From positions 66,643 to 115,768 of the forward strand of contig PHGD01000002.1 of NCBI GenBank assembly GCA_011090425.1: a DNA stretch of 49,126 nt. The letters run 5' to 3'. Shown piece by piece: positions 1 to 49,126 of the stretch. This DNA is from Nitrospira sp. LK70. GTDB taxonomy: Bacteria; Nitrospirota; Nitrospiria; Nitrospirales; Nitrospiraceae. The notes beneath the pieces were generated by a model. It was not told the origin of the DNA and searched no databases. It was given only the letters and a program-made list of their open reading frames with translations. The first letter of the stretch is position 1, and the number at the start of each line of letters is the position of its first letter. The translations under genes were made by a program, and so were the position numbers.

Positions 1-727
1 GAAGCTCATCCTCCGTCACCGTCGCCGACGGTTCAGCCCGATAGACGGTGACGAGCGCCCGCATCGGGACCGGCTGGGTTTTCACTTCGCCCTTGCGGTC
101 CCACACCGACTCCAGCCAAGTGACTTCCCAGGTGTCCGGTGTTTGGGGCAGGACCGTGGAAATGTCCACCGTGACCGTTTCCTTCTCCGCTCGCGTGAAC
201 GGATTCGAGTCCTCGGTGCCGTTCATCCACTGGTTCATCTTGCCGGTCGCCGGATCCTGTTCGCTCAACATCGCATAGACGTGATACACCGCTTTGCGCT
301 GGAGTGCGGCATCGACCGTCACCAGCCGCGCATTGGCGATAAATTCGCCAATGGTGGCGGCTAGCACGCGCGGATCGGCCGAGCTCGTCATCTCGACCGG
401 TCCAACGGCCGTCGCATGGCCGTGCGGATCGACAGTGTAGAGAAAGGGGATGAATTTGGATTGGCTCCCGACATAGGCGATCCCGCCCACCGAGGCTAGA
501 GCAATGAGCAAACAGAGGATCGCGATCATTTCCCAGGATCGCCGGGTCGCGACTTGCGCCTTCATCAGATCGTTCCAGGTCTGTCGAGCGGAGAGATAGG
601 GATTTGCGTTCTCTCCGACCCGTCGCCCATCTTCGATGATGGTGGGTTGTGACTGCCGTTCGTCCTTCGAGGCCCGTTCCCCTCCCAAGATGTACTTCAT
701 TGCCTTCCATGATTCGACCAGACTCAT
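1..727 (-). CDS. trbF: TrbF/VirB8-family conjugal transfer protein, 3' end cut by window edge
   Basis: The frame stays open from an ATG at 727 to the window edge, about 242 residues. It has a short cytoplasmic N-terminus, one transmembrane helix near residues 60-80 (IAILCLLIALASVGGIAY) and a periplasmic part that reads like the VirB8 fold, including IGEFIANARLVTVD and a W-rich stretch (TWEVTWLESVWD). VirB8/TrbF proteins are bitopic inner-membrane scaffolds of the type IV secretion channel. Its ATG overlaps the trbE TGA (ATGA at 724-727), so translation is probably coupled. Gene order after trbE matches P-type trb operons. The C-terminus lies outside the window, so completeness cannot be judged. 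An unrelated frame also runs through this region and looks like a shadow, because only this frame gives the helix and the family pattern. Confidence 0.85.
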   Translation of the reverse strand, partial: MSLVESWKAMKYILGGERASKDERQSQPTIIEDGRRVGENANPYLSARQTWNDLMKAQVATRRSWEMIAILCLLIALASVGGIAYVGSQSKFIPFLYTVDPHGHATAVGPVEMTSSADPRVLAATIGEFIANARLVTVDAALQRKAVYHVYAMLSEQDPATGKMNQWMNGTEDSNPFTRAEKETVTVDISTVLPQTPDTWEVTWLESVWDRKGEVKTQPVPMRALVTVYRAEPSATVTEDEL

Positions 728-3330
728 GCCGTCACCTCGTCATAGGCTCCGTAATCACGCAGCCCGAGTCCCCGGCTCGCCAGCCATTCGTCGATCCACG
801 CCGCGCCATACTTGGCTTCCAGCCCGCGAATCTCCGCGATGGACTCCTTATCCGATGCGCCGACGAAGGCGAGGGCCAAGGGTCCTAATGCGAGGTCGTA
901 AAGCCGATGGCCATCTTCGGAACTGTAGTAATACTGGCGCTTCGGAATGGCCGTAGCGAGAATCTCAATTTGCCGCGAGTTCAGTCCCATTCGACGATAC
1001 AGGGCCGACGTGTCTTCATCACGGGCAAAGACGTTGGGCAAAAAGATCTTGGTCGCCGTGGACTCCACGATCACATCCAAAATGCCGGAGTTCGCCGCAT
1101 CGGTGAGACTCTGTGTCGCCAGTAGCACGAGGCAGTTGGCCTTGCGCAGGACTTTCAGCCATTCCCGAATCTTGTCTCGAATCACCGGATGTCCAAGCAT
1201 CAACCAGGCTTCATCCACGATGATGGCGCTGGGCTGCCCCCGCAAGCTCCGTTCGATCCGGCGAAAGAGATAGAGAAGGGTCGGGAGGGCGTACTTGTCC
1301 CCGAGCCCCATCAACTCCTCGATTTCAAACACGGTGAAATCCGCGAGCGCGAGGCCGTCCCGTTCGGCGTCGAGCAGATGGCCCAAGGCCCCGCTCACGG
1401 TGTATTGCTTCAAGGCTTCGCGGATTGTTTCGTCCTGCACCATATTCACGAAATCCGAGAGCGAGGCCGGCGGGATGTTCTGTTCGTGTACGCGATCATG
1501 ACTCAACGCATTGGCGTGCAGCGCCATGACCGTTTCCGCGATGGCGTTCCGTTGGATCGGCGTGGTGTTTACCCCGTTCAGGGCCAGCATGGTCTCGATC
1601 CACTCCAACGCCCAGGCCCGATCTCCTCTGGTCTCCAAAAATTGGAGCGGGCAAAAGGCGAGCTCGTTGGCATCGCCCGCCACGGTGACGTGCAATCCGC
1701 TGTGCCCTTTCGTGTGGGCTCGAATCGCCGCCGCCAGGGGATACATGGAGAGGCCCTTATCGAAGACAAAGATCGACATGCCCTCGTACCGGCGTAGTTG
1801 CGCGGCGAGCATCCCTAAATGGGTCGATTTCCCTGAGCCGGTCGGTCCCAGCATCAACGTATGACCCACATCGCGCACATGGAGATTCAGACGAAACGGA
1901 GTGGCCCCATGCGTCACGCACTGCATCAAGGGAGGGGCGTCAGGCGGATACAGGGGACAGGGCGCGGTGGCGCTGCCGGTCCAGATCGTACTGGTCGGGA
2001 GGAGATCCGCCAGGTTCATGGTGTTCAACGGCGGACGCCGGACATTTTCGACGCCATGTCCCGGCAAGCTGCCCAAGAAGGCGTCCATCGTATTGAGCGT
2101 TTCGATCCGTGCGGCAAATCCCAACTGATGGATCAGTTTTTCGATGTGACGCGCCGACCGTTCCACTTCCGATCGGTCCTCATCCATAAGGACCACAACA
2201 CTCGTGTAGTAGCCCATTCCGATCAATCCACTGTTCACTTCCCCCATGGCGGCCTCCGCATCGGCCACCATCGCCATCGCATCCTGATCCAATGGACCCG
2301 TCTGCGAGTTGGTGATTTGATCGAGAAATCCTCGGACTTTCTGCTTCCATTTCCGCCGATAGCGCGTTAATTCGCGCACGGCTTCGTGTTGATCCATGAA
2401 GATAAAGCGGGACGACCAGCGGTACTCGATGGGTAACTCCCCGAGCGCGGTCAGGATCCCTGGGGTGCTGTCCAGGGGAAAGCCTTCGATCGCCACCACC
2501 TGCATGTACTGCTGGCCGATTTTCGGAATGACGCCCGTCCACAATTCTTGTCCGCCGATCATGGCATCGAGATACATCGGATGACTGGGCAAGAGGACCG
2601 GCTGATTGATGCCGGTCACACAGCGTTGCACCCACCGCAGGAATTCATCATGGGTCACGGTCGACCCATCCTCCAGGATGAGGGAGTGTCCGCGGAGGCG
2701 TTGCAGGCGAAAGACCGACGACAACCGCGATTCAAACGATGCGCAGTCCCTGGTGAACTGCTCCACCAGTCCCTTCGTGCGGTCCTGGGCGGTGATTGCC
2801 GCCTGGTCATCGTCGAACATCAATTCGACGAACTTGCGTTGCGCGACCAGCGGCGGCAGATACGTGAGGGTCACGACAAAATAGCCGTCGTACATGGCCC
2901 CCAGCCCTTCAAAGAGCCGCCGCCGTTCTTCGTCCAACGCAGCCGTCAGCGCATCGGGAAAATGGGAGCGTCCAGGCGCGGCATAGCCGGTTGCCCGACG
3001 CCGCACCGCGTCCACATGCACCATCCAACCGTTGCCGAGCTGACTCAAGGCTTGATTGATCCGGAACGACACGGCTTCGCGCTGGGGTTCCGTACTGCTG
3101 GCCTGATCGTCGCCGCGGTAGATCCAGGCCGCCATGAGTGAGCCGTTTTTCCCGACGATCACACCGTCCTCGACCATCGCCGCATAGATCAAGAGATCCG
3201 ACAGGCCCGCGTCCTGGGAGCGATGCTTCTTCAGCGTTACGTGTGCGTCGGCTTCCCGGACACGTTGGATCAGCAACAAAAGGAATGCGAGTCCCAACAC
3301 CGCAATTAGGAGGGTCAGCGTCACCATCAT
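724..3330 (-). CDS. trbE: TrbE/VirB4-family conjugal transfer ATPase
   Basis: An 868-residue protein of the usual VirB4/TrbE length. The N-terminus has a hydrophobic segment (LTLLIAVLGLAFLLLLIQRV). The C-terminal half is a RecA-like ATPase with Walker A GPTGSGKST near residue 495 and Walker B AIIVDEAWLML near residue 700. VirB4 ATPases energise pilus assembly and substrate transfer at the inner membrane. I chose the ATG at 3330 (MMVTLTLL) because it overlaps the trbD TGA as ATGA, like its neighbours. The frame stays open 51 codons further upstream, but that part lies inside trbD. It ends in an ATGA overlap with trbF. No damage is visible. Confidence 0.93.
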   Translation of the reverse strand: MMVTLTLLIAVLGLAFLLLLIQRVREADAHVTLKKHRSQDAGLSDLLIYAAMVEDGVIVGKNGSLMAAWIYRGDDQASSTEPQREAVSFRINQALSQLGNGWMVHVDAVRRRATGYAAPGRSHFPDALTAALDEERRRLFEGLGAMYDGYFVVTLTYLPPLVAQRKFVELMFDDDQAAITAQDRTKGLVEQFTRDCASFESRLSSVFRLQRLRGHSLILEDGSTVTHDEFLRWVQRCVTGINQPVLLPSHPMYLDAMIGGQELWTGVIPKIGQQYMQVVAIEGFPLDSTPGILTALGELPIEYRWSSRFIFMDQHEAVRELTRYRRKWKQKVRGFLDQITNSQTGPLDQDAMAMVADAEAAMGEVNSGLIGMGYYTSVVVLMDEDRSEVERSARHIEKLIHQLGFAARIETLNTMDAFLGSLPGHGVENVRRPPLNTMNLADLLPTSTIWTGSATAPCPLYPPDAPPLMQCVTHGATPFRLNLHVRDVGHTLMLGPTGSGKSTHLGMLAAQLRRYEGMSIFVFDKGLSMYPLAAAIRAHTKGHSGLHVTVAGDANELAFCPLQFLETRGDRAWALEWIETMLALNGVNTTPIQRNAIAETVMALHANALSHDRVHEQNIPPASLSDFVNMVQDETIREALKQYTVSGALGHLLDAERDGLALADFTVFEIEELMGLGDKYALPTLLYLFRRIERSLRGQPSAIIVDEAWLMLGHPVIRDKIREWLKVLRKANCLVLLATQSLTDAANSGILDVIVESTATKIFLPNVFARDEDTSALYRRMGLNSRQIEILATAIPKRQYYYSSEDGHRLYDLALGPLALAFVGASDKESIAEIRGLEAKYGAAWIDEWLASRGLGLRDYGAYDEVTA

Positions 3331-3644
3331 GTGTACTGATTCCCCTGCCTCGTGGTATTCACTCGCCATGGGGTACTGCGCGCGGGATAGTAGGGTTTGT
3401 AGACCAACTGCCGCAGATAGACCTGCCGAAGCTTGGGATCGGCTTTGGCCATGAGTCGCAGCAGATACAGAAGAAGAAACCACAAACTCACGCCGACGAT
3501 TCCGGCGCGCAGCTCTTGGGCGGTGAAGACCAGCGCAAACGCGATCGCACCACAGAACAGCACCAGTTCGCGGTCCCCGCCCCAGAACAGATTGTCTCGG
3601 TGCATGACACGACGAATCGGGATCTTACGGAGCGCCATGGTCAT
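3327..3644 (-). CDS. trbD: TrbD/VirB3-family conjugal transfer protein
   Basis: A 105-residue membrane protein. The charged N-terminus ([22 protein letters not shown]) is followed by two close hydrophobic segments, about residues 28-42 and 48-62, and a basic C-terminal tail. This matches TrbD/VirB3, a small inner-membrane T4SS subunit that works with VirB4; in some systems the two are fused. The ATG at 3644 overlaps the trbC TGA as ATGA (3641-3644), and the TGA overlaps the trbE ATG. The start could also be the third codon (ATG, MALRK). Position between trbC and trbE supports the call as much as sequence does. Confidence 0.88.
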
Positions 3645-4042
3645 CTCCGCCTCACCGGTTCAGGATGAAACGAGGCCATCAATTCTTTTCCCTCCCCGCT
3701 CCACGCGATTTCTGCCCCAGCGGCAAAGAGCGTCGTCAGCACGTTTTGGGCGCCCACGAGGATGGCGATCAACAACACGAGAAAGACCATCATGCGCAAA
3801 AACCCGGTCAACTCGCCGCCGAAGATCAACGCCCCGGCCGCGCCCACAATCCCGATCAAGGACAGGGTAAAGGCGACGGGCCCGGTGATTGAGGCACGCA
3901 ACCGGGTCAAGGCAGATTCGTAGGGGAGCCCGCCCCCGGCCGTCCCCGCCGCGTAGGCGTCAGGCGGCAGGGTGATGACGCACAGCGTCAGCAGGAGGCC
4001 GACGCACCACAAATGTTGTTTCCCGTACGATGCAGTGCTCAT
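3641..4042 (-). CDS. trbC: TrbC/VirB2-family conjugal pilin precursor
   Basis: A 133-residue protein with a long signal sequence ([21 protein letters not shown], ending in AYA/AA) and two hydrophobic segments separated by GGELTGF. That is the layout of VirB2/TrbC pilins, which are cleaved, in some systems cyclised, and polymerised into the conjugative pilus. The start ATG shares one base with the trbB stop (TAATG at 4040-4044), so expression is likely coupled to trbB. The hydrophilic tail after the second helix is a little long for a mature pilin and could be trimmed. Function is inferred from layout and operon position. Confidence 0.85.
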
Positions 4043-5034
4043 TAATGGTGCTCCTTCGGTTCAATCAGTGACCTGGTGATGTACTGGCCCTTCTTATAGC
4101 CCTGGACTTCGAGAATATCGTCGACGCGGCGCCCCTCCGCACAGCGTGTGATGTGCACCAGGACCTGTACGGCTTCGGCAATCAGCGGTTCGATGGGTTT
4201 GGGATAGTCCTGATTCATGCTGATATACAGCGCCAACTTCGAGAGCCCGGCCCTGGCATGATTCGCATGCAAGGTGGCAATGCCGCCTTCATGTCCGCTG
4301 TTCCAGGCCATGAGCAGATCCAACGCTTCCGGCCCTCGGACTTCTCCCACCAAAATGGTGTCGGGCCGCATGCGCATGGAGATCTTCAAGAGCGTCGCCA
4401 TCGTGACATCCACGGTGGTGTGATATTGCACGCAGTTGTCGGCACGGCATTGAATTTCGGCGGTGTCCTCGAAGATGAACACGCGCAGATGGGGAAAGGT
4501 GTCCATCATGGTATCGATCAGGGCATTGACGAGCGTGGTCTTGCCCGAACCGGTCCCGCCGACCACGAGGATGTTTCGTCGCGTGGCAATGGCAGTGAGG
4601 AGCACGTCTCGTTGCCGAGCCGTCATGATCCCCTGCTCCACATACTGCTCGAGCCGAAAGACCGCGAGCGCGCGTTTGCGAATCGCAAACGTCGGAGCGG
4701 GCACGATCGGCGGGATCTGGGCGGCAAAGCGGGAGCCGTCGAGGGGAAATTCCCCGTCGAGGTAGGGAGACTGGCGCGTGATTTCCTTGCGATGGAACCC
4801 CGCTACGGTTTTGATGATGGCTTCCGCGCGGGCGGCGGGGAACGTCCCGATACAGGCCATCCCCTGCCCGAGCCGTTCACACCAGAGCCGCCCATCCGCG
4901 TTCAACATGACTTCGACGGTCCGCGGGTCATTGAGGGTTCCAAGTAGCGGTGCGCCCATATCCCGTTCAATCATCCGGCGGGCGCGTTCTCTCGTCGAGG
5001 GTCCGTCATCCATGCGAGTGCTTGCGTTCACCAT
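4042..5034 (-). CDS. trbB: TrbB/VirB11-family P-type conjugative transfer ATPase
   Basis: A hexameric traffic-ATPase type protein of 330 residues from the ATG at 5034. Visible motifs are Walker [10 protein letters not shown] near residue 160, an Asp-box-like IFEDTAEIQ, the Walker-B-region motif [14 protein letters not shown] and the His box [11 protein letters not shown]. VirB11/TrbB proteins sit at the cytoplasmic base of the T4SS and switch it between pilus assembly and DNA transfer. The frame stays open to a TTG at 5058, but that codon lies inside an inverted repeat, so I prefer the ATG at 5034; another ATG follows at 5013. No strong Shine-Dalgarno is visible before any of them. It is the first gene of the trb operon, which has no relaxase or coupling gene within this window. 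Confidence 0.92.
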
Positions 5035-5053
5035 TGACGATGTATGCGTGTAA

Positions 5054-5082
5054 ATCAAGTGTATGTAGTTCTACTACTTGAT
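5054..5082. promoter_or_regulatory. Dyad-symmetric site upstream of trbB (possible operator)
   Basis: ATCAAGT (5054-5060) is mirrored by ACTTGAT (5076-5082), and inside it GTAG (5065-5068) is mirrored by CTAC (5071-5074) around a TT centre. The arms are nested, as in an operator for a dimeric repressor or a short hairpin at the 5' end of the trb message. No regulator gene is recognisable next to it. The sequence after it is AT-rich, which would suit a promoter. Confidence 0.45.
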
Positions 5083-5259
5083 AATGCTTACTCAATTCTT
5101 GTTTTGCACTACTACGCTGATGGATATCGCATGTCAAGACGATATTCTGCATAAAGCGAAAATAAATTATGCAGTGTATGGACGTGTAGGGACGCGCCTC
5201 TACAGAAAGGCCTGACTTACTGAACAGTGTAGGCGGTGGAGGACAGTGACACGGACGGG

Positions 5260-5652
5260 TTACTTCTGCAGCGCTTTGGACATGTTCACAATCATGGTCG
5301 GCGCGTGGGCGATGCCATAGGCGATGTGGGCCGCCGCACCAAGATTCACGAAGGCACGTGGCTTCGATTTATTTCGAAGGGTGGCGAGATATCATTCCTG
5401 CGCTTGGTTCTTGATCCGAAAACTCACCTGATAGCGCTTGTTCGGCAGCGCCCACAGCGTGATTTGTTCGACGCCTGACGCGTGAGCCAGTGCCCGTAAC
5501 ACATCGTAGCGGGCGCAGACGCTCCTCTGTGGGTCGTCACTCGTTGTGCCCCGAACAGCGGTATTGTTCACTCCCCTCCCGCTCCGACTCGAGGCGTGTG
5601 ATCGTGCTTTCGATCTTGGGTCTAAATTTTTGTGACGAGATAGTCCTGGCAC
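5260..5652 (-). pseudogene. Small unknown gene relic with an in-frame TGA
   Basis: One reading frame on the minus strand continues coherently across a single TGA at 5392-5394. Before it the product reads LRALAHASGVEQITLWALPN and RYQVSFRIKNQAQE. After it comes YLATLRNKSKPRAF and then GAAAHIAYGIAHAPTMIV, ending at TAA (5260-5262). A CGA-to-TGA change (Arg to stop) would explain the break. I do not recognise the family. It lies upstream of trbB in the same direction, so it may once have been a plasmid or ICE accessory gene. The N-terminal 45 or so residues look low in complexity, and the true start is unclear. Confidence 0.35.
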
Positions 5653-6120
5653 GTCTTTTCATCCTTGGTCAGGTGACAAGTGCGTATAATGTAATGGAGC
5701 GCCTCAAAACGTATATATACTTATGTTTGTTGGATTTCTAGCGAAATTCCACGCTCACCGATGAAGCCAGCATCTGTCCTCTTGCGAGCCCAGCGCGAAT
5801 TGCACAAGGTCTTCTTAGCGCGCGCCAATTCGGATGGCGCCCACTGGGTGTGTCCATAATAAGTCTCACAGGGACTGACCTTTGTGCAGCGACCAGAGGA
5901 AGCAGCCCATCCAGAAATGCCGTGAAGCGGCCTGCGGACAATACTACCGTGGAAGTATTGGCCCATGACTTACCCGCATTACTGGTTACACTGGCCACCG
6001 GCGACACGTTACGCCCAAAAATTCCTCGGCCATCGTTTCCCACAGTTGAATGGAACAACAGTTTGAGGCATCCTACTCGCTCAGATATAAACCATTTAGC
6101 TGGGCATGCTCTGGAGAGAG
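5653..6120. other. No recognisable gene
   Basis: Overlapping open frames exist on both strands, but none has a family pattern, a good ribosome binding site or a composition that stands out. I see no RNA gene here. Confidence 0.4.
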
Positions 6121-6306
6121 ATGATCGGGTGGTGGCTACTTGGGGGACTGGTGGCGGCAGTGATTGTCGTGCTCCTGTATCGGAAACGGCGAGCGAGACG
6201 CCGATCCTCATTGACGGCTGGCCATATTATGACGAAGACCGCTGACGGCGAACCGCTTCAATTTCTCGTTCGAGCCACCCGCCGAATTCGAGGGAGACAT
6301 CGATAG
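6121..6306 (+). CDS. Possible small single-span membrane protein
   Basis: A 61-residue frame starts at an ATG preceded by GGAGAG. It has one clear hydrophobic helix at the N-terminus (IGWWLLGGLVAAVIVVLLY) followed at once by a strongly basic stretch (RKRRARRR), as expected for a helix with a cytoplasmic positive anchor. The rest is basic and hydrophilic. I do not recognise a family and no neighbour suggests a role. It may be a chance frame; the helix plus the positive-inside pattern is the only support. Confidence 0.35.
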   Translation: MIGWWLLGGLVAAVIVVLLYRKRRARRRSSLTAGHIMTKTADGEPLQFLVRATRRIRGRHR

Positions 6307-6673
6307 TAGGCTTCCGCGAGGAATGTCATCTCGCATTCTTGCAGAGCGGCGCAACCATCACGCCGTTACGGTCTGCCTCGCCAGACTCAGAAACTGCGCT
6401 GTGTCATTTTGCCACTTCAGCCTTCTGTAGCGATCGTTGCCATACCAAGCAGTACCTCACTCGATTCTCCGATAAATAGGGCAGATAGTACGAACGGTCC
6501 TACCTCGGCACAAGAGGGACAACAGAGCCGGAACGTTTCAACGTGAACCCGCTCTAGCACACCGGGGGACTAACACCTAGTTACCGGGCGGCGAACCTAT
6601 GCGAAGCCCGGGGTTTGTGATGCTTTTCTAAGAGCAATACCTACGTACGAATCGTTAAATGTCATTCTATGTA
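6307..6673. other. Intergenic, no gene seen
   Basis: There are no convincing frames. A short inverted repeat CCGGGC (6584-6589) / GCCCGG (6606-6611) with a 16-base loop is present, but it has no T-run typical of a terminator. Confidence 0.4.
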
Positions 6674-6934
6674 TTACTGTATAGGAACAAAGCGCCAGAG
6701 TTGGCAGGCGCCTCCTTCCCAATCTGAACCCGGGTTCAAGCTGATCGTGCTTCCACAGTGGTCTGCATCCAGGTATTGGCCGCCGTGCTTTAACTGAAGT
6801 CGCTGATACCCTTGAATCGTCAGCCTCCTTTTTGGGCTTTCAGGCCCTCCTCCATCTGGTATACCGCACTTCACTTGCTCAGTACTCTGATCCAATACAC
6901 ACATGTCGCCTTGCAAGTGAAACAGTCTCGGCAT
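6674..6934 (-). CDS. Short ricin-B-like lectin fragment
   Basis: An 86-residue frame. Its last 40 residues read like one subdomain of a ricin-type beta-trefoil: LKHGGQYLDADHCGSTISL followed by GGACQLWRFVPI, with the Q-x-W signature (QLW). Ricin-B lectins need three such subdomains (about 120-130 residues), so this is too short for a full trefoil and is probably a remnant or a partial domain. No signal peptide is visible in this frame. It lies just downstream of the DUF4185/propeller gene on the same strand and suits the carbohydrate-binding theme of the region. The start is uncertain. Confidence 0.4.
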   Translation of the reverse strand: MPRLFHLQGDMCVLDQSTEQVKCGIPDGGGPESPKRRLTIQGYQRLQLKHGGQYLDADHCGSTISLNPGSDWEGGACQLWRFVPIQ

Positions 6935-6992
6935 ATCAGGGCATCAACTCGTCTGGAGTCTCATTGGTCTAAGGTTGTGGGAAGATCGTCAC

Positions 6993-9209
6993 TCACACGG
7001 CAATGATAGTTTTCATAAGCTGAACCTGATAGGGCCGCCCGGTTGACATCAGATAGAAGATCGTCAGTAGATTGTGGTCGTTGTCCCATTGCGTGTATTT
7101 GTGAAGGAGATAGGCCCCATAGGAAAAGGCAGGGTGTCCGATGTGCGGCATGTTTCGATCTGAATCTGGGTCTTGTGGCCCAAACATGAACCGGCCCCAC
7201 GCTGCGTCGCGCTGTGGATCGAAAACTGCTATCTCCGGAGCCGTATCCAATTCCCAGGGCGTGTCCGCTATGCGCGCTACAATGGGCAGGTGATGCGAGG
7301 CCATCACCTCTCGCGGACCGGAAAGCTGATAAAGCAGGATCCATTTGCCAGTGCCGGGAATGCGGCCCGCCGACAGGGATGTCCAATAGTAGCACGTCGA
7401 AAAGAGCGATCTTCCCGCGCTCTCATCCGGCACCCAAGATAGATTGCCATCATAGTAACGGATCCCTTCTTTGCTTGGACCCTCGCCGGGGATAAGCGGC
7501 ATGAAGGCCAGATTGACGCCAGACGGCCCCCGGGGATCGATACACCCGGGGCGCAATTCTGTGCCAGGAGACATCGCGCCATGACCAAAGAGCAGAACCC
7601 CCTCTTCGGTCTGTGCATTCAGGCCGGGAATTTCCTCCGATCTTATGACAACTGGAGCAACTTGAAGGAACCGCGCAGTCCCTCCAACACGCGAAAGCAC
7701 GAACTCGAAAGTGAAAGGCTTGGGCCCGTCTGGCCAATCCGAGCTCGTTAGACTGCTGAGCCCGTCAGAATAGACGAAGACATAGACTTTTCCACCATGA
7801 CTGAACACCCCAGTCGGCGTTCCGTCTCCCAGAGGTTGCCACAGTAGATTGGAGTCCGTTTCACTACCTCGTACTGTGAAGGGGCGAAAATAAGGCCCAT
7901 CAGTCACGAACCGCACAGCGGTCATCATAGGATTGATGCACACCGGCCCTTGCCATTGCCCCAGCCCCTTGACCCAGTTGACATTCAGTTCGCCCGTCCG
8001 GCCACCTGAAATTACCGTCATTTGATCACCGAGCTGCTGAATGACGGCAACAGCACCGTCGTCGAAGCTGCTGCCAGGCGGTGCAATTTGGAACGGCCCC
8101 TGCCAAGGATTACTGTCAATAGCCCAGTAGACATCGATGCCACCGTCCTGGTTCACAAGGAACGTGTCCCATTGGTTCGAGCTCTGCCGTGCCACAGTGA
8201 TCGGCGTTCCCGGTTTTGTAGGGTACAGACCTGGAACCGCTGGAGCAGGCCCCTGCCAAACACCGCCACCGACTACCCAGATTGAACTTAGCCGCCCCTC
8301 ATTGCTTACGAACTGAACAGTGAGTAGGTCGGGATCCTGATTAAAAGCGGCCAGATTCGCGCCTGGCACCGTAATGTTCGGAGGACTAACTCCCACAGGT
8401 CCTTGCCATATTCCGCCGGCGATTGACCAAGCAACATAGAAAACGCCATCATCTCCGATGAAAAACACATCGAGCTGATCGGCCCCTTGCTTGCATGCGG
8501 CAATGCCAGCACCTGATTCGGGGTAAGGAATATGGGCCTCCCCTACGATCTGTGGTCCCTGCCACACACCACCTCCAACCACCCATGCAACGTGAAGGCG
8601 ACGGTTTTGACCGATAAAGAAGACGTCGAGCTGATTGTCATTTTGCTTGATAGAAACTAATTTACCGCCGGGCTTGGCAATGTGGGATGCGCTGATTTGC
8701 TGGGGCCCCTGCCAGATGCCACCTTCCTCCACCCATGCCACATGAAGCCCGCCATTGTTTCCGATAAAGAACACATCAAGTTGCTCATCGGATTGGTGAG
8801 CGACGGCAATGCACGCACCCGGCGGCGCCAGATTAGGCGGGCTAATTTGAAACGGCTGGAACCAGTTGCCCCCGTCTACCACCCAGGCAACGAATAATGC
8901 CCCGTTTTCGCCAATGAAAAATGCATCCGACTGGTTCGGGAGCTGCTTCCCGGCGCCGATGCAAGCATGCGGCGGAACGCGAATGTCATCGATGACACCA
9001 ATGGCATCAGCATTGTGAGCTGGCCCTCCTTCACGTCCCAGCTTCGGCACATCCCCAAAAAAGATGTAAGTTTTATCAAAATGTACAGTGCTCGCGCCGA
9101 GATCGACGCCCTCAATCCCCCACTGACTCGTATCCTGATAGTGAAAGAGCCAATCGGGGTCAGACCTCCCGCTTACTTGGCCAATTCGTATTGTCGCAAT
9201 GTGCTGCAT
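6993..9209 (-). CDS. DUF4185-type protein with an inserted seven-repeat lectin-like propeller
   Basis: About 738 residues. The N-terminus (WGIEGVDLGASTVHFDKTYI then FFGDVP) looks like the first strand pair of a DUF4185 propeller. DUF4185-like sequence resumes only after about residue 430 (GVFSHGGKVYVFVYSDGLSS, then SLSAGRIPGTGKWILLYQLS and GAYLLHKYTQWD). Between them lie seven repeats of about 50 residues with the pattern LDVFFIG-NG-LHVAWV-GG-WQGP, like sugar-binding bacterial lectin propellers of the PLL type. So a whole propeller appears inserted into a loop of another. DUF4185 has no firmly known reaction; related folds include glycosidases. No signal peptide is seen with the ATG at 9209 or the TTG at 9224. 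Export is inferred only from neighbours. Confidence 0.75.
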   Translation of the reverse strand: MQHIATIRIGQVSGRSDPDWLFHYQDTSQWGIEGVDLGASTVHFDKTYIFFGDVPKLGREGGPAHNADAIGVIDDIRVPPHACIGAGKQLPNQSDAFFIGENGALFVAWVVDGGNWFQPFQISPPNLAPPGACIAVAHQSDEQLDVFFIGNNGGLHVAWVEEGGIWQGPQQISASHIAKPGGKLVSIKQNDNQLDVFFIGQNRRLHVAWVVGGGVWQGPQIVGEAHIPYPESGAGIAACKQGADQLDVFFIGDDGVFYVAWSIAGGIWQGPVGVSPPNITVPGANLAAFNQDPDLLTVQFVSNEGRLSSIWVVGGGVWQGPAPAVPGLYPTKPGTPITVARQSSNQWDTFLVNQDGGIDVYWAIDSNPWQGPFQIAPPGSSFDDGAVAVIQQLGDQMTVISGGRTGELNVNWVKGLGQWQGPVCINPMMTAVRFVTDGPYFRPFTVRGSETDSNLLWQPLGDGTPTGVFSHGGKVYVFVYSDGLSSLTSSDWPDGPKPFTFEFVLSRVGGTARFLQVAPVVIRSEEIPGLNAQTEEGVLLFGHGAMSPGTELRPGCIDPRGPSGVNLAFMPLIPGEGPSKEGIRYYDGNLSWVPDESAGRSLFSTCYYWTSLSAGRIPGTGKWILLYQLSGPREVMASHHLPIVARIADTPWELDTAPEIAVFDPQRDAAWGRFMFGPQDPDSDRNMPHIGHPAFSYGAYLLHKYTQWDNDHNLLTIFYLMSTGRPYQVQLMKTIIAV

Positions 9210-9224
9210 ATGATTCGCTTTCAA

Positions 9225-9546
9225 AGGAGCCTAGGCTGCGAAATCGTATCTCGGCCCTGCTCAAGGAGAAGCTGACTGTCGTGGGAAAGCCGGAGCTGAT
9301 CTTAATTTATGCATCGCTAATACCGGATGCGTTCTCCAAAGCTGCCGCACTCACACACCAGTGAACGGACTGTCGAAGCTCTAAGTCATGACATTCTCAC
9401 CCGCCAAAGGCTGACCATAGCACTAGGCCAAAATTCTTCATGATCCCTCTTTAAATAAACACGTATGGTCCTAAATATATGGCCCATTCGCGACCAGGGA
9501 CCATTGCCATCTATTTCAGTACCTTCTCGTTTTTAGTTTACTCATT
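9225..9546. other. Intergenic AT-richer stretch, no gene seen
   Basis: About 320 bases between two minus-strand genes. It probably carries the promoter of the DUF4185/propeller gene, but I cannot point to a clear -35/-10 pair. Confidence 0.4.
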
Positions 9547-9906
9547 CTATCTGTCGGGTTGACCTGGGATGCGCGGTAACTGTTCCCGTTCAATCGGCTT
9601 CATCCGTGACGAAGTTACATCCCTCACTGTTCCATGGTGCCGGTGCATTTCGAGGACTACAGGGGCATTGTCCTTCGATGCGCTAATTTCGAGCGTGGAA
9701 GGATCTTTCTTTTTGACCTGCACGTTGGTGTAGCCCTGCATCTCAAGCCGTTGCTTCGCCACCTCCTCGGAAATCAACCCGACGGTATCCCGCACCTGTC
9801 CATCAGGATGAGGGTGGAGGGCCGAATCCTCCGCAGCAGCGATTCCTATGTTGACAAAGAGATACATGATGAACACCGCAGCTACATGCATCATAAAGAG
9901 CCTCAT
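9547..9906 (-). CDS. Exported PepSY-like small protein
   Basis: A 119-residue protein starting at ATG 9906. It has a signal peptide (HVAAVFIMYLFVNIGIAAA, cleavage expected after AAA or AAAE). The mature part contains VGLISEEVAKQRLEMQGYTN and VQVKKKDPSTLEISASKDN, which match the layout of PepSY-like domains: a helix with a GY turn, then a strand pair. PepSY domains are small periplasmic or secreted modules, some acting as protease inhibitors. It follows the metalloprotease-like gene by 39 bases on the same strand, so an inhibitor or chaperone role towards it is an attractive but unproven guess. Confidence 0.6.
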   Translation of the reverse strand: MRLFMMHVAAVFIMYLFVNIGIAAAEDSALHPHPDGQVRDTVGLISEEVAKQRLEMQGYTNVQVKKKDPSTLEISASKDNAPVVLEMHRHHGTVRDVTSSRMKPIEREQLPRIPGQPDR

Positions 9907-9945
9907 TAGATGAGATGGCTATAGGTTGAGCGATTTCACATGCCG

Positions 9946-10953
9946 TTATGGCATGACTACCCGATTGGACGCTTCTCGGTTATCAGCCCACGCTTGAGTA
10001 CGAGTCGGTGGCGCCACACAGACATGATCTCCTCGGAACGCCTCACGCCAGACAAACCCTTGTAGACAAGTGTCAGGACCAAAAGGGCCACCTGCCGGAT
10101 TGCGACGAGCCGCCGCTTGCGTGTTATCCTGTCGGGTCTGCTCACGAATATCACCCGTGACGCACATGTAGTCGCGTGAGTCTGCTTCTCGCCACACGTA
10201 TCCCTGTCTACAGGTATTCGGACCATAGGCAATGCGCGCGGGATTATTCCGAGACGCGGCGGTCGCATTCTCCTCACCTGTTCGTGTTCTGACATCTCCC
10301 GTCACACACACATGATCACCAGGGAACGCTTCGCGCCAGACAAATCCCTGTCTGCAGGTGTCGGGACCAAAGGGGCCGCCTCCTGGATTTCGCCGCGCGG
10401 CCGCTTGCGCATTATCCTGCCGAGTTGCCTCGCGAATCTGTCCTGAAACACACACGTGATCCTGGGGACTCGCTTCGCGCCAGACATATCCCTGCGGACA
10501 CCGGTCGACCATCTCGCTCGAAACAGTGACAATGGCCTGCCCATTCGCGGACTCAATCCGATCGATGCGAATGGACACGCCGTTGGCTTGCAAGGCGGTG
10601 ATAGGATTCCTCGCCCCCGTCCGTTCGCGAAGGAGAAAACTCGTGTATGAGCCATCGCCGAGTCGACGAGATTCATGAATGAGCACGATGTCACCAGCAA
10701 ACCCATTGTCCCATCCCTGCTTCCGTCGAAACTCGACGGTGTAATACCTGAAGAGATCTCCAGGATCGAAGGGGATGCGAATTAACTGTGTGCCATTCGA
10801 AACCGCAGGATCAAGAGCTTTAAGTGTGATGGATCTCGAGCTAATGCCATCCGCGCCGAACATCATGATGCTCTCACGGGCCAGCCATCCCATTCGATCC
10901 ACATTAAACCCGTTGAAACCTGGACCGCCAAAGCCGAATTCCGCTTGTCCCAT
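9946..10953 (-). CDS. C-terminal part of a secreted metalloprotease-like protein with four Cys/WREA repeats
   Basis: A 335-residue frame. The first 150 residues (FGFGGPGFNGFNVDRMGWLA, then YYTVEFRRKQGWDNGFAGDI and VLIHE) resemble the region after the zinc site in secreted proteins whose catalytic part carries HExxH; that catalytic half is absent. Then come four repeats of about 45 residues with the pattern C-QG(Y/F)VWREA-DHVCV and DN-AA-RNP-GPFGPDTC. The paired cysteines suggest disulfides outside the cytoplasm. The ATG at 10953 has no ribosome binding site, and an in-frame TAA lies three codons upstream, so the gene is probably 5'-truncated. Its 5' end overlaps a frame encoding an unrelated N-terminus (10904-11188), a sign of a rearrangement joint. 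Confidence 0.55.
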   Translation of the reverse strand: MGQAEFGFGGPGFNGFNVDRMGWLARESIMMFGADGISSRSITLKALDPAVSNGTQLIRIPFDPGDLFRYYTVEFRRKQGWDNGFAGDIVLIHESRRLGDGSYTSFLLRERTGARNPITALQANGVSIRIDRIESANGQAIVTVSSEMVDRCPQGYVWREASPQDHVCVSGQIREATRQDNAQAAARRNPGGGPFGPDTCRQGFVWREAFPGDHVCVTGDVRTRTGEENATAASRNNPARIAYGPNTCRQGYVWREADSRDYMCVTGDIREQTRQDNTQAAARRNPAGGPFGPDTCLQGFVWREAFRGDHVCVAPPTRTQAWADNREASNRVVMP

Positions 10954-11188
10954 TCGTGGTTATGTTGTACTTGCCGCCTCCAATACCCACAACATCAATG
11001 GAACGAGAGATATGGATATCATCAGAAAAATAGCCTAACCCAGTCGGAACCTGGATAACGGTTGAGCTGTTGTTGTTATCGATGCTAGCGAGCATTGCTT
11101 GAAAACCTGGTAAATCATCGTCAACACCGTTCCACGGACAACCGTAATCGCGAGGATCTATCGCAGAAATACGATCCGACGTAGCCAT
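10904..11188 (-). pseudogene. N-terminal stub of a pectate-lyase-like (beta-helix) protein
   Basis: The frame starts at ATG 11188 behind a strong GGAGGAG ribosome binding site. It reads IDPRDYGCPWNGVDDDLPGF, a typical entry into Pectate_lyase_3 beta-helices (the YG-x-G-DD signature), then VIQVPTGLGYFSDDIHISRS and VVGIGGG, the first helix turns. It stops after 94 residues, whereas such proteins run to 300-700. The next downstream sequence in another frame is the metalloprotease-like C-terminus, so the beta-helix was cut off by deletion or recombination near 10940-10970. It has no signal peptide. Confidence 0.5.
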
Positions 11189-11202
11189 GATCTCCTCCCC
11201 CA

Positions 11203-11480
11203 TCAAGACCTAGAGAGCATCACAAAGACGGACTGGCAGCGATTAGAAGCGCGGCAACCGGCTAGCCCAACTTTCCATGCTTTTTTATACCCCGAAAGGG
11301 AGTGGGGCAAAGCGTGAGTCCGCTCTTGACTGAACGGATGTGACTCTCGTGCTTTCGTTGGCTCGTTCAAGAGTCGAGGTCCACTCGGGACAGGTTGTTG
11401 ACAGGCGGTTGCGGAGAGCACAGCAACCCCCACAACCAGAGCCGATAGTGCGAGTGGCCGTTTGTTCGTTTAGACATATT
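11203..11480 (-). pseudogene. Frameshifted lipoprotein relic
   Basis: One frame reads PLALSALVVGVAVLSATAC, a textbook lipoprotein signal with lipobox LSATAC, followed by QQPVPSGPR. An ATG (ATG TCT AAA CGA) at the expected place upstream is in another frame, so one base seems to be missing between them. Without repair only a GTG inside the signal (11433) is available. The mature part of about 65 residues has no family I know. A GTG-started short protein is possible but unlikely to be exported. Confidence 0.35.
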
Positions 11481-11641
11481 CAGTTGATCACTACGGTGCT
11501 GACGTGCAAGTGATTGGATGTGAATTCAGACTGATTCAGACATCCCTTTTACACGCCCCATCGAACCGCTGACGGATCTTAATGTAAGAGAAAAGCCAGA
11601 TCTGGCGAGCCTCCAATTCCCGTTTAAACGCTCGACTCCTG

Positions 11642-14104
11642 TCATGACCCGATTCGCACGACCTTTCCTATCGAGGGAACGCCGGAGGTGTTGACCAGGA
11701 AGAGTAAATAGTCACCCGGCGGTGCGATCGTGCCGTTCGCAGGAGCATGTACGTGAAGCGTACCCGGTGCAGCCCTATCGAAAGACAGGGGCACGAAAAG
11801 CTGGTTTTGGTTATAGGCATGTGTCGCAGCCCCAAGCCGAACAAGGCTTATCTTAGAGATGGTCATCGAATCTGGAGAGGTTACAGAAAACGACTGGCTA
11901 TACTTCAGGGCTGCAGGTGCATCGGTTACGGCCGGTCGAGGTCCGCGGAACAGATACGGCGGAGAATACAGATCCGCATTCGGATGATCCGGTACTCCCC
12001 CGCCGCCTCCGCCTTGTCCGCCGCCAGCCACCAGTACACGTCCATCCGGAAGCAACAGTGCATTGGAGTGGTAGGTCCTCGGAGTCGGAGAAGGATTGAC
12101 CTCAGTCCAGAGACCGGTATCTGGATTCCAGATTTCGGTCGAGAGGGTGGCTACGCTTTCCCATAGACTGCTGGGTTCGCCTCCTCCTTGGGTGCCGTTG
12201 GTCACTAACACCTGCCCGTCTGGAAGGATCGTAGCCGTGGCATGCTGTCTACGGACGTGCATGGAACCTGTGGGTTTCCAAACCGGCGCTGAACTGTTGA
12301 GGTCTATGGTTTCCGCTGAAGCCAGCGGTGGCTCCGTGGCATTCGCGGTTCCGCCACCGAGTACCAGAATTTTCCCGGGAGCATACATCACTGCCGAGCC
12401 ATACTCTCGAACTTGAGAACGTGGGGGGCCTTCTATCAGACTGGGAGTAGGTCCTAGCTTGATCCAATAAGAGCGAGGAGAAGCACTCGCCACAAACACT
12501 TGACCGTTTGGCGCATTGAACGCCCATGGGTAGTAGATAAACCAGCCATTGGTAATGCTGGATGTCTGCGGTATATCAAGCTCATTCCAGCCAAACTGTC
12601 CACTCGCCTGGTACGTGCGTGAGATGGTGGGGTCGGGATCATTGACGATGTAGACATCACCCGAGCCGCTTACCTGAGGGGCCAACGCAATCTCGTGAAC
12701 GCTAAGTTCGCTTTCGCCGACTGGGTGTTGAGCGAAATCAGGGTAAGTCCCATCAGCTTGTTCTTCAGTCCGCCATAAACGGTTTTGGCTCCCCTGGCGA
12801 AGACCGACCATATAGACGAACAGTCGGCCATTGGCTCCGCGCGCCACGGCGATTGCCGTGGCACGATTCGCAGCACTCCCTACAGGTCCGAAGGCAAAGT
12901 CTGGAAATGTTCCGTCGGACCGTTCGCGCGAATGCCACACGCGCCCGTCCATTCCAATCATGAAGAGTTCGATCGAATTATCAGATCGCAGCACTGCCGT
13001 GATTCGCTGCGCCAGATTGCTCTTGCTGGCGACAGGCTGATTTGCAAAATCGGGGAAATGGCCATCAGGTGCCTGATCGCTCCGCCACAAATGGTTATCC
13101 ATTCCCACCATGAACGCGATCTGCTGGCCGGAAGGCTTTCGAACGACGGCTAAATCGAGGGCGCGATTGGAGTCGCTCCCCACAGGCGCTTGAGCGAAAT
13201 CGGGCCAACTCCCATCAGGCCTCGCCACCGCATGCCACAGCCGGTGGTCCAGACCCACCATGTAAACGTCCAGGCCATTTTGAGGGAGACTCACGGCGGA
13301 TACGCGCAGGGCTCGGTTAGCAGCACTTCCCACTGGTTGGTTGGCGAAATCCGGAAACGTTCCGTTGGGCTGTTCCTGGCTTCGCCACAGGCGTCCATCC
13401 AGGCCCAACATCACAAGATCCGAGGCACCGCCGGATGCTCGTACGGCCACGATTTGCTGTGCTTTATTGCTGGGGCTTGCAATGGGCCGGAATCCAGTCC
13501 AGCCACCGCGCTCCCAAATCTCCACCGATCGATTCGGAGTTCCATCCGCATGGGTGTTGTCGTAGGATCCGCCAATCGCGAGCATTGAACCGTTGGGCAG
13601 TGGCATGAGAGTCGCGTACCATCTCTCCACGTTCATATCTGCAACTTGAGACCATGTTTGTGTCTTTGGATCGAAAACATTGACGTCAACCGTTCCCTGA
13701 TCGGCGCCGGTGGCCGCTTTATCGTGGCCGCCAATGACCATGACACGGCCATCCGGAAGTAATGCGTGTCCAGCACAAAAAAGGTTTGTGAAATGGTTCG
13801 GAACCGTTACGAAGCGTCCCGAAGAACCCACAGACGCGTTAGGATCCCAGACATGGGCATGAGGCGTTCCCGCCCAGGTAGGGCCCGTCGGAATGTCTTG
13901 TCCGGTTGAGTTATAACGGGGCCACATCAGGACCTTTCCGGTGGGCAAGAGAGCCAAATGGACGGCCACCATTTTGTGACTACTCGTCCAGTCAGGAATG
14001 GCTTGCCACATACCGCCACTATCGGCGTTACTGTCCAGACCGTAGACCGAGTGGAGCAATATGCTCAATAGTATAACGACAAGTTTCTTTTTTGCTCTCA
14101 CCAT
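11642..14104 (-). CDS. Galactose/glyoxal-oxidase-like copper enzyme with an inserted five-repeat propeller
   Basis: 820 residues; ATG at 14104 behind AGGAGGG. It has a signal peptide (LVVILLSILLHSVYG). A Kelch-type propeller of the glyoxal/galactose oxidase family is followed by a C-terminal E-set domain (DUF1929-like). The radical-copper residues appear conserved: Cys110 (FCAGHALLPDG) and Tyr163 (RWYATLMPLPNG), the expected Cys-Tyr pair, plus Tyr678-His679 (RTYHSNALLLPDG) and His762 (THAYN). Known relatives oxidise alcohols or aldehydes to give H2O2. Residues about 214-463 are five repeats of about 50 residues (NRAL...VYMVGLDHRLWH...DGSWPDFAQAPVGS), a likely five-bladed tachylectin-2-like lectin propeller inserted between Kelch blades. 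The reading frame is intact. The substrate is unknown. Confidence 0.82.
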   Translation of the reverse strand: MVRAKKKLVVILLSILLHSVYGLDSNADSGGMWQAIPDWTSSHKMVAVHLALLPTGKVLMWPRYNSTGQDIPTGPTWAGTPHAHVWDPNASVGSSGRFVTVPNHFTNLFCAGHALLPDGRVMVIGGHDKAATGADQGTVDVNVFDPKTQTWSQVADMNVERWYATLMPLPNGSMLAIGGSYDNTHADGTPNRSVEIWERGGWTGFRPIASPSNKAQQIVAVRASGGASDLVMLGLDGRLWRSQEQPNGTFPDFANQPVGSAANRALRVSAVSLPQNGLDVYMVGLDHRLWHAVARPDGSWPDFAQAPVGSDSNRALDLAVVRKPSGQQIAFMVGMDNHLWRSDQAPDGHFPDFANQPVASKSNLAQRITAVLRSDNSIELFMIGMDGRVWHSRERSDGTFPDFAFGPVGSAANRATAIAVARGANGRLFVYMVGLRQGSQNRLWRTEEQADGTYPDFAQHPVGESELSVHEIALAPQVSGSGDVYIVNDPDPTISRTYQASGQFGWNELDIPQTSSITNGWFIYYPWAFNAPNGQVFVASASPRSYWIKLGPTPSLIEGPPRSQVREYGSAVMYAPGKILVLGGGTANATEPPLASAETIDLNSSAPVWKPTGSMHVRRQHATATILPDGQVLVTNGTQGGGEPSSLWESVATLSTEIWNPDTGLWTEVNPSPTPRTYHSNALLLPDGRVLVAGGGQGGGGGGVPDHPNADLYSPPYLFRGPRPAVTDAPAALKYSQSFSVTSPDSMTISKISLVRLGAATHAYNQNQLFVPLSFDRAAPGTLHVHAPANGTIAPPGDYLLFLVNTSGVPSIGKVVRIGS

Positions 14105-14171
14105 CGCTTATAAACCCTCCTAGAGCCCAGAGGCAGCAGTATCAATAATAATTGTTCCAACAGCCGGCAGC

Positions 14172-14601
14172 ATGAGGCTGCCATTCATGGCGTCCACTAT
14201 TGACAACCGAGGTCACAGCCCCCTCTCGGTCAGTACGCATGCCGCGAATCATCATAAAGTCACTTTAGTGCCACTCGGTTTCAACTTCTACATGCTGGAG
14301 GCCAAGCCCGAACATCTCATTGGAGACCGGGCCTATGACAGTGACGGCCTCGATGACGACCTCAAACAGGACGGCATCAACATGATGGCGCCCCATCGCT
14401 CAACCCGGAAACTGAAGACCCAAGACGGTCGCCACGTACGTCGAGACGAACGGCGCTGGCTCATCGAACGCTTCTTTGCCTGGCTCCAATGGAAGCGGCG
14501 CTTGCTTATTCGCTGGGAATACGACGCCACCAACTTCCTCGGGTTTATGCAACTCGCCTGCATCACGGTGCTTCTCAAACAATTTTGAGATTGGTTCTAG
14601 A
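14172..14601 (+). pseudogene. IS5-family transposase remnant (3' part)
   Basis: From about 14190 the frame reads TLVPLGFNFYMLEAKPEHLI, then IGDRAYDSDGLDDDL and RRWLIERFFAWLQWKRRL, the second Asp and the Y/R-E signature region of IS5-group DDE transposases. It ends at 14588 with LLKQF. Only about 130 of the usual 250-330 residues remain and no IS5 left end is visible. The expected right end (GAGATTGGTTCTA) is present and is interrupted at once by the IS481 element. It has no function on its own. Confidence 0.75.
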
Positions 14602-15615
14602 TGTTTAGTCCCACGATGTAGTGGAGTACAGTATCACCACTTACAACGAGAGGGACTATGGGACAACTACTTCACAGCTGCGCCCGGACGACAGCGTCGG
14701 TGCGTCACGCGATACAACAGAGTCAAGCGAGCCTGAGCCAGCTGGCCGCACGCTATGGGATCAACCCCAAGACGGTGGCCAAGTGGAAGAAGCGCACCCA
14801 TCTCACCGATGCTCCCATGGGACCGAAGGAGAAGCGGTCGACAGTCTTGACCACATCCGAAGAAGCCGTCTGCGTGGCATTCCGCCGAAAGACGCTGCTG
14901 TCGTTGGATGACTGTCTCTACAGTCTGCAACCGAGCCTTCCGCATCTGACACGGTCGGCCTTACATCGGTGCTATCAGCGTCATGGCATCAGCCGCTTGC
15001 CGAATACTCAAACAGATACCCGCACAAAGCCGTTCAGGAGGTACGCGATCGGATACTTTCACCTCGACATCGCCGAGGTGCGTACGGAAGAAGGCAAACT
15101 CTACCTGGTCGTCGCCATCGACCGCACCTCAAAGTTTGCTTATGCCGAGTTGCATGCACACGCTGATCGCATGGTGGCCATCGCCTTCCTTCAAGCCCTG
15201 ATCAACGCCGTTCCCTATAAGATCCACACGATCCTGACGGACAACGGCGGTCAGTTCTGTCATGCCCCCCGCTATCGCACTGGCCCGACCGCCCTGTTGT
15301 CCCCGCATCTCTTTGATCGCCTCTGCCGCAAACATGCGATTGAACATCGCCTCACCAAGCCCAACCATCCTTGGACCAACGGACAAGTCGAACGCATGAA
15401 TCGAACGCTGAAGGACGCCACGGTGAAACGCTATCACTATCAGTCCCACGACCAGTTGAAGCAACACCTCCACGCGTTTCTGATGGCGTATAATTTCGCG
15501 AAGCGCCTCAAGACCCTACGTGGTCTGACCCCGTACGAATATGTCTGCCAAATTTGGACGGGTGAGCCGCAGCGCTTTCATATCAATCCAACCCATCACA
15601 CCGTGGGACTAAACA
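14602..15615 (+). mobile_element. IS481-family insertion sequence with TCTAGA target duplication
   Basis: Ends are TGTTTAGTCCCAC at 14602 and the inverse GTGGGACTAAACA ending at 15615. TCTAGA lies directly outside both ends (14596-14601 and 15616-15621). That fits the NCTAGN target and 6-bp duplication known for IS481. The element carries one transposase gene and landed in the right end of an IS5 remnant. Confidence 0.9.
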
Positions 15616-15620
15616 TCTAG
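14658..15620 (+). CDS. IS481-family transposase
   Basis: 320 residues, ATG at 14658 after GAGGGACT. An N-terminal helix-turn-helix (SQLAARYGINPKTVAKWKKR) recognises the ends. The rve-type DDE core has Asp in YFHLDIAEV, Asp in ILTDNGGQF and Glu in NGQVERMNRTLKDA, so the catalytic triad is intact. It catalyses cut and strand transfer of its own IS. The frame runs through the right inverted repeat and uses a TAG that belongs to the duplicated TCTAGA target, so the stop codon is supplied by the insertion site. It appears functional. Confidence 0.92.
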   Translation: MGQLLHSCARTTASVRHAIQQSQASLSQLAARYGINPKTVAKWKKRTHLTDAPMGPKEKRSTVLTTSEEAVCVAFRRKTLLSLDDCLYSLQPSLPHLTRSALHRCYQRHGISRLPNTQTDTRTKPFRRYAIGYFHLDIAEVRTEEGKLYLVVAIDRTSKFAYAELHAHADRMVAIAFLQALINAVPYKIHTILTDNGGQFCHAPRYRTGPTALLSPHLFDRLCRKHAIEHRLTKPNHPWTNGQVERMNRTLKDATVKRYHYQSHDQLKQHLHAFLMAYNFAKRLKTLRGLTPYEYVCQIWTGEPQRFHINPTHHTVGLNI

Positions 15621-15736
15621 ACCCATCTGTCACCCTCCAAGGACAATACAACTTAAGGACCAATGCCTTGGTAATATTAGACCTAACGGCGAGAAGCCAT
15701 GGCCGAGATAAATGACTAATGGATCCAAGTGGCCCC

Positions 15737-18700
15737 TCACTTTATCAGTGCTGGGTCATCACACATACGGTTGGGTTTGTGAACATCCATGAGATCCAAT
15801 ATACAAGCGCCGGGGTAGGCCGGATTAGTTATGGAGATGAATCCATCATGGCCGCTAGCTACAACAGGCCCACTGGCAAACGGCCATTGACCGGTATCTG
15901 CCTCCGGTTGAGACTGGGTACCCCTCATCTTCCAGCCTGATGAGCTATTGTCTACAATTGGATACTGAGTGTATGGCCTCCCAAACTTAAAGGTTACAGT
16001 ACCCGATCCACTGCCACGAGCATACTGAACATCCACTCTTCCCGGGGAAGGGCAGACAGGGCGATGCTCTATCGTATCTGTACAAACCTCATTGTCGAGG
16101 TGGATCTCTCCTGGTCCATTCGGATTGAGGCGCTTCACTGACTGCTTGAAGGAGTCAAAGTTCATAAAAGTTGGACTAAGGCGCAAGGGATCAACCACCT
16201 CGAAGAAACCAACTGGCCCCGGCCAATTTGGGAATGTCTTTTTCCACATTGCGATGTATAAATCCGATGTGAGACCGGATAGTTGGATGTACCACACGGT
16301 CCACTGATCCTCGTCCCCTCGTTCAAAATCGCTACGAGCACAAGGCCGATTCGATAGGTCTGGAAGGCAAAGAGCCTCAAGAAAACCCGACTTGCCGGGA
16401 ACTAACTCATTGAGGGGGGGAACAATCGGATTTTCACCACATGCAACACCGCGCCCGACACACAAGTGATTCGCCGTATGCTTATGGCCCTCGAACCCAT
16501 CAAAGCGAATCATCTGCGTGCGGTCGGCTCGGACTAGACTAGGATCATGAGGCATCAGGACGGTCGGAACCGAGTATCCATAGTCTGAGTCAACGTTTCC
16601 ACTGTTAATGTCTAGATTTGGAATCGGATTCCACCATGGTGTGTGAGTATGTAGTTGCAATCCAGACGCCAAAGGTATACCGCCAGCAGCGGTCATATAG
16701 CTGCTCGTATTGTCATAAATTTCGATACCGCCTGGCGAGTTATGGAAATCGTTGGGGCCTCCACTGAACATCTGAACGGTGGTCTGATGCTCCTTATTCA
16801 TGGCAAGATCGAGGATCATAGGCGGCACGCGGTAGCTGCCAATCGCTTGACGCACAACGCCATTACAGTCCCGCGGCGCACGACGATAATCTTGCCGAGG
16901 CTCCAATGAATTCTCCATTGTTCGGAAGGCGTCCAACTTGCCAGAGTACAATATGAAACGACACATTTGCTCATCCAAACCACCGTCGTCGAAAAAACCA
17001 TCTTTTTCGTGATCGGCTCGACGCCGAAAGGGAGCTTCGCGGCGAAGCAAGCTAGATGAAACGGCAAACTTCGCGGACGAAAAATCGAGCACCATCCGTG
17101 CTGCAGTCCGGATATCATCTTCGGCAGCGAACTCTGCAAGATTTTGAATGGCATCGAGGGATAACCGACTGTATGGTTTTGAGTTGTACTCCTGAAAGTC
17201 ATGTTTGAGGATGCTTTGGAGGCGAGTCATCCACCAATCGTGAAGGCCATTGGACTTGTTGTCATAATCCGACATTTCCGGCTGCGTCTTCCGTAAGAGC
17301 TGATTGACCAAGTAGCGCGTCGACTCCATCATGTGAATGTGATTTTCTGTTTCATCGATGCTGAGCTCAAGCGTATCGAAAAACGGTTCGAGTCCTAAGA
17401 GAAAGCCGAGCTCCACTCTCCAATTCGCTAAAAGCTGAATATCCTGCGGATCGATTCGGTATCTACTTAAGCACCAGCCACATCCACCCTTGAGCTCGCT
17501 CAGAGTCTCCATCACGTGCTGCCTCGCCTCGGCATCGAGCAGATCCCAATACAGAAAGGGGATCACGATCAGGTCTTTCAGCGCGATATCCAGATCACCC
17601 CAACGACGGTGCTCAAGATCTGTAAGCCTATTCCCAGGTGGCACATCCGATCCCAAAAGTTGGCCATTCTTCGCCACCGTTTTCAGTAGCGCGTTGACGT
17701 CCTTAACTCGTGTCTTCCACTCGTCGAGATTCTCACCGGCTTGCCCTTGACACGAACCCTTGTAGGCAAGTTTTGCAACAATGGCGGTTGAGAAATCCTC
17801 TCCCTTTATTATGCTGGGATCGTCCTGCCGTTGATTGAACTTCATTTTCGCTGGATCTGTGGTGCAGGCAAGATACGCTAAAAACCGTTGCGCCCGCACA
17901 TCGAAGCTCCTCAGTGCCCATGCTACAGTCGGCTCAAGAAATGCCCTTTTCCCACCTGCATCGATGGGAATCTTCGCCGAAGGAATGGGGATGGACGGAT
18001 CCTTCCATTCTCTATAGTCGATCCTAGGAAATAGCTCCTGCGGCGGAAATGATAAATCATATGGAAACACAATTGGATTGGACCACCCCTGGTCACATCG
18101 CGGCCGAGCGCTTAGAGTCCCATCCTTTATTTTGCAGCCCACGACTACAATGCGGAGGTTGCCTTTCTTGTTAGGAAGCGGGATAAACCAGTCGCCCTTA
18201 ATATCTGACCAGGAAACCGTTACTTCACACGATTTCTTGTAGTCATCATACTTATCCTGGCAATCGCGTTTATCCACCTCCCCCCATCGGACGTAGAATT
18301 CATCATAAGAAAACGGCAAAGTATTGCCCCATTGGAAGTACACATAGCCACCCTGCTGGTACGCGACCTGAGTGAAGCCATCTGAAAGATCCTCAGTTTT
18401 AGGAGACCAGGCGATCTGTCCCTGTTCGAATTCGGCAAGTCGCCCCTTGTAACCCGCAATATCCTGTTCATTGTTCACGGGGCAACCGAGGACGCCATCA
18501 CTTCCGCCGAGACTGCTCCATTTCTCAAGAATGAATCCGGTCACAACATGCGGAGCGCATATCCGACGATTGACGCGAATGGTATCCGTTCCTAGTCCGA
18601 AGAGAGACCCTGCAAAGCCCGGGGCATAGGTGATATGACCAACATGATCGAGATTCAACTCGAATGTGGCATGATCGGTGCCTGATCGGAACAGATAGGC

Positions 18701-19684
18701 TCCACGAACTGGCACCAACGTGAGCGGACGAACCTCCGCGGACGACATCATCTGATTTAGCCCAAAGACGTTCGGCACGAGAAAGCCCGCATTCCCTAAG
18801 GCCCGCGCATCAAGTTTAATCGTGTGGCCTCGCACCACCAGCGTATCTGTTCGCCGGCCCGACAAAAAGGAATCGAAAGCCGGATCGTAGGTAATCCGTC
18901 CCGCTTGATCGATCCCCCAGCTAAAGTCAGCTAAGAGCCCGGCTCCCACCTGAAACACATACGCATTGAGCGGCACCAACGTGAGGGAGCGCACTTCCGT
19001 GGAGGGCATCATCTGATCCGCTAACCCAAAAGCGTTCGGCACGAGAAAGCCGGTACTCGATAAGGCCCGCGCATCAAGTTTAATCGTGTGGCCTCGCACC
19101 ACCAGCGTATCTGTTCCCCGGCCCGACAAAAAGGAATCGAAAGCCGGATCGTAGGTAATCCGTCCCGCTTGATCGATCCCCCAGCTAAAGTTGCCCACAG
19201 CTCCGGACCCCACCTGAAACACATACGCATTGAACGGCACCAATGTGAGGGAGCGCACTTCCGTGGAGGGCATCATCTGATCCGCTAACCCAAAAGCGTT
19301 CGGCACGAGAAAGCCGGTACTCGATAAAGCCCGCGCATCAAGTTTGATCGTGTGCCCCCGCACCACCAGCGTGTCCGTGCCACGGCCAGTCAAAAACGAG
19401 CTACACGCCCCCTCAAAATCGATGCGCCCTTCGGCAGTTACGCTGAAGGAACACGCCATGACACTCCCCGAACCGGGTTGGAGAGAATACGCACCAGGGG
19501 TCAAGTCAAGTTGCTGAACCGTGGTACCATCCAGTAAGCCAGTTTTCCCTACGATCAAGAAACCGGTGCTACTCAGCGTTCTGGCATCAATGTGTATGGT
19601 GAAGGCTGCTACGTGTTGCGTAGTCAGCAGCAAAACCAGCGCAATGAGCATGGCCTGAACTCTGGTTCTCACAGTGCACCACAT
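15737..19684 (-). CDS. Giant exported repeat/LGFP protein of unknown function
   Basis: 1315 residues; ATG at 19684 behind GGGGAGGG. It has a signal peptide (MLIALVLLLTTQHVAA). Four repeats of about 88 residues follow (IKLDARALSSTGFLVPNAFG ... AYVFQVGSG ... GRITYDPAFDSFLSG ... TDTLVVRG), the first most diverged. Next comes an LGFP-type module (VTGFILEKWSSLGGSDGVLG ... LAEFEQGQIAWSP), which in actinobacterial proteins is linked to cell-wall attachment, then a segment shared with the 44.3-45.3 kb protein (FSYDEFYVRWG). A large, mostly helical central region (about 560-960) and a Cys-containing C-terminus follow, neither of which I recognise. HTHTPWW near residue 1015 could bind metal. It is likely a large surface or secreted protein. 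The frame is intact over almost 4 kb. Confidence 0.75.
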   Translation of the reverse strand: MWCTVRTRVQAMLIALVLLLTTQHVAAFTIHIDARTLSSTGFLIVGKTGLLDGTTVQQLDLTPGAYSLQPGSGSVMACSFSVTAEGRIDFEGACSSFLTGRGTDTLVVRGHTIKLDARALSSTGFLVPNAFGLADQMMPSTEVRSLTLVPFNAYVFQVGSGAVGNFSWGIDQAGRITYDPAFDSFLSGRGTDTLVVRGHTIKLDARALSSTGFLVPNAFGLADQMMPSTEVRSLTLVPLNAYVFQVGAGLLADFSWGIDQAGRITYDPAFDSFLSGRRTDTLVVRGHTIKLDARALGNAGFLVPNVFGLNQMMSSAEVRPLTLVPVRGAYLFRSGTDHATFELNLDHVGHITYAPGFAGSLFGLGTDTIRVNRRICAPHVVTGFILEKWSSLGGSDGVLGCPVNNEQDIAGYKGRLAEFEQGQIAWSPKTEDLSDGFTQVAYQQGGYVYFQWGNTLPFSYDEFYVRWGEVDKRDCQDKYDDYKKSCEVTVSWSDIKGDWFIPLPNKKGNLRIVVVGCKIKDGTLSARPRCDQGWSNPIVFPYDLSFPPQELFPRIDYREWKDPSIPIPSAKIPIDAGGKRAFLEPTVAWALRSFDVRAQRFLAYLACTTDPAKMKFNQRQDDPSIIKGEDFSTAIVAKLAYKGSCQGQAGENLDEWKTRVKDVNALLKTVAKNGQLLGSDVPPGNRLTDLEHRRWGDLDIALKDLIVIPFLYWDLLDAEARQHVMETLSELKGGCGWCLSRYRIDPQDIQLLANWRVELGFLLGLEPFFDTLELSIDETENHIHMMESTRYLVNQLLRKTQPEMSDYDNKSNGLHDWWMTRLQSILKHDFQEYNSKPYSRLSLDAIQNLAEFAAEDDIRTAARMVLDFSSAKFAVSSSLLRREAPFRRRADHEKDGFFDDGGLDEQMCRFILYSGKLDAFRTMENSLEPRQDYRRAPRDCNGVVRQAIGSYRVPPMILDLAMNKEHQTTVQMFSGGPNDFHNSPGGIEIYDNTSSYMTAAGGIPLASGLQLHTHTPWWNPIPNLDINSGNVDSDYGYSVPTVLMPHDPSLVRADRTQMIRFDGFEGHKHTANHLCVGRGVACGENPIVPPLNELVPGKSGFLEALCLPDLSNRPCARSDFERGDEDQWTVWYIQLSGLTSDLYIAMWKKTFPNWPGPVGFFEVVDPLRLSPTFMNFDSFKQSVKRLNPNGPGEIHLDNEVCTDTIEHRPVCPSPGRVDVQYARGSGSGTVTFKFGRPYTQYPIVDNSSSGWKMRGTQSQPEADTGQWPFASGPVVASGHDGFISITNPAYPGACILDLMDVHKPNRMCDDPALIK
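18563..19354 (-). repeat. Three tandem 264-bp coding repeats inside the giant exported protein
   Basis: A marker such as TTCGGCACGAGAAAGCC recurs at 18771, 19035 and 19299, exactly 264 bases apart, which is 88 codons. Two units are nearly identical at DNA level; the third is clearly diverged in its second half. Such DNA identity points to recent duplication and allows copy-number change by recombination without breaking the frame. Confidence 0.85.
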
Positions 19685-19776
19685 TCGATGTCCCTCCCCG
19701 AAGTCGTCTTGGCTTAGTGACTAGCGAGAAATAATATCCTTAATAATATTGATGGATGATCCTTCTGCATCAGGTG

Positions 19777-20049
19777 TCAAATATTACATAAAAGGCTAAA
19801 CTTAATATCCATGTTCGCCTGCACAAGGATGATTGCAAGCAGCCTTGTGGATTGCATGCGGTAGCTGTTAACACTGATCGAGTCAAGACGACAATCGGGA
19901 GCGTTCCCGCTGTCGTCACGTTGAACCGTGACGGTTTGCAATGAGCCTCCATTGATTCCGCACCGGTCTAAGCGGGGCTGATAGAAGCGCGCATGGGATG
20001 AGTCCCATATCGCGACATGAGTGCCCAAGAAGTCGTAGGCAGTACTCAT
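19777..20049 (-). CDS. Small unknown protein after the GH25 relic
   Basis: A 90-residue frame whose ATG begins two bases after the stop of the broken muramidase gene (TAA 20052-20054), so it was probably translated by coupling. It contains three Cys residues and reads THVAIWDSSHARFYQPRLDR ... QTVTVQRDDSGNAPDC. I do not recognise it. The last 25 residues look like a read-out into unrelated sequence, so the protein may be C-terminally truncated. With its upstream partner inactivated, expression is doubtful. Confidence 0.35.
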   Translation of the reverse strand: MSTAYDFLGTHVAIWDSSHARFYQPRLDRCGINGGSLQTVTVQRDDSGNAPDCRLDSISVNSYRMQSTRLLAIILVQANMDIKFSLLCNI

Positions 20050-20051
20050 TA

Positions 20052-20640
20052 TTACTGAAAATTAGTCAACTCAAAATCGAGATAGAATCGATCTTCGGAG
20101 CCATGGAAGATACTGACATCTACTACATATTCGTAACCCGGTAGGAAGTCGCCAGCCAACTCCAGTTTTCCTTTGTCCGAGAACTGCCAGAGCTTCCAAG
20201 GTGTGACAGCGGATACGCTGGGCAGCTCGATTGCGCGAGCTGATTGCGAATAGTCGGCGATCCAAATCTTGCACTGCTCTTGATTTAATCGCGCAAAGAG
20301 TTGTTGTTCTTGTATTCCTCGCGCCCGTCACCATGCGCTCGCGGTATACAATAAGGGCGTGCGTCCTGTCGCTTCCTTCACGATCCGTAACCAAGTCATG
20401 GTCTTTTCAATGATTGCGATCTGGCTTCCCAGTCGTGTCTTGTCTTTTGTGGTCACGTGGTGAATCGTCATGACATCGTTAGGCCCCACAAGAGTCCGTC
20501 AGGTGGTGTAGGAGGCGACGGAACTCCTACACAGAGTTCTTTGCCTACCATAACCCCACCGGCTTCTGGTCACGCCTTAGTGCCAGCCATCTTTGTTAGT
20601 CCCGACATGAGGGCTTTTGCATGGCCACTTCAGTCACCAT
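20052..20640 (-). pseudogene. GH25-type muramidase relic with an in-frame TGA
   Basis: From an in-frame ATG at 20471 the frame reads GSQIAIIEKTMTWLRIVKEA, then PLLYTASAW, a TGA (20328-20330), RARGIQEQQLFARLNQEQC, KIWIADYS, TPWKLWQFSDKGKLEL and YEYVVDVSIFHG, ending at TAA 20052. PLxYTxxxWW, (K/L)WIADY and WxLWQFSDxG are hallmarks of the C-terminal half of family 25 glycoside hydrolases, which cleave peptidoglycan between MurNAc and GlcNAc. TGG-to-TGA at the second Trp of the WW pair explains the stop. Further upstream, fragments such as EFRRLLHHLTDS lie in frames with more stops, and the catalytic N-terminal half is unreadable. TGA is a true stop elsewhere here (trb genes), so this is a nonsense mutation. 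Confidence 0.65.
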
Positions 20641-21383
20641 TAAGGAAGATGCGCTGCGAGCCATGCCTCAATGAGGGCGTTTCGGTCGCTGGTCCACGCT
20701 GTTTGGTACGCCTGGCGGACGGTCGTGAGCCATTCTAAGCCGTTCACCTGTGCGGTCGGATTGGCTTGCAGAAACTCCGCCCGTGTGACACCGATTATCC
20801 TAGCGAATCCCGCCTGGCTCGCCGTCCGAAGCGGCTGGGCTGTAATCGCTGCCTCCAGTTCTTCGGATGACAAGGGCTCGGTTGCCCGGTGCTTCACCCC
20901 GGTCAGAACCGTGGTCACTCCGTCTCGAAATCCGTAGGCTTCGTTTATGCCGTCCGCAGGTAGAAGGTCTTCATACACAATACCTGCGATCGGAAATTGA
21001 CCGCCTGATTGCCTCAGTACTTGCCACATAACCCAGTGCGCACATGTGGCGAGGGGATGTGTAGGGTCGACAAACTGACAGGCATTGACGACCCATGTAC
21101 TAAGTTTGAGTGGAGACGGGTTGAGCATGACGACCAAGCCGATCTTGGCAACCCCCGTCTTCTTATCTGTAACAGGATAGCGACAACGTTGGGTTGGCAG
21201 ATCCGGCCAGCCAGGGAGGCTCACTGGTTCGCATACGCCTTCCAGGTATCGAGCCGCCTGGAGCCGTTTTGCATAGTGAGCAGCGAGTGCGGCGACATCG
21301 TCGTCCGCAGCCTGCGCACTGCCGTATCCCACGACAAGCAGGACGGTAAGCAGATAGTGCGGCATGCGATCTGTCCACATCAT
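20640..21383 (-). CDS. Exported protein of unknown function
   Basis: About 247 residues from the ATG at 21383; the frame is open to 21449, and 21365 (MPHYLLTV) is another option. It has a signal peptide (YLLTVLLVVGYGSAQAA, AQA-A cleavage) and a mature domain with five Cys residues (LEGVCEPVSLPGWPDLPTQRC ends one pair; VVNACQFVDPTHPLATCAHW holds another). The C-terminal half is helical (SEELEAAITAQPLRTASQAG). No family is recognised. The stop (TAA 20640-20642) abuts the muramidase relic, so the two may have been one operon. The role is unknown; its place beside a muramidase could mean an immunity or partner protein, which is only a guess. Confidence 0.6.
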   Translation of the reverse strand: MMWTDRMPHYLLTVLLVVGYGSAQAADDDVAALAAHYAKRLQAARYLEGVCEPVSLPGWPDLPTQRCRYPVTDKKTGVAKIGLVVMLNPSPLKLSTWVVNACQFVDPTHPLATCAHWVMWQVLRQSGGQFPIAGIVYEDLLPADGINEAYGFRDGVTTVLTGVKHRATEPLSSEELEAAITAQPLRTASQAGFARIIGVTRAEFLQANPTAQVNGLEWLTTVRQAYQTAWTSDRNALIEAWLAAHLP

Positions 21384-21449
21384 CGATTCCACTAAGGCGC
21401 GCGTCGATTGAGCAGAGCGGTTCAAGAGACGTCCCAGCACACGACCCAT

Positions 21450-22060
21450 CTAGTGTGTCGTGGATTCGCCAGGGCTCGTGGCTCGTCTTGCTTTTCCGGC
21501 GAGCTCCTTTGATGGCCAGCCTCCTCATCTGCGACAAGGGTGGTGCGGGTTTCTGGGCGGAGGCTCACATCACACCACACGCAGGACCTTATAACGGATT
21601 CTGAGACAAGCAAGATAGATCTAGTTGGCCCTAGAGTCACTAGGGCCCTATACTATTTTGGCGGGTGCGCGGCGGGGAGCCAGCTCCGCTAAGCTGCTTC
21701 TCGTCACGAGAGGATATCCGCCGTTGTTTCTTCTTGTCTCCATCCTCGTGAGGCATGCTACCATTCAATCGTTCGAGGGCAAACGGTCCAGCTAGCTATC
21801 CAACTGCTTACATTTCCTTGCGCAGGTGTTTCCCTCCCCCCTCCCTCCCCTCAAGCTGCCATATTGGTTTCACCAGAAACTGGGATGACGAAGTGGACTA
21901 GTGGCGACATTGAAAGGCTGACATTCCGATTGGAGTTTTGAATCCGTTCCTGTCAAACACTCCACTCACATCCAGAGGGGGCGCCGCAAATTCGGACAGT
22001 TAAGTGGGAGCCTGGCTTCACCCACCCCGTCGAGGGGTGGTTCAGGAAAGGAGCGAGGCT
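21450..22060. other. Intergenic region before the IS3 relic, with a perfect hairpin
   Basis: No gene is seen. GGCCCTAG (21627-21634) and CTAGGGCC (21640-21647) form a perfect 8-bp stem with a 5-base loop. It lacks a clear T-run on either strand, so terminator function is uncertain. The IS3 left end probably lies around 21950-22000 but I could not fix it. Confidence 0.45.
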
Positions 22061-23150
22061 ATGAAACGGACGAGACGGAATCACGGGGCGACCTTCAAGG
22101 CTCAGGTGGCGTTCGCTGCAATCAAACGCGATAAGACGGTGGTCGAGTTGGCCGAGCAGTTCGGGGTCCACCCACCCGGATCGCGGATTGGAAGCAGCAA
22201 CTGCTGGCCCGAGCCGCGGACGTCTTTGGTGGTGCAACGCCCTCCACCGATGCGCCGGATCTGAAGACCCTCCACGCGAAGATCGGGCAGCTCACGCTGG
22301 AGAATGATTGTTTAGAACGCGCGCTCACCAAGGCGGGCGCGCTGAGCGCAAAACGATGATCGATCGCACGCATCCATTGCCGGTCGGGCGACAATGCCAG
22401 CTGCTGCAGCTGGCCCGGTCGATGATCTCCTACCAGCCAAGGCCGGGTCTCTGACACAACACTGGCGCTCATGCGCCGGATTGATGAGTTGCACGTGCAG
22501 TATCCCTTTGCCGGCGCCCGCATGCAGCGGGAATTGTTACGGCAGGAGGGCCATGCCATTGGACGGCGGAAGGGGGTCACGCTGATGCGGCGGATGGGCC
22601 TCACGGCGATCTATCGGAAGCCGAGGACCAGCCAGCAGCATCCTGCCCATCAGATTTTTCCCTATCTGTTGCGTCCGCTGACGCTCACCCGGCCGAATCA
22701 TTGTGGGCGGCCGATATCACCTACATCCCGATGCGGCGCGGGTTTGTGTATCTCTGTGCGATCCTCGATTGGGCGAGTCGCCGGGTGCAGGCGTGGCGGT
22801 TGTCCAATACGTTGACGACGGACTTCTGCGTGGAGGCCGTGCAAGAGGCGATCAGCCGGTATGGCCCTCCGGAGATCTTCAACACCGATCAAGGCTGTCA
22901 GTTTACCAGCCAGGAGTTTACGGGACTCCTGCAGACTCACGGCATTCAGATCAGTATGGATGGGACTGGGCGGTGGCGGGACAATGTCTTCGTCGAACGG
23001 TTGTGGAGGAGTCTCAAATATGAAGAGGTCTATCTGCATGCCTACGAGACCGTCCGCGACGCGCACCAAGGGGTCGGCCACTCTCTGACCTTCTATAATC
23101 AGCTCAGACCGCATCGCACGCTTGACGGACGCCCGATCGCGTGTATTGGG
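22061..23150 (+). pseudogene. IS3-family transposase (OrfA+OrfB), several frameshifts
   Basis: OrfA starts at ATG 22061 (MKRTRRNHGATFKAQVAFAA) and loses one base near 22173, after which IADWKQQLLARAADVFG continues in another frame to TGA near 22359. OrfB starts right there (MIDRTHPLPVGRQCQLLQL). It shifts near 22440 into ALMRRIDELHVQYPFAGARM and again near 22697 into LWAADITYIPMRRGFVYL, with NTDQGCQFTSQEF and WRDNVFVERLWRSLKYEEV. The DDE residues are all still readable across frames, but at least three one-base losses make it inactive. The last residues after LRPHRTLDGR do not look like IS3. Programmed frameshifting explains only the A/B joint, not the others. Confidence 0.85.
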
Positions 23151-23230
23151 AGCACGTGCCTGCACGGCCCATATCAAAGAAAACAGGGTGTGGGTGAGAA
23201 CGCACGAAGGAAAGAAATTGTGGCTTGTGT

Positions 23231-23613
23231 CTATCGGGGCCTGTAGCCTTGCACTCTTATGCATCCCGCCAACGACCACGGATCACGCTGGGTCACCGCG
23301 CCCTCCAGCAGCTTCTGCACCTCTTCCACATACATCTCCGTGGTCGCATAGTGGTGATGCCGCATCATTTTCTGCACTCGCGTCGGATTCACATCGTTGA
23401 GGAGCGCAAAGGTCGAGGTCGAATGCCGCAGACTATGGACGACGATGCCCGGCTTCTTTACGCCGGCGAGGAGCAGCCCTTCCGTTATGATCCGGTGAAT
23501 CACCCGGGTCGAGAGCCTCTACCGGGCTGGCGTGACCACGTTGCCGCCGCGATCATGACAGGCCGTCGTGGCAAAGAGCGAATCACTTCCCTCCAGTGGA
23601 CCCGGCCGTAGCA
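23231..23613 (-). pseudogene. Tyrosine recombinase 3' end, copy 1 (nonsense, 5'-truncated)
   Basis: Reads GPLEGSDSLFATTACHDRGG, a TAG, then IHRIITEGLLLAGVKKPGIV, VHSLRHSTSTFALLNDVNP and MMRHHHYATTEMYVEE. These are the His-x-x-Arg and His...Tyr boxes of a phage-type integrase. It is a diverged copy of the integrase end at 25.7-26.1 kb, in the same direction, and begins a few bases after the amylase stop. It lacks the N-terminal half and the first catalytic Arg. Confidence 0.8.
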
Positions 23614-23619
23614 GGTCCG

Positions 23620-25500
23620 TCAGCGCCGAAGTAATTGAACTTCGAGCGGCTGGACGGTCACCGAAAGCACGCGTGCAGGGCCGTTCGTGACGCCGCCCTC
23701 CGGTTCCGTAATGGACACCGTGCCCGCTCCGGCAAGTCGCAAGGGCCCGGGAAGTGTGGGATTGCTGAGATTGCTGTAGAGTACACGAAAGGTGTCGGCG
23801 ACCGCGTTCAGCATGGCATCGACAATCACTTCGCCCGTGAAGGTGTACTCCTCCGAGGTATTCGCCACCACCAGGACTTCCTGGGCATTTAAGATTCGGG
23901 AGAACGCCATGACCCCGGGCACCACCGTCGAGACGCCGAAATCGTGCCGGTTCCCGGAGATGGGGCGGAAGTACTGGCGTCCATACCGCAAGGCGGGCTG
24001 CGCCGCCCGAACGGACGCAATCTGCTGCAATGCGAGGTAGAACGGATGACTTGCGTCGAACGCATGGGGTGTTCCCCAGAGCGCCTCCCGGACGGCCGCG
24101 TCTCGGTTCCCCATGCCGTGCAATCCCTGCTCGGTCCCGTAATAGACACAAGGAATCCCTTGCAGACCAAAAAGGACCGCCAGAGCCGACGTCAGTTGTC
24201 CATCAAACCGGTGAGGATGGTCGGCGTCGGCGAAAAAGAACCGCTGGGTGCGGTCGTGATTGTCGAGGAACGTCACGAAAAAGCCGCTGGCCTCTCCATG
24301 CGTGGTAATGACGGTGCGCTCTTCGTGTTTGCGCGCCTGATACATGTCGGCCAGCAGCGAAGGAGGGCCGGACGACTCCGGAGTGGGATGCTTTATAATG
24401 CGTCCCAAATGGCCCTCGAGGGGAAAATCGAGGGCGGCGTCGATGCCGATCGTGTCCGCATTAGGCGCGAGCGTATCTCGGCCAATGAACCGGCGCAAAT
24501 CGCCTTCCGCGACCGTGATTTCTCCGAACGTGAAGATGTTTTCCTTCCCAATCGACAGCCCAAACTCGCGCATCGACGCGCAGAAGGTATGGCCGAACGT
24601 CGCGTTGGGGATCTTAAAGGTGTCTACACGAAAGCCATCGCAATCAAACTTCGCCATCACGTATTGGTAGGCGCGGATGAGGGTGTCCTCGACAGCGGGA
24701 TTCTCGCTGACAAGCTGCTTGAGTGAGGCAAAGTCGCCAAACGCACCGGGTAGGTCCGCCGCCAACCCCAGACTCCGGAACCGGTCGTTACCCTGCAGTT
24801 CCGAGGGCCAGACGGCCGCGTCAGGATGGATCGGCCTGGCCGCGGTGGCGAAATCGGAAAACGCCGGATTCCCCGCCTGATCGTGCCACCGGATCTGATA
24901 TCTTTCCGATTGAAAGGGCGCTGCCGGTGCATTGTCATTCCCGTCGATGACATACCCAAAAACATTTCCCGCATGATTGAGGACGATGTCGAAAATAGCG
25001 TACATGCCGCGGGCATGAATTTCGTCGACCAGCGCGACCAATTCGTCGTCCGCCATTGCCGGATTGCTGCGAGCCGCCGCCGGATTCGAGGAAAACCGCG
25101 GTTCGGCGTGAAGGAAGTCCTGGATCCCATACCCATGGAACGTGCCCGTCTCATACTGGCAGTTCTTCAGGACAGGAGAAAGCCAGATGGCGCCCACGCC
25201 GAGGTCGCGCAGATAGCCGAGTCTCTGCCGCACCCCCTCGAAGGTGCCGCCTTGAAAGTCGTCGAAGGGAGCGTCGAAGGCAATCGGCGGATGCCGACGG
25301 GTCGACGCGGGAGGCTGAACCGGATTGTTAAACCGGTCCACCATCAGGAAGTAAATCCAGATGTCGCGCCAGTCTGCTGGCGATGGAAACGGAACGGATA
25401 TGTGTTGCAGTTGTCCGTCTACGGCAATGGGTTTTGTCCGGCGGGTGCCGGCGGCGTCGAGGATCGCCTGAATTTCAGGCCCAAAGGCGGATTCGGCCAT
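23620..25500 (-). CDS. GH13 alpha-amylase family glycosidase
   Basis: 626 residues with no signal peptide, so probably cytoplasmic. The (beta/alpha)8 barrel motifs are in order: GVGAIWLSPVLKN, FDIVLNHAGNVFG (region I), GFRVDTFK with nucleophile Asp293 (region II), FTFGEITV with acid Glu327 (region III) and FLDNHDRTQRFF with Asp416 (region IV). A beta-sandwich domain follows (VLVVANTSEEYTFTGEVIV). GH13 enzymes cleave or transfer alpha-1,4-glucans, so a role in glycogen or maltodextrin use is likely. The subfamily cannot be fixed by eye. The gene is intact and stands alone between two integrase 3' ends in the same direction, suggesting it was brought in as cargo. Confidence 0.92.
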   Translation of the reverse strand: MAESAFGPEIQAILDAAGTRRTKPIAVDGQLQHISVPFPSPADWRDIWIYFLMVDRFNNPVQPPASTRRHPPIAFDAPFDDFQGGTFEGVRQRLGYLRDLGVGAIWLSPVLKNCQYETGTFHGYGIQDFLHAEPRFSSNPAAARSNPAMADDELVALVDEIHARGMYAIFDIVLNHAGNVFGYVIDGNDNAPAAPFQSERYQIRWHDQAGNPAFSDFATAARPIHPDAAVWPSELQGNDRFRSLGLAADLPGAFGDFASLKQLVSENPAVEDTLIRAYQYVMAKFDCDGFRVDTFKIPNATFGHTFCASMREFGLSIGKENIFTFGEITVAEGDLRRFIGRDTLAPNADTIGIDAALDFPLEGHLGRIIKHPTPESSGPPSLLADMYQARKHEERTVITTHGEASGFFVTFLDNHDRTQRFFFADADHPHRFDGQLTSALAVLFGLQGIPCVYYGTEQGLHGMGNRDAAVREALWGTPHAFDASHPFYLALQQIASVRAAQPALRYGRQYFRPISGNRHDFGVSTVVPGVMAFSRILNAQEVLVVANTSEEYTFTGEVIVDAMLNAVADTFRVLYSNLSNPTLPGPLRLAGAGTVSITEPEGGVTNGPARVLSVTVQPLEVQLLRR

Positions 25501-25698
25501 TGGTTTCCTAGCTCTTGTGGTGACTCCGCTGAAATCACACTCGCCGAGGTGATTGTGGGTTCGCCAAGGAGATCACCGTCTTGCGGGTCGTTCTCCCGCC
25601 GACGGGAGGCTCCGCATCAGTGCCCAGTTTTGCCGCGTATGGTTTGATTCCGTGATTTTGATTGTTGATCATTGAACGGCGCAGTCAATCAAGTCAAG

Positions 25699-26152
25699 CT
25701 AGATCTGTGTGACCGCTTCCTCCGCCCCCTCCAGCAATTTTTGCACTTCTTCCACATAAATCTCGGTGGTCGCATAGTGCTGATGGCGCATCATCTTCTG
25801 GACTCGCGTGGGATTGGCGTCATTGAGCAGCGCAAACGTCGGGGTCGAGTGGCGCAAACTGTGCACCACGATGCCCGGCTTCTTGACCCCAGCCAAGAGC
25901 AGCCCTTCCGTGATAATCCGATGAATCGCGCGCGTTGAGAGGGGCAATCCAGCGGGTGTCACCACATTTCCGCCGCGATCGTGGCACGCCGTCGTGGCAA
26001 ACAGCGGCTCCGATCCCCGCAGCGGTCCCGGTCTCAATGAGAAATACGCCTGCATCCGTTCATGCACTTCCCGCAAGAGCTGCACTGACTCATCCGCCGC
26101 GGTACGCCCTTTCCCATGCACCCAGAGTTTCCACCGCTCTCCGGGTACTAAT
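25699..26152 (-). pseudogene. Tyrosine recombinase/integrase, C-terminal half (split by IS1380)
   Basis: Reads GERWKLWVHGKGRT (catalytic Lys region), VHSLRHSTPTF (His-x-x-Arg), MMRHQHYATTEIY (His and Tyr nucleophile) and ends in EEVQKLLEGAEEAVTQI. Joined to 27714-28359 after removing the IS and one CTAAT copy, the frame is continuous (HLQEL then VPGERW), giving 364 residues. Before the insertion it was a complete phage/XerC-like recombinase. Stand-alone it lacks the first catalytic Arg. Confidence 0.88.
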
Positions 26153-27713
26153 CCCGGATTCCGCAGTTGATGTGAATTGAGGTAGACTCGGCAGCCATAT
26201 TCCCCTGGTCACACAGGAGGTTGGCATGCGCGTTCGTCCAGCTCCGGCCTCAGCGCTCTACCCGAAGGTCCGCTTTGCGTTTACGGATCATCCGATCACC
26301 GTGTGGGCGGGGGTGATTCTGCTCCGACTGTACGTCGAACTCCTGGACCTTCGCAGCGCTCTCACCAGGGTGCTCACGCCGGTGGCCAAGACGTCCCCCC
26401 ATCAGATTCCCGTCGTGGATGTCTTGCTGGCCTGGTGGTATGGACTGGCGCTGGGCGCCGAACGGTTTGAACATCTGACCCGCTCTCGGCGCGATCCGCT
26501 GCTGCCCCGGCTGCTGGGGCTGCCGCGGTTTCCCTCACCCGATACGGTGCGGCGATTCTTCGGGCGGTTCACCTATCGCCACACGACCGAAGTGTCAGAG
26601 GCCCTGATGCGGCTGTCGTTGCAGAGCCTACGGCCGACGCTGCTGGGCCATACCCTGGATCTGGATTCCACCGTGTTCTGTCGCTACGGCGAACACGAGG
26701 GCAGTCTCATCGGGCACAATCCGATCAAACACGGCCGGCCCTCCCATCATCCGCTGGTCGCGTGGCTCAGCGAGCGCCGGCGACTCTTATGGGCCACCTG
26801 CGGGCCGGTCATGCGGGGACCGCCAACGGCGTACGGGAATTTCTGGCTCAAGCGCTCACCATGGTGCCGGCGGGACATCGGATCGGACTGGTGCGTGCCG
26901 ATGCCGGCTTCTGTGTGACGGCATTTTTCACCGCCTTGGAAGCGCGTGAACTCCCCTACATCATTGTGGCGCGACTCACCCCGCTGGTCCGGAAGCTGGT
27001 CATCCACCGCATCCCCGAAATCGAATGGCAGCCCGTCACGCGCGGCATCGCCGTCGCGGACGTGATGGCGACCCTCCCAGCCTGGCGGGGCCAGGCTCGC
27101 CGGTTTGTCTGTCTGCGGCAGACATTGACGGAGCGGCCCGCCGCCAGTGGGCGGCGGTTGCTCGAGTGTCCTGGCTACACCTACCGCGTATTCATCACCA
27201 CCGTGCCCTTTGCCGCTGAATTGGTCACTCGGATGTATGCCGGCCGGGCCGACTGTGAGAACCGCATCAAGGAACTCAAGGAGGACTTGAGTCTCGATAC
27301 GTTCTGCCTCCAGTCCTTCGACGCAACCGATGCAGCCTTCCGGACCGGCTGCGTACTCTACAATCTATTGATGGGCTTTCGGGAGACCGTGCTGCCCTCG
27401 TGTTGGTTTGAACGGCGACTGCGCGCGGTGTGGGATCGGGTCTTTCTGGTTGGGGCCGATCTGATCCCGAATGCCCGACGGCTGCGCGTCCGATTCGCGG
27501 TGCCTCCGGAGGAGCGCCCCGAGTTTCTCCAGCGCCTTCGCACGCTCTCCGAGGGGATTCCGATTGCGGCGCAGTTGGAGTGGAAGCTCACCGATGCGAA
27601 TGAGACGAATCAGGCCGCTGGTCAGACCGCGAATGTCCCGGTGTCGACCGTCCCACCGTCACCCTACACGCCAAGAGCCTCCCCCTAAACAGATCGCTAC
27701 TGCGGAATCCGGG
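26153..27713 (+). mobile_element. IS1380-family insertion sequence, CTAAT target duplication
   Basis: Perfect 15-bp inverted ends: CCCGGATTCCGCAGT at 26153-26167 and ACTGCGGAATCCGGG at 27699-27713. CTAAT occurs directly outside both (26148-26152, 27714-27718). It lies exactly inside the integrase gene, and removing it plus one CTAAT restores that frame. Size 1561 bp. Confidence 0.93.
26226..27688 (+). pseudogene. IS1380-family transposase with one frameshift
   Basis: Starts at ATG 26226 behind AGGAGG. The first frame carries FAFTDHPITVWAGVILLRLY, FPSPDTVRRFFGRF and HTLDLDSTVFCRYGEHEGSL (first Asp). Near 26791-26797 (GGGCCACC) one base is missing: the frame LSERRRLLWA should continue as HLRAGHAGTANGVREFLAQ, which is found one frame away. 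The second frame holds GLVRADAGFC (second Asp) and YAGRADCENRIKELKEDLSL (Glu), ending at 27688. The DDE triad is otherwise complete. Since the insertion itself looks fresh, the shift may be very recent or a sequencing error. Confidence 0.88.
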
Positions 27714-28359
27714 CTAATTCCTGCAAGTGTGCGATGCGCGCCCGACTCACTTCAATCGTCCGGAGCCCGGTCTTGAGCATGAGATAGGCCATCGCCACAT
27801 TGCGACGTCCCTGAATGTCTGACTTGCGCGAATCCGTCTCCAGTGCGATGAGCAACCGTTTCGCATCCTCGACCGGTAGATGCCGCCGCGTGTGCGTGCG
27901 ACTGCAGCTCCAGCCTTTGACAAATTCAGCCGCATTCACGAGCCCCCGGTGATAGCGCCCCAGAAAGATCAGGAAGTGGCGGACAGCCGTCAGATAGCCA
28001 TTCTTCGTACGGGGATTTTGGAATCGCTGATCCAGATACGCGCGATAGGCCTCGACACAGGCACGATCCAAGTGGCGGAGGTCCGACGGTCTCCCCTGCT
28101 CGAGCCACGCGACAAAGGTTCGACTCCGTTTCCGATAGGTGGCGACCGTTCCCGTCGACGCGCTCCGCTGCGTGAGTTGCCGGGTGAATTCCTCGAGGTA
28201 GACGCGCAGACCAATGACCGTCGATGAGGAGAGCGCGAGACACACGGGAGGAAATTCGTCCCCTCTCCGTCTGAGCCCGGTCGTGGCCAAGGGAACGAGC
28301 GCGGTGGGCTGATTCGGAGATGGATCGTCGGGGTCAGGAATCGCAGGCACTAGATCCAT
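27714..28359 (-). pseudogene. Tyrosine recombinase/integrase, N-terminal half (split by IS1380)
   Basis: Starts at ATG 28359. A SAM-like core-binding domain lies at about residues 55-150 (GTVATYRKRSRTFVAWLEQG, NPRTKNGYLTAVRHFLIFLG), then the start of the catalytic domain with VAMAYLMLKTGLRTIEVSRA, where GLR carries the first catalytic Arg. The frame is cut by the IS after HLQEL. See 25699-26152 for the other half. Confidence 0.88.
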
Positions 28360-28676
28360 GGGGGCAATGGTTCTCCTAGAACATAACCGACACCGCTAAC
28401 TCAAGAGGGGTCGCGCACTGCCAGCCGAGGACAGACGCGTACAACATAGAATGGATGCCCTTTCGTTCCGCCCAGGAACACCCGAATGATCCACCGTTTT
28501 AGATGGGACGAGAGGCGGGGCTCACAGCTGTAGCCCGCCCGGCCCGTCTTGGCGCTCCCTCTCTCCACATATGTAATGGTGTGGTGACTCTTGACCCCAT
28601 AGTGGCCATCTCACGATAAGGTACTTTGCTTCGGCCCCACGTTCTTGTACCCCACCCCTCCATTTTTGAATTCTAC
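28360..28676. other. Intergenic, no gene seen
   Basis: Between the integrase start and the Tn3-family end. No frame with a family pattern was found on either strand. It may contain the integrase promoter and an attachment site, but I cannot identify one. Confidence 0.4.
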
Positions 28677-31600
28677 GGGGGAAAGCCGGGATAACGGAAT
28701 TTTCTATCAGATGACCGAAATCGACAATACAAACAAAGAGTTAGCCAAGCGTCTCCATATTCTCATCCAATCATGCGCGGCGGTCTGAGTTTCAATACCC
28801 GTACCCTGCCTCCCACTCCTCCTATATATGTATAAGGACACAGAACAGGGTTTAAGTGTTACGATGCCTGAGCGGCGATCCCTCGACGCGCTTGCCGTAA
28901 GGCCTCCCGGAAGATTGGGTCACCAAGCCACGGCTCCGGGGGTCGCTTCAAATCTAACGTATATTCACCAAAGCGCTTCAGATGCGAGGTCCCATAGGGA
29001 CTCAGGAACGCGACATCCGCACGGCGTAGCGTCTGTGATTCAGCCTCAAGCTGCTCCAGAGCCCGACTCATATCGATCGTGTTCTGCACAATGACGCACG
29101 CGGCAATGAGATCGTTGTATCGTAACCGTTTTTGTTGCTCGTGCGGATCGTTCGCGGCGACGACATCGCCGCCAAAGGACAGCCATTTGGCAAACCCGTT
29201 ATAGGCTTCAATTTTGTTGGTGTTCGCCGTCACGTCTTGGCGTAACTCCAGCTTCGAGATCCATTTCAAGAGAAAGATGGTCCGCACGGCGCGTCCCAGT
29301 TCGTGTGCCGCGAGAAACAGCTTGTTGCGGGGGCCTCCATAGCTGAGTTTCCGCAGCAGTGTCGGGGAACTGATGGTGCCCGCTTGAATGGACAGCGCGA
29401 CCTGCATCAGTTCCTGCCAGTGCGTTTCAATCAGGGTCCAGTTGACCGCCTCGCCAAAGAGCCGGTCGATGTGTTCGTAGGAGATCGTTTTGTCGGGCCA
29501 CGAAAAGCTCAGATCCTTCCAATTCCGAATCCGGGGCATCAGCTGAATGCCGAGCAAATGCGTAAACGCGCACACCGTGGCCGATTGGCCTTGTGTATCA
29601 GAATAGACGGTGTCGGGCTCCACACTCAGCCCGGCTTTCAACAGGCCTTCGATCACATAGACCGCTTCCCAGATGCCGGGCGGGATAAAATGCCGAAACA
29701 CCGCGATATAGTTATCGGCCACGTGGCGATAGGCGACCAGCCCCATTTTGCGCGCGCGAAAGTGATAACCGGTGGTGAGATTCTCTTCGTACGCATCATA
29801 CTGCGTCCCGTCCGCCGCGACCCGCGTCGCATCGCCCCACACCTTGGGCAGTTCCAACCGGAGATAGAGCTCGGTCAGTTCACGCGTCGCGGTCTCCAAT
29901 TGTTCCACCGTCATGTGTTTGCGATGGACGAGCGACAGCATATGCGGGCTCACCGGGGTCGTAAAATGCCGGGCGGCTTGCGTCGCACCCAGGTTACAGC
30001 CCATCGCAAAGAGCGTCTGCAGATACCGTTCTGAGGCCTGCTTGAGTTTCGGCGCCGTGCCAGCGACTGGGCCGAAATGACGCGTGAAGTGCGTCCACTG
30101 TTCCAGATTGGTCAACACATCGAGCAGTTTCCGGTACGGTACGCGGCGGTCGAGCCAGCGTTCCAGGGGCCACCGCCGAGGCCGGGATTTCCTTGGCCAC
30201 GACGCGTTTCAGCACAGGGTGGCCCTCTGCATTGATGGTGACATCATCCTTCAACGTGGGCAGCGCCGCGTCGACCTCGGCCGCGACCCGCGTCAATTCA
30301 TCTTTGACGGCTTGGACGAGCCCGGTCGCCGTCTCCGGGAGCGCGACCTTGGCACAGTAGGTGGGCAATCGCTGTTGGCACTCCGTCCACGGCAGCAGCT
30401 GTTCGCGGTAGTCGGCATACGAGTCACCCCCGACCAGCGCGACGTCCCCTGCCCGGAGACTGGCGGCCAGATGAGTGAACACACAGGCTTCCAACTCTCG
30501 TCGCTGGAGCCCGGTCTGTTTCCTAGCGCGTGCCGTAATCAGCCGCCGCCAGCGGGCCGTCGCAAAGGACAAGTCCACGGCCTCCGCGATCGTGTCGTTG
30601 TGGTCCTGCTCATGACGTAAGACGATGCGGAGGGCTGCCATCAACGCGTGATCCTGCCAGGTGGGGCGAAAAGTGACCGCGCGGACCAATCGGAAGAGCA
30701 CCGCGCGATGCGAGCGGAAATGGTTCCAGACCAACGGGAGATAATTACCAGAGCTCCAGGCACGGACATGCGCACACTCTTCGCGCCAGTGCTGCAGTCG
30801 GGATCCCAGAGACCGCCGAATGCGGTGGCCCAGCTCCGCATCCGACAGGTCGTCCACCACCATGGCCAACACCGCATCAAATTGTGCGGCCACGGCATGG
30901 GTCCGTTGACGCTGACGAACGAGAAAGTGTTCGAGTTCTTCTTGGGCACACTGATGAATGGTCGCCATACGTCGGACGAACATCTCGCCAGGTCGTCACG
31001 CACCCGGGCCCGCAGATGCTGAATCATAGTCAAGACCAACGTATACCGCTTCGCGGGAAGGAGGTCTTTCAAATCTCCAGCATCTAACGCCAGAGCGTAA
31101 TTCGCATAATAGCGCCGCTTGAGGTATGGGATCCCAACAAGGAGTCCATCCACATCGCCGAACCCATCGAGCCATCGACATTGCTCGATGAGGGTATCGA
31201 GATGATCGCGCGAGGGACGTTTGGGGACACGCTTGAGGCGGTCGAAGGCGCTGCGGTGCCGATCCAGGTCGGTGTGGAGGAGGTGATCCAGCTGCTTGAT
31301 TTGCGTCTCATTCAGCCGGCTCTTGATGAGATCGATGAGGTCCGTCTCCCCCTCACTGGCCACGTCCTCGGCAATCTGGACCAAGGTTGAATACGCCGGG
31401 AGTTCCACACGACCACGCAACAGTTCGTCGATGATGGCGTTAATGAGATCGACTCGCTGCGTGACCAGTGGTGCGGCGGCCGTCGCCGCGTGCAACGCCA
31501 TGCGCCGACCCTCGTTGCCATAGAACGGTTTGATACCGAGATAGCGGCGAATCGCGGTTTCTTGCCGATAGCGTGTCGCCACACTCACGGCGAAGGTTCT

Positions 31601-31985
31601 CGTCGCTCCGAGCCCCATGACCTGCGCGATGTGCTGACCGATCTCTGCAGGAATGTGGTCCAGCTCTGGGAAATAATGTAGCTGCTGAAAACACTTGAGC
31701 AAGACGAGCGCGGTATGCCGCAACCGATGTTCGCGCGACATTGCCTGTGCCCACTGCACTTCTTCTGGTGAGGGGGTGTAGTACTGCGCCAGTTCCTGCT
31801 GAGAGATCTTCAGCGGAAAGCGCGGATAGGCTGAGCGATCGCTGGTGGCCATAATCTCCTCCCTGCTTCGTGGAGCGGGGAGGATACGGCCCATGAGCTG
31901 GAGAGTCTAGGCAGGACAGAAGTAGTGAACAAACCAAGGTAAATCCATCATCTGATCGAAAATTCCGTTATCCCGGCTTCCCCCC
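28677..31985. mobile_element. Tn3-family element, transposase only, 38-bp inverted ends
   Basis: The ends at 28677-28714 and 31948-31985 are inverted copies of 38 bp starting GGGGG, with AGCCGGGATAACGGAATTTTC-type cores and two mismatches. The outside 5-mers (TCTAC and AATGA) differ, so there is no 5-bp target duplication. No resolvase or passenger gene is present in the 3309 bp. Confidence 0.9.
28859..31852 (-). pseudogene. tnpA: Tn3-family transposase TnpA with two frameshifts
   Basis: ATG at 31852 behind GGAGGAG (MATSDRSAYPRFPLK). Three successive frames together give about 998 residues, the normal TnpA length. The first carries the N-terminal DUF4158-like part (ALVLLKCFQQLHYFPELDHI). A base is lost near 30985, after which MFVRRMATIHQCAQEELEHF continues. 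A base is gained near 30165-30169 (GGGG), after which LERWLDRRVPYRKLL and then NLEQWTHFTRHFGP continue. The last frame holds the DDE core (WGDATRVAADGTQYD, VYSDTQGQS and NKIEAYNGFAKWLSFGG). All catalytic regions are readable, but the protein cannot be made in one piece. Confidence 0.9.
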
Positions 31986-32170
31986 AATGAGCTCGTCGCC
32001 CATGCGGTAGAGATAAATCGGTATGCGCGCCATATCGATCATCACTCCGATCACCGTTGAGGTCGCAACGAATACGCTGGGCTTAAGATCGAACACCGAA
32101 AGGGCTGCGGCTCGTAAGCCGCCTTGGCCTATGTCGTCACAGGCCTCGTCGAGAGCACTTCTCGACCGTC
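31986..32170 (-). pseudogene. TauE/SafE (TSUP) permease fragment
   Basis: The minus strand reads GQGGLRAAALSVFDLKPSVF, VATSTVIGVMIDMARIPIYL and YRMGDEL, then enters the Tn3 inverted repeat and stops. The R-AAALS-F-L pattern followed by VATxxxIGVMID(x)AR is typical of the second half of TSUP anion permeases. About 60 residues remain of the usual 250. Sequence beyond the far Tn3 end does not continue it, so the rest was lost. Confidence 0.6.
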
Positions 32171-32247
32171 ACGGTCACCGTGAAAACTCTACAACTCCTG
32201 ACCACCGGTGGAATCCCGGCACCGAGTGAGCCTCTTGATGAGGAGGG

Positions 32248-33647
32248 GTGAAGTCTTAAACTTGCTGGAAAAGTGAGAGGGATGCATCCTTACCGGTTTG
32301 AACGTTTGGTCGCGTTCGAATCACATCCAACAAGGAGCATCCCCATGGCAAGAGAATCGAGCAGTGTTGGCACACGCAAGAGGCTGAGAGAGATGTTGGC
32401 AGGCGACCCAGGTGCGATCGACACCAGTACGTTTGTGCGACAAGCCGTCCGCTTGATGATCGAAGAAGCGTTAGAGGCCGAAGTCAGTGAGCGCCTGAGC
32501 CGGGGCTATCATGAGCGTGGACCGCTGGCGGAGGACTCTGGGGTCCCGCGTGGGTATCGCAACGGTGTGCGGGTGGGGCGATTGAAGAGCGCTGAAGGCG
32601 TGATCGAGTTCGGCGTTCCGCAAGTGCGCGGCATTGAGGGCTGGCAATCAGAGATTCGAACGGCGCTGGGGGGCAAGAGCGAGGAACTGGAACGGTTGGC
32701 TGTGGAGATGTATGCTCGCGGGCTCTCTATGCGCGATATCGAAGCGGCGTTCACGGCGGTTGATGGCCGCTGCTTGTTGAGCCGGTCAGCTGCCAGCCGT
32801 GTCTGTGAGGTGTTGTGGGCCGACTATCAAGAGTTTGCTCGACGGGACCTCTCCGAGATCGACATCGCCTACCTCTTCATCGATGGCGTCGCCGAGCGGC
32901 TCCATCTTGGGCAACCCCGTGAGGCGGTGCTGGCGGCCTGGGCGATCACGATGAGCGGGACCAAGGTGCTTTTGGGCCTGCAACCGGGGACCAAGGAAGA
33001 CACGGCATGCAGCAGCGACTTCTTGCGAGACCTCAAAGCCCGCGGCCTTGCGGACCCCGTGCTCGTCGTCACGGATGGCGCGCCCGGGCTGATTGGTGCG
33101 GTAGAAGAATGTCTCCCCCGGGCCCTGCGCCAACGCTGCCTGGCACACAAGCTGAGAAACCTTGAAACGAAGGTGCCTGCCGAACGGTGGCGCGAAGTGA
33201 AAGCCATGGCGCTGGCCGCCTATCACGCCTCGAGCCCGAAGACCGCTGAGTTGGCCGCCGAAGAATTTCGACACACGTACGCCAACGAGCTACCCAGCGG
33301 CGTGAAATGTTTCGATGATGATTTTGCCGCGTGCATCACGTATTTGCGTCTTCCCGTGGCGCATCGGCGGGCGACCCGAACGACCAACTTACTCGAGCGA
33401 CTGTTTCTAGAAGAACGCCGCCGCAGCAAGACCATCCCGCATGCGTTTGGCGAACGCGCCGTCTTGAAATTGATGTATGCGGCGCTTCAGCGAGCCAGCT
33501 GTACTTGGCAACGGGTAGCGATCACAGACTTCGAGCGGGAACAATTGCTCACGCTCCGTGAAGAATTGGACTGCCAGTTTCATGAGAAATATCGAGTTAC
33601 GCAACCGGCATCCCGCTCACCAATTTCCAGCAAGCGGGGGACTTGAC
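32248..33647 (+). mobile_element. IS256-family insertion sequence
   Basis: Imperfect inverted ends: 32248-32275 (GTGAAGTC ... CTTGCTGGAAA) and 33618-33647 (TTTCCAGCAAG ... GACTTGAC). One transposase gene fills the element. No 8-9 bp target duplication is visible outside. It abuts a DUF72 gene stub on the right. Confidence 0.75.
32345..33646 (+). CDS. IS256-family (mutator-type) transposase
   Basis: 433 residues from ATG 32345 (MARESSSVG), behind AAGGAG; the frame stays open to 32273. It shows LMIEEALEAEVSERLSRGYH, GYRNGVRVGRL, YARGLSMRDIEAAF, the first Asp in YLFIDGVAERLH, the second in LVVTDGAPGLIGAVEECLP, the C/H motif QRCLAHKLRNLETKVP, and Glu in RTTNLLERLFLEERRRSK. The triad is intact and the length is normal for IS256 transposases. 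Its stop lies inside the right inverted repeat. It looks functional and is among the few unbroken transposases here. Confidence 0.92.
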   Translation: MARESSSVGTRKRLREMLAGDPGAIDTSTFVRQAVRLMIEEALEAEVSERLSRGYHERGPLAEDSGVPRGYRNGVRVGRLKSAEGVIEFGVPQVRGIEGWQSEIRTALGGKSEELERLAVEMYARGLSMRDIEAAFTAVDGRCLLSRSAASRVCEVLWADYQEFARRDLSEIDIAYLFIDGVAERLHLGQPREAVLAAWAITMSGTKVLLGLQPGTKEDTACSSDFLRDLKARGLADPVLVVTDGAPGLIGAVEECLPRALRQRCLAHKLRNLETKVPAERWREVKAMALAAYHASSPKTAELAAEEFRHTYANELPSGVKCFDDDFAACITYLRLPVAHRRATRTTNLLERLFLEERRRSKTIPHAFGERAVLKLMYAALQRASCTWQRVAITDFEREQLLTLREELDCQFHEKYRVTQPASRSPISSKRGT

Positions 33648-33962
33648 CGTCTACAATCATTGGTCCTACATGCCGTCTTTGACGGAACAACATCAGCGTA
33701 TGGAATACTTCACAGCTCCCTTCACGGTGCTGAGACTTCTGACGCGCTCAAGATGTCCCATGAGGCCGCGAAGAAACGAGCGGAGCCGTACACGAAGATA
33801 GTGGAAGAGCTTCCAAAGATGCGGCGAGACACTGTCGAACTAGTGAAGAAAGCGGTGGGAGAGCAGCGAAAGACGTATGTCTTGCTCAACAAGCGCAGCG
33901 AAGGTAATGCGCCATCGACGATTCAAGCCTTGATGACGGTCTTGCAGGAAGACGAGCTTTGA
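33648..33962 (+). pseudogene. DUF72 protein C-terminal stub
   Basis: After the IS256 end the frame reads YNHWSYMPSLTEQHQRMEYF and TAPFTVLRLLT. One base is lost near 33740, then MSHEAAKKRAEPYTKIVEEL and YVLLNKRSEGNAPSTIQAL follow to TGA 33962. The N-(N/K)-xx-EGNAP-T-x-QAL ending fits DUF72 proteins as I recall them. It lacks about two thirds of the protein plus the frame. Confidence 0.55.
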
Positions 33963-34022
33963 GGCCGCCCCTTTATGTATTATGGTTCTTCGGTTGGATG
34001 TGGCTAATAGGTGCTCAAGCAG

Positions 34023-34586
34023 TCACCAGGATTGGCATGCTTTCAAACCATTCTGATAAAGATTCAAGTAGCCATTCTGTTTCACTTTTTCTAAGACCTT
34101 CTCTGCGCAGCACCTAGGAGTTTCCTTATCAGTCTCTAGGACGAGTTCCGGCGACAACGGTTCTTCGTAGGGATCGGAGATGCCGGTAAAGTTTAAAATT
34201 GTCCCTTCCAAGGCCTTCCGATAGAAACCTTTAGTGTCCCTATTGATGAGAACTTCCAGGGGGCACTTGCAATACACCTCAATGAAGTGACCGATCTTCT
34301 CTCGAACCTCCTCACGAGCCTCACGGTAAGGAGAGATTGCGGCAACAATGGCAACTATTCCATTTCGCGACAACCGCTGACACACAAAACCAATGCGTTG
34401 AATGTTTCGCTCCCGATCTTCTTTTGAGAACCCCAGATCTTTACACAAATTTGTTCGAACAATATCGCCATCCAGAACCTCAACCTTTTGGCCCAATGCA
34501 CGGAGCTCTAGCTCAACCAACCGTGCGATCGTTGTCTTGCCCGCTCCAGACAAGCCTGTAAACCATATAGTCCCTCCTTGATTCAT
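34023..34586 (-). CDS. cysC: Adenylyl-sulfate kinase (APS kinase)
   Basis: 187 residues from ATG 34586 (MNQGGTIWFTG), with AAGGA seven bases upstream; the frame is also open to 34604. P-loop GLSGAGKTT, EVLDGDIVRTNLCKDLGFS (APS-binding DGD and N-L region), RERNIQRIGFVC, AISPYREAREEVREKIG, GFYRKALEG and FTGISDPYEEP are all typical of CysC. It phosphorylates adenosine 5'-phosphosulfate to PAPS, the donor for sulfotransferases and, in some bacteria, sulfate reduction. No sulfurylase gene (cysN/cysD) is near. A Stf0 sulfotransferase lies 6.5 kb away on the same strand, which makes PAPS supply for sulfation a likely role. Confidence 0.93.
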   Translation of the reverse strand: MNQGGTIWFTGLSGAGKTTIARLVELELRALGQKVEVLDGDIVRTNLCKDLGFSKEDRERNIQRIGFVCQRLSRNGIVAIVAAISPYREAREEVREKIGHFIEVYCKCPLEVLINRDTKGFYRKALEGTILNFTGISDPYEEPLSPELVLETDKETPRCCAEKVLEKVKQNGYLNLYQNGLKACQSW

Positions 34587-34604
34587 TGTGTAATCCTTTC
34601 TCAT

Positions 34605-34944
34605 GGAACCTACTAAAGGACCTAAATATTAACTTAGCGAATAGTTCTTGCCTAGGGTACTGCCCCTGTTTCCGCAAACAGGTGAGTGAAACGCTGCTGA
34701 CACCTGTGGCAGCACTCGATGTCATCAAAGAGATCCGTTCCCCCCTTCCGCTCTAGCCCGGATCTCTCGTCGATGCAGAGGCTCCCGATTGAGCAGGCCG
34801 AAAAAGCCCGCTGCGTTATCCGCACGAACTGCATTGGGTTCCGTTTCGGTAAGCGGCAATCGCGTTTTCTAGTTGCTCAATATAGTCCTCAAGCCTGATT
34901 GGCTTGACCCACCCATAACCATTCTTTTTTGCCCTTTTGTCGAT
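34605..34944. other. Intergenic, short hairpin, no gene
   Basis: CCTGTTT (34665-34671) and AAACAGG (34676-34682) form a 7-bp stem with a 4-base loop, upstream of cysC. The rest shows no readable family. It may be an IS scar. Confidence 0.4.
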
Positions 34945-35466
34945 AGATCCCCCCGCCTTTACAGGCGGGGTTCTCTCAGAATTCAAGCTGCGCTTGTCCC
35001 GCGTCTTCCTTCCCTTGTCGGGCTATGTACCGCCTGATAATCTCTTCTGTAATCCCCCCGTGGGACACAAAGTACTCCGTTGACCAGATGCCGCCGCGAT
35101 TCCCCTACACATTATCCAAAAACCGACACTTTTCTCGCAGCCTCCGGCTCGTGTTCTTCTTGATCGTCTCCACTGCAAAACTCACGCTGTACTTCGGTGG
35201 GATCACCCTTTGCACATGCACATGATCCTTGTCGATCCCAATCGCCGTGAAGTGCCAGTCAGGATAATACTTCTGGACTTCCCGTAGCTTCATCCGCAAA
35301 TACGTCGCCACCCCCTCGACCAGGATCTTGCGGCGGTATCTGGTCACCCATACAATGTGGTACTTCGTCTTGTAGACCGTGTGGGCCGCTGTATGCAGTT
35401 TCACGCATGCCAGTCTACCGGAAGACGCGGGACCCTGCTCACACCCCCGCCTTTAGAAGCGGGGAC
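34945..35466 (-). mobile_element. IS200-type (IS200/IS605) element with subterminal hairpins
   Basis: Hairpins CCCCGCCT/AGGCGGGG (34951-34970) and CCCCGC/GCGGGG (35445-35464) flank a Y1-type transposase gene, the usual IS200 layout with no inverted ends and no target duplication. Exact termini cannot be set by eye. The transposase is broken, so the element would depend on help in trans. Confidence 0.75.
34977..35404 (-). pseudogene. tnpA: IS200/IS605 TnpA (Y1 transposase) with a premature TAG
   Basis: GTG start at 35404. Reads YKTKYHIVWVTRYRRKIL, then GIDKDHVHVQRVIPPKYSVS, where HVH is the HUH metal motif. A TAG follows KCRFLDNV at about 35105, then the same frame continues GNRGGIWSTEYFVSHGGITE and EIIRRYIARQGKEDAGQ to TGA 34977. 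The catalytic tyrosine (RRYIARQ) lies after the TAG, so the truncated protein should not cleave DNA. No other damage is seen. Confidence 0.82.
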
Positions 35467-35623
35467 CTCCCGCTGGATTAGATTTCCGGCTGCTCACTTC
35501 GGTGCTGGTTAATATTCGTCAAAGGTTTCCGCATTTGCCCCGCCGACCCGACGGGGTGCTCGCCGATGCGGGCTTCGGCTATTGTCGCATGAGCTTCCTT
35601 AGTCGCATTCGACATGACGGATC

Positions 35624-35975
35624 TCACAGTGCAAGATGCAGATGAGGTTGATTCATTCTTCTGCCTCTGTCGCAATTCAACAAAAGCTCTTCCGCGCCAC
35701 GGCCTAGCTACGGAGAGTGATTGAGGAATTACTAACAAACCAGAGCTGGTTTGTGATGAACTCCGTAAATAGCTGCGGCATCGTTTTTGATCGTGGGTCA
35801 CTAACACTCGGCTGTCCATCGCTGCTCTGGACAATACGTACAAATCTGACAAGCCCGGGAACCCTGCCGCCGTGGCGGTCTGGAAATCTACAGTGGGTTC
35901 GCGGCGAATTGACGGTCTCAAGCCACGAGCTTCGACTCAATCGCTCAGAGTGCTGCCTACCGATGTGTGCCCTCG
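35624..35975 (-). pseudogene. DUF5615-type PIN-like toxin relic
   Basis: Pieces in neighbouring frames read VEARGLRPSIRREPTVDFQT, GLSDLYVLSRAAMDSRVLVT and HDQK, then KTMPQLFTEFITNQ, then SSGLLVIPQSLSVA and EELLLN ... ending at TGA 35624. The order (R-P-VDF, RVLVTHD-(K/R)-TMP, GLLVIPQ-L) fits PIN-like DUF5615 proteins, thought to be nucleases of toxin-antitoxin pairs. There are at least three frame changes and an early stop, so it is dead. I could not find an antitoxin partner such as DUF433. Confidence 0.5.
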
Positions 35976-36171
35976 GATGCTGGACTTCCTTGAGGTGGCT
36001 GTGCATGGCTCCAAGTAGCGGTCTTGCGGCAATGCGCTACGGGCAATGGATGTCGCTGACGGGTCGGCCCGCCACGAGGGACTGGCTTGACCCAGTTCCG
36101 ATCGCCGCCTCCTCGTACCTCTTGACATCCGCGGTGGAAGCTCTCGACGCGCTGCGGGCAGAATGGGAGAA

Positions 36172-37260
36172 TCAGGTGGTCCGCAGGACCGGAATGATGC
36201 GCCTGGCGTTCCCCCCATAGACGTCGGAGAGGACTTCGGCTGGAAGGTCGATGCCCGAAATGGTCCAACGCACGCTGCCTGGCGAGTTGGTCCCGGTGCA
36301 GGAGAAGCATTCGTCGTCGGTCTCGAAGAACCGAAAGTGCCGAGCGTAGGCGTCACTTGCCGGAGGCGAGGCATCAGTGCCGAACAGGACCCGCCTCGGA
36401 TAGGCGAGGACCAACCGTCTGGTCGCCCGTGGCTGTCGACCGAGATCGGCTAAGCGGGCCGCCACATCGACGTAGAAGTTGGGATAGGCGTTCAATAGCC
36501 GGGACACCCAGGCCAGATGTTCGGCGTTGCCGCCGACGTGGGCGCCGATGAAGGTGACCTTCGGATTCGTGGCAACGAGCCGTTCGAGTGCGTCGAGCAA
36601 TTTCGCGAACCGTGGGAATCGGGGATCGGCAAAGTGCCATTCAGGGTGGACGAGCAACTCCTCCAGTCGCTCGTTGTGCTCAGTGAGCGGCTCGAAGAAT
36701 GCTGGCGGATCGGCGACGTGGATCAGCACAGGCAAATCAGCCTTCTTTGCCACCTCCCAGACGGGGGCGATCCGGTCGTCATCAGGCAGTATGACCTTCC
36801 CGTTCTCGTCACGGACCCATAGGCCCAGGTTCTTCCAGACCTTGAGTCCGGAGGCACCCCGAGATGCCGAGTCCCAAAGGCTTTTTGCCAGCCGGTCCGG
36901 CCAGCCGGGCTGACTACACTCCTGCCAGTCCAACCGACAGAACGTCACAAACCGACCAGGATGGGAACGGTCGTACCGATCGAGGTTCGCTTCGAGGGTG
37001 CTACCCCAGTAGCCGTCGAGATTGACGATCGTTTCAACATTGCATTCTTCCATGAGGGCCACCAACCTCCCCACGTCCTCGACCGCCCAGCGACTCTCAC
37101 TCGTGCGCTCGTATCCCGACGATGTCTCCGGGCGTCGGCCGAGGTGATTGTGCGCATCGATGACTGGGAAGGATGATCGACGCACGTCGTGCTCGGGAAC
37201 GCGCACCATCGGCTCTGGGCGGTAGTGGCGGAGCAGTATGTGTCTCCAGTCTCTCTCCAT
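36172..37260 (-). CDS. Amidohydrolase-2 family (TIM-barrel metal hydrolase)
   Basis: 362 residues from ATG 37260, behind GGGAGGTGGCC. Metal-site motifs of PF04909 are in order: DAHNHLG near residue 38-44, a GLKVWKNLG segment, PVLIHVADP, FIGAHVGGN and LFGTDASPP (final Asp). Family members hydrolyse or decarboxylate small ring or carboxyl substrates; the N-terminal HxH variant (HNH) is normal. No signal peptide. The substrate is unknown. It may belong to the tailoring set further right (GT, DUF6065, oxygenase, sulfotransferase), though a MITE-bearing intergenic region separates them. C-terminal residues past 36180 (RRIIPVLRTT) look natural. Confidence 0.85.
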   Translation of the reverse strand: MERDWRHILLRHYRPEPMVRVPEHDVRRSSFPVIDAHNHLGRRPETSSGYERTSESRWAVEDVGRLVALMEECNVETIVNLDGYWGSTLEANLDRYDRSHPGRFVTFCRLDWQECSQPGWPDRLAKSLWDSASRGASGLKVWKNLGLWVRDENGKVILPDDDRIAPVWEVAKKADLPVLIHVADPPAFFEPLTEHNERLEELLVHPEWHFADPRFPRFAKLLDALERLVATNPKVTFIGAHVGGNAEHLAWVSRLLNAYPNFYVDVAARLADLGRQPRATRRLVLAYPRRVLFGTDASPPASDAYARHFRFFETDDECFSCTGTNSPGSVRWTISGIDLPAEVLSDVYGGNARRIIPVLRTT

Positions 37261-37387
37261 GGCCACCTCCCAACCTCATCCGCGCGCACTTATGCAACGA
37301 CGTCGGCCCCTGCGCTCTCGGGTGAGAACGCTTGGTAGGCTCCAAGTCAGTATAGTATCATCTTCTGTGTGTATGGTATTATTTTCT

Positions 37388-37647
37388 CTATGTATGCAGC
37401 AATTCTCAATTTAAAACCATAAAAATAAGTCGGTATTTGTTTACGGTAAAAACGATACCAAAATAGCCAAATTTTGCTGCACTAGAAAATTTATGATTAA
37501 GCAAGCCATCGAAGGCAATCATAAACCTTTGCCAGTTCAAATTTTTCCAAAAAACTTTTTAAGTTACTCAAATCTAGCGAGAAAAATGCAAAAAACAATT
37601 TCCTTTAACATTATATGGTTTTAAATTGAGAATTGCTGCTATGTATG
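37388..37647. mobile_element. 242-bp MITE with 25-bp perfect inverted ends and 9-bp target duplication
   Basis: The element spans 37397-37638. Its ends, 37397-37421 and 37614-37638, are exact inverted copies of 25 bp (starting CAGCAATTCTCAATTT). CTATGTATG lies directly outside both ends (37388-37396 and 37639-37647). The interior is AT-rich, unlike the GC-rich flanks, and holds no gene. This is a non-autonomous element; no full-length parent with these ends is in the window. Confidence 0.9.
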
Positions 37648-37738
37648 AAGCGACGATCGGCAAGGTGGACGGCCTCACGAACAGCCTGATGAGCGCCAGC
37701 CCTCTCCGCGCATTCCCATTCCGGCAGCGCTCGCTGCC

Positions 37739-38773
37739 ATGTTTCGGTCTCCTCGAATCCAGGTCGCTTTGACACGTCGTCGGGTGTGGCCGTTCTTGGG
37801 TATCGTCGACAAAGATGGTCGGGATGGCGGCTGGTGCGGACTGACCGGGCCGCTCAGGCGGCAGGTCGACCTGGATATCTACTATGAACTCCGGCGCACA
37901 TTTCGGATAGTTGGCTTTAGCAGCCACGTGACTTTTCCGGCAGTCAAAGACGGATTGGTCAAGGACTACGGACGCCTCTGTGACGGTTGGTGTCATTGCT
38001 TTCGCCAACCCGATGACTACATTTCGCCGACACTACCCAGAGCGCTGATCAGCGAGTCTGACTTCGTGGACTATCAGGCCGTCTCGCCGCAGACTATCTG
38101 TGGGTCCAGCGCCCCCCAGAAGGACTTTGATTTCATATACGTCTGCCTTCCCGGGCGATGGGCGGAGATAACGAAGAACTGGGCCCTTGCCAAAGCGTGT
38201 CTCTACCGCCTGTGCAACGACCTGGGCCTGAAGGGTCTTCTACTGGGCCGCTGGCAGATCTTGGACCTTCCCTTTCGTCGCAACCTCACCATCGTGGGCG
38301 ACGTACCTCGACGGATCGCGCTCCAGTACGTCGGTCGCTCGCGCATGCTGTTTGTTCCCAGCCTGATGGACGCCTCTCCCCGCCTTCTCGCGGAGGCCCT
38401 TTGCATGGACGTTCCCATCCTCGTCAACCACAAAATATTAGGCGGCTGGAAGTACGTCACCCAGTCGACCGGCACCTTCTTCGACAGTGACGAGGATGTG
38501 GCACAGGCTGCGGCGCAGTGTCTGTCTAGTTCAACCGATCCGCGTGCTTGGTTCCACGCGAACTACGGACCTGTGAGATCCTCCCTAAGGCTATCCAGTT
38601 TCCTCCACAGCCTCGACGGTGATTTCGACCCGACTGCGTCCTTGCGGCTCGCTCACGAAGCTGTTTTGCCGTCCGGAGCAAACCCCGGATTTCGGCTGAA
38701 CCCAAGTGGGATCACCCAGCCGGTTTGGCTCCGGCCACCGCCCGCGCTGGGTCATTTTCAGGGCGACGAATGA
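37739..38773 (+). CDS. Glycosyltransferase, GT4-like
   Basis: 344 residues, ATG at 37739. The C-terminal half carries the nucleotide-sugar-binding Rossmann part: NLTIVGDVPRRIALQYVGRS, then SRMLFVPSLMDASPRLLAEA and LCMDVPILVNHKILGG, the S-x-x-D-x-x-PRxxxEA-(x)6-PIxVN pattern of GT-B group-1 transferases (GT4). The N-terminal half (YYELRRTFRIVGF, DFDFIYVCLPGRWAEITKNW) is less typical. It probably transfers a sugar to a small acceptor or glycan. There is no signal or helix, so it should be cytoplasmic. It is convergent with the DUF6065 gene (28 bases between stops). Confidence 0.7.
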   Translation: MFRSPRIQVALTRRRVWPFLGIVDKDGRDGGWCGLTGPLRRQVDLDIYYELRRTFRIVGFSSHVTFPAVKDGLVKDYGRLCDGWCHCFRQPDDYISPTLPRALISESDFVDYQAVSPQTICGSSAPQKDFDFIYVCLPGRWAEITKNWALAKACLYRLCNDLGLKGLLLGRWQILDLPFRRNLTIVGDVPRRIALQYVGRSRMLFVPSLMDASPRLLAEALCMDVPILVNHKILGGWKYVTQSTGTFFDSDEDVAQAAAQCLSSSTDPRAWFHANYGPVRSSLRLSSFLHSLDGDFDPTASLRLAHEAVLPSGANPGFRLNPSGITQPVWLRPPPALGHFQGDE

Positions 38774-38801
38774 GCGCTGGCGACCTTTCCGTTGGGGCTT
38801 G

Positions 38802-39596
38802 TCAATCGCGGTCGCCCTCAGCGCCGGCGTCGGAAAATGGCAGTATCCGTAGCGACCGTTGGTGTTCCGAAGCCTCGCTGCCATCAACGGAGGTGCCACG
38901 GAAGTAGTGACCCTGCCACAAGCCGCTTGGGTCCACATCCACCGGATGCGTGCGGGTCGCGCCGATAAAGTTGTGCCGGCTACGCGCCCACTCAGCATTC
39001 TTGGCCGACACATCGGGATCGGAGTCAATAGCTCTGATCTCCGGCTGGAACTGCTCGAGGCGGCCTCGCAGCTCAGGAACGATCATCCCGATGGGTTCGT
39101 GCTCTGCGAATAGCACCGTGTGGTTCGAGCGGGTTATCTGCCAGTTCATGGTGAAGGTCGCACAAGACCAGTCGGTCTCGACCAAGCCTTCCAACGGAGA
39201 TGCGCCATCCTTCGGACAGTTTGCCGGGCCACGTACGAGAAGGTTGCATCCTGGCGGCGTCCGAAATACATATGGCACATGAAAGGTAAGTATGCCGTTC
39301 CCAAAAGTGCTGACGGCAGGGAACGGCCTGCGCCCCGTCAGGTAGAAGATCTCGACAGCATCGGTTCCGTCGCCGCCTGTCCAGCGGACCTTGAACGAAT
39401 GGCTATTGAGCATGAACCAACCCGACTGGTTGGCGAGAACCATGGGCAAACAGTAGTATGCCCTACGGCCAGAACTCGAGTCCATCCATTGTCGCCTCCT
39501 CGGAGCAGGCACCAGCGCGATGGCTGGGCTGCCCTCAAGACGATATGCCACAAGAGGGATTCGCGGCTGCGGCTCCAGGAGTGGATCTTCTGCCAT
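38802..39596 (-). CDS. DUF6065 family protein
   Basis: 264 residues. PRRRQWMDSSSGRRAYYCLP, PMVLANQSGWFMLNSHSF and VSTFGNGILTFHVPYVFRTP are the conserved blocks I associate with DUF6065, a family of unknown function with a beta-rich fold. TDWSCATFTMNWQITRSNHT and FAEHEPIGMIVPELRG follow. There is no signal peptide. The small Pro-rich gene upstream on the same strand ends about 20 bases before it, so they form one transcript. No reaction is known. Its neighbours (oxygenase, sulfotransferase, GT) suggest a place in a tailoring pathway. Confidence 0.7.
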   Translation of the reverse strand: MAEDPLLEPQPRIPLVAYRLEGSPAIALVPAPRRRQWMDSSSGRRAYYCLPMVLANQSGWFMLNSHSFKVRWTGGDGTDAVEIFYLTGRRPFPAVSTFGNGILTFHVPYVFRTPPGCNLLVRGPANCPKDGASPLEGLVETDWSCATFTMNWQITRSNHTVLFAEHEPIGMIVPELRGRLEQFQPEIRAIDSDPDVSAKNAEWARSRHNFIGATRTHPVDVDPSGLWQGHYFRGTSVDGSEASEHQRSLRILPFSDAGAEGDRD

Positions 39597-39616
39597 GGGT
39601 GGCGTAGGCGGTGCTC

Positions 39617-39925
39617 TTACGCCTGTTCAAGTTCGGCTCGGGCAGCCCGCAACTCCTCCAGGGCCGCCGACAGCCTTCCCTCCAGTTCGTCGAACTCCCG
39701 CAGGCTCCGCGGCTCCATATCGCCCAGAGCGACTGGCCCGCCAAGACGAGCGAGAAGAATCTGCGCCATCATGCGCAACTCGAAAATGTCCCAGTCCCGG
39801 AAGTGGCCCTCGGGCGGTCCGGGAGGGGGCGGCCCATCGCCGCTCGACGCCGAGCCGAACACGAGTCCCTTTCCCTGCCACTCGGCAGGCAAGGTAAGAA
39901 TCATAACGTCACGAATCTTGGCCAT
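39617..39925 (-). CDS. Small Pro-rich/coiled-coil protein of unknown function
   Basis: 102 residues from ATG 39925 (MAKIRDVMILTLPAEWQGKG), behind GGAGG. A Gly/Pro patch (GDGPPPPGPPEGH) is followed by a helical part with a C-terminal coiled coil (LEGRLSAALEELRAARAELE). I do not recognise it. It could be an adaptor or a substrate peptide for the modifying enzymes around it; the second is speculation with no leader or core motif to support it. It is probably co-transcribed with the DUF6065 gene. Confidence 0.6.
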   Translation of the reverse strand: MAKIRDVMILTLPAEWQGKGLVFGSASSGDGPPPPGPPEGHFRDWDIFELRMMAQILLARLGGPVALGDMEPRSLREFDELEGRLSAALEELRAARAELEQA

Positions 39926-40114
39926 AGGGGCTCCTCCCATCAAAGCTGATGGCGAATAGATCTAACACTCAGCGCCGTTGCATTCATCAGCACTGCACTG
40001 GCACGAATACCGCTGGGCTATACCATACCGGCCCATAGCTGTCAAACACACGCGAGTAGCGGACTCAGTACAGCCCTTTCCCATCGATCTGTGAGTATTC
40101 GCTTCATGCTCCGT

Positions 40115-41065
40115 TCAAAATGCGAATGGCAAGATGACATTGGTGTCCTCAGTGGCGTGCTTAAATCGCAGTTGTGTAACCTTATCGACGAGACGGGTTA
40201 GCATCTCAGCGGCGGGTGGGCCCTGCCCACCTAAGCGCTTAACGCGGTCCATAATCACTTCAGCTGCCGTCACCGTACCTTCTGAACGCACGGTGAATCG
40301 GATGGTGGCCGGCCCGTGATATACAAGCGCTGATCTGCCCAGCTCTGAAGCTAATCTTCTAACCAACTCGTCTGCGGCAGCAAGCACGGCTTCACGAGGG
40401 AGCGGTCCGGAGATTAGCGGTCCGGCTTCCTGGATATGGCCGTGAATAACAAGCCTCCCCTCAATGGGGTCCATGCCGCCTTCGACGAGCTGAACGGAGT
40501 GCGGCATGCGGTCGTCGAATACGAGCAAACGGTTGAAGCGCGGCGAGATTGACTGATAGAATGCTGAACCCCACGCCGGTTGATGCATTCTAGATTCGAA
40601 GTAGTTTTCTTCGTTCCAGATCAATGTCTCGCCTCCGATGGTTCTCCGGTCGTCTTTTGTCAGCGAATAAACGTATCCAAACCGTCCGTTGGCGGCATCG
40701 TTATGCTGGCCCTGCCGGCAACCATTGATATAGAGGCTTAGATAACATTGTCTGACGGGGAAATGGCCGAATCTCTCCGCGGTCCACTGGGCAAGGCGGC
40801 TTCGAAACATGCCCATCAATCGAGCACCGAGCACCCTCTCGGGGTCCGTCCGAAGGTAACTGTACAAGCCCGGCACGTACCAATAGTCCCAGTTCGCGTG
40901 CGTTTTTATTGAATGCTGGTACGGATTGCCCAAATGCATCTCCGCAATCGCTCGCATCTCAAGCGCCACTGCCGACGGCATGAAGTCCTCTACGACCACA
41001 TACGGCGCACGGAACGGGCCGTTGGTCACTAACTCTGCTCCAGCGGCCTCGTGATGGTACCTCAC
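40115..41065 (-). CDS. 2OG-Fe(II) oxygenase with an AgmX/TonB-like C-terminal domain
   Basis: 316 residues from a GTG at 41065 that overlaps the sulfotransferase TGA (GTGA); the frame is also open to 41095. Counted from 41095, the double-stranded helix shows His131/Asp133 (GQHNDA), His199 (RMPHSVQLVEG) and Arg214 (GRLVIHGH), the iron- and 2-oxoglutarate-binding pattern of prolyl-4-hydroxylase-like enzymes. A tail from about residue 255 (TIRFTVRSEGTVTAAEVIM ... VTQLRFKHATEDTNVILPFAF, here shortened) looks like the AgmX/PglI TonB-type C-terminal domain. It presumably hydroxylates a peptide or small molecule. The fusion is unusual. It is coupled to the Stf0 gene. Confidence 0.75.
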   Translation of the reverse strand: MRYHHEAAGAELVTNGPFRAPYVVVEDFMPSAVALEMRAIAEMHLGNPYQHSIKTHANWDYWYVPGLYSYLRTDPERVLGARLMGMFRSRLAQWTAERFGHFPVRQCYLSLYINGCRQGQHNDAANGRFGYVYSLTKDDRRTIGGETLIWNEENYFESRMHQPAWGSAFYQSISPRFNRLLVFDDRMPHSVQLVEGGMDPIEGRLVIHGHIQEAGPLISGPLPREAVLAAADELVRRLASELGRSALVYHGPATIRFTVRSEGTVTAAEVIMDRVKRLGGQGPPAAEMLTRLVDKVTQLRFKHATEDTNVILPFAF

Positions 41066-41808
41066 GGTCTTAGAGCCCGGTATTGCTGCTCCCACTTGAC
41101 GGAAGTCTCATCAGCCAGTCTCTTGAGTTGTGGTACAAAATCGGGCAGACCGACATCAGGAATATCAAGGAAACCAAGGACGGCCCGGAGGCTCTGGTTA
41201 TAGGCCGAACTTAAGTCTTCGTAGAATAATTGCATAGGGGTAATGTGGCGGCGTTGAAAGTATGCCTCCCACTCATTGTCGTAGATGTGAGCCCATTCGA
41301 CGCACTTGTCGATCAAGCGAAGGTCGAAGTCGACCGACGTTAGCTGTTCCATCGGGTGCGGCTGTAGTGCCGCAGGAAGCTCCCATACGGATGTTCGAGA
41401 CGCCTTAAAATGTGAAATTCCTTGGGCAACTTTATTGCGCCGACGCAACCATACATACCGAACTGTCGAGAAACGTTGATGCAAGAGGTCGTTCAAGGAC
41501 CCGCCTTGACGGACAGAGGAAGGAGAATCCGGACTGCCACGAAGCGCGCGATACATGTCAAGCAAGGTGGACCAGTGCAGCTTGGTTCCGAACACCCCAT
41601 TCGAAGTGCTTGTTGCCAGAATTATTCCCGAGACATAGTCCGATTCGCGGTCGATCCCGTAGTGGCGCCTCCAATACTCCTCGACCTCGGTTCGGTGATC
41701 AAAGAATTCTGCGGGCGCGCCCGCACGCCCGGAATGGTATAGTCCCTGACACAGAAGCGTGCTTCCGGTACGGGGACTCGTACATACGATGTAAGCAAGC
41801 GGCCTCAT
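41062..41808 (-). CDS. Stf0-family sulfotransferase
   Basis: 248 residues from ATG 41808 (MRPLAYIVCTSPRTGSTLLC). The P-loop-like 5'-PSB motif TSPRTGSTLL is followed by GRAGAPAEFF, then GVFGTKLHWSTL and YVWLRRRNKVAQGISHFKA (3'-PB region, R-R-xxxAQ-S). This is the pattern of Stf0, the mycobacterial trehalose 2-sulfotransferase family. It uses PAPS to sulfate a hydroxyl on a sugar or similar acceptor. The frame stays open 47 codons further up but overlaps the IS91 remnant, so that extension is unlikely. It is translationally coupled to the oxygenase gene. PAPS could come from cysC at 34.0 kb. The acceptor is unknown. Confidence 0.85.
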   Translation of the reverse strand: MRPLAYIVCTSPRTGSTLLCQGLYHSGRAGAPAEFFDHRTEVEEYWRRHYGIDRESDYVSGIILATSTSNGVFGTKLHWSTLLDMYRALRGSPDSPSSVRQGGSLNDLLHQRFSTVRYVWLRRRNKVAQGISHFKASRTSVWELPAALQPHPMEQLTSVDFDLRLIDKCVEWAHIYDNEWEAYFQRRHITPMQLFYEDLSSAYNQSLRAVLGFLDIPDVGLPDFVPQLKRLADETSVKWEQQYRALRP

Positions 41809-41961
41809 GAGTACGTCGGGGAATAGTATTTTCAAACCACGTTTTGATGCTGGGGAAATTTTATGGCAAGCCGATTTAGAGGTCAAGTGATAGGCATTGG
41901 GGTTCGAACCTGGGCTTGAAGGTCGAAAGGTGGAGAGTGCATCGGCCATTAGCGGGGTGGT

Positions 41962-42400
41962 GAACGCGGGGTGCGCCCTTTTGCGGATGGCGGGCCCAAG
42001 CGAAGGAGTGGCGTTGTTAAAAAGCGTTGTCGATTAAGCGGTTTCATTAAATCGGGTCGTGGGGCCGGTGCTCGCAGTGATGCACGGATGGGGAAGCCGA
42101 GGTGGTAAGGATCTTCATGATTACGGCTTGCCTCAAGGATGGCGGCAAGGATGGACAGGTTGCCACCGCAATGGGCACAGTGCTCGAGATCGATACCGAA
42201 GACCCGCTTGAGCAGCCGTGCCCAACTGATACGCGCTGGGGGCGTGTATTGAGGTGCATCTGTTGAGTCAGGAGTGACCGCGGCGGTCTCGGAAGTTGCA
42301 TTGGAGACAATGGCCGAACGAAGCTTGGCATTGGGTGCGAGCACGTCATGGAAGCGGATAAGATGCAACCGCGGATGCGGACCAGTGCAGCCAACCGTTG
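41962..42400 (-). pseudogene. IS91-family transposase C-terminal remnant
   Basis: Reads RLHLIRFHDVLAPNAKLRSA, ARISWARLLKRVFGIDLEHC and CAHCGGNLSILAAILE, then in two frames QAVIMKIL and HLGFPIRASLRAPAPRPDL. The HGVLAP-like motif plus the late CxxCGG knuckle are IS91 (Transposase_31) hallmarks. Only the last 130 residues remain, with frame changes. It joins the IS256 remnant near 42400. Confidence 0.75.
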
Positions 42401-42719
42401 CATAAGGTGATGCCCAACGCCACGTAGACCGCTTTGGGTTTGACGGCTCCGTCATGCCGCGATTTCACAAAGAGACAATCGAAATAGAGAATCGGATACA
42501 CCGTTTCCAGAGGACGCCTCTGCCAGAGGCGCACATCCTCATCGGTAATGGTAGAGAGGAGTGTCGGCGACACCTCCGTCCCATATAACTCTTCGAGATG
42601 GCTTTGAATTTCCCGCGTGGTGAGCCCGTGGGCATAGAGGGCCAGTACTGCCTGCAGCAAGGGTGTCCAACCTACTATCGCTTTTGGGAAGAAGCTATTG
42701 CAGCATAGGCGTCCTGAAA
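42400..42719 (-). pseudogene. IS256-family transposase internal fragment
   Basis: VLALYAHGLTTREIQSHLEE, LYGTEVSPTLLSTITDEDVR and ETVYPILYFDCLFVKSRHDG are the central part of a mutator transposase. Both ends are missing: the right end is cut near the second IS481, the left near 42400 by the IS91 remnant. It is unlike the intact IS256 at 32.3 kb (YLFIDGVAERLH), so it comes from a different element. Confidence 0.8.
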
Positions 42720-43772
42720 TGTGTGTGATTCGCACACATCGTTTCACGTAAACTGCCCGGATGGATGCTGAGATACGCAAGCGACGACATTGGGTACAGC
42801 TCTATCAGGAAATGGGAGATGCCGGGTTAGTCTGTCGTCGATGCGGGATCTCCTATCCGACACTTCGTAAGTGGGTGCGCCGGTACCGAGAAGCCGGTGA
42901 GGCCGGCCTTGTCAGCCGCAGCCGCCGTCCCACCCGATCTCCTGCTCGACGTATCCTCGAGCATGAGCGTGTCTTGATTCTCAGCTTGCGGAAGGAGCGG
43001 AAGTTAGGGGCTCGCCGGATCCAACACGAACTGCGGCGCCATCATGATCTCCGCCTCTCGCTCGACTCCATTCACAAGGTCTTGGTCACCAATCACATGC
43101 CCCCACTGGTTCGTCCTGCTCGGCGGAAGACACGACACCGGTATGCTCGACTGATTCCTGGGGACCGCGTGCAACTCGACACGTGCAAGATTGCCCCGGG
43201 CTGTTATCAGTACACCGCCGTGGATGACTGCACACGCTATCGCGTGTTGGCCGTGTTCCCTCGACGCACCGCAGCCAGTACGCTGGTCTTCTTGGAGCGT
43301 GTCATTGAGGAAATGCCATTTCCGGTGCAGCGGGTCCAAACTGACCGTGGCCGAGAATTCTTTGCCGTGGCGGTACAACAGTGGCTCATGGACCACTGCA
43401 TCAAATTCCGCCCCAATCGACCGGCGTCTCCGCATTTGAACGGCAAAGTCGAGCGGTCGCAGAAAACCGACCGTGAAAAATTCTGGGCGGTGACTGATCC
43501 TCGGACACCCGACATGGATTTGCGGTTGGCTGAGTGGCAACACTATTACAACTGGACTCGGCCTCATGGCTCCTTGAACGGCCACACACCTATCGAAGCG
43601 ATCTGTGCAAAGCAAGAAGTCACGCCAATTTGGGATGAGGTTGAAGCTGGATATGACCCGACTGGTGAGCGATTCCAGGTTGCTCACTATCAAACAGACT
43701 TAGCTCTCAGGCGGCATACGGAAGCACGGTTTCAGCCTCAAGAAAAGTGAAACGATGTCTCCGAATCGCACA
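42720..43772 (+). mobile_element. IS481-family insertion sequence (second type)
   Basis: Inverted ends 42720-42745 (TGTGTGATTCG ... CATCGTTTCAC) and 43747-43772 differ at three positions of 26. TGAAA lies directly outside both (42715-42719, 43773-43777), a 5-bp duplication. Its transposase differs from the one at 14.7 kb. Confidence 0.88.
42761..43750 (+). CDS. IS481-family transposase
   Basis: 329 residues, ATG at 42761. An N-terminal helix-turn-helix (AGLVCRRCGISYPTLRKWVR) is followed by SRSRRPTRSPAR. The rve core has Asp in GDRVQLDTCKIA, Asp in VQTDRGREFF and Glu in HLNGKVERSQKTDREKFW. W-HYYNWTRPHGSLNGHTP is the typical C-terminal signature. It is intact, and its TGA lies inside the right inverted repeat (43748-43750). 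Probably active. Confidence 0.92.
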   Translation: MDAEIRKRRHWVQLYQEMGDAGLVCRRCGISYPTLRKWVRRYREAGEAGLVSRSRRPTRSPARRILEHERVLILSLRKERKLGARRIQHELRRHHDLRLSLDSIHKVLVTNHMPPLVRPARRKTRHRYARLIPGDRVQLDTCKIAPGCYQYTAVDDCTRYRVLAVFPRRTAASTLVFLERVIEEMPFPVQRVQTDRGREFFAVAVQQWLMDHCIKFRPNRPASPHLNGKVERSQKTDREKFWAVTDPRTPDMDLRLAEWQHYYNWTRPHGSLNGHTPIEAICAKQEVTPIWDEVEAGYDPTGERFQVAHYQTDLALRRHTEARFQPQEK

Positions 43773-44289
43773 TGAAATGTCACCCCAATTGCGTTATCCG
43801 GTTGGTAGATGGTACCCCCTAAACTTTTTAATCTTTTCGCTGGTCGATCCGATAGCTGATTCCTCTCTCTGTTGCTAAACACTCCCCTCACCTCTCCCAA
43901 CCCAGCCAGGAAACGGAAATGGAACGGTAGAAAGCCGCCCTTTGCATTCATGAACAAAGACTCCGATTCTTTACAGCTTACGGACGGATACCAGGTTTCG
44001 CCCAGAAACACTTCGATTGCATGCGCGATTGCTCTGACCTGGGCAGCTTCACAGTTTGATATAAAAACTCTAAGTTTCGATAGTGTTGACCTCACCAATG
44101 CAACAATTCCCCATCTTGCCATAATCAGGATGTATATGTTTTGGCGCTGCATAATCGAGTATGCCATGCAGCCAAAAGCTATGCGTCAATGGAAATTGGC
44201 CTCAAACCGACTTCAAACTGTTGGTATGGCTTGTCAGGGCAACCGCCCTTACTCTTGAGGCAGTGGCCTCTCTCGTTCCCTCGAAACTT
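43773..44289. other. AT-richer stretch with no gene I can support
   Basis: Long frames overlap on both strands (43872-44258 plus; down from 44167 minus), but neither shows a family pattern and they are mutually exclusive. The minus frame contains TIYQPDNAIGVTFH and runs into the IS481, which hints that the IS hit a gene relic there. Confidence 0.35.
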
Positions 44290-45345
44290 TTATCGTCGTC
44301 GTAAGTTGCCCGGCGACAGAGTCGGCAGAGTCCCACAGTCGTCGCAGTCAGGCGGATCAACGTCCGAGCCGTCTGGGGGTCCAGACGATATGCAAAAACC
44401 GCTATTGTCCGAAACGTCAGTTTCCTTATCTGTCCGAGTATTTGCGATGCACATGCAGTTTTCAGGAATGGCCGGCCCTGTGGCGTAGAGCTTTGAGTGG
44501 TCGAAACAGCGGTACCGGGAACTGACTCCACCGCGTACCCGGTACTTGGTGTGGCAGGCCGGTTGATGCGCATGACCACAGCTGGAAGTGCAAATTAAAC
44601 CCTTTCTCGGGTCTAAGGTTGCGTGCAAGTCGCCCGTGCAGGAAAATTTGCCGCGAATGAAGTGAGGTGGACTGTCGCCCCGAGTGACATCATAATTAGC
44701 TCCTATGTTTACAAATATCGGAATTGTCCAGCCTTGTCGGCATGCGGAGCTATTCGCGAAACGAGTATCGCAGCCTTCAACGACAATGCGGTATCTTCCC
44801 CTTTCCGTCGCCACAAAGTGGAACGATCCATTAGTCCCCCCAGAATGGATATCCTCTTGGCCTCTATTTTCGTGATTAGTAGGATGGGCACCAGGATCGT
44901 GCTGCGGATCTGCTTTATCCCATCGTACGATAAAATAGTCATAGCTAAATGGTGAGGTGTCCGTCCACGCGACATAAACATCGTTACCATGCACATAGGC
45001 ATATGTAACACCACGGGGCCACACATCCGGCGAGTAGACAATTTCCCCATGTTCGAATTCATTGTACCGCCCATGTCCGAGAGTCCGGGCCGTATCCTTC
45101 TCGTCGGAAAGCGGACATCCAAGTGGACCCGCGGGACCTCTCTCTTTTTTATAGTAGGCATCGCCAATCAAACCATAGACTTTAAAGTTCTGGCACGCGA
45201 ACGTGGATTCACTCCATGGGCAAAGCAGTGCCACGAGAATGACGTATTTTACGTAGGACCTCAGGGGGTATAGCGAGTCAGACACGACTTTGAGCCACCG
45301 GTCTCCTGCGGGGACAGTATTGTATTGGGGTGATTGTAGTTGCAT
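44290..45345 (-). CDS. Exported LGFP-module, Cys-rich protein
   Basis: About 351 residues; the start is uncertain, since the hydrophobic segment YVKYVILVALLCPWSESTFA begins near residue 31 and a later start would give a cleaner signal peptide. An LGFP-type module follows (GLIGDAYYKKERGPAGPLGC ... RYNEFEHGEIVYSPD), then the segment VYVAWTDTSPFSYDYFIVRW, nearly the same as in the 1315-residue protein. The last third has about a dozen Cys residues (CTSSCGHAHQPAC, CISSG, PPDCDDC), probably disulfide-bonded outside the cell. It is likely a cell-surface or secreted protein; function unknown. Confidence 0.65.
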   Translation of the reverse strand: MQLQSPQYNTVPAGDRWLKVVSDSLYPLRSYVKYVILVALLCPWSESTFACQNFKVYGLIGDAYYKKERGPAGPLGCPLSDEKDTARTLGHGRYNEFEHGEIVYSPDVWPRGVTYAYVHGNDVYVAWTDTSPFSYDYFIVRWDKADPQHDPGAHPTNHENRGQEDIHSGGTNGSFHFVATERGRYRIVVEGCDTRFANSSACRQGWTIPIFVNIGANYDVTRGDSPPHFIRGKFSCTGDLHATLDPRKGLICTSSCGHAHQPACHTKYRVRGGVSSRYRCFDHSKLYATGPAIPENCMCIANTRTDKETDVSDNSGFCISSGPPDGSDVDPPDCDDCGTLPTLSPGNLRRR

Positions 45346-45890
45346 CGTACTCCTTCCTTATCGGTCCTCTCATGCAGAAAATCCTTGATGAAGTAATTCT
45401 TTCAGGCCATATAACTTTCTGCTTTCGTAGTGCTAAGCTCCGCACTCCCTGTATAAGATAAATAGATACGTACGTATCAGAGTTTCAAATGCGTCCTATA
45501 ATGCAATTCCTTATCTTTAGACCTCAGTGCACTGCAGTATTGTCCACCGGCCCCAGAGACTCGCGGGGTGACACCAACCAGTTTATCGGCGTGAGCGAAC
45601 TCAACGGGTGGCCTAACAGCAGGTGGCAGGTCAGAGGGGAGAATTTCAGATGATCGTTGACACCCATCCGCTGCCAATCCAGGCCAGCTCATACGTACCT
45701 CCTTTCCAGCCCTCATAGTAGACACGCGTCTGTATTGTGTACGCCGAAGCAGGTGAGGGAACTGTCGTAAGCTGCGGGTGGTGCGCTGTAGAGGCGCGAG
45801 GCTGAGTGGTCCACGCCAAAGCAGGATTGAACATTTCTAGACATGCTTAAATCCATTCATATATTTTACTTATGTGCTAAGCCGTATGGC
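45346..45890. other. Intergenic; possible short minus-strand frame 45646-45834
   Basis: A 62-residue frame reads RVYYEGWKGGTYELAWIGSG at its end and might be a fragment of a small beta-protein. It has no clear start signal, and downstream sequence continues in another frame. Nothing else is recognisable. Confidence 0.3.
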
Positions 45891-45891
45891 C

Positions 45892-46194
45892 CTAGACCAC
45901 CGACCTGTCACTCGACCATGTAGAGATCTGGCTCGGATTGAATACATTAAAAGTGGATCCAACTAAGCGGCCTTGGGCGTCTGGAACCCCGGTATAAATG
46001 CCCTCCGAATTGTTCGACCACGAAACCCGAAAAACGAAAATACCATCGCGTATGTAGCCCTTGCCGCCGCCAATCGAATTGCCGTTATTCCAAGTCACTA
46101 CCCCCTTGAATGACCCGTCTGGTTCTACTGGCGAAATATTGGCTGTCAAAATCAGGTCACCTTGGATCATCTGCCATTGTCCTGTAACATCCAT
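45892..46194 (-). CDS. Small beta-rich protein of unknown function
   Basis: 100 residues from ATG 46194 (MDVTGQWQMIQGDLILTANI), with GGAG seven bases upstream; the frame is open to 46239. It shows alternating strands and glycine turns (GSFKGVVTWNNGNSIGGGKG, GIFVFRVSWSNNSEGIYTGV, GRLVGSTFNVFN), like a small beta-barrel sensing or binding fold. There is no signal peptide and no Cys. I do not know the family. It is in the same direction as the phosphoesterase upstream. Confidence 0.55.
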   Translation of the reverse strand: MDVTGQWQMIQGDLILTANISPVEPDGSFKGVVTWNNGNSIGGGKGYIRDGIFVFRVSWSNNSEGIYTGVPDAQGRLVGSTFNVFNPSQISTWSSDRSVV

Positions 46195-46280
46195 GTCGTC
46201 TCCGTTGTTGCCCTCGCACCCTTTAAACGATCCGAGCATTCTTGACTAAATCCATTGTCGCGGGCGCGGACATGTTGATG

Positions 46281-46547
46281 TCAAATTAGGATAATTAGAA
46301 CGGTTGCGTATTGTCGTTGGTTTAACTTTTTCAGCATGAGATCCTCTTCATTGGCCCATGCCCTACGCCTATAATAGTAAATAAATTTTACATATAGGGA
46401 AAGCATATTATTTCCAAGCCCAATACACCTTAGATTCAATCTCTCGGACTCTAGGGTATCCGCAGCCGCATTTGGTTGCCCATCACTGTAACTTGTCCAC
46501 TGTAGTTCAGAGCCGATTGGTTTCGTCTTGAAAATCGCTTTTTTCAC
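46281..46547 (-). CDS. Small unknown protein
   Basis: 88 residues from a GTG at 46547 (KKAIFKTKPIGSELQWTSYS) with TGGAGT just upstream. The first half is polar with a QPNAAADTLESERL helix. The second half (MLSLYVKFIYYYRRRAWANE ... ATVLIILI) is more hydrophobic and may be a read-out after a truncation. It lies 30 bases after the phosphoesterase stop, so it may be co-expressed. No family is recognised. Confidence 0.4.
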   Translation of the reverse strand: MKKAIFKTKPIGSELQWTSYSDGQPNAAADTLESERLNLRCIGLGNNMLSLYVKFIYYYRRRAWANEEDLMLKKLNQRQYATVLIILI

Positions 46548-46577
46548 TCCACACGTGGTCTCCGAATAAAGAACCTC

Positions 46578-47570
46578 CTAGGGTTTGGGAGCAGAGAGCG
46601 GTTTTTGCTTAAAGTCGAAGCAATCGGCCATGCCATTTGACCCACCGTCGCGTGTGTTCAGATGAGGTAAACCAAACAGGGTCTGGCAGAATTTCACCAA
46701 GCTGACGTGTGAGTTCAGTTCCTTCGAGATGTGTCCAGCTTTGGCGTAAGGGCTCACCACCAGGCAGGGTACACGTGAGCCATAACGGAACGGTTGTCCA
46801 TCAAACTCTGGATGAGCATCTGGGGCGCGTTGAGATTTGGCCGGGCTCCATGTTTCCACGACGCTCGGGGTCACATGATCAGACCATCCACCCCAGTCAT
46901 CCCACGTGATAAAAATGGCTGTCTTGGACCACAGGCCGCCGGCGACGATCGCATTCACTTGCTCCCCGGTCCACTGCATCCCATCCGTCACATTTTGCGT
47001 GGGATGCTCTGTCAGGGAGGGGCGTCCGTCGGCATAGAGCCATGAAACGGACGGTAATTGTCCTGCTTCGGCATCGTGTAAAAACAAATCTCGCGTGTGG
47101 TTATGCTTGCTGGAGGCGAGCTCCTTCACAAAGTGGAAGGCATAGCCGCCATAGTTGGCCCATGTTTTTCCTGCCTTTGCGAGCTGTGTGGGAAGCGATG
47201 CAAGATTATAGGCGTCAGCAGGCTTGGGGTTATAGTGATGCGAGGGATTGTTGATGATGGGAGCGTCGGCACAGATCAGCATGAGATGGTTCGGGGTCGA
47301 GGGACCTGCGACTTCCGAGAAATAATTATCGCAGAGCGTAAAGTCACGTGCATAGGAGAAGTACGACGGGATGTCCTTCTCACCATATTGAACGCGATGG
47401 GCAGTGTCGCTCGCGCGCTTCATCCAACTCAGGTGATCGTGTGGGGCATCCGCTGCAGGGGGGTTTGCGGCGGGTCCTAATGCGGCACCGTTCGCTGCCG
47501 GAAAGGTCCCAAAATAGTTATCAAAGGTATGGTTCTCTTTGACGATGATGACGACATGCTCAATCAGCAC
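46578..47570 (-). CDS. Phosphoesterase family protein (phospholipase C-like)
   Basis: 330 residues from a GTG at 47570 with GGAGG five bases upstream. The alkaline-phosphatase-type fold of PF04185 is seen in EHVVIIVKENHTFDNYFGTF (metal-binding Glu-Asn), YFSEVAGPSTPNHLMLICAD, KAGKTWANYGGYAFHF, AIFITWDDWGGWSDHVTP (Asp pair) and RVPCLVVSPYAKAGHISKEL (R-P-x-ISPYA-like). Relatives cleave phospholipids or phosphate monoesters and are normally exported. No signal peptide is visible here, so it is either cytoplasmic or exported another way. At 330 residues it is shorter than classic bacterial PLCs (about 500-700) and lacks their C-terminal domains. Confidence 0.85.
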   Translation of the reverse strand: MLIEHVVIIVKENHTFDNYFGTFPAANGAALGPAANPPAADAPHDHLSWMKRASDTAHRVQYGEKDIPSYFSYARDFTLCDNYFSEVAGPSTPNHLMLICADAPIINNPSHHYNPKPADAYNLASLPTQLAKAGKTWANYGGYAFHFVKELASSKHNHTRDLFLHDAEAGQLPSVSWLYADGRPSLTEHPTQNVTDGMQWTGEQVNAIVAGGLWSKTAIFITWDDWGGWSDHVTPSVVETWSPAKSQRAPDAHPEFDGQPFRYGSRVPCLVVSPYAKAGHISKELNSHVSLVKFCQTLFGLPHLNTRDGGSNGMADCFDFKQKPLSAPKP

Positions 47571-48110
47571 AATAGCCTCCTTTTTTATCTTCTACACGAC
47601 AATACCGTATCCGGCGAAACTGTGCGGACTCCCGGTCTGTCGGCCTCCGTAGCCTCGAGGTTCCATCGGATCTGCCGCTCCCGTGGCACTACTTGGCCCA
47701 CTTGTGAACCTGCTCGTAGCCCAAACAACGAGTACGTAAAACTCATCGCTTCTAGTCCTGAGAATCTCCTGCATCATTGTTCAGCAAGATGAATGCCTGC
47801 CGCCTGAATGCTTGTTCACACACCTTCGACAAGCAGTCCGATGGAATTTCAACATGATAGTGGGATCAAAACCCGCAGAGTCGCTCTTGCCTGAATCCGA
47901 TCCGACTCATGATGAATCGAAAAAGATACTGTGATGAGAAGTGCTTGTGTTGCAAAGTGAAACACTCGTGTCAGCGCGATACTGCTTCGCCGCTATGGCA
48001 TTCCGAAATACTTACTTGATCTGTAATCCAGAACTTCTGGTCCATCCCCTCCGGAGTCTAAGTCCCCTCTTGCGCTCACAAAGCCTTTGACCTAGCCGGG
48101 CTGAATTGGT
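47571..48110. other. Intergenic, no gene seen; probable IS3 left end at the right side
   Basis: No frame shows a family pattern. The sequence around 48090-48120 (GAATTGGTCCAGAGTGAG) probably is the left end of the IS3 element that follows. Confidence 0.4.
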
Positions 48111-48155
48111 CCAGAGTGAGTGTTAGTCTGGACCCGCAACCCAGGAGGTCATCCC

Positions 48156-48434
48156 ATGCCCCGCAAATCGTACACGCCTGAAGCCATCATCCAACATCTG
48201 CGCACGGTCGAGCTGGAAACTGGCAAAGGGGTTGCCGTCGTGGAGGTGTGCCGCAAGGTCGGCATCACGGAACAAACCTACTATCGGTGGAAAAAGGAGT
48301 ACGGCGGCCTGCGCGTGGATCAAGCCAAGCGGCTGAAGGCGCTTGCACAGGAGAATCTACGGCTCAAACGGATTGTGGCGGATCAGGCCGTTGATCTGTC
48401 GATCTTGAAGGAAGTCGCGTCGGGAAACTTCTAA
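48156..48434 (+). CDS. IS3-family OrfA (transposase, helix-turn-helix part)
   Basis: 92 residues from ATG 48156 (MPRKSYTPEAIIQHLRTVEL), behind CAGGAGG. The helix-turn-helix VAVVEVCRKVGITEQTYYRW is followed by a leucine-zipper-like stretch (KRLKALAQENLRLKRIVADQ) and the usual end ILKEVASGNF. OrfA normally joins OrfB by -1 frameshifting; the overlap with the OrfB frame lies near 48420-48435. Intact. Confidence 0.9.
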   Translation: MPRKSYTPEAIIQHLRTVELETGKGVAVVEVCRKVGITEQTYYRWKKEYGGLRVDQAKRLKALAQENLRLKRIVADQAVDLSILKEVASGNF

Positions 48435-48457
48435 GCCCGGCGCGGCAGCGAGAGGCC

Positions 48458-49045
48458 GTGCGCCACGCGATGGCGGTGGTGCACGTCTCTGAGCGTCGGG
48501 CGTGCCGGGCGATCGGCCAGCGTCGATCCACTTATCGCTATCTCTCGCAGCCGGATCCGACGGAGGAGCGGTTGCGGATTCGAGTCATCGAACTGGCGAA
48601 GGAATATGGGCGGTACGGTTATCGAACGATCACGTGGTTGTTACAACCGGAGGGCTGGGGTGTGGGAAAGGATCGTGTCTATACGATTTGGCGCCAAGAA
48701 GGCTTGAAAGTGCCGACGAAGCAGCCGAAACGCGCGCGACTCTGGCGGACCGACGGCTCGTGTGTACGCCTGCGGCCGACCCACCGCAATCATGTCTGGT
48801 CGTATGACGTTGTGGCGGAACGGACCCATGATGGGCGGCCGTTTCGAATCTTGAATGTGCTCGATGAGTATACACGGGAATGTCTTGCGTCACTGGTGGC
48901 GAGGCGGATGGGCTCGCAAGAGGTGATCGTGCTGTTGGCCGAGCTGTTTCTGCACCACGGCATACCGCAGCATATTCGGTCCGACAACGTACTATATGCG
49001 GAAGTCAAGCGAGCCACGCGGACAGATCTCCTCCGTGCTGTCTAA
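48458..49045 (+). pseudogene. IS3-family OrfB, truncated before the catalytic Glu
   Basis: The frame reads SERRACRAIGQRRSTYRYLS, YGRYGYRTITWLLQPEGWGV and THRNHVWSYDVVAERTHDGR (first Asp), then HHGIPQHIRSDN (second Asp) at about 48988. The expected GPEF and the Glu box (about 80 residues more) are missing. Instead VLYAEVKRATRTDLLRAV follows to a TAA. A deletion or another insertion cut the element, so it cannot move by itself. The GTG at 48458 is not the true start; OrfB is made by frameshift from OrfA. Confidence 0.82.
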
Positions 49046-49126
49046 ACAGCCACAACGCCGACGGCCAGCACACGCTCCCCATGGTCTTCCACGTATTGTG
49101 AGGCGCTGCTCACCATAGTGATACAA

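What the first reader, a model, noticed from the sequence alone, without database searches (positions are those of the whole stretch)
6993..14104. Two different enzyme-type proteins each carry a lectin-like propeller inserted inside the host fold
In the DUF4185 protein (6993-9209) seven repeats interrupt the domain after its first strands. In the galactose/glyoxal-oxidase-like protein (11642-14104) five repeats of another type interrupt the Kelch propeller between the Cys-Tyr site and the Tyr-His site. The flanking host motifs stay in order and all copper ligands remain. Two independent 'propeller in propeller' insertions in one locus suggest a targeting strategy: a sugar-binding wheel that points an enzyme at a glycan surface. 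I know of lectin domains added at the ends of such enzymes, less so inserted in the middle.
Basis: partly seen in the sequence, partly recalled or inferred. Interest (0 to 1): 0.8.

Follow-up and report, generated by a model that had tools for sequence, protein, structure and literature searches.

The report
Sugar-binding wheels nested inside two enzymes
Two neighbouring genes of a Nitrospira bacterium encode enzyme-like proteins with a complete sugar-binding-type "wheel" set into an outer hairpin of the enzyme's own wheel, apparently a spare loop that can carry interchangeable attachment modules; the parts are known but this way of joining them is unusual.

Summary
Confirmed. On the minus strand, A (6993-9209, 738 aa) is a DUF4185-type domain split after residue ~75 by seven ~50-residue repeats of the BP39L/PLL lectin family. 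B (11642-14104, 820 aa) is a galactose-oxidase-like copper-radical oxidase split after residue ~202 by five full repeats plus a split sixth of PLL/CV39L type. Host flanks align end to end with uninterrupted relatives; all five copper-site residues of B are kept. By strand pattern both inserts sit in the outer c-d hairpin of one host blade, away from the active site (inferred). Relatives of A show this hairpin is a reusable docking site: Solirubrobacterales carry the lectin N-terminally on an uninterrupted host, while another Nitrospira and Spirosoma carry unrelated Cys-rich repeats in the same hairpin. B's insert was found in no other of 396 Nitrospirota genomes. Cautions: A keeps the two catalytic Asp of GH183 but lacks the essential Glu, scores below the Pfam cut-off and has no signal peptide, so its activity and export are open. 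Structure models were poor (pLDDT 52 and 40). Glycan targeting fits but is untested. New variant of a known kind: lectin-in-propeller precedents exist.

The parts
6993..9209 (-). Gene A: DUF4185-type host split by a BP39L/PLL-type seven-bladed lectin, 738 aa, no signal peptide
8985..9209 (-). A host N-flank (residues 1-75): strands a-b-c of blade 1
9102..9104 (-). A Asp36, equivalent of the EndoMA1 nucleophile Asp33
9051..9053 (-). A Asp53, equivalent of the EndoMA1 acid/base Asp51
7929..8984 (-). A insert (residues ~76-427): seven ~50-aa lectin blades in the host's blade-1 c-d hairpin
6993..7928 (-). A host C-flank (residues ~428-738): rest of the DUF4185-type domain
11642..14104 (-). Gene B: galactose-oxidase-like copper-radical oxidase split by a PLL/CV39L-type propeller, 820 aa, N-terminal signal peptide
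13499..14104 (-). B host N-flank (residues 1-202), with C110 and Y163
13775..13777 (-). B Cys110 (Cys228 of galactose oxidase)
13616..13618 (-). B Tyr163 (Tyr272 of galactose oxidase)
12596..13498 (-). B insert (residues ~203-503): five full ~50-aa blades plus a sixth split between its two ends
11642..12595 (-). B host C-flank (residues 504-820): remaining Kelch blades and GO-like early-set domain
12068..12073 (-). B Tyr678-His679 (Tyr495-His496 of galactose oxidase)
11819..11821 (-). B His762 (His581 of galactose oxidase)
9946..10953 (-). 335-aa protein with ~50-aa CxQGYVWREA repeats, duplicated together with A at contig C68

Best explanation
Each protein is a catalytic-type beta-propeller with an independently closed lectin-type beta-propeller set into one of its outer c-d hairpins. 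A closed propeller has both ends close together in one blade, so it can be spliced into a hairpin without breaking the host fold. By strand order the host active sites lie at the start of strand a and the end of strand b, the side opposite the c-d hairpins, so the lectin hangs off the back rim and leaves the active site open. The most likely role is avidity and targeting: many weak sugar sites on the lectin hold the oxidase (B, with a signal peptide) or the GH183-like domain (A) on a glycan-bearing surface such as a neighbouring cell envelope or biofilm matrix. Shown here: the architecture, the contiguity of the hosts, the conserved copper site of B, the two Asp of A, and the reuse of A's hairpin for other modules in relatives. 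Inferred: side of the wheel, blade count of B's insert, sugar binding, enzyme activity, targeting.
For: B: 9g8h aligns to both flanks with no gap in the target; uninterrupted relatives in G077 and G045 align across the junction. A: joined flanks align end to end with uninterrupted DUF4185, and the closest uninterrupted relatives (L055, L053) carry the same lectin family N-terminally, L055 with one continuous DUF4185 match at 455-811. G180 and Spirosoma L057 have a different repeat module at the same host position. The hosts form one clade, 100/100. Inserts match BP39L/PLL lectins by profile, sequence and fold; the A host C-flank matches EndoMA1 with Z 12.9, rmsd 3.3 over 202 residues. B keeps all five copper-site residues and has a signal peptide. 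A second genomic copy of A, 91% identical, has the same architecture.
Against: Structure models are poor (mean pLDDT 52.4 and 39.7), so nesting rests on sequence and homologues. A lacks the Glu and Arg of EndoMA1, falls below the Pfam cut-off and has no signal peptide, as do its insert-bearing relatives. No sugar-binding residue was tested, and B's repeats have Phe where A's repeats have a second Trp. Only B itself shows B's insert.
Confidence: 0.6

Rival explanations
1. The insert is a structural or oligomerisation module, or binds protein, and does not bind sugar; the hairpin simply tolerates bulky repeats.
For: Relatives of A put Cys-rich repeats with no lectin match into the same hairpin. 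Known PLL-family sites are weak (millimolar for monosaccharides) and one putative site was occupied by the protein's own N-terminal peptide (PMC6943638).
Against: Strong match of A's insert to a glycan-binding lectin family above the curated cut-off, and the same lectin family is fused to proteases, oxidases and glycosidase-like proteins.
Confidence: 0.2
2. A is catalytically inactive or has another substrate: a lectin carrier on a diverged GH183 scaffold, so only B is a targeted enzyme.
For: Glu243 and Arg198 of EndoMA1 are replaced in the whole clade (alignment); Glu243 mutants of EndoMA1 were nearly inactive (PMC10509167). A scores under the Pfam cut-off.
Against: Both catalytic Asp are kept in every intact member seen, and in DgGH4185b a Glu substitution broadly retained activity (PMC10115798). 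Conservation of the clade across three phyla argues against decay.
Confidence: 0.35
3. Assembly or gene-fusion artefact, or blades that merge with the host into one larger propeller.
For: Fragmented draft genome with 201 contigs and 3.6% contamination; B's insert is seen only once.
Against: A has a 91% identical second copy with the same architecture on another contig; frames are intact; the contig's VirB4 is 88-93% identical in several other Nitrospira genomes; uninterrupted hosts exist for both.
Confidence: 0.04

Closest known systems
BP39L / PLL / PHL / CV39L seven-bladed beta-propeller lectins
   Same: A's insert is a member of the domain family (NF052348, 245 bits over a cut-off of 200); B's insert is a distant relative.
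   Different: The solved members are stand-alone lectins; here the wheel is nested in another domain, and B's appears to have six blades.
GH183 / DUF4185 endo-D-arabinofuranases (EndoMA1, DgGH4185b)
   Same: Fold match of the C-flank and both catalytic Asp.
   Different: Below the Pfam cut-off, essential Glu and sugar-holding Arg replaced, no signal peptide, lectin in the blade-1 c-d hairpin. EndoMA1's extra domain is a putative beta-sandwich CBM beside the catalytic domain.
AA5 galactose oxidase / GlxA copper-radical oxidases
   Same: Kelch propeller plus early-set domain; C228, Y272, Y495, H496 and H581 equivalents all present.
   Different: Fusarium galactose oxidase carries its CBM32 N-terminally (PMC12355970). 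B has Tyr181 where galactose oxidase has Trp290 (Trp number recalled), and a lectin in the middle.
Vibrio cholerae sialidase and the Bap1 adhesin (lectin domain set into a propeller; the insertion is recalled from knowledge, not shown by the papers read here)
   Same: A lectin domain interrupting a propeller, with avidity as the proposed role.
   Different: The inserted lectins there are jelly-roll or beta-prism folds, not a second propeller.

Membership tests
BP39L/PLL beta-propeller lectin domain (A insert) | NCBIfam NF052348 domain model over its cut-off of 200 bits | tested here: met
   245.4 bits; 243.6 bits in the genome search
BP39L/PLL beta-propeller lectin domain (A insert) | Seven ~50-residue blades | tested here: met
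   Seven repeats at 82-433
BP39L/PLL beta-propeller lectin domain (A insert) | Binds glycans | not testable with these tools
   Needs a binding assay
PLL/CV39L lectin (B insert) | Over the cut-off of NF052348 or NF052350 | tested here: not met
   67.7 of 200 and 88.6 of 350 bits; homologous by sequence at E 2e-13, so a relative, not filed as a member
PLL/CV39L lectin (B insert) | Seven blades | tested here: inconclusive
   Five full repeats plus a split sixth; low-confidence model
GH183 (DUF4185), A host | Pfam PF13810 over the gathering score of 39.5 | tested here: not met
   26.6 whole, 25.9 joined flanks; Spirosoma relative L057 passes with 41.3
GH183 (DUF4185), A host | Two catalytic Asp (Asp33, Asp51 of EndoMA1) | tested here: met
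   D36 and D53
GH183 (DUF4185), A host | Essential Glu243 | tested here: not met
   Ser, Ala or His at the aligned position in the whole clade
GH183 (DUF4185), A host | Five-bladed propeller | tested here: inconclusive
   Z 12.9 to 8ic1 over 202 residues, but mean pLDDT 52
Galactose-oxidase-like copper-radical oxidase (B host) | GO-like_E_set domain and Kelch propeller | tested here: met
   PF09118 77.7 of 25 bits; Kelch_6 65 of 25.3 bits
Galactose-oxidase-like copper-radical oxidase (B host) | Cys-Tyr cofactor and Tyr/His/His copper ligands | tested here: met
   C110, Y163, Y678, H679, H762
GlxA | Equivalog model NF052501 over 800 bits | tested here: not met
   202.5 bits; so not called GlxA
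Galactose-oxidase-like copper-radical oxidase (B host) | Oxidase activity | not testable with these tools
   Needs an assay

The most novel reading that the evidence does not exclude
The c-d hairpin of catalytic beta-propellers is a general natural docking site: bacteria repeatedly splice whole, self-closing recognition modules (lectin wheels, Cys-rich repeats) into it on the face away from the active site, giving swappable targeting without touching catalysis, and B's wheel is a six-bladed member of a seven-bladed lectin family.
Probability: 0.3. Interest if true: 0.7.

Novelty: new variant of a known kind. Interest (0 to 1): 0.5.

Why it matters
It shows a natural, reusable place to plug a recognition module into a catalytic propeller, with three natural versions of one host (lectin inside, lectin in front, other repeats inside). 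That makes the effect of nesting against tandem fusion testable, and suggests a design rule for targeted oxidases and glycosidases. It also points to a glycan-directed protein set in a Nitrospira, whose surface interactions are little studied (own assessment).

Tried and rejected
Structure prediction: A with 8 rows gave pLDDT 52, B alone pLDDT 40; too poor to prove nesting, used only as fold hints. B's model gave no host match in the VIA list, though Foldseek listed galactose oxidases; the absence says nothing. Alignments with lectin and host fragments together were misaligned by MAFFT and dropped. Viral contigs gave no relatives. Searching other phyla from a named locus was not possible. A possible third case in the same genome (C68, 1428-aa DUF6259-type protein with a lectin at ~173-545) could not be tested, as no relative without the lectin was found. 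An 8-bp direct repeat TGGCTGGA at both ends of B's insert was not taken as evidence: about 0.2 such matches are expected by chance in the windows compared, and both copies encode Gly-Trp. No anomalous composition of the inserts (GC 0.56 and 0.585 against 0.52-0.56 in the flanks). Paper searches found no description of a propeller lectin inside AA5 or GH183, but only open-licence text was searched; BP39L and CV39L were not mentioned at all.

Full report
What is there. Both genes lie on the minus strand of a 115.8-kb contig. The genus is Nitrospira: a same-genus genome of the search (G180, contig C6 of 43,810 bases) corresponds to the named record "Nitrospira sp. isolate WA-bin32", 43,810 bases. 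The neighbouring VirB4-type gene is 88-93% identical in several other Nitrospira genomes, so the contig is unlikely to be a stray contaminant; the left end of the window looks like part of a conjugative element.

Gene A. The 738-residue product has three parts. Residues 1-75 and ~428-738 are host; ~76-427 are seven repeats of about 50 residues. The repeats match the domain model beta_propeller_lectin above its curated cut-off and Burkholderia BP39L in the PDB with E=2e-67. The host scores weakly against DUF4185: 26.6 bits, with flanks alone giving 13.9 and 15.7 and the joined flanks 25.9. The better test is alignment with uninterrupted proteins from Indioceanicola and Eleftheria plasmids, which runs end to end, with the insert falling between the third strand (NADAIGVIDD) and the fourth (AVRFVTDG) of the first blade.

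Relatives of A. One scan of bacterial genomes found five relatives. In Solirubrobacteraceae (L055) the same lectin family lies at the N-terminus (71-376) and DUF4185 is a single uninterrupted stretch (455-811). L053 and L054 share that order, with frameshifts. In Spirosoma fluviale (L057) and Nitrospira WA-bin32 the host is broken at the same hairpin, but by three Cys-rich repeats (WRFCGKC...LFW type) with no lectin match, and again at a second place further on. The hosts of six sequences (A, its copy A2, L055, L053, L057, G180) form a clade with 100/100 support, separate from the two ordinary DUF4185 proteins; within it the order of the three pairs is unresolved. So the hairpin has been filled by two unrelated modules, and the lectin has been joined to this host in two ways.

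Gene B. The 820-residue product begins with a clear signal peptide. Galactose oxidase 9g8h aligns to residues 42-204 and 505-818 over 158-300 and 297-616, that is without a gap in the target. Cys110, Tyr163, Tyr678, His679 and His762 correspond to Cys228, Tyr272, Tyr495, His496 and His581 of Fusarium galactose oxidase (Tyr272, Tyr495 and His581 as described in PMC12355970; the other two numbers recalled). The position of the stacking Trp290 (recalled) is Tyr181. The insert has five full repeats (215-464); the segment 469-500 supplies strands like a-b-c and ~203-214 a piece like d, so I read it as a six-bladed wheel closed by its own two ends. This is inference and the low-confidence model. The insert matches CV39L and PLL-type lectins below curated cut-offs. 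Host strands SVEIWE (c) and GWNEL (d) flank it, so this too is a c-d hairpin. Insert-free relatives occur in the same family; among 396 Nitrospirota genomes none other had the insert. The paralogue in the same genome (C80) carries an FG-GAP-type block of ~300 residues at its N-terminus instead.

How it probably works. In an antiparallel four-stranded blade, the starts of strands a and the ends of strands b lie on one face and the c-d turns on the other. In A the two Asp sit at the start of a and the end of b; in B the Cys, Tyr and Tyr-His sites all precede strand a. Both inserts would therefore hang from the rim of the opposite face. That is reasoning from strand order, not from a structure. 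The likely benefit is avidity: PLL-family lectins have several weak sites per wheel (PMC6943638), and pneumococcal sialidases that contain a lectin domain showed much higher activity on a multivalent substrate (PMC9929470).

Limits. A's clade lacks the equivalents of Glu243 and Arg198 of EndoMA1 (PMC10509167; alignments). EndoMA1 Glu243 mutants were nearly inactive, although a Glu substitution in DgGH4185b was tolerated (PMC10115798). A and its insert-bearing relatives have no visible signal peptide. I therefore call A GH183-like, not a GH183 endo-D-arabinanase. Models had pLDDT 52 and 40; their PDB matches (lectins for both inserts; EndoMA1 for A's C-flank, Z 12.9) agree with the sequence result but add little alone.

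Context. A and the 335-aa neighbour (9946-10953) are duplicated together on contig C68 at 87-89% DNA identity; there they lie beside a protein with a weak cellulase Ig-like domain match, an LGFP protein and a DUF6259-type protein that also carries a lectin wheel. B is not part of that pair. The genome holds six places matching the lectin family at E <= 1e-6, against none in 68 of 79 genomes of the genus.

Verdict.

Noticed in passing
L057 3935-6586 and L046 5987-7702 / L045 1-831: DUF4185 hosts of Spirosoma fluviale and Nitrospira WA-bin32 are broken twice by ~48-residue Cys-rich repeats (WRFCxKCxxLFWxG...GxCxxGxxHxxxGxNFVLPH) with no family match beyond a marginal zinc-ribbon hit.
   Followed up: partly
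L047 14129-18412 (G000 contig C68): A 1428-aa DUF6259-type protein in the same genome carries a lectin propeller at ~173-545 ahead of the DUF6259 match; possibly a third insertion, not testable for lack of relatives.
   Followed up: partly
window 9946-10953: 335-aa protein with four ~50-residue CxQGYVWREA...CV repeats, duplicated with gene A elsewhere in the genome; no informative Pfam or NCBIfam match.
   Followed up: partly
G000 contig C80 3470-5914 (L048): Second copper-radical oxidase of the genome (GlxA model 356 bits) has an N-terminal FG-GAP-like block of ~300 residues instead of an internal insert.
   Followed up: partly
L050 1-1647 (G000 contig C84): Thermolysin-like protease (judged by motif, not by a family search) with C-terminal lectin blades; other same-family genomes (G059, G077) have metalloprotease-like proteins with similar C-terminal blades.
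   Followed up: no
window 724-5058: VirB4- and VirB11-type genes of a conjugative element; VirB4 is 88-93% identical in several Nitrospira genomes.
   Followed up: partly
window 26226-33646: Cluster of transposase genes (DDE group 1, Tn3 family, Mutator family), and an rve integrase at 14658-15620 beside gene B.
   Followed up: no
window 15737-19684: 1315-aa protein with a signal peptide, near-identical ~90-residue tandem repeats at the N-terminus and LGFP repeats; the rest has no Pfam match.
   Followed up: no
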